In this document: positions 1 to 64,000 of the stretch, piece after piece | Numbering within the stretch: position 1 is the stretch's first letter | Layout of the letters: each line of letters starts with the position of its first letter | DNA from: Apostichopus japonicus | Lineage: Eukaryota; Echinodermata; Holothuroidea; Aspidochirotida; Stichopodidae | DNA: 64,000 bases | Direction of reading: 5' to 3' | NCBI RefSeq assembly: GCF_037975245.1 | Contig: NC_092576.1 | Coordinates: forward strand, 17,132,111-17,196,110 | Made by a program: the position numbers and the translations under genes | The notes under the pieces: generated by a model | Told to the model about the DNA's origin: nothing | Seen by the model: the letters and a program-made list of their open reading frames with translations, nothing else | Database searches by the model: none

Positions 1-1
1 C

Positions 2-1298
2 CTTCATCTACAAGAGAACATCCCTAAGCTGCATTCCTCGTGGGACAAACACTCGCCAAATTTTGATGACGCAGATGCAAGACTGAGTATGATGGCAATA
101 AATACACCTGAATCCAATGGGACAGAGCTTCCCAAAGATCGTACCATCTCACTTTGCATCCAGGCTGCAGATCGGAATTTTCAACTCCATGTACAGCTAA
201 GTGATACTATTGATCAGTTAAAACATCAACTTGAAGTTGTTACACATATTCCTTCTAACATCCAGCGCCTCTTTTATTGTGGGATGCTATTACGATACAA
301 TTATACTCTTGCAAATTATGAGATCAAAGACAATTCATCTGTGCAACTACTGTCAGTTACACAGATCTTGATCTTTTACATAAACTTGTACGGTGATAAA
401 CTGTCCCTAGGAGTTTATTCAACCGATTCCATTGGAAGTATTGTATCCATGATTGAATGTCAAGAATCACTGAGTAGAGGTCAGCATTGCTTAATGCTTT
501 TTGATAGGGAGTTGGAAAAAGAGAAGTCACTAAGATATTATAACATCCAGGACGAATCCATCTTACAGCTCCAACCAATCCTGCTAGAAAGTATACGGAT
601 CCGTGTATTTGTTAATACTAGTAAGCAATTACTAATTGGGGCAGAACCAGAAGATAAAATTAGTGATGTGAAGTTCAAAATCCAAGATAAGGAAGGCATT
701 CCTTACGGCCTCAAGCAAATTAACTTTGAAGGCAAACAGTTAGAAGATTCTAAACCTCTCTCTTATTACAATATTGGAAAAGGTAACATCAAATGTATTT
801 ATTTCAGCTTACATGATATCATGAAGATTGAGATAAGAACTGCTTCTGGAAGTACAAGTACAATTGCAGTTAAAAATGATAACACCATCAAGGAGGTAAA
901 ATCGAGGATTGAAGATTTTACAAACATACCCGAAGGGAAACAGCTCCTAATATTTGACGGAAAACAGTTACAAGATGAACTCACTCTCTCTGACTATAAT
1001 ATTGAGAACCAGAGTATTGTCAGTCTCGTAAACCTTCAACTTGGACTAAGACTAACCGTTACCATTTACAGGAAAAGTTTGATTGACAAGACTGTCACTT
1101 TCGTGATGGACACTTGTGCCACAGTGCAGGACTTGAAAGACACAGTCCAAGAAAATGCAGACATTCCTAGTGAGGAGCAAAGTCTTCTGTTCAATGATGA
1201 GTGCCTACTAGATGACAAATTACTTTCGGAATACAATATCAAAAATGGTAGCAATTTACCGTGTGTACTTGCAAAGACGGACGGTGTGCATGTTTTTT
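2..1298 (+). CDS. Copy A segment 1: leader end and ubiquitin-like domains 1-5
   Basis: This open segment ends where the T-run insertion shifts the frame; the shifted reading stops at 1318. Counting from the Met at 89, the domains are UBL1 at about residues 19-91, UBL2 93-165, UBL3 168-241, UBL4 244-318 and UBL5 320-397, with the start of UBL6 from 398. UBL3 is the clearest: it keeps KIQDKEGIP and EGKQLED-type cores, but the residue equivalent to ubiquitin Ile44 is Asn. No domain here ends in Gly-Gly, so the array should not be cut into monomers by deubiquitinases. The first residues, rich in His, Ser, Asp and Pro, are the end of a probably disordered leader. The same domains occur in copy B at high identity. 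Confidence 0.75.
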
Positions 1299-2995
1299 GT
1301 CGACACATTGAAAGATAAGATAGTTGTTCTTAATATTCGACCAAACGATACCATAGAGATGCTCAGATTAAAACTTCAAGGGATTTTGGCAACTTCTGCT
1401 AGTCTGTGCCTTTTCTACCAGAACAGTCAACTAGAAAATTATAAAACTTTAACAGACTACAACATATTCAACAAATCTGTCATTGTTGCTTATAGTTTGC
1501 GGCTCATTGTGAGGAAAAGTTCAGGCGCAAAAATTAGTCTTGATGTTGAACCTTCAGATACTGTTAGAAGTGTGAAAACTAGAATTCGAGATGAAGAGGG
1601 AATTCCCATTGATGAACAGTGGATTGACTTAGCAGGTGTGGAGTTACATGATGAAAGAACACTGTCATATTACCATGTTAAAAAACAGAGCATTATGCAT
1701 CTTCGTTTACGATGTTGTAACATAAAAATTTATGTGAGAACATCGACTAATAGAGCAATAATGCTCAAAGTTGAGCCTTCAGATACTATTGAAAATGTGA
1801 AATCCTATATTCACGACAAGGTAGGCATACCCACTCTTCAACAGAAGCTTACATTTGAAGGTAAACAATTAGAAGATAGCAGAACACTTTCTTTTTACAA
1901 TGTTTGTAAAGGGAAAGCTCTTTATTTGGTGTTACCGCCTATGGACATTTTTGTGCAAACAGTTTTTGGTAAAAAAATAACTCTGGAAGTTGATTTGTCG
2001 GATCGAATTGAAGAGGTAAAATCTAAAATTCAAGACAAGGAAGGAATTCCTCCTGATCAGCAGAAAATTATTTTTGCAGGCGAACAGTTAGCAGATGGAA
2101 GAACACTTTCTGATTACAATATTTGTATGAAGAGCATTATTTATTTGTTGTTAAGGATTAGAACAGGTATACAAATATTGATGAAAACACTTACTGGTAA
2201 AACAATAACTCTGGAAGTTGTACCGTCGGAAATCATTGATAACGTAAAATCAAAAATCCAAGACAAGGAAGGAATTCCTCCTGATCAACAGAGGATTATT
2301 TTTGCAGGTAATCAGTTAGAAGATCAAAGAACACTGTCTGACTATAATGTACAGAACGAAAGCACTCTGCATCTTGTCTTACGACTGCGTGGTGATGAGG
2401 AGTTGCAACTACATGATAATCGTATGTGCATATTCGTACAAATGATGTCGAGTAGGACAATAAAAATAAGAGTTTGTCCTCACGAAACCATTAGCACAGT
2501 AAAATCTAAAATTCAAGACCAAGTCGGTTTTTCCCAAGGTTTTAGTCAGCTTACATTTGCAGGCAAGACACTGTGTGATGGACAAACCCTTCTGTATTAT
2601 GCAATAGAAGATCAAGCAACTCTTCTGTTGGTGCCAAGTTCATGCGACGTCAGTCATATATACGTAAAACCTGAATCTGGTGGATCAATCAAGCTTCGAT
2701 ATGCACCACAAGATACAGTCGGAACATTCAAGAGAAAAGTGCAAGACAAACTAGGTGTTCCACCTAACTATCAATATTTGACATTCAATAATAAGCAATT
2801 AGAAGATGGGAATACATTCTCTGACTACCAGATTCAAGGCGGATCAACTCTCTATCTACACCATCAAGGGACAATTCCAGTGATTGTAGCTCACCCAGGC
2901 AAAGCTGCTCTAACTGTACATTGTCAAAGTCGTGACACTGTAGAAATCTTCAAACGGAAACTACTTTCCCAGCAGTATTGTCTAAATCTTTCCGG
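1299..2995 (+). CDS. Copy A segment 2: ubiquitin-like domains 6-13, including the near-canonical ubiquitins
   Basis: This segment is open in the frame after the T-run and holds most of UBL6, then UBL7 to UBL12 and the first part of UBL13. UBL9 (1941-2168) and UBL10 (2169-2396) are each exactly 76 residues, like ubiquitin. UBL10 keeps K6, K11, K27, K29, K33 and the [12 protein letters not shown] opening, but has Asn at positions 48 and 63 and ends LRLRGD instead of LRLRGG. UBL9 has Glu at 48, Met at 63 and ends R-T-G. Domains 7, 8, 11 and 12 are recognisable from EGIP or GVPP loops and L-x-D-x-x-T-x-x-x-Y motifs. After the 7-nt deletion near 2995 the shifted frame stops at 3056. Confidence 0.8.
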
Positions 2996-4549
2996 CTTGA
3001 AAACGATAAATCAATATCTTCCTACAACATTCAGGCAAATACTATTCTTGGGCTAGAGAATACAACTAACTTAAACACCAATGCTACCGATGCCGTCACT
3101 TTAGGTCCATTCGAAGGAACAAAAGTAAGTCGTGGCACCAAATGGGCTCTTTATGAATGTGCGAAGGTGGGTAAGAGCCAAACTTTTGAAGAGGTTCGGT
3201 ACAACAGCTCTGATGGAAACGATGGCTACATCGTTCAAGTAAATTTTGGCAATAAAAATAAAATCTTTACATTTCCACTAACCGACGTTGAAAACTTAAG
3301 AATGTTGAAAGAGAAGGTCTATGCAGCGGATGGAGATGTGCATCCTGACCAACAACGGATATACGGACGGGGCACTGAATTGATGGATGCAGAAGAGCTC
3401 GTATCATTACACGTCCATGATGGTAAATGTATCCTAGATCTATATTTACGCAAGTCTAAAGAAATTTCAGTTCTGGTAATTGGTATGCATGGGACACGAC
3501 ACAAGGTTGCTGTAGATATCTTTAGTACAATTAAACAACTAAAGAAACATCTTTACTGGGAGAACAATTTCTGTTTGGAAGGAAAGGTTTTGATGTTTAA
3601 TGGCATACATCTCGACGATTCCGCTACCTTTTCAAATTACAACATAGATGACAAGTCGGTTCTTTATGCACTTGAAATACCAGAGAATCACATGAATATC
3701 AAAATTCGAATATCCACAAGGGATATTACTTCTGTATTTCTAAGCAAGTCTGAAACGATTAAAAACTTAAAATTGATGATTAGACAACATACATTCATCC
3801 CCGTCGATCAGCAGGAACTTACGTTACATGACACAGTGCTTGAAGACAACAAAACATTGTTTGAATACTTCCAAGATCAAGAGGACGGTCAAATATTGAC
3901 ACTTTCTCTAATCCATCACATACGCATATCACTAACTGTTTGTATCAATATGTTCAAAAGTAGTGACTACGTGGTTCAATCAGTGAGCCTTCTAGGATCT
4001 GATACAATCGAAATGTTAACACAGATCGTTTATCAAAGGGTATTTATTCTACCAAAACAACAACAGTTGAAGAAAAATGGTCAGATACTTGAACATAGCA
4101 AGACCTTGTCAAAGTCTAACTTAACAAACGGAGATATTATTTTCGTGGACATCTTACCACTTTGTAAGATCACAATTAACCTAGGTGAAGGACATAAGCC
4201 AATCACTGTTGAGATTCTGCCGAACGATACTATCAGTGAAGTGAAGGATCACATACAAAAGGAGAGTGGGATTTTAATGAATAATCGATGCCTACTACAT
4301 GAAGGAGCTGTTCTGGAGGATCACAAATCTGTAGACGATTACGACATTAAAGACGGTTCAATTCTGTTCCTTTCCCAGAGACCACCAGAACTTGTTACAT
4401 TAACTTTTCAAAGAACTTCAGGGGAAGTAAGTGAACTGAAATTTAATCCTCGTGATCCTGTCTCAGTTCAGTCTACAATACAAAATATCATCAAAGGTGA
4501 AAATGAGTCAGCTTCTAAAAGTCACGTGTATGAGTGTAAACAGTTTTAG
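2996..4549 (+). CDS. Copy A segment 3: end of UBL13, linker, ubiquitin-like domains 14-18, C-terminal tail
   Basis: The frame is open to TAG 4547-4549. It holds the end of UBL13, then a non-UBL linker of about 55 residues rich in Asn, Thr, Ser and Gly, then UBL14 (starting YIVQVNFG), UBL15, UBL16 (MNIKIRIST), UBL17 and UBL18 (CKITINLG...[16 protein letters not shown]). The last 54 residues look like half of another UBL and end in ECKQF, with no diglycine. UBL14 keeps a ubiquitin-like [16 protein letters not shown] core. This 3' third is the part best preserved in all four copies, which may reflect constraint or simply how the duplications were truncated. Confidence 0.75.
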
Positions 4550-4854
4550 CCCATAACATGACAGAAATCGCTCTACAATGAATAATTCTCTACTTAATAT
4601 GGTGAATGGAATAACTGCAAGAAAATGTGTGAATATTTCTATAAAGTTGGCCTCACATTATGTGAAATCAGTGATTTTAATAACGAGCAGATTTTTTTAG
4701 ATTTTCAAACTATTCTATGTCATCATTAAATTAATCAGATTCAAAACAATGTGCGGCTTTAAGTGAAGGGAATAATTTAAGTGCATTTTAGGAAAGTAAC
4801 GTCAACCTTCAGTTAAGATGTTACTTAACTGTTACTTAAGATGTTTATTAACTT
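4550..4854 (+). other. 3' untranslated or flanking sequence of copy A
   Basis: This AT-rich stretch is shared with the region just after the stop codon of copies B, C and D. Where B, C and D have AATAAA, copy A reads AATAAC at 4679-4684, so its candidate poly(A) signal is damaged. No ORF of note is seen. Confidence 0.5.
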
Positions 4855-6535
4855 CAAAGTTCTTGTTGATGTTTCGTGGGAAGTTTCTAGGGTATAACAT
4901 CATTTTCATTGCAATTTACATTGCAATTTTAGTGGCTTTTTAATACAGCGTTGTGTACTATTTCAAATTACATGTAACCTGCAGATGTCCAGTAGAGTCC
5001 TACAATAGATGTTGCTGGTACATTGTAATATTCAGTCAATTAATATTGTATATTTGTAATAATTTCGTGGGAAATATTTTAGTGTATAATTTCCTGTACA
5101 TTGTCTTTCAGTGACAGCTTTTTCATACGACGTTGTGTACTATAACAAGGTATATGGAACCTGTTGATGTCAAGTAGAGACCTACAATGGATTTTGCTAA
5201 TGCATTGTCATCTTTAGTCAATTGATATTGTATATATGTATCATTTCGTGGGCAGTATTTTAGTGTACAATTTTCTGTTGATTGTCACTTTGGTGACAGC
5301 TTTTTCATCCAACGTTGTGTTTTTTAGTGACAACTGTTTTCTGTCATGATTTCATGGGAAAAAAGTTTAGGGTGTAATATCATTTTCTGTCCATTGTCAT
5401 TTTAGTGACAGCTTTTTCATACAACTTTGTGTACTATTACAATGAGCAGGTAAAATGTTGATGTGCAGTAGAGACCTACAATGGATTTTGCTGATGCATT
5501 GTCATTTTTAGTCAATTAATATTGTATATTTGTAATATTTTCGTGGGAAGTATTTTAGTGTACAATTTCCTGTACATTGTTATTTTAGTGACAGCTTTTT
5601 CATACAATGTTGTGTTTTTTAGTGACACCTTTTTTCATACTATTACAATGAACATTCAACATTTTGATGTCCAGTAGAGACCTACAATGGATGTTGCTAA
5701 TGCATTGTCATTTTTAGTCAATTAATATTGTATATTTGTAATAATTTCGTGGGAAGTACTTTAGTGTACAATTTTCTGTCGGTTGTCATTTTGATGACAG
5801 CTTTTTCATCCTACGTTGTGTACTTTTACAAGATACCTGTAACCTGTTGATTTTTAGTAGAGACATACAATGAAAGTTGTTGATGCATTTTCTTAGTTAG
5901 TCAATTAACATTGTATATTTGTAATAATTTCGTGGAAAGTATTTTAGGGTATCATATTAATTTCTGTCATTGTCTTATTAGTGACAGCTTTTTCATACAA
6001 AGTTGTGTATTATTACAAGGCACGTGTTACATGTAGATGCCCACTATACACCTTAAGTGGATGTTGCTGATACATTTTCATGTTTAGTCAATAAACATTG
6101 TGCACCTGTAATAATTTCGTGGAAAGTATTTTAGGGTATCATATTAATTTCTGTTCATTGACTTTTAGTGACAGCTTTTTCATACAAAGTTGTGTATTAT
6201 TACAAGGCACGTGTTACATGTAGATGCCCACTATGGACCTAAAGTGGATTTTGCTGATACATTTTCATGTTTAGTCAATAAACATTGTATACCTGTAATA
6301 ATTTCGTGGAAAGTATTTTAGGGTAAAATATAATTGTCTGTACATTGTCATTTTAGTAACAGCCTTTTCATACAACGTTGTGTACTAATACAAGATACAT
6401 GTAACCTGTTGATGTCCAGTAGAGACCTACAATGGATGTTGCTAGTGTGTTTTCAGTTTTAGTCAATTAACATTGTATATTTGTAATAATTTAGTGGGAA
6501 GTATTTAAGGGTAAAATATAATATTTTGTACATCT
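4855..6535 (+). repeat. 188-bp satellite array downstream of copy A (about 9 units)
   Basis: Imperfect tandem units repeat about every 185-190 bp. Each holds the landmarks GTGACAGCTTTTTCATAC, ACGTTGTGTACTATTACAAG, GTCCAGTAGAGACCTACAAT, TCAATTAATATTGTATATTTG and TTTCGTGGGAAGTATTTTAG. Some units carry an extra duplication of about 30 bp containing TTTTAGTGACAGC. The same satellite follows copies B, C and D, so it moves with the gene. No coding potential is seen. Confidence 0.85.
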
Positions 6536-8370
6536 CTGAATCTTTAGAGCAAAGTGTTAATTAAGATTTATTTTGTAGGGGTAAGTGTTCGGTCTAGGCC
6601 AACAGGTATGAAGGTGGTGATTACTTCGAAATGTCTTTTCTGTGTGATTCAATGTTCGGATCAAGGAGTTGATTGATTGTTATATTTTTATGGGTATGTG
6701 TATTTTAAACCATTCAAGAGGCCGAATCATATTCTATCACAGTAATCTACCTTGATTGTTCACAGTTAGTTTATAATCCACAGAGATTTTGTTCAGATCT
6801 AGATACTGGCTCGAATGTAAAGGTTCTCTTCATTTTTTTTTTTATCTACAATGGGTTGTATAATTTCACTTAAATTTTAAATCGTTATTCAACACTAAGT
6901 TGAGAGGGTGGTAAAATGAGAAGGTGCGTGTAGCCAGGGGTGACCGTTCATTGTGTAAGTTCAGATGTCATAGGTTTACCAGGTCATTCTAAACACAATT
7001 TAGCAACAGAGCTTTAGTTGCACCGAGACAGGCAAGTGGAGGCGAAGAAATACAGTAAACTTCCTCTTTACCCTCCATCGTGCACAACCATAGAACACAA
7101 ATTAAAGGGGTGTTTCTCTGTCAGAAATTGTATACTGATCTAAAAGAATATAAATGTTCCACACTGCTTGAAGAAAACCCATCTAAATATCTTGCCACTC
7201 CAGACATGGTTGATTGAAATAACCCAATTTTGGCTGAGGTAATATTCCCTCACTGTAGAAAAAGGATAATAGAAGGTGGGCACTGATGTCAGCTGGGTAG
7301 ATTTTCTTCAAAGGATTTACTTGGAAATAGTCTTTTCTTTTTAATTGACCACCAGAATATGCCTTCAAGGTATCCCAATGTAACAGCAACCTTATGACAA
7401 ATGTAGATTAGAGACCACCAACGGTTCTTATCATATAAAAGCTATTATATTTCATATCGTTTCGTTACATTTTAGTACATCATTATGCAGTACGTACAAA
7501 TTTGTTAAGTAGTTGATACAATTCTTTAGTTATTTACATATGATTCATAGTATAGTAAAATCAGTCCATATATGTACTGAGACAACAACATTTCTAAATG
7601 CAACTTTTTGAATTGCTTCTGCATTGATAGATTATTGACAGCAATATATTTCATTTACTTGCCAAGTTATGCATTATTTCAAATAATGAAGGACCAGTTA
7701 AAAAAAAATCACTTCAAATTTACTTTTTTTGCGGGTGATTAATGAAGACATTAAAAATAAAAAAGATTGTACTAGCAAACAATTATTGTAGCATTTAGCT
7801 TAGAGAGTTAATTTTATGTATTCTATGTAACATAATTTCTACAGTCTGGGCAGGAAGCTCTCAACACTACCAGAAAATTTCCATCAACTTTATCATTTGG
7901 GTACACTTTTGACTAATATCTTGGTTAATGAAAACAATGACAGGTGCTGGTAGTTGTCAGATTTGGCTGGAATACTCTTAAGTTTTAAAGATATTTTGGG
8001 TAGTTTTAGTAAGGTTCCAACTCTCTTAGTCATAATAATAATATAAATGAAAGCATGATGTGTACATTTATCTCCAAATAGCAGAGCTGAACAAACCAAC
8101 TGACGATCTACATGTTATCAAACAAACAGTTTACCATACGTTCATCAAAATGGTTGGAAAAACTATATCGCAGAAACTTGTTTTGGAGCATTAGTAGCTG
8201 CTTCTGCATCCGGAAGCAATTGTGAATCAATCTTCTTATTAATAAACGATGAATTGTTGCAATGATTTTAATAATGTTTATAAATAATTGTCGGAAAATT
8301 GTTTTAAAAAGTGTTGTAATTGGTTATATTTGCAACTCCACACAATAGATGGTTAGAAATTATGGTCAAT
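6536..8370. other. Shared downstream block of the duplication unit, no gene seen
   Basis: The block starts with TAGGGGTAAGTGTTCGGTCT-like sequence and recurs after the satellites of copy C (36500-37677), copy D (52700-53270) and, cut short, copy B (25190-25358). Agreement with copy C ends at about 7689, where copy C carries the Penelope-like element. I see no coding region; short ORFs here are not preserved between the copies. Confidence 0.6.
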
Positions 8371-11025
8371 AGAGGCCAGGGTGATATTCCATTGACCTGA
8401 CAACTTAGACAAATTACGTACATTTAAACGATCTGGGCACGTAGAATCACAACTAACTATAATTTGAATGCAATGAGTGTCACCTCTTATGACACAAGAT
8501 ATTGAAAGTGCTTCAAGCATGTTTTATCATGTGCTTTGCCAGTGTTAATGAATATGATATCGCCCATTTAACTGCAACAGCAGACAGGGTCTTTATCCAA
8601 AAATGTGTTTGTAGGAATTGTGCATGATAATGAAGTAAACAATCCACTGTCTAGAGAATAAGATATATAAGGGAATATTAACGGGCTTACGTTCCTTCGC
8701 TTGGATCTCATACCTATCCCGTTAAATCGTAAAAGCAATCACAGATAAATTGCTACAAAGTTTGACATGTAAGTTGGTCAAAAATATGCTAAGACGATGC
8801 AATTTCTATGTGGTTCTCTTCCTACCAAGGCTCTCACACGCATCAGCATCGCATCGTAATGACAGCCAATTACTGTGCAGTTTGAAACAAATTGCAAATT
8901 ACCTAATATGTGTCTTTGCTTAGTGCAATTGATCAAATTAACAAGAGATGATGACATGATTATATATATTATTTCATACGACATTTTTAATTCTTAAGCT
9001 AGTGGTTTACATGTTCCTTGAACCTCTTGTAATTCAATTAATTATCTGTTGCTGACATGTTGCAAAGGATAGCAGCGGGCACGAAGAGGACAAAACGCTG
9101 CACAAAATATAAAAAAAAAGATGTCTCTACCAATAGAGGTAGAGGTCAATCAATGGTGATGATATTACAAGTTTTTAATTCATAACCTTAACTAGCATTC
9201 CAGTAGCATTTACAAAGACCAGATAGACAAGTAAAGACAAAGACAGTGTTTCAATTGAAAGGAATATGCTGCATTGGAAAACACTATCGTTTTGAAACTT
9301 TATCAAAAAGATAAACATGATAAAAACATATAAACAAATACAAACGTGGTATTGCTGAGGATTACAATACTGTGCTGAAGAGGTATTCTCAGTGACAGAG
9401 GTACCGATGACTATGTGGTTGAATGAATTCAATCACAGACATTATGTATCAATCAAAGTTTTGACAAAGTCGTCTCTAAATACCAACTTTCACGACGCTT
9501 GCTAGTGAGTTTTAAAGATATTATCGTGCTGTATAGGCAAAGCTTTTTGTACATTAAAAAAAGTTTCATTTAAAAGTGTTTTTGTCAAGTGCGATCGCCT
9601 AATTTGACATAAGTATTGACTAACACTACTTCTTTGAAAACTGAACGTTTGTTGGAATAAAAACAAGTAATTATCAGCTTGTACGTCACTGGATCCCAGA
9701 TACCAGCCACCCTACTTCAGAGACGTCCCCAACTAAGTTAACCGACTTAGAAGTTTCCAAAGGAGACAATTTTATTTTCAATCGCATTTGGTCGATCCGC
9801 GCCGCAATTTTGTTCGTTGGGACTGCTGGGTATTTTTTTCCAATAAGTTCAGTGGCTTTGTTCTAAGGTGTTAGAGATCTGTAATAACAGCCATTTATAT
9901 CATTTTACATTTTTCATTAATTTTAAGTAACCCCATTGATTTTCATTTTAGCGTCCATGTGCGTAGTAAACACACCACGTTTCCTTTATATGACTTTTTT
10001 TTTGTGTGAGCGTTTCGCCTTTTCAAGTTGTTTTTACGATCTCAGAGTGAGCAGGCCCTACCCTCATGGGAAGGTGCCACATGTAATTCACCCAGACCTA
10101 AAATATATTTTTGCCTGCTCACTGCGTTTTTGGCCGGCTACACTTGTGAGTTGTTAACTATCATTGTCTTTTCTCTGATTTTTTTTACCCGTGTTGTTGT
10201 ATTGTGTATATCTGTACTGATTAACTTGTTTAAGGGGCAGCTCGTGCAAGCCATTGCGTACTTAGTCCTACTACAACACCTTGTTTTATATGGACATTTG
10301 TACTACTCCTATTTAATTGTAGTGGAAATATACTCAAACTAAATGTGTCCTATGTTTGATTGACTAAATCTTCAACTACTCCGGGAAGCTGGATCACACT
10401 AGGGGATCGTTGATGTCATTTGGGCAATTGCTCTTTGGAATCTTTATTTCAATCGGGTCAAAAGGTTAAGTTTGTAATTAATTGATAATCTAATCACACC
10501 ACACAAGGATCATTAATCCACACACACTACATAGAAGACGGTTTCAATGACTGTTTCAATGGCTTCAGTTACTACAAGGAGGTAACCCCAACTTTAAATT
10601 AAATACTACATTATCCTCTGGTCTTTCCAAGACTCAGGCACACGCAACTGAGCATAATACTGCGTTGCGGGTGGTCATCTTATATGTCGCCTTCTATTTA
10701 TCTAGGTATTATGTCACTGTTCAGAGTTCCATGTGCTTTCCATGTGGACAGTGAGGTAGGTATAGCAGGTCACGTGACGTCAGTTAATCAGCTCATTTGG
10801 ATCAATTCTCGACTTGTAAATCGGACTTCGCTCCCGTTCTGCATCGTTCGGTTCTGTCGTAGCATTGGCTCCGGGCATTGGGGTCGTAATTGTATCTGTT
10901 TTGTATTCGTCTTTTATACACTTTTGTACATATTATTATATGACTCTACTTCACTATTAATACCTCGTTTGTAACCATTTTACATTAAGTGCATGTTCTT
11001 CTATTTATCACTGAGGACTTTGTGC
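8371..11025. other. Intergenic: duplicated 8371-8645, then about 2.4 kb specific to this unit
   Basis: 8371-8645 matches 39755-40040. The stretch from about 8650 to 11025 is absent at the equivalent place near 40045, so it is an insertion here or a deletion there. It contains an inverted repeat (AGTGAGCAGGC near 10036, GCCTGCTCACT near 10111) with about 65 nt between the arms. No transposase, reverse transcriptase or clear terminal repeats were recognised. Confidence 0.4.
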
Positions 11026-11069
11026 CGATGTATTGTTTGTACCGTAGCTAATTATAGTAATATATAGTG

Positions 11070-13870
<2,801 letters not shown>

Positions 13871-14816
13871 GGTCACCGAATACTAAGCTGACTGTGTGAA
13901 TCAATTTTGACTTGAAACACGGTGAACATTCACTTGACAGAAATTAACAATTAATCACGTTTGGTGATGCCATCCATTTTAGACCGATGCTTATCAATAG
14001 ATGTTAAGGATCACTGGACGAATAAGGGTAAACACAACTTTGTTCGAGTGAAATATTGTTAGCACTGATTCACTCTTTTAATTTGACAGATCGAGATATA
14101 AGCCATGAAAAAAGCCATTGTATAAAGTCTAATGTTAAGAACGAGTCTATCTGTAGAAATCAGTACAAATTACCAAATACGAGCTTTTTCATCAGTCTGT
14201 GATACAGAGTAGTTTGTGGCATCGTATATTAACACATGTTGATCACCAACACGTTTTAGTGATTACATTTTGGCCGCGCAATTTTTGAGAAAGATTACCG
14301 TACTATTCGCTGTTTCCAATTGTTCATTAACATATTATTTGATTATGCTTTGTGTAAAGATGGCAGCGATTTGTAATTACAATCAATCAAACCTACGTAG
14401 TCTACAATAATATGTGAGTTTGTCGCTGGTACTCCAAGGATTATAGCCCAGACTTTTGCTTCGTGTGTTTCTACCTCAACCTTCCCTTATTTCCAGTACG
14501 TTGTACGAGATAGAAAGAAAAAAGTAAACACAGAATAAATTGATATTTTCTATAATGCTCAAACCATAAACATTATGTTAATATAACTCGAACTACTCAA
14601 AGAAAACGAACCTGGTTATGTAACCGACACTGAAGCAGTGTCCGCTATACATGATTCATGTAACACTACAAAAGACGGTAACTGTTCTCAAGGCCAGTTA
14701 TGATATTTTGATCAAATGGCAGTTATTGCTAAGATAATTTTTGAAATGAAATTATTATTAACGTTATACATGTAAATGATTAAGAATATGTATTATCTTT
14801 ACGTTCATTAATCAAG
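13871..14816. other. AT-rich non-coding sequence before the repeated exons
   Basis: Copy C's unit lacks this sequence: agreement jumps from about 13870 to about 16925. I see no ORF or RNA gene. It would be the first place to look for further upstream exons of the repeated-exon gene. Confidence 0.35.
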
Positions 14817-14942
14817 GAGATGCAGATCTCGAAAACATTGATGTTGATTACAAGAACGACTCGATGATGTCGTCGTCCTTTCAGAAAAGACTGGATAAGT
14901 TACAGTCCGGTAAACATGTTGCCAAGAAAGAAAATGGAACAG
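14817..14942 (+). CDS. Repeated short exon, unit 1 (phase 1, 126 nt), unknown protein
   Basis: This internal exon is inferred from comparing three tandem units. The acceptor is AATCAAG before 14817; the donor is G|GTTTGTAACCG at 14942/14943. The length is 126 nt (42 codons), with 2 nt completing a split codon at the start and 1 nt left at the end, so it can be skipped or added without shifting frame. It reads (G)DADLENIDVDYKNDS..., then SFQKRLDKLQSGKHVAKKEN. The peptide is hydrophilic, with no Cys, signal peptide or membrane segment. I do not recognise the family. It is supported by open reading, splice sites and similarity to units 2 and 3. Confidence 0.5.
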
Positions 14943-15505
14943 GTTTGTAACCGAGGAAAAATATTAATCTTGTTACAGTATGTTACAAACAGTTATGGTA
15001 CTTACTGTATATACGATGGAGACACAGCCACGGCTTTCGCTGGATATGGAAGGAGGAAGTAGGATGTGGGAATTTGGGGAAGAGAGTCGGAGTAGGTTTA
15101 GTGAATCTCATTTTGGTCAAGACACTTATATTTGATGACGTCACATGTTTAGAGAAGACTGGTTGTGTTCCGATCTGGAACCGTGCAAATACTGTCAACC
15201 TCGATCTTGACCAAACGAAAATTTGTAATCGAAAAAAAAAACGGTAAATAGTGTCCATGAAATTTACATTGGCCAAAATTGTGATACTTTTAAATTGAAC
15301 TGAAATGCAAAGATGATTAACTTCATTCATATCAATTAATATGAACATGTATTACTTCTTCAAGAATGGTAGCTATGTTTGAAGAGTCAAAGGATATACA
15401 TGAACATATTTATTTCGTTTTCTTATATAATTTGTTACCAACGCTTTACTTTTGTTGTGTTTAATGATCCTTGTTCCTAAGAAATATTCATTTTTCGTTC
15501 ATAAG

Positions 15506-15637
15506 ATAACAGAGATGAAGATCTTGGAAACGTTGACGTTCTTCACGCGAACGTCTTGAAGATGCCCTTGTCTTTTCAGAGAAGACTGGATATGTCCCAG
15601 TCCGATGAACATGTTGCCAAGGAAGATAATGCAAAAG
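15506..15637 (+). CDS. Repeated short exon, unit 2 (phase 1, 132 nt), unknown protein
   Basis: This is the second unit of the tandem exon array, about 690 bp after the first. The acceptor is CGTTCATAAG before 15506; the donor is AAAAG|GTTTGTAACCGAC after 15637. The 132 nt give 44 codons in the same 1-1 phase as unit 1. Key residues shared with unit 3 are D-L-G-N-V-D near the start, M-P-L-S-F-Q in the middle and D-M-S-Q near the end; H-V-A-K is shared with unit 1. A second AG (AACAG at 15508-15512) would give a different phase, so the upstream AG is preferred. The surrounding intron is duplicated as well. Confidence 0.5.
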
Positions 15638-16184
15638 GTTTGTAACCGACCAAAAAGCTAATGTTGCTACAGTATGTAATAAACAATTATAGTTCTTACT
15701 CTAAATATGATGGAGAAACAGCCAGGGCTTTGGTAGGTTATTAGAAGGAGAGAGGCAGAGGATTTAAAAAAAGGGGGATGGGAGTAGGTTTTGGACATCC
15801 AATTTCGGGTAGGATACTTTTATTTGATGATGACACATGTTTATAAAGGACTGGCTGTATTCCGGTCTGATTCCGTACATTTACTGTCAACCGGGACCTT
15901 GACCAAACGGAAATTTGTAACCGAAACAAATCGGTAAATCGTGTGAATGAAACTGGCAGTGGTCGAAATTGTGTGGCTTTTAATTTAAACTGAAACGATG
16001 ATAATCTTTATTCATATCAATCAATGAAAATAGTATTAAATATTCCTGAATGATCTGTTCGAAGAGTCAAATGATAAACATGAATATTGTATTTTGTTTC
16101 CATTTATAAGTTTATAACAAGGCTTTTCTTTCGTTGTGTTGAATGATCCTTGTTTCTAAGAAACATTGTTTGATCGTTCATTAG

Positions 16185-16310
16185 GTCATGGAGATAAAGA
16201 TCTCGGAAACGTTGATCACGAAAACGTCCCGACGATGCCGTTGTCCTTTCAGATAAGGCGGGATATGTCCCAGCCCAATACAGATGTTGCCAAGGCGGAT
16301 CATGAAAAAG
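16185..16310 (+). CDS. Repeated short exon, unit 3 (phase 1, 126 nt), unknown protein
   Basis: This is the third unit. The acceptor is GATCGTTCATTAG before 16185; the donor is AAAAAG|GTTTGTAACC after 16310. The 126 nt give 42 codons, again phase 1 at both ends and free of stops. It shares D-L-G-N-V-D, M-P-L-S-F-Q and D-M-S-Q with unit 2. The next candidate acceptor in a compatible phase is TATCTATCAG at 18109, directly before the copy B start codon, so these exons could splice in frame to the poly-UBL exon. That link is inference; no transcript is available. Confidence 0.5.
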
Positions 16311-16799
16311 GTTTGTAACCGACCAAAAAAATAATCTTGTTACAGTACGTAAGAAACAGTTATAGTTCTTAATGTAAATATGATGGAGATACAGCCACGG
16401 CTTTGGCTGGATATTGGAAGGAAGGAGCCTGAGGATGTGGGAATGGGGGTGGGGGCGGGGGGTTGGGAGTGGGTTTGGTGAATCCCATTTTAGGTTTTGG
16501 TTGGATATTGGAAGAGAGGAGGATGGAGATGTAGCAATTCGGAGGGGAGGTTGGGAGACGTCTAGCTGTGTTCCGGTCTGATAACGTGCAATTATGATCA
16601 ACTATCATCTTGACAAAACGGAATTGTAACCGAAACAAATCGGTAAATCGTGTTAATGAAATTAACTGTGGTAGATATTGTGGTGCTTTAAATTGTAACG
16701 TGGTTGAGAAATGGACGGATGGTGTGAGGTGGAATACTGGAAGAATGTCTGCTAGGGTTGTGGGAGTGAGAGGGGCGAAAATAATCATTTGAAATCACA

Positions 16800-18109
16800 G
16801 TAAGTGTTTTAGAGAAAGTAACTACTGTAATCTATACATTCATTTAACCAAATGGAGAAAATAGCAATCATTTTGGTGTGGTCAGTCAGTGATCAATGTA
16901 ATCTGTATAAACACTTAGTGCACAAGTGTTAATATCGGGGAGGGGTAGGAGTGGCACAACCGACTAAAATTTAGCCAAAATCCTGTGATTGTATTCTGTT
17001 CCATTGTATGTAAAGTAGATTGGGCTTTGCTTGTGTATGCTCACTGTATGTATACAGTGTGTCACTGAGGCCATTTGTGTATTCAACTTGAAAAAGCAAT
17101 TGATACAATACAGCATACTTTAAATATTAATATCAACATTTTGTTTTCACGTAATCTGAATAACTTATTGTTTCGTCAGACTCTATCAAACATTCATATT
17201 TTGTTTCTGTTCTGCAAAGTGTCGAAACGCTAAACGATCGTAAACTACCCAACTTGGCCAGAAAGTTATATAGTTACAGTTTTGACTTTAAAACCTCAAA
17301 AAAAGGGGATATATGAAATATAAAAAATTGATGTAAAATGAAGCATTGTGAGGGCATATTTAGAATATGAAATAGATGAAGTAGATGTCTAAGAGTACGC
17401 GAGGTCTTGCTAATAAATACTTTGTGTAAGAATTATAAACGGGGTGTACAGATGTAGTAGGGTTCCAATTCTTCCCCTGCTACATGCAAAATATCCCAGT
17501 ACTGAACCATTTACCTTGACTAACGATAGAAACTAGGGGGCAAAGGCCTCCCACCCACTCTGTCAATAATACTGATATATAGTCAGTACAAGATTCTACA
17601 AATTTCTGTGAAGATCAAAGGACGTTTGAGGTCAACAGAAAACGTTTGCAACATAAACGTACAGTGAAATTTAACTTATTTATATAGTAATGCAAGGACC
17701 TCAAAGATTACTTGTGAGTAATTTTAAACAAAATTTTAAACAAGTTCAAGAAGATGTTTTTACAGTTTTATTATATGTACCCAAAATAAAATGATTCAAG
17801 AAATCACTAAATCCTGTGATCGTCCTGTTTTACTTTATATTGGGGGCGACTTACAATTACTGTGAAATATAAAAATTTCACGCAAATGGTACCAATTATG
17901 CATTAACCTTAATTTGATGGTAACATCCTGTATGATGTGTAGTATACATGTGTCCGTTGCAATTTTATGATACATTATACGACCTACGTTTGAAACAACT
18001 GACTAAAATGAAAAATCTGCAACTTGAATCTATTACTTAAACATTACTTCTAAAAGTTTTCAACACAAAGACAAATGGCATATGTTCCCTTTTTCTATCT
18101 ATCTATCAG
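16800..18109 (+). other. 5' flank or intron upstream of copy B, shared module
   Basis: The stretch from about 16925 on recurs upstream of copy D (44450-44640, 46090-46220, 47350-47900). Its middle part also occurs at 26040-26550 and 61310-61760, where no gene copy follows directly. A pyrimidine-rich tract ending TATCTATCTATCAG at 18109 is a good 3' splice site two bases before the ATG of copy B, so part of this region is probably an intron. Confidence 0.5.
18096..18109 (+). promoter_or_regulatory. Predicted 3' splice acceptor before the copy B start codon
   Basis: A pyrimidine-rich TTTTTCTATCTATC tract ends in CAG at 18107-18109, followed by AA and ATG. Copy D has the matching TTTTTCTATCTCTCAG before its ATG at 48359. 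The acceptor leaves two bases before the ATG codon (phase 1), which matches the donors of the repeated exons upstream. Confidence 0.55.
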
Positions 18110-18111
18110 AA

Positions 18112-18467
18112 ATGGATCAGAAAAATAGTGTACAAAGCAACAGTGAATCCACAGCACAGGTTTCTCAAAAGCAAACAGAGGAACAGCAGGAATGCACAAC
18201 CGACAATCTGCAGGAGAAAACGCCCAATCAGAATCTTTCCTATGACAAATACCAATCGAGTAAAGATGTTTGCAGTGTCGAATATGTCGATGATCCAGTC
18301 GGGTGTACTACACAGGTTGCCAATCAGCATCATGAGTTAAATCACGATCCTCATCTACAAGAAAACAGCCCTAGGTTGCATTCCTCCTGGGACAAACACT
18401 CGCCAACTGTTGATGACGCAACTGCAAGACTGAGTATGATGGCGATAAATACACCTGAATCCAATGG
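18112..18467 (+). CDS. Copy B segment 1: hydrophilic N-terminal leader
   Basis: The ATG at 18112 is chosen because a splice acceptor ends two bases before it and copy D has an ATG in the same place; the frame is also open upstream to 18082. The leader is about 118 residues, rich in Gln, Asn, Ser, Glu, Asp and His, starting MDQKNSVQSNSES and including SSWDKHSP. No signal peptide, membrane segment or known domain is visible, so it is probably disordered. A 1-nt deletion in CCAATGGGCAG (copy A: CCAATGGGACAG) shifts the frame; the shifted reading stops at 18546. Copy A retains the last part of the same leader at 2-140. Confidence 0.65.
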
Positions 18468-19739
18468 GCAGAGTTTCTTAAAGATCGTACCATCTCAATT
18501 TGCATCCAGGCAGCAGATCAGAAATTTCAACTCCATGTTCAGCTGACTGATACTATTGATCAGTTAAAACATCAACTTGAAGTTGTAACACACATGCCTT
18601 CTAACATCCAGCGCCTCGTCTATTGTGGGATGCTATTACGATACAATTATACTCTTGCACATTATGAGATCAAAGACAATTCATCCGTGCAGCTACTGTC
18701 AGTTACACAGATCTTGATCTTTTACATAAACTTGTACGGTGATAAACTGTCCCTTGGAGTTAATTCAACCGATTCCATTGGAAATATTGTATCCATGATT
18801 GAATGTCAAGAATCACTGAGTAGAGGTCAGCATTGCTTAATGCTTTTTGATAGGGAGTTGGAAAAAGAGAAGTCACTAAGTGATTATAGCATCCAGGACG
18901 AATCCATCTTACAGCTCCAACCAATCCTGCTAGAAAGTATACGGATCCGTGTATTGGTTAATACTAGTAAGCAATTACTAATTGGTGCAGAACCAGAAGA
19001 TAAAATTAGCGATGTGAAATTCAAAATCCAAGATAAGGAAGGCATTCCTTACGGCCACCAGCAACTTAACGTTGAAGGCAAACAGTTAGAAGATTCTAAA
19101 CCTCTTTCTCATTACAATATTGGGAAAGGAAACATCAAATGTATTTATTTAAGCTTACATGATATCATGAAGATTGAGATAAGAACTGCTTCTGGAAGTA
19201 CAAGTACAATTGCAGTTAAAAATGATAACACCATCAAGGAGGTAAAAACGAGGATTGAAGATTTTACAAACATACCCGTTACAAGAAAACAGTTACAAGA
19301 TGAACTCACTCTCTCTGACTATAATATTGAGAATCATAGTATTTTCAGTCTCGTAAACCTTCAATTTGGACTAAGACTAACCGTTACCATTTACAGGAAC
19401 AGTTTGATTGATAAGACTGTCACTCTCGTGATGGACACTTGTGCCACAGTGCAGGACTTGAAAGACACAATCCAAGAAAATGCAGACATTCCTAGTGAGC
19501 AGCAAAGTCTTCTGTTCAATGATGAGTGCCTACTAGATGACAAATTACTTTCGGAATACAATATCAAAAATGATAGCAACTTACAGTGTGTACTAGCAAA
19601 GACGGACGGTGTGCATGTTTTTGTCGACACATTGAAAGATAAGATAGTTGTTCTTAATATTCAACCAAACGATACCATAGAGATGCTCAGATTAAAACTT
19701 CTGCTAGTCTGTGCCTTTTCTACCAGAACAGCCAACTAG
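18468..19739 (+). CDS. Copy B segment 2: ubiquitin-like domains 1-6 (part)
   Basis: After the 1-nt deletion the ancestral frame continues from 18468 with no Met until 18594. It holds UBL1, UBL2, UBL3 ([17 protein letters not shown]), UBL4 shortened by an in-frame 21-nt deletion that removes its [10 protein letters not shown] strand, UBL5 and the first half of UBL6. A 19-nt deletion after about 19700 removes the UBL6 helix end and shifts the frame; the shifted reading stops at 19737-19739. No diglycine is present in these domains. UBL2 and UBL5 are the most diverged and are placed mainly by length, spacing and the recurrent S-x-Y-x-I-x-x-x-S motif. Confidence 0.7.
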   Translation, partial: AEFLKDRTISICIQAADQKFQLHVQLTDTIDQLKHQLEVVTHMPSNIQRLVYCGMLLRYNYTLAHYEIKDNSSVQLLSVTQILIFYINLYGDKLSLGVNSTDSIGNIVSMIECQESLSRGQHCLMLFDRELEKEKSLSDYSIQDESILQLQPILLESIRIRVLVNTSKQLLIGAEPEDKISDVKFKIQDKEGIPYGHQQLNVEGKQLEDSKPLSHYNIGKGNIKCIYLSLHDIMKIEIRTASGSTSTIAVKNDNTIKEVKTRIEDFTNIPVTRKQLQDELTLSDYNIENHSIFSLVNLQFGLRLTVTIYRNSLIDKTVTLVMDTCATVQDLKDTIQENADIPSEQQSLLFNDECLLDDKLLSEYNIKNDSNLQCVLAKTDGVHVFVDTLKDKIVVLNIQPNDTIEMLRLKLLLVCAFSTRTAN

Positions 19740-19787
19740 AAAATTATAAAACTTTAACAGACTACAACATATTCAACAAATCTGTCA

Positions 19788-20945
19788 TTGTTGCTTATAG
19801 TTTGCGGCTCATGTGAGGAAAGTTCAGGGGCAAAAATTAGTCTTGATGTTGAACCTTCAGATACTGTTAGAAGTGTGAAAACTAGAATTCGAGATGAAGA
19901 GGGAATTCCCATTGATGAACAGTTGATTGACTTTGCAGGTGTGGAGTTACATGATGAAAGAACACTTTCTTATTACCATGGTATAAAACAGAGCACTATG
20001 CATCTTCGTTTACGATGTTGGAACATGGACATTTATGTAAGAACACCGACTAATAGAGCAATAATGCTCAAAGTTGAGCCTTCAGATACTATTGAAAATG
20101 TGAAATCCTATATTCACGACAAGGAAGGCATACCTACTCTTCAACAGAAGCTTATATTTGAATGTAAACAGTTAGAAGATGGCAGAACACTTTCTTATTA
20201 CAATGTTTGTAAGGGGAAAACGCTGTACTTGGTGTTACTGCCTATGGAACTTTTTGTGCAAACCTTGTGTGATAAAAAATTAACTCTGGAAGTTGATCCG
20301 TTAGATCGAATTGAAGACGTAAAATCTAAAATTCAAGAAAAGGAAGGAATTCCTCCTGATCAACAGAGATTTATTTTTGCAGGTAGACAGTTAGAAGATG
20401 GAAGAACACTTTCTGACTATAAAATTCAGCAGGAGAGCACTATTCATATGGTGTTACGGCTTAGAGGAGGTATGCAAATTTTTGTGAAAACACTTACCGG
20501 TAAAGTAATAACTCTGCCAGTTGGACCGTCAGATACCATTGATAACGTAAAATCTAAAATTCAAGACAAGGAAGGAATTCCTGCTGATCAACAGAAGATT
20601 ATTTTTGCAGGTAAACAGTTAGAAGATGAAAGAACACTTTCTGACTATAATGTTCGAATGGAGAGTACCCTGTATCTTGTCTTAAGACTACGTGGTGATG
20701 AGGAGTTGCAACCTCGTGATGATAGTATGTGCATATTCGTACAAATTATGTCGAGTAGGACAGTAAAACTAAGAGTTGATCCTCAAGAAACTATAAGCAA
20801 AGTAAAATCTAAAATTCAAGACCAGGTCGGAAATTCCCAAGATTTTAGTCAGCTAACATTTGCAGGCAAGACACTGTGTGATGGACAAACCCTTCTGTTT
20901 TATTCAATAGAAGATCAAGCAACTCTTCTGTTGGTGCCATGTTGA
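19788..20945 (+). CDS. Copy B segment 3: ubiquitin-like domains 7-11 with two near-canonical ubiquitins
   Basis: The true reading resumes near 19820 (residue 11 of this frame). UBL7 is at residues 11-78, UBL8 79-152, UBL9 153-228 (20244-20471), UBL10 229-304 (20472-20699) and UBL11 314-385. UBL9 and UBL10 are 76 residues each. UBL9 has K11, K27, K29, K33, L8, I44, H68 and V70 of ubiquitin but R48 and Q63, and ends LRLRGG directly before the Met of UBL10, which opens [14 protein letters not shown]10 keeps K48, has M63 and ends LRLRGD. A deubiquitinase could in principle cut only after UBL9. TGA 20943-20945 replaces a Ser codon of copy A. Confidence 0.8.
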
Positions 20946-22880
20946 TGTGAAGTCAGTCATGTATACGTAAAACCTGAATCTGGTGGATCAATGAAACTTC
21001 GATATGCACCACAAGATACAGTCGGAGCATTCAAGAGAAAAGTGCAGGACATACTAGGTGTTTCACCTAATTATCAATATTTAACATTCAATAACATACA
21101 ATTAGAAGATGGGAATACATTCTCTGACTACCAGATTCAAGGCGGATCAACTCTCTATCTATACCATCAAGGGACAATTCAAGTGATTGTAGCTCATCCA
21201 GGCAGAGATGCTCTAACTGTACATTGTCGAAGTCGTGACACTGTGCAAATCTTAAAACAGAAACTACTTTCCCAGCAGTTTTGTCTCAGTCTTTCCGGTA
21301 CTGAGCTTAAAAACGATAAATCAATATCTTCCTACAACATTAAGGCCAATACAGTTCTTCGGTTAGAGGAGGTAACAAACTTGAATAACAATGTTACTCA
21401 TGCCGTCAGTTTAGGTCAATACGAAGGAACAACAGTATGTCGTGGCACCAAGCGAGCTCTTCATGAATGTTCGGATGATGGTGCGAGCCAAACCCTTAAT
21501 GAGGCTCAATACAACAATTCCAATGTTCGACAAAACAATTCCAAACAAAACGATGGATACATCGTTCAAGTAAATTTTGGCATTAGAAATAAAATCTTTA
21601 GATTTCTTTTAACCGACGTTGAAAACTTAAGAAAGTTGAAAGAGAGGGTCTATGTAGTGGAAGGAGATGTGCATCCCGACCAGCAACGGATATACGGACG
21701 GGGCACTGAATTGATAGATGAACAAGAGCTCGTATCATCACATGTCCATGATGGTACATGTATCCTAGAACTATATTTACGCAGGTCTAAACAAATTTCT
21801 GTTCTGGTAATTGGTATGCATGGGGTACGACATAAGGTTACTGTAGATATCTTTAGTACAATTGAACAACTAAAGAAACATCTTTACTGGGAGAAAAATT
21901 TCAGTTTGGTAGGAAAGGTTTTGATGTTTAATGACAGACATCTTGATGATTCCGCTACCTTTTCAAATTACAACATAGATGACAAGTCGGTACTTTATGC
22001 ACTTGAAATACCAGAGAATCACATGAATATCAAAATTCGAATATCCACAAGGGATGTTGCTTCTGTATTAATTCATAAGTCAAAAACGATTAAAACCTTA
22101 AAATTGTTAGTTAGACAACAAACATTCATCCCCGTCAATCAGCAGGAACTAACGCTACATGGCACAGTGCTTGAAGACAACACAACATTGTTAGAATACT
22201 TCCAAGCCCAAGAGGACGGTCACATATTGACACTCTCTCTAATCCATCACATACGTATATCACTAACTGTTTGTATTAATATGTTCAAAAGTAGTGACTA
22301 CGTGGTTCAATCAGTGAACCTTCTAGGATCTGATACAATCGACATGTTAACACACATCGTTTATCAAAGGGTATTTATTCTACCAAAGCAACAACAGTTG
22401 AAGAAAAATGGTCAGATACTTGAACATAGCAAGACCTTGTCAAAGTCTAACTTAATAAACGGAGATATTATTTTCGTGGACATCTTACCACTGTGTAAGA
22501 TCACAATTAACACAGGTAAAGGACATAAGCCAGTCACAGTTGAGGTTCTGCCGAACGATACTATCAGTGAAGTGAAGGATCACTTACAAAAGGAGAGTGG
22601 GATTTCAATGTCTAATCGATGCCTACTATATGAAGGAGCTGTTCTGGAGGAACACAAGTCTGTAGACGATTACGACATTAAAGACGGTTCAGTTCTGTTC
22701 CTTTCCCAGAGACCACCAGAACTTGTTACATTAACTTTCCAGAGGACTTCAGGGGAAGTAAGTGAACTGAAATTTAATCCTCGTGATCCTGACTCAGTTC
22801 AGTGTACGATACAAAATATCATCAAAGATGAAAATGAGTCAGCTTCTAAAAGCCACGTGTATGAGTGTAAACAGTTTTAG
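20946..22880 (+). CDS. Copy B segment 4: ubiquitin-like domains 12-18 and C-terminal tail
   Basis: The frame is open right after the TGA; the first Met is at 20991. Numbered from that Met, UBL12 runs to about residue 58, UBL13 63-126, an Asn/Gln/Ser-rich linker 127-189, UBL14 190-266 ([16 protein letters not shown] core), UBL15 269-343, UBL16 345-419, UBL17 421-500, UBL18 502-575 and a tail 576-629. The linker is several residues longer than in copy A because of an extra NNSNVRQNNSKQND stretch. The C-terminus is not diglycine, so the product could not be conjugated through its end. The frame is unbroken for over 1.9 kb. Confidence 0.8.
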   Translation, partial: CEVSHVYVKPESGGSMKLRYAPQDTVGAFKRKVQDILGVSPNYQYLTFNNIQLEDGNTFSDYQIQGGSTLYLYHQGTIQVIVAHPGRDALTVHCRSRDTVQILKQKLLSQQFCLSLSGTELKNDKSISSYNIKANTVLRLEEVTNLNNNVTHAVSLGQYEGTTVCRGTKRALHECSDDGASQTLNEAQYNNSNVRQNNSKQNDGYIVQVNFGIRNKIFRFLLTDVENLRKLKERVYVVEGDVHPDQQRIYGRGTELIDEQELVSSHVHDGTCILELYLRRSKQISVLVIGMHGVRHKVTVDIFSTIEQLKKHLYWEKNFSLVGKVLMFNDRHLDDSATFSNYNIDDKSVLYALEIPENHMNIKIRISTRDVASVLIHKSKTIKTLKLLVRQQTFIPVNQQELTLHGTVLEDNTTLLEYFQAQEDGHILTLSLIHHIRISLTVCINMFKSSDYVVQSVNLLGSDTIDMLTHIVYQRVFILPKQQQLKKNGQILEHSKTLSKSNLINGDIIFVDILPLCKITINTGKGHKPVTVEVLPNDTISEVKDHLQKESGISMSNRCLLYEGAVLEEHKSVDDYDIKDGSVLFLSQRPPELVTLTFQRTSGEVSELKFNPRDPDSVQCTIQNIIKDENESASKSHVYECKQF

Positions 22881-23204
22881 CCCATAACATGACAGACATC
22901 GCGCTACATATTTACCTCACAGATGTTGTCACAAACAGATGTTGTCACAAACAGATGTTTTAAATGAATAATTCTCTACTTAATATAAGGTGAAAAAATG
23001 GAATTACTGCAAGAAAATGTGTGAAAATTTCTATAAAGTTGGCTTTACATTATGTGTCATCAGTGATTTTAATAAAGAGCAGATGTTTTTTTCGTTTATC
23101 AAACTATTCTATGTCATCATTAAATTAATTAGATTCAATACAACGTGCATTTCATGAATCAACATGAAAGTAACGTGAACCTTGAGTTAATATGTTACCT
23201 TTTC
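22881..23204 (+). other. 3' untranslated or flanking sequence of copy B
   Basis: This is homologous to the sequence after the other copies. It contains a short tandem duplication reading CAGATGTTGTCACAAA near 22921-22955 and the candidate poly(A) signal. Confidence 0.5.
23071..23076 (+). promoter_or_regulatory. Candidate poly(A) signal of copy B
   Basis: AATAAA lies about 190 nt after the stop codon, in a position matched by copies C (35928-35933) and D (50772-50777). Copy A has AATAAC here. Confidence 0.4.
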
Positions 23205-25190
23205 TTAAACTTCAAAGTTCTTGTTGGTGTTTCGTGAGAAGTATTTTAGGGTTTATATAATTTTCGGTACATTGTAATTTTAGTGACAGCTTTTTCATTC
23301 AACGTTGTGTACTGTTTCAAGGAAAACATGTTACACGTAAATGTCCAGTAGAGACCTTCAATGAAAGTTTCTGATGCATTGTCATTTTTAGTCAATTAAC
23401 ATTGTATATTTGTTATCATTTCGTGAAAGTTATTTAGTGTATAATATAATTTTCGGTACATTGTCATCTTAGTGACAGCTTTTTCATTCAACGTTGTGTA
23501 CTGTTACAAGGAAACATGTTACACGTAGATGTCCAGTAGAGACCTACAATGGAAGTTTCTGATGCATTGTCATTTTTAGTCAATTAACATTGTATATTTG
23601 TTATCATTTCGTGAAAGTTATTTAGTGTATAACATAATATTCTGTACATTGTCATTTTAGTGACAGCTTTTTCATACAACATTGTGTACTATTTCAAGGT
23701 AAATGTAACCTGTTGATGTCCAGTAGAGACCTATAGTGGATGTTGCTGATACATTGTAATATTAAGTCAATTAATATTGAATATTTGTAATAATTTCGTG
23801 GGAAGTATTTTAGTGCATAATTTTCTGAAAATTGTCATTTCAGTGACAGCTTTTCATACAATGTTGTTTTTTTTAGTGACAGTTTTTTTCATACAACGTT
23901 GTGTACTGTTACAAGGTACATGTAACATTTTGATGTCCAGTAGAGACCTACAATGGTTGTTGCTGATGCATTGTCATTGTTATTCAATTAATATTGTATA
24001 TTTGTGATAATTTCGTGAGAAGTATTTTAGTGTATAATTTCTGTACATTGTCATTTTAGTGACAGCTCTTTTATACAACGTTGTGTATTTTAGTGACAGC
24101 TTTTCTCATACACCGTTATGTACTATTACAAGGTACATGTGACCTGTTGATGTCCAGTAGAGACCAACAATGGATGTTGCTGATGCACTGTAATATTTAG
24201 TCAATTAATATTGTATATTTGTAATAATTTCGTGGGAAGTATTTTAGTGTACAACTTTCGGTCGATTGTCATTTTGGTGACAGCTTTTTCATCCAACGTT
24301 GTGTACGTTTACAAGGTACATGTAACCTGTAGTAGTGACCTAGATGAAAGATGTTGATACATTTTCTTAGTTATTCAATAACTTAATAATTTCGTGGAAA
24401 GTATTTTAGGGTATAATATAATTTTCTGTACATTGTCATTTTAGTGATAGCTTTTTCATGCAACGTTGTGTACTATTTCAAGGCACATATTACCTGTAGA
24501 ATTCCAGTAGAGACCTACAATGGATGTTGCTGATGCATTTTCATTTTCAGTCAATTAACATTGTATATTTGTTATCATCTCGTGGGAAGTATTAACAGTA
24601 AAATATAATTTTCTGTACATTGTCATTTTAGTGTCAGCGTTCTCATACAACGTTGTGTACTATGACACGGCACATATAACCTGTTGATGTCCAGTAGTGA
24701 CCTACAATGGATGTTGCTGATACATTTTCATTTTTAGTCAATTAACATTGCATATTTGTAATCATTTCGTGGAGAGTATTTTAGGGTAAAATATAATTTT
24801 CTGTACATTGTAATTTTAGTGATAACTTGTTCATCCAACGTTGTGTACTATTTCAAGGTACATGTAACCTGTTGATGTCCAGTCGAGACCTACAATGGAT
24901 GTTGCTGATGCATTTTTATTTTTAGTCAATTAACATTGTATATTTTTAATCATTTCGTGGGAAGTATTTTAGGGTAAAATGTAATTTTCTATACATTGTC
25001 TTTCAGTGACAGCTTTTTCATACAACGTTGTGTACTATTACAAGGTACATGGAACCTGTTGATGTCCAGTCGAGACCTTCAATGGATGTTGCTGTTGAAG
25101 TTTCATTTTTCGTCAATTAACATTGTATATTTGTAATCATTTCGTGGGAAGTATTTAAGGGTAAAATATAATTTTCTTTACATCTTTGTG
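23205..25190 (+). repeat. 188-bp satellite array downstream of copy B (about 10-11 units)
   Basis: GTCCAG landmarks fall at 23343, 23531, 23718 and 23935, that is 188, 187 and 217 bp apart; the longer unit carries an internal duplication of about 30 bp. The landmarks are the same as in the array after copy A. This is the longest of the four arrays. Confidence 0.85.
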
Positions 25191-25359
25191 ATTGAATCTT
25201 TAGAGCAAAGTGTTAATCAAGAATTATATTTGTAGGGGTAAGTGTTCGGTCTAGGCCAGCAGGAACGAAGGTGGTGATTACTTCAAATTATCTTTCCTGT
25301 GTGATTGAATGTTTGGATCAAGGAGTTGATTGATTGTTATATTTTTAGTGTTATTCTTA
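25191..25359. other. Truncated shared downstream block of copy B
   Basis: It starts with the same GTAGGGGTAAGTGTTCGGTC-type sequence as after copies A, C and D but breaks off near 25350, where sequence shared with 60605 begins. Compared with the copy D unit, about 7.3 kb is missing between these points. Confidence 0.55.
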
Positions 25360-26753
25360 ACACTAGGTTAAGCCGGTACCACATGGCTGTGTCGTTGTTA
25401 TTCCTACCGTGGGGTTGACTTGCTGAAGTCTCGTTGTTTAATGAATGAAATCTACACAGGATATGAGTAGGCAAAAGTGTCCCATTACAGTCGTAAAGAT
25501 CCTCTGTTAATGTATTCAAATTAAGTACATGGTCTGCGTTGATAGTAATTCTTATTCTCAGTCATCGTTGCTATGTTGTTGTCGAATATTTAGGCAACTG
25601 TTGGAAGCTGTATACATACAACTGGTTAACCTTTTGTTATGACTGACCCAATTTACACATATTTTTAATGCTTTTCTTGTTATGTTTCATTATAGATGCA
25701 CTTGTAGCTCTGAAAGCCCTTAGTGTGGTCCACCATTCTCTTTTTCTTTTCTGCAAATTATCTCTAAAATATTTTAAGTCGCTGGCTCTAATACCCAGCG
25801 ATACTTGTGAGGCACTGGAATAAAATGATGGAAGTAAAAGTTGTTGTTCTTGAGTTTTAATGTTCATGTTTGTTGCCATTACATCTTTCTTGCCATTACA
25901 TATGTGCCGGGTAATCTATCGTTAATATGAACTAAATTCTTCCATAATTAAAAGTAAAAAAATCCCCCGACTGAAAATGGAGGTTACCCATCCTCCTCCC
26001 TCCCCCGCCCCTTTCGCATGTCATTGCCTACAGCCCAATTAAAGTTTCAAGTTGGAATGATAGAAACTGCAAAAACTGAAAAATGGATGTAAAATGGTGC
26101 ATTGTGTAGACCTATTTCGAATATGAATTAGATGTCTATAAGTAGCTCTATACGCAAGGTTTTGGTAATAAATACTTGTGTTAGAATATAAAAGCGGTGT
26201 GTACAGCTGTAGTCGTGTTCCAATTCTTCCCCTGATGAATGCAAGATAACCGTGTACTGAACTATTCACGTCGACTGACCAACGAAGGTAGAGGACATAG
26301 ACCTTACGCACCACTGACACATAGTCAGTACAAGATTCTACAAATTTCTGTGAAGATCGATGGACGTTTGAGGTCAACAGAACTCCGAGTTGAAAACGTG
26401 TGCAATATAAACGTTTAGTTAATAATTGGCATTTACATTAGGTCTACATAAGTGCAAGGACCTCAAAGATTATTTGTAAGTTATGTTCAACTAATAAGGG
26501 GAAAAGTTGTAAGGAGTGTGATTTTCTCATCTTTGTCATAATTTGTTTGCGTGAAACGTCGTCTTTTTTATCTGAAGGTTTTACAAAATAATGATTTACG
26601 TATTATCTGATCATACATTCATAACGATGAGAAATATGTTTTTGGAGGCCAACAAAGGGCAGAACTCCTAATACTCTAGTGTGTGGCACAACCTTACTAA
26701 GTACAAGAATACTGTGTTTACAGTCACCCGATACACATAGAGAATACATTAAC
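25360..26753. repeat. Segmental duplication block 1 (pair of 60605-62010)
   Basis: This is nearly identical to 60605-62010. It includes at 26040-26550 the module otherwise found upstream of copies B and D, but no poly-UBL exon follows. Its right end meets the hAT-like insertion at the TTAAC target site. Confidence 0.8.
25637..25879 (-). CDS. Possible small ORF, 80 residues, unknown
   Basis: The ORF encodes a charged peptide with a middle stretch reading DLKYFRDNLQKRKRE and an end rich in Lys and Ser. A 90-residue version lies in the duplicate at 60882-61154. Because the duplication is recent, its survival twice is not independent evidence. The composition is more protein-like than most short ORFs in the window. 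I do not recognise it; it could be part of an exon of a host gene or chance. Confidence 0.2.
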   Translation of the reverse strand: MATNMNIKTQEQQLLLPSFYSSASQVSLGIRASDLKYFRDNLQKRKREWWTTLRAFRATSASIMKHNKKSIKNMCKLGQS

Positions 26754-28541
26754 CAGGCGCGTATCCAGGATTTTCTAACCCGGGGGGCGCGAATTACTAT
26801 CTAAGCGGAGCGCCACCATCGGTTGGCGCGGAGCGTACAATAAAATTTTTGGTTTTGATACCCCCCAGATCACCGGAAATGGCACTTCTCGGGCTTGAAA
26901 ATGAGCAACCAGATGTACACTTTTGCCTGAGAACCAAGTATTTTCCAAAAGTTTTTTCCATCCATAACCTTTTTGAAGATTGTCACCAGTCACACATCAT
27001 GTTCGACCTCATTGCATGTCCTATGGATCATTGCTTTTGTAGGTATTCTACGTCACGGCCCACAATATCCGAAAGCCCCACTTTTCAAGGTTTTAAGCCC
27101 ATTACTTGTTGAGAATTTAAAAATTCACTTTTCTCGTGAATAAAATCACTTCAAAACATTACCCATAATGTTGCACAAAATTCAATCTATGGACAACCAA
27201 TATAGAAAAACCTCCTTGAACCCCTAACAGACAGGTGAAAATTGAACGAGTAGAGGAAAGTATGATGAAGAATGTTGGTGAGGAAATTTTCGACAATTCC
27301 GACACAGTTAATTTATTGGTGTAGAAATATTAAAACCTCTTATAATGGCTTTTACAAAACTTCGTTGAAGGAACAGAAATATAGCAGATATTTCCGATAT
27401 CAGGTATATCGAAACCGAACACTTCACTCGTAGGCGTAGGTCCCGTAGGAGGCGGGGGCTGCAGCCCCCCCCCCCCAATTGTTTTCCCATTTTTTCGGGC
27501 ACCTACTGAAAGAAAAATAAATAGCAATGAATAGCTTAAAATGATCTCCTTGGTAATTGAAATAAAGTTGTAAGCTTGGCCGACATTACTACTGTAAAAG
27601 AGAGTTTTGACATAAATGGATCTGTATGCTTTTTCTCCATCTACATAAGACATTTGGTTGTTTACATTAGCATCCGGCGGTATACTGTGCAACTTTCACG
27701 GACCGTGCGGCACACGATGCCATACAATGTAATGACCGATCTTGCCTATATGATATTGGCATCGACATGTTGGATGCGCGAAAAATTTTGGCTTTTTTTC
27801 GGGCAAGTCATTACAGCCCCCAAATCCAATCTGGCTCCTACGCCTTTGACTACACACATTGACAGTTTTTGAGGCTGTTCATCGTGGAACATGCATTTCA
27901 ATGCTCATTGATACGATGTTATATCTGCTCTTTGCTTTACAAATTCGAACAGGCGTGTAGGGAGTAATTGCCAAGGGAGGGCGAAGCCTGTAGGCAAACT
28001 ATGAGTTGGCGCGAAGCGTACAAGAAAAAATTTGGCCGAAAATGCCTCCCAGATCGCTGGAAATGACACTTCCCAGGCCTTGTAAATTGCATCTAAGCAT
28101 TGTCTATTTTGAAATTACTAGCGATGTCATAAAGAAAATTTGCTCGGGGGGGGGGCGGTCGCCCCCTTCCCGAAATGCGTTATGTTCCCCGACGACTCGG
28201 TCGAGTTCAAGTACATTAGTGAGAGAGGAAAAACGGAAACGTCAAAAATGGAGTTGTCGGGGTAAGGGGTAGGGTGAGGCGCACACCCCTCCGCAATCCT
28301 TGATCTGTCACTGGCTACCCTGTGTATATAATAGGGATCTTTCTCTTTCCGAGGTCTTGGCTATCTTCTACTCCCTCCTTTTCTCCTTTTTCTCTCTTTT
28401 TTTCTTTTTCTTTTCCCTTCCTTCCTCTCCTCCTTTTCTTTCTTCCCCTCCTTTTCCCTTTTTTCTTTTCTTTTTTTTCTCTCCTCTTTTCCTTACCCGG
28501 GGGGCGCGCGCCCCCAACGCCCACCCATGGATACGCACCTG
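26754..28541. mobile_element. Non-autonomous TIR DNA transposon, hAT-like, 1788 bp
   Basis: The ends are CAGGCGCGTATCCAGG at the left and, inverted, CAGGTGCGTATCCATGG at the right, so about 14 of the first 15 bases match. It is flanked by TTAAC on both sides (26749-26753 and 28542-28546), and the duplicate locus has a single TTAAC at 62006-62010 with no insert. CAGG termini with a GGATACGC-like subterminal motif and a 5-bp duplication suggest the hAT group, but no transposase was found. Two internal stretches (about 26790-26900 and 27985-28090) are diverged direct repeats of each other, which suggests a nested or composite origin. Confidence 0.75.
28368..28492. repeat. Polypyrimidine tract of about 125 bp inside the hAT-like element
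   Basis: Almost only C and T on the plus strand, with no regular period, followed by a G-rich then C-rich stretch at the element's right end. It explains the low-complexity ORFs on both strands here. Confidence 0.8.
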
Positions 28542-30540
28542 TTAACTACTGTAAATTTCTAAATTTTGTACCACTGTAAGAGCTGGTTCGTGCTCGTTAT
28601 TCCGTAGCAAGTGCTATGAAGTACACAGTAGCAACTGCAATCCTCGTATCACGCGTCCATATACTAGAGTTCCTTTATAGAAAATGTAATGCTATGAGCC
28701 TGTAAATTAAGTCTAAGCTCAGACAGGACGGTCAGGTCCCAGAGAGTAGTGGCATCATGTTGAGAACATTTTGGTCATTACTTGCAAATACGTGCAAACC
28801 TGGGGAGGGTGTAGAAAGCTTTAACAAACCACAATTTGATCAGCAAATACCTTCAACCTCATGAATTATGTAACTCTGCTTCCCTGCAAAAAATATTCGG
28901 CTGCCTGCCGTAACGTTGTTCGGATAAAATCTAGTACTAACTACTATTTGAAGGTGCGTCAATTGTGAAGCCTTTACTTACTTGCAGTCAGGCATCCTAA
29001 CGTAGCCCTAGATCCACCATTCGATCAGTTTCTCAAGTAGCTTAGTACTACATTGCTAACTAGCCTAAAGAAGTAAGCCGCTAACACTAGGGCACATTTG
29101 AATTTGTATTGTTAGGCTGCCATAACTGTGGAAGTTTTAAAGTTAGTGCAAGCCCAACGTTTGTCTTTGGACCCAGGCCTAGTCTAGAAATAATTACTGA
29201 GGCCCTACAGTACACCATGTCTAGGTTACCTCAAGTACACTAGGCCTCTCCTGTAACTAAAGTAAAATCATTACTAGCACAGTATTAGCAGCACTGTCTT
29301 CTTTAAGCCTCTGGTACAGACTAGACCTCCAATTACAATTGCTTAGGCTGCCACAGACTGACACTGTAGTATCACTAATACAAAACTTTACAACTTCTAG
29401 TACTAATAAAAATGGAAGCTGGTCACCTTACCATTTCGCCCAACCTTGTTGGTCATTTCGCCCAACCAGCATGGTCATTTCGCCCAACCTTGCTGTTTCG
29501 ACCAACATTGATTAAATATTATACTTCAATATAACGGACGGGGATACTTCTATGGGTTTGGACAATTAAATAAGGAAACGTTCGGGAATTGTTAACGTTA
29601 AGGGATACGAACCGAATATTAAGGAAACTTGAAGTCCTGGTTACAGTTGGTAGGATGGATCAGTGTTAAAGGGGTTAGGTTTCATAGGTTTTATGGAGAC
29701 CGATTCCCCTTTGTTTGTATAACATTAGATTAACACTATGTAGAACTAGATGAACACCTAACTGCTGTGAACAATACTCTTGATTAACTCCTGGCGGAAT
29801 TGATAACCGCTTGACCAAGGTCAAAATAAATCAAGCAGAACAAAATAAATCAAATTGGAATAGTGAAATATATGAAGGGATATTATTCTGACTGAATATG
29901 AGTAAAAAAATGATTGGTCGAAATGACCAACAGGGTTGGGCGAAATGACCATGCTGGTTGGGCGAAATGACCATGATGGTTGAGCAAAATGACCATGCTT
30001 CTTGGGCGAAATGGCAGTTGGGCGAAATGGTTGTTGGGCGAAGTGACCAGAAAGCAATAAAAATTAGCCTTGGCCTAAAGAGTGACTGTTGAGTAACTGT
30101 CAGTCATATAGACAATGCTAAGTCTAGAAAGACTCAGGGGGAGAGGGGGGAAAGGACCTGGAGGAGGGGATAAGGACCCCTGTAAATCTAACATAATGCC
30201 TTCAAGTCGATTTTATTACTGGCCAGGTCAGGGATCTGAATCAAAGCTTTGTTGAGTCAGGGCTGTTACCTATGGACAAACGCTATCCTTCCTGAAAATT
30301 CAGCAATTTGATATGATATATGAGAGTGAAATTGACACTTGAAAGCCACCGTCACACTGGGGGAGCGCATTCCATAATTTCTGGCACCCCCTTTTTTGTT
30401 GCCCATACCCAATATTGCCCACTTTTATTGTGTGCAGAAAATAACTGGTTTTGCAACAACCATAAAAACCTTCAAAATAACAACCTGAAAAGATGCTTTT
30501 GGAAAACTCAAGGATGAACCAATTTACTCAAGGCGCAAAG
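28542..30540. repeat. Segmental duplication block 2 (pair of 62006-64000)
   Basis: This continues the duplication on the other side of the hAT-like insert and matches 62006-64000 to the end of the window. Apart from the fold-back element I see no gene in it. Confidence 0.8.
29419..30050. mobile_element. Fold-back element with minisatellite arms, copy 1 (left arm shortened)
   Basis: The left arm repeats GGTCATTTCGCCCAACC-type units of about 21 bp; the right arm holds the same units inverted (GGTTGGGCGAAATGACC). Compared with copy 2 at 62881-63525, the left arm has lost about 43 bp after CTGGTCAC. The central part of about 400 bp is unique and non-coding. Confidence 0.7.
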
Positions 30541-31219
30541 CATACATGTACGCTTCTATCTATTAAAGTTCTGCATCAATCTGAATACAAAATTATGGAT
30601 TTCTTACAGATTCTTTGTCTGCAATGTGCATCCAGTCATCAGCAACTTTGGAAGGGAGCTTTTGAAATATAGCCCTTCATAGTTTTGATGATTTTTGAAG
30701 GACACAAACTTAGATGCCCTTCACATAATACTTACAGTATATTTACACTCTCTGCACTCTCTCTCTCTCTTTGGCTGGAAGGCAGCTGTATTTTGTACAA
30801 AATGTGACAGGTTTGTAGCCAACAATCCCATGGAAACGTTACATAATTTGATTGCTTTAGCTTAGGGGGTTGCAAAGTTAAAATCTAATTCATGGTTGAG
30901 TGAGGGGGTGAAACCGGGCAGAAACCCAAGCCAACGATCGAGTTTGAGCTAAAGACCATCTGGCATAGGGTCAAGGGCTCAGCCTTAGGGCCCCTGTGGA
31001 GTTCAGGGGAAAAGACCCTGGTGGGAGACCAGAGGGAGAAGCCCCCTAGAAAGTGATTTTAGCCATTTTGAAGCAGTCAAAACTCTTGAAATTTCACGCT
31101 ATATCTCCGAGCTATGTCTCACAAAAATTAAAATATTTGGCAATAACCTTTATTTTATTCTATATTTATATTGATGTTATAAAAAAATCCATGTTTCTTT
31201 GCACTTTTCAACATGTATT
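30541..31219. other. Non-coding stretch, no gene seen
   Basis: It contains a short (CT)n run near 30755-30770 and otherwise unique sequence. No ORF of note, RNA gene or transposon end was recognised. Confidence 0.4.
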
Positions 31220-33780
31220 TTTGGCTCCTTGCTTTAGCAAAAGGAACCTATGTAGTCAGGTTTGTGTGGGTGTGTCTGTGTCGGTGTCTGCATCTGTGAC
31301 ACTTGCTTGGGTACGCTTTATCTCAATAAGGGAAAGTTGGATTGAGGCCAAACTTGCACTATAGATCCGCCATATGGAGAAGGTGTACCCTATTGTTTTT
31401 GGTGCCCACAAAGGTCACCAAAGGTCAGTTATGGTCCAAAAAACGAAAATATTAAAACTGCAATAACTCCCAGTGCCAATGTGTGACAAGGTTGATATTT
31501 TGGGACAAGTTGTGAACTGGTTAGGGGAACATTTTTAAATTAATATTCATGTGATTCGAGGTCACCAAAGGTCAATTAATGATAAAAAAAACTAGTATTT
31601 TTGCAATAACTTGAGAACGAATTGTCTGTTAGGGTTGGGAGTTGCTTCAATGTAATCCAATTGTCGACCCGCATCTGGGTGACCCTTGACCTCAATTTGA
31701 CCTCTGGTGACCTTTAAGTGTTTTGGGGATTTTTACAGTTTCGATGCTATTTTCAGATGTCAAAGGTACCTTCTGATCATAAATGTCAATAGGTTGACGC
31801 CGTGTGACCTTCATGTGAGAAGTTATATGGGGTCAAAGTTTTTCGGTCGGAGTAAGGATGGCTGTACAGACTTGTCGTGTTGTTTTTTGGAATCGGGATC
31901 AAACTACATCTGAAACCAAGGTCAAAAGGTCAAAGGTCACATTAGAAAAAAATGTTCTTATTTTGGGAGGAAACGGGCGAAAAAGAAAATGTTTGGTTTT
32001 CATGCTAGATTTGGATATCAAAGGTACCTTCCGATCAAAAATGTCAATGGGTTGACACCCGGGTGAGCTTTGTGTGTGAAGTTATACGAGGTCAAAGTTA
32101 ATTTTCAGACATTTAATGCAATAACTCCCAGTGCAAAGGTGTGACACAGTTGATATTTTTGGACAAGTTGCAAATGGTATAAGGAAATATTTTCAAACTT
32201 AATGGTCATGTGATCCGAGGTCACCAAAGGTAAATTAATGTTAATAAACTAGAATTTTGGGGGGAGAAAATGGGCAAAGAAAAAAAATTGAATTTTTATA
32301 GTTTTGATGCTATATTCAAGTCTCACCGATCAAAAATGTCAATGGGTTGACCCAAGGTGACCTTTGTGTGTAGAGTTATATGAGGTCAAAGTTATTTTTC
32401 AGACATTTAGTACAATAACTCCCAGTGCCAAGGTGTGACACGGTTCATATTTTGGGACAAGTTGCAAATGGTATAGGGGTATATTTAGAAACTTAACGGT
32501 CATGTGATCCGAGGTCACCAAAGGTCAATTAATGATAAAACACTAGTATTTTTGCGATATCATGAGAACGAATTGTCAGTTAGGGTTGGGAGTTGCTTCA
32601 ATGCAATCCAATTGTCGACCCGCATCTGGGTATCCCTTGACCTCAATTTGACCTCTGGTGACCTTTAAGTGTTTTGGGGATTTTTTACAGTTTCAATGCT
32701 ATTTTCAGATGTTAAAGGTACCTTCTGATCATGAATGTCAATGGGTTGACCCCTGTGTGACCTTCGTGTGCGAAGTTATACAAGGTCAAAGTTAATTTTC
32801 AGACATTTATTGCAATAACTCCCAGTGCCAAGGTGTGACACGGTTGATATTTTGGGACAAGTTGTAAATGGTATAGTCGTATGTTTTCAAACTTAACGGT
32901 CATGTGGTCCGAGGTCACCAAAGGTAAATTAATGTTAAAAAACTAGTATTTTAGGGGGAGAAAATGGGCAAAGAAAAAATGTTTGAATTTTTATAGTTTT
33001 GATGGTATATTCACGTCTCACCGATCAAAAATATCAATGGGTTGACCCCATGTGACCTTTGTGTGTGAAGTTATATGAGTTCAAAGTTAATTTTCAGACA
33101 TTTAGTGCAATAACTCCCAGTGCAAAGTGTGACACGGTTCATATTTTGGGACAAGTTGCAAATGATAAAGAGGAATATTTTCAAACTTTATGGTCATGTG
33201 ATCCGAGGTCACCAAAGGTCAATTAACGTTAAAAAACTAGTATTTTGTGGGAGAAAATGGGCAAATAAAAAATGTTTGAATTTTTACAGTTTTGATGCTC
33301 TAGTTAGGTCTAACCGATCAAAAATGTCAATGGGTTGACCCCCGGGTGACCTTTGTGTGTGAAGTTATGTATGTATACTAATTCAAAGTTAATTTTTAGA
33401 CATATAATGCAATTAACTCCCCATGCCAAGGTGTGACCAGGTTGATATTTCGGTACAAGTTGTGAATGGGGTGGTGGAACATTTTTCAAACTTAACGGTC
33501 ATGTGATTTGAGTTCACCAATGTTATCATATCTGTTGACCCGCTTGTAGGTGACCTTATATTTCTTACATTTTCGACGCCATATTCAGATCTCAAAAGTG
33601 CCTTCCGATCACAATTTGTGATCACAAAAGTGTTGGCTATAGTGTTGGTTACTTTATGGGTACATGTAGGACCACAATTACTTGGACTATTTGAGCCCAA
33701 TCTTGCTTGATAATAGTATGTGTATTGTCATATACCCCTATGCAAAGAACCACAGTGCCCTTGGGCTCTTGTTCTCTTCC
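31220..33780. repeat. Irregular tandem repeat array with many AGGTCA half-sites
   Basis: The landmark CAATAACTCCCAGTGC recurs at about 31462, 32119, 32411, 32812, 33107 and, altered, 33409, giving spacings of about 657, 292, 401, 295 and 302 bp. Most units also hold GGTCATGTGATCCGAGGTCA and GGGACAAGTTG. It begins with GGCTCCTTGCTTTAGCAAAA and ends near CACAGTGCCCTTGGGCTCTTG, so the whole may be one repeat-bearing mobile element. It lies next to the truncated 5' end of copy C. Confidence 0.7.
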
Positions 33781-33854
33781 GTTTTCTTCTTTATTATCTT
33801 TGGTTCCGTTTTGAGTGTACATCCGTCCTCAAGACATTATAGTTTTGTTGCGTT

Positions 33855-35786
33855 TATCCTTACGTGAGTCATATATATGTAAAACCTGACTCTGGTAGGT
33901 CAATAAAACTTCGATATGCACCACAAGATACAATCGGGACATTCAAGAAAAAAGTGCAGGAAATACTATTATTACCACTTAACCATCAATATTTAACATT
34001 TAACAACAAGCAATTGGAAAAAGGGAATACATTCTCCGACTACCAGATTCAAGGCGGATCAACTCTCTATCTTTTCCATCAAGGGACAATTCCAGTGATT
34101 GTAGCTCACCCAGGAAACGACACTCTAATTGTACATTGTCGAAGTCGTGGCACTGTGCAAATCTTGAAAACGGAAACTACTTTCCCAGCAGTATTGTCTC
34201 AGTCTTTCCGGTATCGAGCTTGCAAACGATAAATCAATATCTTCCTACAACATTCAGGCCAATACTATTCTTCGGCTGGAGGAGGGAACTAACTTAAACA
34301 ACAATGCTAATCTTGCCGTTACCTTAGGTCAATACAAAGGAACAACAGTAAGTCCTGGCACCAAACGGGCTTTTCATAAATGTGCGAATGTTGGTGCCAG
34401 CCAAACCCTTAATGAAGCTCGATACAGCAATTCCAATGTTCAACAAAACAATTCCAGACAAAACGATGGATACATAGTTGAAGTAAATTTTGGCATTAGA
34501 AATAAAATCTTTAAATTTCCACTCACCGACGTTGAAAACTTAATTTGAAAGAGAAGGTCTATGCAATGGAAGGAGATGTGCACCCTGATCAACAACGGAT
34601 ATACGGACGGGGTACTGAATTGATGGATGCAGAAGAGCTTGTATCATCACATGTCCATGATGGTAAATGTATCCTAGATCTATATTTACGCAAGTCTAAA
34701 GAAATTTCTGTTCAGGTAATTGGTATGCATGGAATACAACACAAGGTTATTGTAGATAACTTTAGTACAATTGAGCAACTGAAGAAACATCTTTACTGGG
34801 AGAAAAAGTACTGTTTGGAAGGAAAGGTTTTGAAGTTAAATGGCAGAAATCTGGACTATTTCGCTACCTTTTCAAATTACAACATAGATGACAAGTCGGT
34901 ACTTTATGCACTTGAAATACCAGAGAATCACATGAATATCAAAATTCGAATATCCACAAAGGATGTTGCTTCTGTATTAATTCATAAGTCTTGGCAGAAA
35001 CAATTAAAAACTTAAAATTGCTGATTAGACAACAAACAGACCTCCCCATCGATCACCAGGAACTAACGTTACATGGCACAGTGCTTGAAGACAACAAAAC
35101 ATTGTTAGAATATTTCCAAGAGGACGGTCAAATATTGACACTCTCACTAATCCACCACATACGCATATCACTTACTGTTTGTATCAATATGTTCAAAAGT
35201 AGTGACTACGTGGTTCAATCAGTGAACCTTCTAGGATCTGATACAATCGAAATGTTAACACAGATCATTTGCCAAAGGGTATTTATCCTCCCAAAACAAC
35301 AACAGTTGAAGAAAAATGGTCAGATACTTGAACATAACAAGACCTTGTCAAAGTCTAACTTAATAAACGGAGATATTATTTTCGTGGACATCTTACCACT
35401 TTGTAAGATCACAATTAACACAGGTAAAGGACATAAGCCAGTCACAGTTGAGGTTCTGCCAAACGATACTATCAGTGAAGTGAAGGATCAGTTACGAAAG
35501 GAGAGTGGGCTTTCAATGTATAATCGATGTCTACTACATGAAGGAGCTGTTCTGGAGGAACACAAATCTGTAGACGATTACGACATTAAAGACGGTTCCA
35601 TTCTGTTTCTTTCCCAGAGACCACCAGAACTTGTTACATAAATTTTCAAAGAACTTCATGGGAAGTAAGTAAACTGAAATTTAATCCTCGTGATCCTGAC
35701 TCAGTTCAGTCTACAATACAAAATATCATCACAGGTGAAAATGAGTCAGCTTCTAAAAACCACGTGTATGAGTGTAAACAGTTTTA
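33855..35786 (+). pseudogene. Poly-ubiquitin-like gene, copy C (5' truncated, frameshifted)
   Basis: Agreement with copies A and B begins inside UBL12 at about 33855, so the leader and UBL1-11 are absent. Open pieces are 33864-34232 (UBL12 and part of 13), 34545-35015 (UBL14-15 and part of 16) and 34991-35641 (UBL16-18). Lesions relative to the others are a 1-nt insertion near 34167, a 4-nt deletion near 34540 that restores the frame, a 5-nt insertion near 34990 and a 1-nt deletion creating TAA 35639-35641 before the normal tail. The insertion near 34990 is shared with copy D, so C and D descend from one copy. With no start and several breaks it is a pseudogene. The ancestral stop position is about 35786. 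Confidence 0.85.
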
Positions 35787-35927
35787 ACCCATAACATAGA
35801 TGTTGTCACAAACACATGTTTTAAATGAATAATTCTCTACTTAATATAAGGTTAATGGAATTACTGCAAGAAAATGTGTGAATATTTTTATAAAGTTGGC
35901 CTCACATTATGTGACATCAGTGATTTT

Positions 35928-35933
35928 AATAAA
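35928..35933 (+). promoter_or_regulatory. Candidate poly(A) signal after copy C
   Basis: AATAAA in the same relative position as in copies B and D, about 140 nt after the ancestral stop. Confidence 0.35.
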
Positions 35934-36059
35934 TGTCATCATTATATTAATCAGATTCAAAACAATGTGCGGCTTTAAGTCAATGAAATAATTTAAGTCA
36001 TTTCATGAATCAACATGAGAGTAACGTCAACCTTGAGTTAAGATGTTGCCTTTTATTAA

Positions 36060-36500
36060 ATTCAGAGTTCTTGATGGTGTTTCGTGGGAAGTATTTAGGG
36101 TATAACACCATATTCTGTACATTGCAATTTTAGTGACAGCTTTTTCATACAACGTTATGTACTATTACAAGGTACTTGTAACCTGTTGATGTCCAATAGA
36201 GACCTACAATGATTGTTGCTGGTGCATTGATATATTTAGTCAATTAATATTGTATATTTGTTATCATTTTGTGGGAAGTACTTTAGTGTATAACATAATT
36301 TTCTGTACCTTGTCATTTTAGTGACAGCTTTTTCATACAACGTTGTGTACTATTACAAGGAACATGTAACCTGTTGATGTCCAGTAGAGACCTACAATGG
36401 ATGGTACTGATGCATTGTAATATTAGTCAATTAATATTGTATATTTGTAATAATTTCGTGGGAAGTATTTTAGGGTAAAATATAATGTTCTGTACATATT
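36060..36500 (+). repeat. 188-bp satellite, short array after copy C (2-3 units)
   Basis: It has the same landmarks as the longer arrays: GTGACAGCTTTTTCATACAA twice, and GTCCAATAGAGACC then GTCCAGTAGAGACC. Array length clearly differs between copies. Confidence 0.8.
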
Positions 36501-37677
36501 TGTAATTGAATCTTTAGAGCAAAGTGTTGATAAAGAATTATATTTGTGGGGGTAAGTGTTCGGTCTAGGCCAGCAGGAATGAAGGTGGTGATTACTTAGA
36601 AATATCTTTCCTGTGTGATTGAATGTTTGGATCAAGGAGTTGAATGATTGTTATATTTTTAGGGGTATGTGTATTTTAAACCATTCAAGAGGCCGAATCA
36701 TATTCTATCACAGTAATCTACCTTGATTGTTCACAGTTAGTTTCTAATCCACAAAATTGTGTTCAGATCTAGAGTTTGGCTCGAATGGTGCGATCTCATA
36801 ACTTTTTTTTTTTATCTACAATGGGTGGTATAATTTCACTTAAATTTTAAATCGTTATTCAACACTAAGTTGAGAGGGTGGTAGAATGAGACGGTGTGTG
36901 TGGCCAGGGGTGACCGTTCATTTTGTGAGGTCAGGTGTCATAGGTTTACCAGGTCATTCTAGACACAATTTAGCAACAGAGCTTAAGTTGTACAGAGACA
37001 AGCAAGTGGAGGCGAAGAAAACCGTAAATAGACCTCCTCTTTACCCTCCATCATGCACAACCATGTAACACAAGTTAAAGGGGTGTTCCTCTGTCAGAAA
37101 TTGTAAACTGATCTTGAAGAAAAGAATGTTTCACACTGCTGGATGAAAACCCATATCGGTATCTTGTCACTTACTTCAGACATAGTTGATTGAATTAAAC
37201 TAATTTTGACTGAGGTAATATTCCCTCACTCTAGGAAAAGGATCACAGAAGGTGGGCACTGATGTCATCTGGGAAGATTTTCTTCCAAGGATTTACTTGG
37301 AAATAGTCTTTTCTTAGTAATTGATCACCAGAATATTCCTTTAAGGTATCTCAATGTAACAGCAACCTCATGACAAATGTAGATCAAAGACCAGCAACTG
37401 TTCTTATCATTTAAAAGCTATCATATTTCATATCGTTTCGTTACAATTTAGTACATCATTATACAGTACGTACACATTTGTTTAAAAGTAGTTGATACAA
37501 TTCTTTAGTTATGTACATTTGATGCACAGTATAGTAAAATCAGTCCATGTATGTACTGAGACAACAACATTTCTAAATGCAATTGTTTGAATTGCTTCTG
37601 CATTGATAGTTTATTGACAGCAATGTATTTCATTTACTTGCCAAGTTATGCATTATCTCAAATAATGAAGGACCAGT
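36501..37677. other. Shared downstream block of copy C, no gene seen
   Basis: This matches 6540-7689 in order. It ends at GAAGGACCAGT, where the Penelope-like sequence starts; the copy A equivalent continues with TAAAAAAAAATC. Confidence 0.6.
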
Positions 37678-38193
37678 CGTCCACGCAACCTACGGGACCT
37701 TCTTGTGCGTGCTGCTGCTCCACCTCTAACTACTAACTATACACCTATTCAGCATGGCACTTTCAAATGTGACCGTACTACGAGATGCATCATCTGCAGC
37801 CACCAAATTGTTGAATCATAATCCATCACCAGTCACTGCACCCAACTCACACACAAGACTAAGGGTCACATCGCTTGCAAAACCTCTAATGTCATCTATC
37901 TGATCTTTTGTAGAGTTTGCAGCATCCAGTATGTTGGTGAAACCAAAACCACCCTCGAGAAGCGTTTATATGGTCACACATCTACAGTCAACATCATAAA
38001 GACTGACACTCGGTTGGAGAACATTGTAACCTTCCCTAACCATACAATTAATGACTAGTCCCTACAGGGGATTGAATCCTTGGGTAGTCGTCCTGACCTA
38101 GTACGAATCAACTGAGAGAGATTGTGGATGCAACACCTTCGCAAATTCAACCTCATGGGTTCAAAATTCAGGAATGACATGAGCGACCTTTAA
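37678..38193 (+). pseudogene. Penelope-like element ORF, C-terminal part with GIY-YIG endonuclease
   Basis: Read in one frame from 37678, the sequence gives RPRNLRDLLVRA, a Cys-rich stretch (FKCDRTTRCIIC), then VIYLIFCRVCSIQYVGET followed by L-E-K-R and a Gly-His pair, and ends with W-x-x-x-L-x-K-F-N. This order, an RT-side NLRDLLVR, a CCHH-like finger and a GIY-YIG nuclease, is the known C-terminus of Penelope-like retroelements. Three in-frame stops (in CAT CAT-type positions near 37816, 38056 and 38113) disable it, with the final stop TAA 38191-38193. The reverse transcriptase part is absent, so the copy is 5' truncated. The frame itself is intact, which points to a fairly recent insertion. 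Confidence 0.85.
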
Positions 38194-38510
38194 TCTGCTC
38201 CCACAACCCCCCCCCCCCTCTATCTCCCATTGTTTACTTCTCTTGTTTATTCCTAACCTCTTCTCTTAATCATCTCGTTGTCCCTCTACAGTTTATCTCC
38301 TACCTCTCCTTTTCCGCTTTTGGGTTCTTGCTTCTCTCCATCCCTTGTTTACTAATTCTCTTACATCTATCTCTATTGTGTTCACCCTGCTCATTAATAT
38401 TTGTATCTTCTGTTACTGTTACTTGTCATTCAGCCGCTGAAGAATATCATGCTAGGTTCGAGACGTCAAGCCACCTTACTTTTACACATTCTTTTAAACG
38501 GGCTCTTTAA
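37678..38510 (+). mobile_element. Penelope-like retroelement, 5'-truncated copy
   Basis: It includes the ORF remnant and about 320 bp of 3' sequence, pyrimidine-rich at first, ending around GCCGCTGAAGAATATCATGC and GGTTCGAGACGTCAAGCC. The left boundary is sharp against copy A. The right boundary is approximate, since no copy of the flanking sequence could be aligned there. Confidence 0.7.
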
Positions 38511-41432
38511 TGAATAAGCAGTTTGCCAACATTTTTCTTTATTTAAAACAACAGTTATGTTAAATAACACTAGTTCGTTACATTTTGGTGGATAAGGTTT
38601 AAGTGTTTTCATTCATTTTCTTTCATTATCTTTGCAAGATCTCAGAGGCTCAATATTTTTTGCAAGACTTATAAAGAGGAGGGTAATGAAGACTCTACTG
38701 CAAAATCGATAATAAATTGGTAAGGAAAAAGTCTACGATGTTGAAAGCATTCCTATTTAAATCCCGTCGATCCAGGTTTACTGATGTTGTTCTTTTCATT
38801 TTAAGTTTTGAAAATATACGAGTTTCGTCTTTGTTCAAACCTTGTATTACTATACTAACGACATACTTTACTTGTTAATCATCTAGACTAGGTTTCTGTC
38901 AGCTTTTTAAAGGTCATGTAGCTAATCTCAACCACAAATAAATCTGAAAAATGAAAATCATAAAAACGCTTATCTAAATAGAACGTTAAGAAATGAAAAA
39001 AAATTATATACGCTTTTCGCTGCTTGATAAGGTAAGGAATTGATCACAAAAGTTAACAATGTAGACACTACTGTTTTGTGTTTACAGTTTGAAAGTTCAC
39101 CTATAGTAAATAAAACAAAACGTATAGCTTATCTAGATTTTAGCTTACAGTGTTGCAGTGAATGCACCAAATGTACATATAGCTAACAGTTTAGCTTTTT
39201 GGCAAAGATATACATAGAGCTACAAGACTATGCAGTTCACAGAACAGACATATGCTACAAATTTACTACAAACGGACAACCCATAACTAAGCCGAAACAT
39301 GTTAAAAGAACTTTTAGAGTGTAACTTCGACTTTGCCAGAAGTTCAACTTTTGGTCTCAATAATCGACCATTTGGTATTAAAGTTTCAACTAATATTTCA
39401 GTTTTATGCAGATTTATTCTTCTTTAAACTTTTAGTCAATATGAGTTTCCAGTTAGTAGATATAAGTCTGCACTTTCGACTACTTTCGAGAAATTTGAAC
39501 TATGATAAAGAAAACATTATAAAAAGTATCCTCTTAATTTCCACTAGTTATCTGAACATGTCTACTTCCGTGATTTTATTTGTCTTTTATTAACGTTTCG
39601 GCTTCCTTGCTCCAAATTCTGTCGACCGAGACTTTGACGATGTTTTGTCTCGAAACTTACACATTTTGTCGTGATATTTCAAAGAAAATGTTGGATTTAT
39701 ATTGACTTATGATTGAATAGAAGACATACCCAAAAACAGGGGGTCGGGTTTACTAGGCCAGGGTGATATACCATTGAAATGACAACTTGAACAAATTACT
39801 TAAATTTAAACGATCCAAGCACATGGAATCATAGCTAAATTAGAATGTTAAAGCAAGGACTATCACCTCAAATAGTGTTGTCAAGATAAATTTAATGTGC
39901 TTCCCTCATATTTCATTATGTGCCTTGTAAGTGTCAATGAAAGTGATATCGCTCATTTTAACTGCAACAGCAGACCGTCCCTATACACTCCAAAGGTGTT
40001 TTTGGACCAATTGTGTGCATGATAATGAAGTCAATGTATCGTACCATTCCAATGTATTGTCTGTACCGTAGCTAATTATAGTAATAGATCTACTCATCGC
40101 TCGTTCTTTATTCGTTTATCTATGTGTTGTATTATTTGCATGTAATCGAAGATTCGAGGCTCGTCGTTACTAACACACAACCTTACAAGCCGCTTTTGTT
40201 TACATACCACCACCAGTTCTCAGAAAGGAATATTAGACTGAGTTAGCGTTACAATACAAAGATAGTTTGAGATTGGTTGTTATGATATCTACTCCAACCA
40301 TCGTTGTCCACCTTTGAACATATAAAAGTAAACGTTACGGTACCTTCAATAGTTGTTCCCTCGTAAATTGTATCAATTAGGTAGAAAACAATTCTTGCAA
40401 TATCAAAACATATATTTCTAATGCTTCTTCTGTTGTTGTCAATTTCTACTACCTATCCTTATTATTACTTGTATACCAAAAACAAATATGCCTTGATGTT
40501 CACATTCGCCTATAAACTGTACGTTGTAGTAACAACTAACCACCGACTAACGGCTCTCTTCCTATGGACTGAAAACGCGACTGTTCTTTCTTTCATTTGT
40601 TACTGTACAGACCGAAACGAGAGTATTTTGCTCTAGTTCCCAAAGAGGACTATCGTCATTCCACATTTGTAGTACGTAAAGGAGATCATTACGCTGAAAG
40701 GATACATTTCATTGTGGTCTCAGTTACCGAGTTAGCCATCGTTCGAAGGTACATATCATACTCTATGTACCTGTGAATTATTCAAGTCGAATATATGTTT
40801 CCTGAAACGCATAGCCAAAAGTCGGATTTATGGTTTATGTTGTCTATGGATTTTGACTTTTTTATTTACCTTTTTTTCCTCATTGACAATTGTAACCAAT
40901 ATTTTAATTTACACTGACGCTCACAGTTTACTGAACTTCAAAAAGTTACCAAGGTAACACCGTAAGTATCTCAATTCTTTCGAAATCAGCAATTAAGTTA
41001 CTTTCGGCTTTCTTTGACTTTTGAACTCTAACCTTTCGTTGACCTTGATATCAGTAACCGTTGTAACCACATAGATTAAAATTAATCGATATCATTGTTA
41101 AACACATGGCCCAGTCCATTTTTCCATTACGGTGAAGCCACTACGATAACTTTATTTCTTAATTTGAAAAATAAAATATGAAGAAAGAGTGAAATGTGAT
41201 ACACTTAGTTAAAATATTATGCGATGAAACAGTCATAACATCGTTACAATCCATCCATTTCCTCAATTTGATTATGTACTGAAGGTCTTGTAATAACACT
41301 CTGTCGCGTTTATCAGTATATTTGTGATATACAACGAACTATTACAGCGATGGCCGTTCAATAGCTTATAATTAACTTACATTCTAAAGGTTCCTAAATA
41401 ATCTGGTATGATTACAATGTTTGTATTACTCT
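38511..41432. other. Intergenic, partly duplicated from 8371-12548, no gene seen
   Basis: 38511-39750 has no recognised partner or gene. 39755-40040 matches 8371-8645, and 40045-41432 matches 11025-12548 without the TA microsatellite. Short ORFs are repeats of those in the partner block. Confidence 0.55.
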
Positions 41433-41440
41433 AATTACCT
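41433..41440. repeat. Left target site duplication of the LINE
   Basis: AATTACCT; the right copy is at 43380-43387 and the single empty site is at 12549-12556. Confidence 0.85.
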
Positions 41441-43379
41441 GTGAGATCATCACTGACCCAAACAAGCAGATGGACAGATGGGTGGAGCATTACCTTGAGT
41501 TATACTCAACAGAGAACACGGTCTCCGAAGATGCCATCAACTGCATCCCTGTCCTATCAGTACTAGAGAACCTAGACAAGGAGCCTACACATGATTGAGC
41601 TTGAAAAAGCTATTGATGCACTATCCAGCGGCAAAGCTCCAGGAAATGATGCCATTCCACCTGAGGTCATCAAAGAAGGAAAAGCTACACTTCTACCCCA
41701 TCTCCATGAGCTTATCTGCCTCTACTGGAGAGAAGGACAGGTACTACAAAGCATGCGTGATGCCAAGATAGTAACCATCTTCAAGAACAAGGGTGACAGG
41801 AGCGATTGCAATAATTATCGTGGAATATCTCTCCTCAGTATTGTTGGCAAGGTGTTCGCATGTGTGGTCCTAGCTAGACTTCAGGTGCTAGCTGACAGGG
41901 TGTATCCAGAATCCCAGTGTGGCTTCAGATCAGGAAGGTCCACTATCGACATGATTTTCTCTGTGAAACAGCTCCAAGAAAAGTGCAGGGAACAGCAACA
42001 ACCACTATTCCTAGCTTTCGTCGACCTTACCAAGGCTTTTGATCTTGTTAGCCGCAGTGGACTCTTCAAGCTGCTGCAGAGGATAGGATGTCCTTCGACA
42101 CTCCTCAGCATCATCATGTCCTTCCATACAAACATGAAGAGCACAGTCATCTTCAATGTCAGCACATCTAAACCCTTTGAGACCAAAAGTGGAGTTAAGC
42201 AGGGCTGCGTGCTTGCACCAACCCTGTTCGCAATATTCTTCTCTCTGCTTCTGTCGTATGCCTTCCAGACCTCTACTGATGGGATCTATATCCACACCAG
42301 GCACGATGGCAACTGTTAAACCTAGCCCGTCTGCGAGCCAAGACCAAGATCACTCGTGTTCTGATAAGGGAGTTGCTGTTTGCTGATGATGCAGCTTTTA
42401 CCAGCCACACCGAAGAGGGACTCCAGCATCTTATGGACTGCTCCTCCCAGGCATGCAGAGAATTTGGCTTAACCATCAGCATAAAGAAAACAGAGGTCAT
42501 GGCACAGAACACTTCATCTATTCCAGCAATCAGGATCCTTGACGCCACACTTGTAGTAGTGGACAACTTCAAATATCTGGGCTCTCTGATGTCAAGCAAC
42601 TTGTCCCTGGATGGTGAGGTCAACGTTCGCATTGGAAAAGCAGCCACAGTGATGTCTAAACTCAGCGCCAGAGTCTGGACGAATAAGAACCTGACGCTGC
42701 ACACCAAGCTCAAAGTCTACCAAGCATGTGTTCTCAGTACGCTTCTCTATGGCAGCGCCCCTCTTACAACATATACCAGGCAAGAACACCGACTAAATGC
42801 TTTCCATCTCAGATGCCTCCGCAAGATCATGGGCCACACATGGGAGGACAAGGTCACCAACAACGATGTTCTGTGCAAGGCTAGGTCAACATCAATCTAT
42901 GCAATGCTCAGTGAACGTCGGCTACGCTGGCTTGGACACGTCTCCCGTATGGACAAAGGACGCATCCCCAAGGACCTACTGTATGGTCAGTTGGAGTGTG
43001 GCACAAGATCCACAGGTCGCCCACAGCTCAGATTCAAGGACTTGTGCAAAAGGGATCTCCTGTCAGCCCACATGGACATCAACACCTGGGAAGACATAGT
43101 AGTAGATCGCCCCTCCTGGAGACATGAAGTGAAACAGGGAATAGATAGAGCAGAGCAAGATAGAAGAGAGCAACAAGACCTCAAGCGCCAAAGAAGGAAG
43201 GAATCTAGCTCTACCTCAAAAGAAGATACCATCCATGTCTGCACTGACTGCGCTAAGGACTGCCACTCAAGGATAGGCCTGTACAGCCACCGCAGACGCT
43301 GCTCGAAAGTAACGGAACGCAATCCATCGTCTGCACAGACGGACGGAGGCCAATGAATGAATGAATGAATGAATGAATG
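41441..43379 (+). mobile_element. 5'-truncated LINE (non-LTR retrotransposon) with (AATG)n tail
   Basis: The inserted block is visibly more GC-rich than its AT-rich flanks. It starts in the middle of a coding region (E-I-I-T-D-P-N-K...), ends with a run of AATG tetranucleotides at 43351-43379 and is bounded by 8-bp duplications. The duplicated locus at 12549-12556 shows the state before insertion. I do not assign a LINE clade from sequence alone. Confidence 0.9.
41443..43356 (+). pseudogene. LINE reverse transcriptase ORF fragment with C-terminal zinc-finger-like motif
   Basis: Order of motifs: SSGKAPGNDAIPPEVIK, NYRGISLLSIVGKV, CGFRSGRSTIDM, FVDLTKAFD, SGVKQGCVLAPTLF, then LFADDAAF (catalytic FADD at 42379-42390), YLGSLMSSNLSLD, a thumb region with LRWLGHVSRM and GRPQLRFKDLCKRDL, and a final CTDCAKDC...GLYSHRRRC that may bind zinc. 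Two frameshifts break it: an extra base near 41590 and a lost base near 42319. The pieces are open at 41591-42319 and 42373-43356. The endonuclease domain is missing because of 5' truncation. The element cannot be active by itself. Confidence 0.9.
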
Positions 43380-43387
43380 AATTACCT
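43380..43387. repeat. Right target site duplication of the LINE
   Basis: AATTACCT, identical to 41433-41440. Confidence 0.85.
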
Positions 43388-46300
43388 ACCATGTTTGGCC
43401 CTAATTCCACACTTCAATGCTAAGTACTGTTCGTGACTGATGACACACTATTTCAAGACCGTTTTTCTTTTTTGCAAAGGTTCTTGCTACCACTGGATGT
43501 TCATCTTCTAGGATACTTAACGTTGTATAGTATACACATAGGTGAATATGGACTATAATTCATTTCTGAGTTTGGGAGCAGCAGGCTAACAACAAATTAT
43601 CATAAGGGAATTTTCAAGGGGCAAAGGCAATTGTCGTCAGTTTGTGTTTTCTGCTGGTTTGTTAATTTCTATTTACTCTTGACAAAACATTTTTTTTCGA
43701 TACATAATGTTCATGTTTCCTTGTTATCCTTCTTTGATTTCTATATTTGTTACAGAATGTATAAACATATATAAACATGTAATGGATTTATTAATTACAC
43801 TTTCAAAATATAAACGAAGGATCATTGATTTCAAGCTTACAAAACAGTACTGCATACAAATCTAAACTGCAATCTGAAAAATTGTTGTCATTCTTTTTTT
43901 TTCTTTTCTTTTTTGAGCCGTTTAATTGTCGTTAAATATATCTTAGACTATGAAGAGCACTATACGTGAAAAATAATTAACGTTATTAGTGTATTCTGGA
44001 GTAGATCATTTAGGCAGGGTTTTACAGATATTTACGATTTATTCTTTCGATTCACAAGTACCTACGTGTTTTTTTATTTCGTTTCTATATTCTCGTTCGC
44101 CTTATATTTGCTTAAATACCACTTGTTCCTAATTTGCCTTAATGACCAACACGCGTAGCTTTTCCTACTACGTTGAATTCAGTGTGGGTCATTTAACAAG
44201 GTTTGCTGGTGTAACTTAAAACTATGACACTACACATTTAATGGAGAAATATGTTTCCATTCTAATGATTCCTAAGCGCTCGTTGGAAATGATCCTCTAT
44301 GATTTACAGGATACCAAAATTTTAGGAGACATTCAAACACTTACATGTTTGGCGAGACACACGTTGGGAGGGCACATACTTAATCAGATTTAGCTGAAAT
44401 GTGTACATGGATCTGTCCCCGGCAAAGTATTTGTTGTTATAATCTCCAAATGTTTGGTAATATCGAGGCATGGAGCGAGGGTGGCCCAACAGACTGAAAT
44501 TGAGCTAAAAACTTGTGATTGAAATCTGTGCTATTGTACTAAACTAGATTGGGCTTTCCTGGTGTATGCGTACTGTATGTTAGTAGTGTGTCATTGAGGC
44601 CGATTTCTGTACAAAACTTGGAAAGCAATCGTAATTGATCATCTCTGTTTGGAGTTTTGTTGTACGATTTTCAAATATATATCAAATATAGTAAAGTGTT
44701 GTTTTGTATTTTCCGGGTAATCCATCATGAACATGAACGAAATGAATTAAACTCTTCCATGGTTAAAAGTAAAAATTCCCCGACTGACAATAGAGGTTAC
44801 CATCCTCCTCCCTCCCCTTTGAACTGACGACTAATTGAGGAGACAAGGATATTGTTATTCTCCCGGCAGCTAATGACTAACATTCTCCCACTATTCCCAG
44901 GCGAAGCAGGAAACCCAGTGTGCAAGCAAATAACCTCAAAATGCAATACTTGAATCTCCTTCATAATTTAGATATATACATCCTCATAGCAGTAGTGTGA
45001 ACATGATGTCAAGCGTGGGGGCCAAGTTCAAAATTTCCCAGGCTGAATTAAGTAGGGGGCAGAATGTTTATGGAAAGGACAGAGGCTAATCGAGTATTTA
45101 ATAAAGAATGAGAAGTACCCCTGGGTCATTAAAGCTAACTCATCTATATTTTCTGGGTATTATTACGGATTGGAAGCAGGACAAGCATGCAAAAACTTAC
45201 TTTACCCAGTTAGACAATAAATGGAAACAACATCGCTTAAAGTGTCGATCAAATAGAACTCTCGTTCAACCACTTTCTTTCACCAATTCTAATTGTTAGA
45301 GTAAAAATGAATTGCTGTAGTACCTAATTTGACACTTAACTTAAGCTTAGATACAGGGTTCGTTATATAATTTAAAGCACCTTACTAAGTACCAGGGTAG
45401 GGAGTGGTCTGTATATTGTCTGGTAGCGACTTGAGAAGGCTTGAGATCTTTGCGAGACGAGTTTCGACGAATTTAAACTTATTTAGCTGGCGAACCACAC
45501 TCAGCGTGTTCAAGTAGTTTTATTTATATGAATAGGCGTAGTGTCTATTAACACTGGACAGCAGTAGAAATGAGACTTAATCTAAACAATTACGATGAAG
45601 GCTAGGTCGCAGTACAATAATATGACAACGGGGCAAAAGGCTATCTATTCGGGACTTCTGAGAACAGGAAAATCATCGAGGTGTTAATTCCTATCGTTTG
45701 CAGGAAGATACTATCATTTATACTAGTCCAGCATTGCTCTGGATGTTCCTGGCACACTTTGGTTGAATGATTTATAAAAATGGACACATACCCTTTGAAT
45801 GTTTCTGGAATCTTCGCAGGGATTATCCACTAATATATAATGTAGAGGAAGTTCAAGAAACTTCGGGCTCATTTTGGAGAGTTCTTGGACATGAGCTCCT
45901 TCGGGGAATTTCCAGGGAACGCGAAAAGGGAAAAATAACATACACTTTTACTATATCCTAACTCTATCCTCTGATTTACTATAGGTAGAGGCCTGACCCT
46001 AACGGAAGGGCCAAAGCCGAGTCAAAGATTTTAAAGAAGGGGTGCTGTCATGGGTCATTGAAGTTAGCTTCAAGGAAGGGGGGTTGGCGTCCTTTCCCTA
46101 AAAATAGATGTAAAATGGTGCAATGTTAAGGCATATTTGGAATATGAAATCGATCTCTAAGAGTAGCTCTATCCGTACAGTTTTTGCTAGTAAATACTTT
46201 GTGTAAGAATGTAAAAGCGGCATGTACAATTGCCCGCACCGCGGGCGTGTATTACTCCTGTACCGGTTAGCTGCATCCATAATATCACAGTCCGCGATGT

Positions 46301-48358
46301 TTTACAGTATTTTCAACTCGAACTGCGTACAGATTGTAGGCTATTAAAATTCATATATACGAAGGTCAATGTGAATATTCAAATCGCTGGCATATCACGA
46401 CAACCAGATTGTATCACAAATATGATACCTACGACGACGTCGAGCTTGTAGAGAATCATCTTAATTGCCGCAATTTTAAGATATATTCCGCTGTGTCTTG
46501 CGCAACTGTGTGTTTTTTTTTATTGCTTACTGCACGAAGGGTAAAGCATGCATCGGGAGAGACTACAGAATTCAGTAAATTTTTCGATTAAAAAAAGTTG
46601 GCCGATAGCACAACTCCGGTGATTTAATGGACGTGCAATTATTGTATGCGTAGTATACTAGCTTAGGCTAAACTATGCATTGCTTATGTTAATTGTAATG
46701 CAGTGTCTGTAACCGAAGTCAGAGATGAACTGAACTGTATTTCAGTTGTACCACATCCAGTGTCCTGCACTAGTACCTCCTCAACATTAGCCATTACAAC
46801 AAGGCACAAGAACAATAGATGACTACATAACCAGCATTTCACAAGCCTCTAGTGTGACCGTATTCTTAGTCAAATTAGTATTACTGCGGAGACCTAGCTT
46901 TAGCTAGCCTATAGTTTCAAAATGTACAACAATAACAACAGTTGCGCAATCGAAGTTTTCGAACACAGTGGTAAATACGTAACTCATATTCTTCCTTCCC
47001 TTATATATCAATGACTGGAGTAATAACCATTTTGTACTTCTTAGAAACAAATAATATAAATTCGGAAGTAATACATATATAATAAGATATATATTATGAT
47101 ATATAATACAAGTAGAGAAGTTTAAGCAACGAATAATCACATCATATTTCTACTTGTTCGAGTCAGTTTAATGAATATATAATTCTACCGTAGTGAGTTT
47201 TAGCTCTGCCAATGTTTAATCTTGGGAGTAGGTATATTCATTTATCCGAACCAGTCCAGAAATGAATTACATGAATATAGTATAATTTACTGCAATTCCT
47301 AAAATCTGCCAGTGATCGCAGGTTTTAGAATATGGTACATATCCACCACTGCTACGAAGGTTAGGTGTGCAGCTGTAGTCGTGTTCCAATTCTTCCAGTG
47401 CTAATTGCAAGATATCCCCGCACCGAATTTTCAATCACCTCGACTTACGATCGAAGTTGGGGACATAGGCCTCCCGCTCCTCCTGTTCATACTACTAACA
47501 CATAGTCAGTACACGATTTCAAAATTACTGTGAAGATCAAAGGACGTTTGATGTCACTGAACTCCGAGTTGAAAACATTTGCGATATAAACATTTAGCTT
47601 AATTATTGACAAGTGCAGTAAATCTACATAAATACAAGGACCTTAAATATTACTTGTGAGTAATGTTCAACACACTAGAAGAAAATGTAACGTGTTTCAT
47701 TTTTCATCACCTTTTCTTTTTGTGATACGTGGTATTTTTCATCTGAAGATTTTACTTCCATTTGATATTGACAAAATAATAATTACCTATTATCTGATGA
47801 TACATTTATAACGATAAAAAATTTGATTTTGAAGTCCAACAGAGGGCAGAACTTCCAATACTCTAGTGTGTGGGACCACCTCACTAAGTACAATAATATT
47901 TTGTTTACAGTTAATATTACATGTACCTATATCAGTATATAAATTAAAGAAATTTCAAGTGGTTGCCCCCAGGATGACCAGCTCACCCATTTTTGGTTGT
48001 CCTGCAGTGGAAAGTAAACTGATTCGAGAACTCCCTAAATCCTGTGACCTTCTTGTTCATTTCTTATTGGGAGCGACAATTTCTTGTGAATACAGACAAT
48101 TACTGTGAAGTACGAAAAGTGCACGCATATGTCATCCACTAACCAAAATATACATTGACCTTCAGTTGATGGAAAATTCCTGTATGATGTGTAGTATACA
48201 TGTGTCAACTGTCAATCTTATAATGCATTATACGATCTAGGTTTGGAACAACCAAACATAATAAAACAGCTACAACTTGAATTTATTGCTTAAAACATTA
48301 CTTTTAAAATTGTTCAACATAAAAGACAATATTGTTATACTTTTTCTATCTCTCAGAA
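43388..48358. other. Intergenic region between LINE and copy D, partly duplicated
   Basis: 43388-44450 matches 12557-13870. From about 44450 the sequence matches the copy B upstream region (16925 on), so the repeated-exon block 13871-16924 is missing in this unit. 46090-46220 and 47350-47910 match the shared upstream module, split by an inserted stretch. The remaining sequence (44700-46080, 46230-47340) has no recognised gene or partner. The region ends with a splice-acceptor-like pyrimidine tract before the copy D ATG. Confidence 0.5.
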
Positions 48359-50606
48359 ATGGATCCGACAAATAGTGCACACTGAAACAGTGAATCCACA
48401 ACACAAGTTTCTCAAAAGCAAACAGAGGAACTCCAGGAATGCATAACCGACCATCTGCAGGAGGAAACGCCTGATGGGAATCTTTCTTTTGAAAAATAAT
48501 TACCCAGTTAAGTCTGCAGTGTCGATAATCTAGTCGGGTGTACTACACAGGTTTCCAATCAACATCATGAGTTTAAACACGACCAATATCTAGAAGAGAA
48601 CAGCCCTAGGCTGCATTCCTCCTGGGACATACACTCTCCAACTGTTGATGACGCAGTTTCACGACTGAGTATGATGGTGATAAATACACCTGAATCCAGT
48701 GTGGTAGAGTTTCCAAAAGATCGTGCCCTCTCCCTTTGCATCCAGGCAGCAGATCAGAATGTTCAACTCCATGTACAGCTAACTGATAATATATATCAGT
48801 TAAAACATCAACAATATTGAGAACCAGAGTATAGTCAGTTTAGTAAAAAGCTTCAATTTGGACAATGACATACCGTTACCATTTACAGGAACTGTTTGAT
48901 TGATAAGACTGTCATTCTCGTGATGGACACTATTGACACAGTGCAGGACTTAAGAAATACGATCCAAACAAATGCACACATTCCTAGAGGGGAGCAAAGT
49001 CTTCTGTTCAATGATGAGTGCTTACGAGAAGACAAATTACTTTCAGAATACAATATCACAAATGATAGCAACTTACAGTGTGTGCTAGTAAAGACGGATG
49101 GTGTGCAAATTTTTGTCGACACACTGATGGGTAAGATTGTTGTTCTTAATATTCAACCAAACGAAACCAGAGAGATTGCTCAGATTAAAACGTCAAGGTA
49201 TATTAGGAACTTTTCGAGACAAATGCCTTTTTCTACCAGAACAGCCAACTAGAGAATTATAAACTTTAACAGACTGCAACTTTGTCAAAAAACTGCCATT
49301 ATGGCATATAGTTTGCAGCTCATTGTGAGCAAAAGTTCTGGTGCAATAATTTCTCTTTATGCTGAACCTTCAGATACTATAAGAAGTGTGAAATCTAGAA
49401 TTCGAAAAAAATATGGAATTCCCATTGAGGGACAGAAGCTTGAGTTTGAAGGTGTGGAGTTACATGATAAAAGAACAATTTCTCACTACCATGTGCTGAC
49501 ACGGATGGTAAATGTATCCTAGATCTATATTAACGCAAGTCTAAAGAAATATCTGTTCAGGTAATTGGTATGCATGGGATACGTGACAAGGTTATTGTAG
49601 ATATCTTTAGTACAATTGAGCAACTGAAGAAACATCTTTACTGGGGAAAGGAAAGGTTTTGATGTTTAATGGCAGAAATCTGGACTATTCCGCTACCTTT
49701 TCAAATTACAACATAGATGACAAGTCGGTACTTTATGCACTTGAAATACCAGAGAATCACATGAATATCAAAATTCGAATATCCACAAAGGATGTTGCTT
49801 CTGTATTAATTCATAAGTCTTGACAGAAACGATTAAAACCTTAAAATTGCTGATTAGACAACAAACAGACATCCACGTCGATCAGCAGGAACTTACGTTC
49901 TGCTTGAAGACAACAAAACATTGTTAGAATATTTCCAAGAGGACGGTCAAATATTGACACTCTCACTAATCCATCACATACGAACACACTAACTGTTTGT
50001 ATCAATATGTTCAAAAGTAGTGACTACGTGGTTCAATCAGTGAACCTTCTAGGATCTGATACAATCGAAATGTTAACACAGATCATTTGCCAAAGGGTAT
50101 TTATTCTCCCAAAACAACAACAGTTGAAGAAAAATGGTCAGATACTTGAACATAGCAAGACCTTGTCAAAGTCTAACTTAAAAAACGGAGATATTATTTT
50201 CGTAGACATCCTACCACTTTGTAAGATCACAATTAACACAGGTAAAGGACATAAGCCAGTCACAGTTGAGGTTCTGCCAAACGATACTATCAGTGAAGTG
50301 AAGGATCACTTACAAAAGGAGAGTGGGCTTTCAATGTATAATCGATGTCTTATACATGAAGGAGCTGTTCTGGAGGAACACAAGTCTGTCGACGATTACA
50401 ACATTAAAGACGGTTCAATTCTGTTCCTTTTCCAGAGACCACCAGAACTTGTTGCATTAACTTTCCAAAGGACTTCAGGGGAAGTAAGTGAACTGAAATT
50501 TAATCCTCGTGATCCTGACTCAGTTCAGTCTACGATACAAAATATCATCAAAGATGAAAATGAGTCAGCTTCTAAAAGCCACGTGTATGAGTGTAAACAG
50601 TTTTAA
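48359..50606 (+). pseudogene. Poly-ubiquitin-like gene, copy D (two large deletions, early stop)
   Basis: The ATG at 48359 follows a CAG acceptor as in copy B, but the frame stops at codon 9 (TGA 48383-48385). One deletion joins UBL1 to the end of UBL4 at about 48812; a second joins UBL7 to UBL14 at about 49495, removing the near-canonical ubiquitins. Remaining open pieces are 48896-49252 (UBL5 and part of 6), 49301-49522 (UBL7) and 50007-50606 (UBL17-18 and the tail ECKQF). It shares an insertion after CATAAGTCTT with copy C near 49818. Many small indels add to the decay. It is clearly non-functional as a whole, though the last 600 bp are still open. Confidence 0.85.
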
Positions 50607-50934
50607 CCCATAACATGACAAACATCGCGCTACATATTTACCTCACAGATGTTGTCACAAACAGATCTTTCAAATGAATAATTCTCTACTTAATATAAGG
50701 TGAATGGAATTACTGCAAGTAAATGTGTGAATATTTCTATAAAGTTGGCTTTTTGTGACATCAGTGATTTTAATAAAGAGCAAATGTTTTTTCGTTTATC
50801 AAACTATTCTATGTCATCATTAAATTAATCAGATTCAATACAATGTGCGGCTTTAAGTCAATAAAATAATTTAAGTGCATTTCATGAATCAACATGAAAG
50901 TAACGTGAACCTTGAGTTAATATGTTACCTTTTC
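50607..50934 (+). other. 3' flanking sequence of copy D
   Basis: This is homologous to the sequence after copies A, B and C, including ACAGATGTTGTCACAAACAG and TAATTCTCTACTTAATATAA. Confidence 0.5.
50772..50777 (+). promoter_or_regulatory. Candidate poly(A) signal after copy D
   Basis: AATAAA about 165 nt after the stop, in the same position as in copies B and C. Confidence 0.35.
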
Positions 50935-52700
50935 TTAAACTTCAAAGTTCTTGTTGGTGTTTCGTGGGAAGTATTTTAGGGTATATATAATTTTCCGTAC
51001 ATTGTCATTTTAGTAACAGCTTTTTCATACAACGTTGTGTACTATTACAAGGAACATGTAACATTTTCATGTCCAATAGAGACCTACAATGGATGTTGCT
51101 GATGCATTGTCATTTTTTGTCAATTAATATTGTATATTTGTTATAATTTCGTGGGAAGTATTGTAGTGTATAATATTCTGTACATTGTCATTTTAGTGAC
51201 AGCTTTTTTATACAACATTGTGTACTATTTCAAGGTACATGTAACCTGTTGATGTCCAGTAGAGACCTACAATGGATGTTGCTGATGCATTGTCATTTTT
51301 AGTCAATTAATATTGTATATTTGTAAGAATTTCGTGAGAAGTATTTTAGTGTATAATTTTCTGTACATTGTCATTTTAGTGACAGCTTTTTTATACAATG
51401 TTGTGTTTTTAGTGACAGCTTTTTTCATACAACGTTGTGTACTATTAACAGGTATATGTAACCTGTTGATGTCCAGTAGAGACCTACAATGGATGTTGCT
51501 GATGCATTGTAATATTTAGTCAATTAATATTGTATATTTTTAATAATGTCGTGGGAAGTATTTTAGTGTACAATTTTTTGTTGATGGTCATTTTGGTGAC
51601 AGCTTTTTCATACAACGTTGTGTACTTTTACAAGGTACATGTAACCTGTTGATTTTTAGTAGAGACCTACCATGAAAGTTGTTGGTGCATTTTCTTAGTT
51701 AGTCAATTAACATTGTATATTTGTAATAATTTCGTGGAAAGTATTTTAGGGTAAAATATAATTTTCTGTTCATTGTCATGTTAGTGACAGCTTTTTTCAT
51801 ACAAAGTTGTGTATTATTACAAGGCACGTGTTACATGTAGATGCCCAGTAGAGACCTAAAGTGGATGTTGCTGATACATTTTCATTTTTATTCAGAAAAC
51901 GTTGAATATTTGTAATCATTTCGTGGAAAGTATTTTAGGGTAAAATACAATTGTCTGTAAATTGTCATTTTAGTGACAGCTTTTTTCATACAACGGTGTG
52001 TACTATTACAAGGTACAGGTGTAGTGACCGCACTGCAAGCGAGCCTATATAGTATTCCCTCTCGCAAAGTGGAACAGCCTACGTATTTTGTTTACAAACA
52101 TTCTGTTGCCCAACTTTCTTGCTTATCTCCACTCCCATTTATAGTAAGCTTGAACAAAGAGGACCAGTGTCCAACGAGAGAAAGTTTTGGGGTTATAAGT
52201 TCAAGTGTACAGCGACATCTTTTATCAGTCACTTCGTTCAGTGAATTGGTCAGCGAAGGTTGTTTTCTAAGCCGTAATATTACTTTAGCACTACCATATA
52301 TACCATCGCCTACGCCACAGCGATAGCTGGCTAAAAAGGCCGATACTTCGTATATTCTTCGGGAATCCACCGGACATTTTATGTGTGGGATGTAGCAATG
52401 CAACGCACCAATTACTAGCGGATTCAGTTATTCAATTATTCAATATTAAGGATTATTTTATATATACGGATCTATCCTGGAACTGACAGTTCAAGCTCTC
52501 TGGACTGACGACAAGGAGGGTTAAACTCGACAGAACTATTATTAGAGGTTGGTAGTATTTATTATTATTAACAAGACCTCTAAACAGGTAACCTGTTGAT
52601 ACCCATGGATGTTGCTGGTGTGTTTTCAGTTTTAGTCAATTAACATTGTATATTTGTAATAATTTAGTGGGAAGTATTTTTGGGTAAAATATAATTTTCT
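50935..52700 (+). repeat. 188-bp satellite array after copy D (about 6 units, interrupted)
   Basis: The landmarks are the same as in the other arrays. The array is split by a 563-bp insertion at 52021-52583, after which part of one more unit follows. One unit carries the extra 30-bp TTTTAGTGACAGC duplication near 51405. Confidence 0.85.
52021..52583. mobile_element. 563-bp insertion in the satellite, possible solo LTR
   Basis: It interrupts a satellite unit exactly between ACAGGT (52015-52020) and ACAGGT (52584-52589), which looks like a 6-bp (or 5-bp, ACAGG) target duplication. Counting the shared T, the element begins TGTAGTGACC and ends GACCTCTAA. It has TATATAG and TTATATATA motifs but no inverted ends, and the 117-codon ORF over its left part is not recognised. 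A solo LTR is the best guess; a short DNA element is possible. Confidence 0.5.
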
Positions 52701-53270
52701 GTACATCTCTGTGATTGAATCTTTAGAGCAAAGTAAAAATAAAGAATTATATTTGTAGGGGTAAGTGTTCGGTCTAGGCCAGCAGGAATGAAGGTGGTGA
52801 TTACTTCGAAATATATTTTCTGTGTGATTAAATGTTTGGATCAAGGTGTTGCTTGATTGTTATATTTTTAGGTTATGTGTGTATTTTAAACCATTCAAGA
52901 GGCCGACTCATTATCTATCACAGTAATCTACCTTGATTGTTTACAGTTAGTTTCTAATCCACAGAGATTTTGTTCAGATCTAAATTTGTTCTCGAAATTA
53001 AAGATCTCATAAAAATCATATTTTTATCTACAACGGGTTATATAATTTCACTTAAAATTTTAAATTATTATTCAACACTTATTTGAGTGGGGTGACCGTT
53101 TATTTTGTAAGGTCGTGTCATAGGTTTACCGGGTTATTCTAGACACAATTGAGCAACAGAGCTTTATTTTTACCGAGACAGGCAAGTGTAGGCAAAGAAA
53201 TGCAGTAAATATAATTCCTCTTTACCCTCCATCATGCAACACCATGGAACACAAGTTAAAGGGGTAAAAT
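52701..53270. other. Shared downstream block of copy D (shortened)
   Basis: This matches 6540-7110 and 36500-37080 and then departs near 53270, just before a poly-T run at 53291-53305. No gene seen. Confidence 0.5.
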
Positions 53271-56200
53271 TCATAACCACACCTAAGTCTTTGTTTTTTT
53301 TTTTTATTTCACAGAGGAAATTAGATTATTACTATTTCGACAGAAGAGTTGCATTTAGATCATTCTTATTTCAGAAAATGTTAAAATCTAAGCATACATT
53401 CCAAATTGTTCAAAGTAACATACATTAATTATAATCTCGCTAAATCAATGAAATATTAAGATGAGGTTTTCAGCTAACCGTGTTTAATATTTTTTCTTTA
53501 AATGAAGTGTTACATTGTCTGTCACAGGAATTTCGCTGTTAGACAAAAATCCTAGGAAGCTACAACCTTCTTATTACACTATAGACCAGTCATAGTTCGG
53601 TACAAAGTTATCTTTCTTATAAGTAGTTGGAGAATTGACTCACAGAACATAAGCTTACCATACTAATCCTGATCAAACCTATAAATATAATATGAAGAGC
53701 ACATGTCCTCTTTTATAGGCACTAGAAATGGTTTGATGGATGGTTGTAGTGATTCTAGGCTGCATGTAAATTCTCTACACTGAATACAGCGCAATTTGCA
53801 GAAAAATAGCCAATCATGTAGTGCAAGCGACAATGCCCCCAGTGTCGTTTTGCACAACATATTTGTCTTATTATATGTTTTCAACACGATGACTTAAATT
53901 GACTATATATACAAACAATCAGTTTGTAGAAATTTGTTAATTGCAATTAACATTTAGTTATTTGTCTCGAAAACCCAATCAATCGCTAATCTGTCGATAT
54001 GATTAGATAATCGATGCTTGGAAATAAATAAACATTTGTAACATTTCTTGTTGGCCCATGTCTTGATATTTCTGGTCTCTATGCGACGAGTGCCGAATTG
54101 TAAAATGTGAACTAATAATTGTTGACATGAACGTTGACACGAAAATAAAAGCGGTGGAATGATATTTCAATTATATGCTACTTAAGTTACACCAAAACGG
54201 AAAAGAATTAATATTCCTCCGCTAAATTTGATAACACTTTTGTTTACAAATGTTGCATGTGATAGCACAAATAAGTTACCGGTCCAAGTTTTGTAAGGTA
54301 ACACCGATTGTTGACTGGCATGGGTGTTATTTGGAACGTCAAATTTGATTTCAGGAGGATAAGGAGTGTTCGTGAATTCTGCTGATTTGCACTACATGCT
54401 TTTCATAACCGTCACTTTATTGAAACCATCGCCAAAATAATGTTTTAATAGTGTCTACTCGTTACTTGCTTGCAATTGGTATGATAATATCAAAACAAGT
54501 AGGCAATCCATGCAGTTGTAGATCTCATCCAATCATGCTGGTTTATAGACAAAAATAAAAATTTATTTTAAACAATGCTGTCACTACAGTACTTTCTCAT
54601 GGGTACAACAAGTTCAGCTCTTAGATCGTACTCCGTTCATATAGAAAAAAAAGAGTTCATTTTACTAAGTAAATGATCTAGCAATGTTGTTAAGCGATCA
54701 ACATCTTGACTGGAAATAGGTTAATCTGTGCAATGTTTTTCATAATGATACATGCATAATTTCTTTGGGGTCACCAGGGGTCAAATTTTGAAAACCTTGT
54801 AAAACGATATCTCAAGAAAGAGACGTGTACCAATTTCATATTTCGTATGTAGCTGTGACACGTTTAGTACAAGGAGCCTATTTTGGGGGTCAAACGTTTA
54901 AAGCTTTGTTTTATAATCTACCGTATCTCCCACTGACCAGCCTATTAGATAACATGTGGGTTACGCCTCATAACAATAGGAGAGGCTGTTGGCAATTGGA
55001 AATTAAAAATGAAAACTTCAGGTTTGGACGTAGAAACGTTGGGGAAATGACCAGGCGCCCTTTATGAAAATTAACTGTCGCCTGGTAAGATATTTTAGTG
55101 TGCAAACTATACGCAAAATCTTGAAGCTGAGGGTAAAAATCGCCGGCGCCTGATTAATGTACGGCTTCTAGATGTACTACATTGAATAGAATAAGTCTGT
55201 TGTCTTTGGTAGAGATCAATCGGTAGGCTGAATACAAGTAAAGTTTCCATCTCGGTCATCATCTGCTAATGTGGATATTGTTTGTCATATCTCAATGCTC
55301 TTTGCTGTACTACTTGGATTGAATCATGTTGTTCATCCCGGCTATACTCTATACACCCTGGTGTGTCACATCTATATACAATTACTCATATAACATTAGA
55401 AAAACCACGCTGCAGTTTTGCTATCTTTTATTACCCACTTTCCTAATAACATTGATATGGACTGGTGTGGTGTGGTGAAACAATACTTTAAGACATGTTG
55501 AACTGGAATCGGTCAGGAAGTTGATTCTTCTGGGATTTATATGAAACTATGATAACAAATACCTATAATTGAATGAGAAAATATATTCACTTTAAGACCA
55601 ATATTATATATCCCATCCAACAAGAACTACACAAGTTCCTTAAATATCATATGACTAACCTCTTTGGAATGTGATTTGATCATTTAGGGCAAACTTTATT
55701 CGAAACAAACAAGACAAGACTTTACGTTTTACGTAATTGTTCTTAGTTGCTGTTGATTCGTCTTTAAAACTTTAATGCACAACCCTGAGCTTGAAATGTA
55801 GCTTCATCTTGGGATCCAAGCCTATATTAGTTTCATACTGTTGTGCTGTAATATATAGATGTCCCCTGCCAAAAATATCATAAAGTTAACAGAAAGGACT
55901 CCTTGATATCCACAGCAACGGTTATGAACCTTAAAGTTTGCCAAGTGAGACAGCTAACAAGAAAAAATGAGATAAGAAGCACCAGCAACACAAGGTTTAT
56001 GACTCTGAAACGTAATGTGACTATAAGCTATTCTTGAAAACTATGAACCGCAAACAGCTTTATGAAAGCATACATAACACACATACATGTTCTGCAAGCG
56101 CTTCAAAAGCCAACTGCACTTAATTCTGTTCAGTGTGGCAACGTCTTAGTATTCTATGTACTAGATTAGATACAGAACTTTTGTCGAGGTGTCGAATTGT

Positions 56201-57010
56201 TGGAGTTATGGACTACCGACCTTGCGGAGGGGTTTAATAGGAAGGGATAACCCCTCCTCTGAAATTGTGTACAAGTAAGGGTGCAAAAATACGATATCGT
56301 CCCACCCTTTGCCAAACTTACACAGATGTTTTCAAGTAATTTATATATGTTCAATCTACAAACATTTTCTTAATCTTATTAAAATTAATTAAGTTGTCAG
56401 ATATCAATTCTGTACATTCAATTATTTACATAACAAACATACTACCATGTACAACAAAGTGGGGTGCAATTTGTCTTGTTTAAAATGTTTTGATGATGAT
56501 GGACCAAGTTTAAACTTCCCCGACTGATTTAAGCAAGGGATCAACTCTTATTTAAGGGCATGCGGCGAATGAAGGGATGTTATAAAGAAGGAGGTTTCCC
56601 TATGGTCATTTGAGCCGACTGCTTGTTTGTGATCTTGTGGTCCTCCCCGGATTTATTGAGATATCAAATGATGCATTCTGACGCATAGTTAAATTACTTT
56701 CAGTTCAAATGTTCTCGGAGTCTGTCGTTCGTTATATTTGACTTATTACATATAACATGGACCAATAACCCAACGGTGTGTGACAGGACTTAATTGTAAG
56801 GTATGATCCAATTAAATTTCATTGAAAAATCAAAATGATATTAATTTGGATTTCCTGTTTTGTGCTCCTAAATGTATCGGTGAAAACCAATAAGCACCAA
56901 GTAAATGTTGATTATTTTCCATGTATGGCTTCAATCATTTTGCAATGTTTCTTGAACCAGACTCGATCAATTTCAAATGTTTATTTATCAGCAACGGAAC
57001 AAGCTACGTA
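53271..57010. other. Unique intergenic sequence, no gene seen
   Basis: AT-rich sequence without a long ORF. Near 54770-54880 it reads GGGGTCACCAGGGGTCAAAT followed by ATATCTCAAGAAAGAGAC, loosely like the repeat units at 31220-33780. Nothing else was recognised. Confidence 0.4.
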
Positions 57011-57604
57011 TATGGCAAGCCACATGTGCAATAATTCGTTCATCGCCGTTAAACTCTGTTTTTCGATCGATAAACTGAGTATATCGACAGGATAACCGTG
57101 TTTTTCGCGATCAACTCAGTTTATCGAGCGATAATCTGAGTTAACGGCGATAAACTCGGTTCATCGTATTATTGCACATGTGGCCTGTCATATCCAATTC
57201 GATAAACTCAGATTATCGAACGATAATCTGAGTTTATCGATAAACTCAGTTCATTGATCGAAAAAAGAGTTAACGGCGATAAACTCGGTTTATCGAATTA
57301 TTGCACATGTGGCGTGTCATATCCAATTCGATAAACTCGGTTTATCGAGATATAAACTGAGCTACCGATAACTTCAGTTTATCGATAAACTCGGTTTATC
57401 GATAAACTTAGTTCCCATTTGATAAACTCGGTTTATCGCCGATAATCTTAGTTTATCGAGGTAACCCTGCTTTTCGCTCGATTAACTGAGTTTATCGCGA
57501 AAAACACGGTCATCCATCCGATACACTGAGCTTATCGATCGAAAAACAGAGTTTAACGACGATAAACTCCCTTTATCGAATTATTGCACATATGGCTTGC
57601 CATA
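57011..57604. mobile_element. Short TIR element filled with GATAAACT palindromes
   Basis: The left end TATGGCAAGCCACATGTGCA and the right end, inverted, TATGGCAAGCCATATGTGCA form inverted repeats of about 28 bp running on through ATAATTCG. TACGTA lies outside both ends (57005-57010 and 57605-57610). The interior is a dense set of short palindromes around CGATAAACTGAGTTTATCG with variants AACTCGG and AATCTGAG. The motif ATTATTGCACATGTGGC recurs inside at about 57167 and 57298, so the inside was built by duplication of an end. No ORF. Confidence 0.75.
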
Positions 57605-57610
57605 TACGTA

Positions 57611-58177
57611 CAGTTTACGTCGAGGTCAAGTTGCACAAGCGGGGGATCCCCGCCGTAAGCCACGTTTCATCAGTATTGCAACATCGTTGGTCATATGCAA
57701 ATACATCATCACGTGATGTAAGTTGGTAACAATGCAAGACCAATCCAGTTAGCCTTGTTAAGTAGCACTTATTCCGGTCTACTTGCAGGTTGACATGTAA
57801 CTGCCTACTTGGGAATCACATACATCGTAAAGACTTACGGTCAGCCTTAATTGGAGCTTGAGCGGTTGAGCCTGACTCAACGGATTACATCGGGTATCAG
57901 ACTAAAAAATGAAGGTAAGCCTATCGTTGTTGTTTTTCTATAGCACAACCAAACATGTGTACAATCACTGGCGCTCCCAACGAGGCATACGTTTCCTTAC
58001 GTGCATTTATATGTTTAATGCTGTTATGGTGTATAATGGGCACAGCAAGCTTATAAGTGTAGCATAATATTTGTCTTTGGCACGTAGGACTGCCATATTT
58101 TCATTTTATAGTGATAAACTTCGACCTGAAACTGCTTCTTAGAATGTTGGTGTAACAACAACAACCATCCCTATTGT
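57611..58177. other. Unique non-coding stretch, no gene seen
   Basis: No ORF or repeat recognised. It ends at the tail of the minus-strand LINE. Confidence 0.4.
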
Positions 58178-59785
58178 TCATTTCATTTCATTTCATTTAT
58201 TTGTTTCCACATTCAAAATATATAACACAATTATAGAAGAAAATGCATGTGGCAAGTGGAGGAGGTCTGAGAGAGCCGAGGCTCTTACGAGGCAGACACC
58301 CGTACAAAGACAATAAGAAAAGGGAAAAAAATGAACAATGCATGCAATAAAACAAAAGTTGCACACACAAATAAACCATGTAACTGTACTTACATTACAT
58401 ATGATAACATTACACAATTGAAAGAATTATCATATATGTAATGACAAAAAGAAAAAAAGGAAAACGAAAAAACGAAAAAAATATGTAGTACCTTAGCCAA
58501 CTTAAACTTTTCAGTATTTGGATAATAGTAAATTCTTCAGATTTTTAGAAAAGATTGCAAGTGATGGGACATTTTTAACCGTGTTATCAAGATAATTCCA
58601 TAACTGGGTACCTGAGAAACTGAAAGATTTTTTTTGAATGTTAGAGCGGATACTATACAATTGTAAATTACTCGAGTGTCTTGTAAAATGGTCATGTATG
58701 TCTGAGTTTAAGCTAAAGTGTCTGCATAGCAGGGAGGGCAGAAGGTTATTGTTAACTTTATACATGAAAATACCTAGTTGAAAACTATGAATGTCAGACA
58801 AGGTGAGAATTTTTAAATCTTTAAAGAGGTGCGAAGTGTGAGCTCTATAGTCTGACAGTGTGATTATACGAATAGCTTTTTTCTGAAGAATAAACAAGCG
58901 ATTAAGGTAAGTGGGATGAGTATTACCCCATGCAATATTACAGTAAGATAGGTGCGAGTAGATAAGAGAATGGTAAAGCGTAATGAGAACATTCTTTGGT
59001 ACAAAATGACTTATTTTATAAAGGACTCCTATAATTTTTGCCGTTTTGTTGCATACTTAATTAATATGAAGTTTCCAGTTAAGTTGAGGGTCAAGATTGA
59101 GTCCAAGGAATTTGACAGAATGAGTCTGTGCAACAAAGGTGTCATCAATGCATATTTTAAGATTTTTAAACTTGTTGTGAAGTTGATAAAATAACATGAA
59201 GTTTGTCTTTTTAACATTAAGGGACAATTTGTTTGATTTAAACCAGTCAGAAAAGTGCGTGAGTTCATGATTGATTAAGGAGATAGAGGAATGTGGTTTA
59301 CTTGTCTTGTAAAGAATACTGGTGTCATCGGCAAAGAGAGAAAAAGATAATTTCTTAGAACATAATGGAAGATCGTTTATATATAAAATAAATAACAAGG
59401 GTCCAAGTATAGAGCCCTGGGGCACACCACAAGAAATATCTCTATGTAAAGATGAGCAATCGTTAAAAATAACAAGTTGTTTACGGTTGGATAAATAATC
59501 AAGAAACCAATCATGGGCAACACCTCGTATACCATAGTGAAAAAGCTTACTTAAGAGTATGTTATGATCGACAGTATCAAATGCTTTGGATAAATCTAAG
59601 AAAATGCCAAAGGTATATTCATTGTTATCAAAACCTTTTGAAATAAAATTGGAGATATCTAACGCTGCGCGCCATATATGTTGAATACTTTTGACGAAAT
59701 CCGAACTGACGATCGCTAATGATATTATGCTTATTGAGAAAAGTAATAGTTCTATTGTAAATAATCCTTTCAAAAATTTAAGCGT
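58178..59785 (-). mobile_element. 5'-truncated LINE, CR1/Jockey-like, minus strand
   Basis: The 3' tail is an (AAATG)n run, seen on the plus strand as CATTTCATTTCATTTCATTT at 58179-58198. The coding part runs from about 59780 down to about 58511. Upstream of 59785 the reading has a stop and no further RT similarity, so the copy is 5' truncated there. No target duplication could be identified. Confidence 0.8.
58511..59780 (-). pseudogene. LINE reverse transcriptase fragment with frameshifts
   Basis: In reading order: FERIIYNR and FLNKHNIISDRQFGFR (one frame, 59780 to about 59690), then after a frameshift near 59675 GIFLDLSKAFDTVDHNILL, CGVPQGSILGPLLF and SLFADDTSILY with the catalytic FADD, and SLNVKKTNFMLF, ending near 59057. 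A C-terminal part (58511-58897) reads LQKKAIRIITLSDYRAHT and GTQLWNYL, as in the C-termini of CR1/L2/Jockey-type elements. Pieces are open but split, so it is inactive. The motif order supports a non-LTR reverse transcriptase strongly; the clade is inferred. Confidence 0.85.
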
Positions 59786-60604
59786 CTATAATCCGCGCAC
59801 TAGTCTGCCTGTTGTTTACGACCCTCCACACACGCTATTTCAACTGCTGTTGGTGAACTACAGAGATACCGTTCATGCACTTTTTCTTCGAGAGTATCAA
59901 ACTTTGCAGGGCGAGTTAAGTCCAAAGGTAATTATTCGTATATTGAAGACAATGTGCAATGTTTGCCAAGTAATTTGTATGTATTACGTATTAAAAACAA
60001 GCCCACAGTTCGATAATAGCTTCAATGCTCACACTGGCGTTTTGTCAAGTTTCGCTCGCTTAGCGTAGGCTGGTCTATTTAACACTGTGCGCGCTGTGTA
60101 TGGGCTGCTGGTCGATTACCGTTAACGTTAAGTGTATGTAGGAATCGTAGCCTTTACATCGCTTAAGTGGGTGTAGGAACGTGGCTTTTACATCAAATTA
60201 AGCGGCTTGAAGTCTGTTATTTGTCATGCTCATTCCTGTTGTAACAATTAAGAGTGTATATATATTGTGTTCGCATGATTCTCATGTGAGTACACGTGTG
60301 GAAGTTTAGACTGACACGTTGGGGAAGTACTTAGAATTGCGCCCTCCTTAGTAAGATGGCGGTAGTTAAAATGGCCGCCCCCATGTACCGTTAGTGTTTA
60401 CGAAGGCATATATAGCTGTATTTAAAGGTGGCCACGTCCACTAACCGTTAAAGTGCATATGTCTGTATGTATATTGGTATCTAGTTATGTCTTGTTTAAT
60501 GAACAAACGACATTTTTTGGTTGTATGCATTTAGGAAACCCAGTTTACTTGAGTATAATACTTATTTTACAACAGTTTTACTACAATGTTCACCCATGTG
60601 AGTT
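59786..60604. other. Unique stretch with a possible exon and promoter-like sequence
   Basis: 59800-59928 reads openly (SLPVVYDPPHTLFQLLL..., ending ELSPK) and stops at a donor-like AAG|GTAATT, so it could be an exon; I do not recognise it. Near 60354-60382 are AAGATGGCGG and AAAATGGCCGCC, which resemble YY1-type core promoter motifs. Both are weak calls. Confidence 0.25.
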
Positions 60605-62010
60605 ACACTAGGTTAAGCCGGTACCACATGGCTGTGTCGTTGTTATTCCTACCGTGGGGTTGACTTGCTGAAGTCTCGTTGTTTAATGAATGAAATCTAC
60701 ACAGGATATGAGTAGGCAGACGTGTCCCATTACAGTCGTAAAGATCCTCTGTTAATGTATTCAAATTAAGTAGATGGTCTGCGTTGATAGTAATTCTTAT
60801 TCTCAGTCATCGTTGCTATGTTGTTGTGGAATATTTAGGCAACTGTTGGAAGCTGTATACATACAACTGGTTAACCTTTTGTTATGACTGACCCAATTTA
60901 CACATATTTTTAATGCTTTTCTGGTTATGTTTCATTATAGATGCACTTGTAGCTCTGAAAGCCCTTAGTGTGGTCCACCGTTCTCTTTTTCTTTTCTGCA
61001 AATTGTCTCTAAAATATTTTAAGTCGCTGGCTCCAATACCCAGCGATACTTGTGAGACACTGGAATAAAATGATGGAAGTAAAAGTTGTTGTTCTTGAGT
61101 TTTAATGTTCATGTTTGTTGCCATTACATCTTTCTTGCCATTACATATTGCCATTACATATGTGCCGGGTAGTCTATCGTTAATATGAACTAAATTCTTC
61201 CATGATTAAAAGTAAAAAAATCCCCCGACTGAAAATGGAGGTTACCCATCCTCCTCCTTCCCCTCCCCTTTCGCATGTCATTGCCTACAGCCCAATTAAA
61301 CTTACAAGTTGGAATGATAGAAACTGCAAAAACTGAAAAATGGATGTAAAATGGTGCATTGTGTAGACCTATTTCGAATATGAATTAGATGTCTATAAGT
61401 AGCTCTATACGCAAGGTTTTGGTAATAAATACTTGTGTTAGAATATAAAAGCGGGGTGTACAGCTGTAGTCGTGTTCCAATTCTTCCCCTGATGAATGCA
61501 AGATACCCTTGTACTGAACTATTCACGTCGACTGACCAACGAAGGTAGAGGACATAGACCTTACGCACCACTGACACATAGTCAGTACAAGATTCTACAA
61601 ATTTCTGTGAAGATCGATGGACGTTTGAGGTCAACAGAACTCCGAGTTGAAAACGTGTGCAATATAAACGTTTAGTTAATAATTGGCATTTACATTAGGT
61701 CTACATAAGTGCAAGGACCTCAAAGATTATTTATAAGTTATGTTCAACTAATAAGGGGAAAAGTTGTAAGGAGTGTGATTTTCTCATCTTTGTCATAATT
61801 TGTTTGCGTGAAACGTCGTATTTTTTATCAGAAGGTTTTACAAAATAATGATTTACCTATTATCTGATCATACATTCATAACGATGAGAAATATGTTTTT
61901 GGAGGCCAACAAAGGGCAGAACTCCTAATACTCTAGTGTGTGGCACCACCTTACTAAGTACAAGAATACTGTGTTTACAGTCACCCGATACACATAGAGA
62001 ATACATTAAC
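60605..62010. repeat. Segmental duplication block 1, second copy
   Basis: This pairs with 25360-26753. It contains the shared upstream module at 61310-61760 and the small minus-strand ORF 60882-61154. It ends in the uninterrupted TTAAC at 62006-62010, the empty site of the hAT-like element. Confidence 0.8.
60882..61154 (-). CDS. Possible small ORF, 90 residues, duplicate of 25637-25879
   Basis: Same peptide as the first copy with a few substitutions (for example Gly for Arg in LGIGASD) and ten extra N-terminal residues. No known domain. The two copies are too similar for conservation to be informative. Confidence 0.2.
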   Translation of the reverse strand: MAICNGKKDVMATNMNIKTQEQQLLLPSFYSSVSQVSLGIGASDLKYFRDNLQKRKRERWTTLRAFRATSASIMKHNQKSIKNMCKLGQS

Positions 62011-64000
62011 TACTGTAAATTTCTAAATTTTGTACCACTGTAAGAGCTGGTTCGTGCTCGTTATTCCGTAGTAAGTGCTATGAGGTACACAGTAGCAACT
62101 GCAATCCTCGTATCACGGCGTCCACATACTAGAGTTCCTTTATAGAAAATGTAATGCTATGAGCCTGTAAATTAAGTCTAAGCTCAGACAGGACGGTCAG
62201 GTCCCAGAGAGTAGTGGCATCATGTTGAAAAAATTTTGGTCATTACTTGCAAAAACGTGCAAACCTGGGGAGGGTGTAGAAAGCTTTAACAAACCACAAT
62301 TTGATCAGCAAATACCTTCAACCTCATGAATTATGTAACTCTGCTTCCCTGCAAAAATATTCGGCTGCCTGCCGTAACGTTGTTCCGGTAAAATCTAGTA
62401 CTAACTACTATTTGAAGGTGCGTCAATTGTGAAGCCTTTACTTACTTGTAGTCAGGCATCCTAACGTAGCCCTAGATCCACCATTCGATCAGTTTCTCAA
62501 GTAGCTTAGTACTACATTGCTAACTAGCCTAAAGAAGTAAGCCGCTAACACTAGGGCACATTTGAATTTGTATCGTTAGGCTGCCATAACTGTAAGTTGT
62601 AAAGTTAGTGCAAGCCCAACGTTTGTCTTTGGGCCCAGGCCTAGTCTAGAAATAATTATTGAGGCCCTACAGTACACCATGTCTAGGCTACCTCAAGTAC
62701 ACTAGGCCTCTCCTGTAACTAAAGTAAAATCATTACTAGCACAGTATTAGTAGCACTGTCTTCTTTAAGCCTCTGGTAAAGACTAGACCTCCAATTACAA
62801 TTGTTTAGGCTGCCACAGACTGACACTGTAGTATCACTAATACAAAACTTTACAACTTCTAGTACTAATAAAAATGGAAGCTGGTCACTTCGCCCAACAA
62901 CCATTTCGCCCAACTGCCATTTCGACCAACCTTACCATTTCGCCCAACCTTGTTGGTCATTTCGCCCAACCAGCATGGTCATTTCGCCCAACCTTGCTGT
63001 TTCGACCAACATTGATTAAATATTATACTTCAATATAACGGACGGGGATACTTCTATGGGTTTGGACAATTAAATAAGGAAACGTTCGGGAATTGTTAAC
63101 GTTAAGGGATACGAACCGAATATTAAGGAAACTTGAAGTCCTGGTTACAGTTGGTAGGATGGATCAGTGTTTAAGGGGTTAGGTTTCATAGGTTTTATGG
63201 AGACCGATTCCCCTTTGTTTGTATAACATTAGATTAACACTATGTAGAACTAGAGGAACACCTAACTGCTGTGAACAATACTCTTGATTAACGCCTGGCG
63301 GAATTGATAACCGCTTGACCGAAGTCATCAAGCAGAACAAAATAAATCAAATTGAAATAGTGAAATAGATGAAGGGATATTATTCTGACTGAATATGAGT
63401 AAAAAAATGATTGGTCGAAATGACCAACAAGGTTGGGCGAAATGACCATGATGGTTGAGCAAAATGACCATGCTTTTTGGGCGAAATGGCAGTTGGGCGA
63501 AATGGTTGTTGGGCGAAGTGACCAGAAAGCAATAAAAATTAGCCTTGGCCTAAAGAGTGACTGTTGAGTAACTGTCAGTCATATAGACAATGCTAAGTCT
63601 AGAAAGACTCAGGGGGAGAGGGGGGAAAAGAACCTGGAGCAGGGGATAAGGACCCCTGTTAATCTAACATAATGCCTTCAAGTCGATTTTATTACTGGCT
63701 AGGTCAGGGATCTGAATCAAAGCTTTGTTGAGTCAGGGCTGTTACCTTTGGACAAACGCTACCCTTCCTGAAAATTCAGCAATTTGATATGATATATGAG
63801 AGCGAAATTGACACTTGAAAGCCACCGTCACACTGGAGGAGCGCATTCCATAATTTCTGGCACCCCCTTTTTTGTTGCCCATACCCAATATTGCCTACTT
63901 TTATTGTGTGCAGAAAATAAATGGTTTTGCAACAACCATAAAACCTTCAAAATGACAACCTAAAAAGATGCTTTTGGAAAACTCAAGGATGAACCAATTT
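62011..64000. repeat. Segmental duplication block 2, second copy
   Basis: This pairs with 28547-30540 and runs to the window edge. Apart from the fold-back element no gene is seen. Confidence 0.8.
62881..63525. mobile_element. Fold-back element with minisatellite arms, copy 2 (intact ends)
   Basis: The outer 44 bp are perfect inverted repeats, starting CTGGTCACTTCGCCCAACAA at the left and ending TTGTTGGGCGAAGTGACCAG at the right. The arms consist of about 21-bp units containing CATTTCGCCCAAC. The 400-bp centre is non-coding. No clear target duplication is visible (GAAG and AAAG flank it). Confidence 0.75.

Follow-up and report, generated by a model that had tools for sequence, protein, structure and literature searches.

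The window, i.e., the whole 64,000-nucleotide stretch of a chromosome of the sea cucumber Apostichopus japonicus that was analysed, contains long strings of ubiquitin-like (UBL) units. Few proteins are as conserved as ubiquitin, and polyubiquitin is made to be cut apart. The locus raises the question whether its strings are a polyubiquitin, genes for a protein which stays whole, or relics of such genes.

Extent of the tandem family and its ubiquitin fold

The family is arranged in tandem on one chromosome, with a string of 18 to 26 UBL units per gene and a spacing of about 13–20 kb between the copies. Its members and their main elements in the window are the following.

About 1–4549, + strand: copy A, with leader, 18 UBL units, and half-UBL tail
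1941–2387, + strand: two near-ubiquitin units of A, which share 53 and 62 of 76 residues with ubiquitin and end in TG and GD
18094–18111, + strand: pyrimidine-rich stretch, with AG two bases upstream of the leader ATG of copy B
18112–22880, + strand: copy B, with leader, 18 UBL units, and half-UBL tail
20244–20690, + strand: two near-ubiquitin units of B, which match ubiquitin at 57 and 62 of 76 residues, the first ending in LRGG followed by Met and the second in LRGD
22488–22877, + strand: final complete UBL of B, which shares 27 of 76 residues with ubiquitin, and half-UBL C-terminal tail
33864–35789, + strand: copy C, a 5′-truncated fragment with the C-terminal part
48281–50606, + strand: copy D, a leader and N-terminal remnant fused to the C-terminal part

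The tandem-UBL gene family proposed in the first-pass annotation was supported and proved to be wider, including C and D in the window and, outside it, copy E and a large open copy F as well as a distantly related pair on contig C8. Copies A and B are 91% identical across 4.9 kb, and, judging from the sequence, the leader, UBL units, and half-UBL tail of both are within a single exon, which agrees with the one exon and the non-diglycine tail described earlier. The leader assigned to both copies is indeed present, while its ATG in copy A is outside the window, about 236 bases upstream of base 1. The pyrimidine-rich stretch with AG before the leader is similar in the alignment of A, B, D, and F and looks like a 3′ splice site, and a comparable AG is found shortly upstream of ATG in both members of the C8 pair (C8a and C8b). 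Copies D and F have a deletion of N-terminal UBLs in common. The longest open runs are 614 codons in A and 644 codons in B, against maxima of 160 and 189 codons, respectively, in 300 single-base shuffles of each copy.

The Pfam profile PF00240 matched six A/B stretches with E values of 1e-49 to 7e-123, and all eight stretches scanned exceeded its cut-off of 25.4 bits, which places them in the ubiquitin superfamily. An iterated ubiquitin HMM, with a lesion-split unit counted as one, gave 18 units in A and 18 in B, in line with the earlier estimate of about 18 diverged UBLs in each. The likeness of single units to ubiquitin is 10–62 of 76 residues in A and B, counting the split units, and 18–68 of 76 in F. 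Unit ends with Gly-Gly number 0/18 in A, 1/18 in B, and 5/26 in F; the earlier observation that nearly all junctions lack Gly-Gly is correct for A and B. In structure prediction of single repeats the last full UBL of B took the ubiquitin fold with pLDDT 93 (one unit, with a 28-row alignment that contained near-ubiquitin rows) and a ubiquitin as the best PDB match (TM 0.88), while the other units gave no confident model; the model of the C-terminal 644 residues of B had a mean pLDDT of 34 with an alignment of only 5 rows.

The open copy F and the possible fate of its product

Copy F is located on contig C16, 19 kb beyond the window, and is open for 2088 codons from its first ATG, with 26 UBLs and no stop or frame break; from stop to stop it comprises 2122 codons, against a maximum of 176 in 300 single-base shuffles. 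Decay has affected its own leader and the first UBLs, and this 5′ part evolves in a flank-like manner (7 frame indels in D/F versus 5.8 expected). The near-ubiquitin block of F has a 76-residue spacing, and its 18 near-ubiquitin units have 52–68 of 76 residues as in ubiquitin. Their ungapped DNA identity to the polyubiquitin of the same genome is 63–71% in 17 of 18, the count for the eighteenth being spoiled by an extra codon. With this combination of kept residues and DNA identity, these units look old and long constrained. One member of the distant C8 pair, C8a, is also open (556 codons from ATG) and has a similar layout.

Taken together, the arrays may represent a family of tandem-UBL scaffold proteins which evolve fast and stay largely uncleaved, with F as the working copy, a reading to which we would give an even chance and in which the scaffold role is suggested by the anatomy of the predicted protein. 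The gene would probably consist of one long coding exon preceded by a 5′ intron that ends just upstream of the ATG, and the product of a polar leader with no UBL match, the UBL string, and the C-terminal half-UBL. The protein would stay mostly as one uncut linear string, akin to a genetically fixed linear ubiquitin chain, which could offer many docking faces to ubiquitin-binding partners. The near-ubiquitin units with Leu8, Ile44, and Val70 would bind, while the rest, having drifted, might serve as spacers or private binding sites; as just 8 of the 26 F units have all three residues, no more than a part of the string would be capable of ubiquitin-like binding. Of the open copies, F would be the one at work on C16, with C8a as a shorter working relative. 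An arms race or a change of dosage would fit the rapid change of residues under a strictly kept frame, the turnover of copies, and the recent loss of both A and B, with immune or stress signalling as a guess at the setting.

In F the units 2, 4, 6, 9, and 17 end in LKGG directly before Met, and, as these five ends are kept, a part of the product could be cleaved. It is conceivable, if rather unlikely, that F is on the contrary a polyprotein precursor, from which deubiquitinases cutting after LKGG would free conjugatable two-UBL products similar to vertebrate ISG15 or FAT10, each pairing a diverged UBL at the N-terminus with a near-ubiquitin UBL whose Gly-Gly is free. Cuts at the five LKGG/Met sites would give pieces 1-2, 3-4, 5-6, 7-9, 10-17, and 18-26, where both 3-4 and 5-6 consist of a unit without Gly-Gly and then a Gly-Gly unit which keeps Leu8, Ile44, Val70, Lys48, and Lys63, and a stand-alone two-UBL ORF ending in LPGGS also exists in the genome, on contig C11. 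However, Lys74 is found in place of Arg74, and the qualifying junctions are 5 of 26 in F, one in B, and none in A. The stronger claim that F is a single-gene factory of invertebrate ISG15-like modifiers, which would give two- and three-UBL conjugatable products along with larger uncut pieces, seems distinctly improbable; if true, it would be a new route to tandem-UBL modifiers with an echinoderm origin independent of vertebrate ISG15 and FAT10.

Lesions and selection on the reading frame

Neither A nor B is open in the assembly. Copy A is interrupted near 1293 by a +1 indel and near 2995 by a −7 indel, the one-base indel sitting in a T run; copy B has a −1 indel near 18469, a −19/−2 pair near 19696 and 19813 which encloses a stop, and also an in-frame TGA at 20943–20945. 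The single product of about 1500 residues expected in the first-pass annotation must be abandoned, as neither A, with two frameshifts, nor B, with three frame-changing indels and the TGA, is one frame. Programmed frameshifting in place of lesions was considered and is unsupported, since A and B have different indels, −7 and −19 among them. Copies C, D, and E are more heavily broken than A and B, C and D being decayed fragments, D with many lesions; each of the five frame-changing indels of C relative to F has a counterpart of equal size and order in E.

The expected number of indels was calibrated on duplicated flanks, where 7 pairs had 68 frame indels to 818 substitutions. This calibration is uneven, since the C/E 3′ flank is indel-poor (1 in 1875 bases), and the copy pairs compared with it overlap. 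Against this expectation frame-shifting indels were strongly depleted: 5 versus 31.4 in A/B (p = 4e-8), 1 versus 24.4 in A/F (p = 2e-9), and 0 versus 25.4 in B/F (p = 4e-11). For residues the conclusion was based on flank-calibrated omega in preference to uncorrected branch ratios (0.68–0.76 for A and 0.53–0.54 for B without the flank spectrum) and pairwise NG86/YN00 ratios (0.29 to 0.88 in 15 pairs). Omega was 0.65 in A/B (P = 9e-5), significantly under the neutral expectation built from the flanks, and was also under it in A/F (0.74, P = 0.0035) and B/F (0.66, P = 6e-5). The own branch of A was not distinguishable from neutral (0.80, P = 0.14), F against C gave 0.56 (P = 0.07), and F units 3, 5, 7, and 10, which form one class, had a dN/dS of 1.07 between themselves.

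According to these data the reading frame has been under selection through most of the family history, while residue constraint is weak (omega 0.65–0.74). Omega below neutral together with the depletion of frame indels indicates that the family was coding until recently, F being still open, and the breakage of A and B is recent. An ORF kept by selection is found in F and in the past of A and B, not in the present A, B, C, D, and E. Within this genome the omega values, the depleted indels, and the open F speak against neutral substitution with only dead copies, named earlier, together with a lack of transcripts, as the outcome that would overturn the proposal, but the branch of A taken alone does not.

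That the whole cluster is dead, its copies being relics and the F frame a lucky survivor or a recent copy of a lost intact gene, is unlikely: it would account for the lesions of copies A to E and of the 5′ part of F and for the weak residue constraint, but not readily for F staying unbroken through 2088 codons although its 5′ part and D show flank-like indel rates. Quite unlikely, too, is the explanation of A and B as segregating null alleles, or partly as assembly error, with intact alleles in other animals. The lesions are few per copy and one in A affects a single base within a T run, as this would predict; the TGA and the indels of −7, −19, and −2, however, are not homopolymer slips, and the matching published assembly is of PacBio HiFi type according to its description (PMC10344927).

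Relation to known ubiquitin-like systems

An ordinary polyubiquitin serving as a free-ubiquitin store was rejected and has next to no chance of being correct, since, although the ubiquitin-family units are arranged head to tail in a single exon as in genes of the UBC/UBB/UBI4 type, they are neither near-identical 76-residue units nor followed by Gly-Gly before each next Met, being unlike each other and nearly all without Gly-Gly, with a leader, spacer, and half-UBL tail added, and a normal polyubiquitin, whose 9 units have the same protein sequence, is already present on contig C13.

ISG15 and FAT10 are two-UBL proteins, and OASL likewise carries two UBLs in tandem. The arrays resemble ISG15, FAT10, and OASL in their unequal tandem UBLs, and some F pairs are likewise a UBL without Gly-Gly and then one with it, but the units number 18–26 and not 2. 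With this number and no C-terminal Gly-Gly, the array differs from a two-UBL protein with a conjugatable end, and an ISG15/FAT10-like class could apply to the predicted cleavage products only. The OAS domain was not among the Pfam matches of the array stretches scanned. ISG15 orthologues are reported from vertebrates only (PMC9722776). Bacterial polyUbl proteins, also with several tandem UBLs per protein, are described as having two or three UBLs and lying in operons with E1/JAB genes (PMC1779556, PMC11354881); no E1/JAB neighbour of the arrays was noticed in the flank parts examined.

Among the literature matches listed, with subscription papers mostly outside the search, no such family was described. 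The search of phage records and viral contigs gave no viral or phage relative of the C-terminal 644 residues of B, and the eukaryotic sequence comparison covered PDB and this genome.

Linear (Met1-linked) ubiquitin chains are known, and linear di- and tetra-ubiquitin have entries in databases. F, if uncut, would similarly be composed of peptide-bonded ubiquitin folds, but in a genetically fixed form with an uneven surface and with the Gly-Gly linker mostly absent. A mostly uncut chain of 18–26 diverged ubiquitin folds with a selected frame and rapidly changing residues would naturally test the abilities of an encoded linear UBL chain. It would also suggest that sea cucumbers, and perhaps echinoderms at large, have their own branch of ubiquitin signalling, which might act in immunity.

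In a profile scan of four other ORFs of the window, which spliced genes would escape, one had no match and the other three were reverse transcriptase.

Structure, copies and relatives of the arrays

The tandem ubiquitin-like (UBL) arrays are real and unusual. An HMM seeded with ubiquitin and iterated over 11 translated stretches, in which a lesion-split unit was counted once, detected 18 UBL units in each of the fuller window copies A and B, in line with the first-pass annotation's figure of about 18, 26 in F, a copy 19 kb past the window, and none in the leader piece of B; Pfam was consistent with these results on the 8 stretches scanned. The annotated non-diglycine tail of A and B was also recovered, since A, B and F all finish in a half-UBL lacking Gly-Gly, whose sequence corresponds roughly to the helix and the two strands before it. 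In B the last full unit, identical to ubiquitin at 27 of 76 residues and the one unit modelled, was confidently predicted as a ubiquitin fold, although near-ubiquitin rows were present in its alignment; more diverged units keep 18–19 of 76 residues.

The annotated family of giant array genes holds for the arrays themselves and for F, which is open for 2088 codons counted from its first ATG, but A is interrupted by 2 frame-changing indels and B by 3 and a TGA. A and B are recent casualties of the family, whose open member sits a short way beyond the window.

DNA search with B matched A (91%), the decayed window fragments C and D, and the outside copies E and F on the same contig; three further matches were short and weak (67–74%). 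The C-terminal protein of B recovered the loci of all six copies (A–F) again, together with far weaker matches to a pair of relatives on contig C8, the normal polyubiquitin of contig C13 and two-UBL ORFs on contigs C11 and C16. C differs from F by five frame-changing indels, all five with a counterpart of equal size and order in E. A shared deletion has removed N-terminal UBLs from D and F, and the leader is decayed in both. The distant C8 relatives, one open (C8a, 556 codons from its own ATG) and one broken (C8b, one stop and one frameshift), are located as follows:

L015 2870-4660, (-), contig C8: around five UBLs, then a half-UBL tail
L014 2847-4603, (-), contig C8: around five UBLs, then a half-UBL tail

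In A, B, D, F, C8a and C8b an AG preceded by a more or less pyrimidine-rich stretch stands 2 to 8 bases ahead of the leader ATG, suggesting that the 5'UTR contains an intron and that all coding sequence lies in one exon.

Constraint on frame and residues

Fourteen pairs of duplicated stretches (7 flanking, 7 genic) were aligned. The pooled flanks, 14,807 bases with 818 substitutions and 68 frame-shifting indels, served as the neutral calibration. Against this expectation 5 frame-shifting indels were seen versus 31.4 for A/B, 1 versus 24.4 for A/F and 0 versus 25.4 for B/F, the pairs being non-independent and the flanks uneven (C/E 3', 1 indel in 1875 bases). The two pooled C/E stretches gave 1 versus 4.5 (p 0.13), and D/F gave 7 versus 5.8 in the 5' part and 4 versus 5.4 in the 3' part. 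Thus A, B and F maintained their reading frame for the greater part of their history, whereas D and F's 5' part are drifting.

Neutral substitution between copies, named in the first-pass annotation as the mark of dead copies only, was not the pattern for the pairs among A, B and F in this genome. Measured against the flank substitution spectrum, omega was 0.65 for A/B (248 N, 123 S, P 9e-5), 0.74 for A/F (P 0.0035), 0.66 for B/F (P 6e-5) and 0.53 for C/F (P 5e-4). The branch values were 0.80 for A (P 0.14), 0.63 for B (P 0.011), 0.56 for F against C (P 0.07), 0.70 for C (P 0.25) and 1.65 for E (12 changes, P 0.84). Between A and B the slowest parts were the tail (0.19, 8 changes), the leader (0.44) and UBL 1–3 (0.46), and the fastest was UBL 16–18 (0.87). 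Together with the indel counts, these values indicate that residue constraint is real but weak, whereas frame constraint is strong.

Near-ubiquitin units of F and possible action of the product

F contains 18 near-ubiquitin units retaining 52–68 of 76 ubiquitin residues; 17 show only 63–71% ungapped DNA identity to the C13 polyubiquitin, and the remaining one, with an extra codon, 57%. Two unit classes (3, 5, 7, 10, 11 and 1, 8, 12) each have support of 0.97. NG86 dN/dS was 0.40 among units 2, 4, 6, 9 and 13 (10 pairs), 0.36 among 1, 8 and 12 (3 pairs) and 1.07 among 3, 5, 7 and 10 (6 pairs), so the last class looks unconstrained. Leu8, Ile44 and Val70 are all retained in 8 of 26 F units (1, 2, 4, 6, 9, 12, 13, 17), 1 of 18 in A and 2 of 18 in B.

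The array protein would probably remain mostly whole and could, as a multivalent ubiquitin-like molecule, serve as a scaffold or decoy; an immune or stress setting is a guess from copy turnover and fast change. Alternatively, two-UBL modifiers may be freed by release where LKGG precedes the Met of the next unit; LKGG ends occur in F at units 2, 4, 6, 9 and 17.

Genomic setting and neighbouring elements

The window (C16:17132111-17196110) belongs to a 671.6-Mb genome of 35 contigs, 23 of them chromosome-sized (C16, 46.04 Mb; C23, 18.20 Mb). These values are very close to those reported for a HiFi assembly of Apostichopus japonicus, a sea cucumber (671.6 Mb, 34 scaffolds, and 23 chromosomes ranging from 18.21 to 46.02 Mb; PMC10344927). 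Contig C35 (16,099 bases) appears to carry mitochondrial genes in its first 10,000 bases, and the echinoderm code gives sensible residues. Other two-UBL ORFs are:

L019 4952-5482, (-), contig C11: 176-codon open frame (stop to stop), two UBLs
L016 3549-4142, (+), contig C16, 15.61 Mb: two UBLs, no Gly-Gly
L017 5895-6482, (-), contig C16, 15.66 Mb: two UBLs, no Gly-Gly

In the C11 frame the first UBL ends in LKGG and the second in LPGGS followed by a stop, so that this invertebrate ORF is laid out like the precursor of a two-UBL modifier. The two related C16 ORFs, 1.5 Mb from the array cluster, resemble each other at the C-terminus and both carry a short motif around SGFIQVFV.

LINE-like reverse-transcriptase ORFs occur in the window at 41576-43356 (+) and 59057-59785 (-), two above the Pfam cut-off and one just below; the ORF at 58511-59056, adjoining the minus-strand stretch, had no Pfam match. 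A tandem repeat of about 187-base units follows each of A, B, C and D (window 4935-6533, 23230-25183, 36080-36497 and 50960-52017), and long diverged direct repeats (about 76–83% alike) lie upstream of A and B, at window 14791-16495 and about 630-8040 of L009, the locus holding the sequence just before window base 1.
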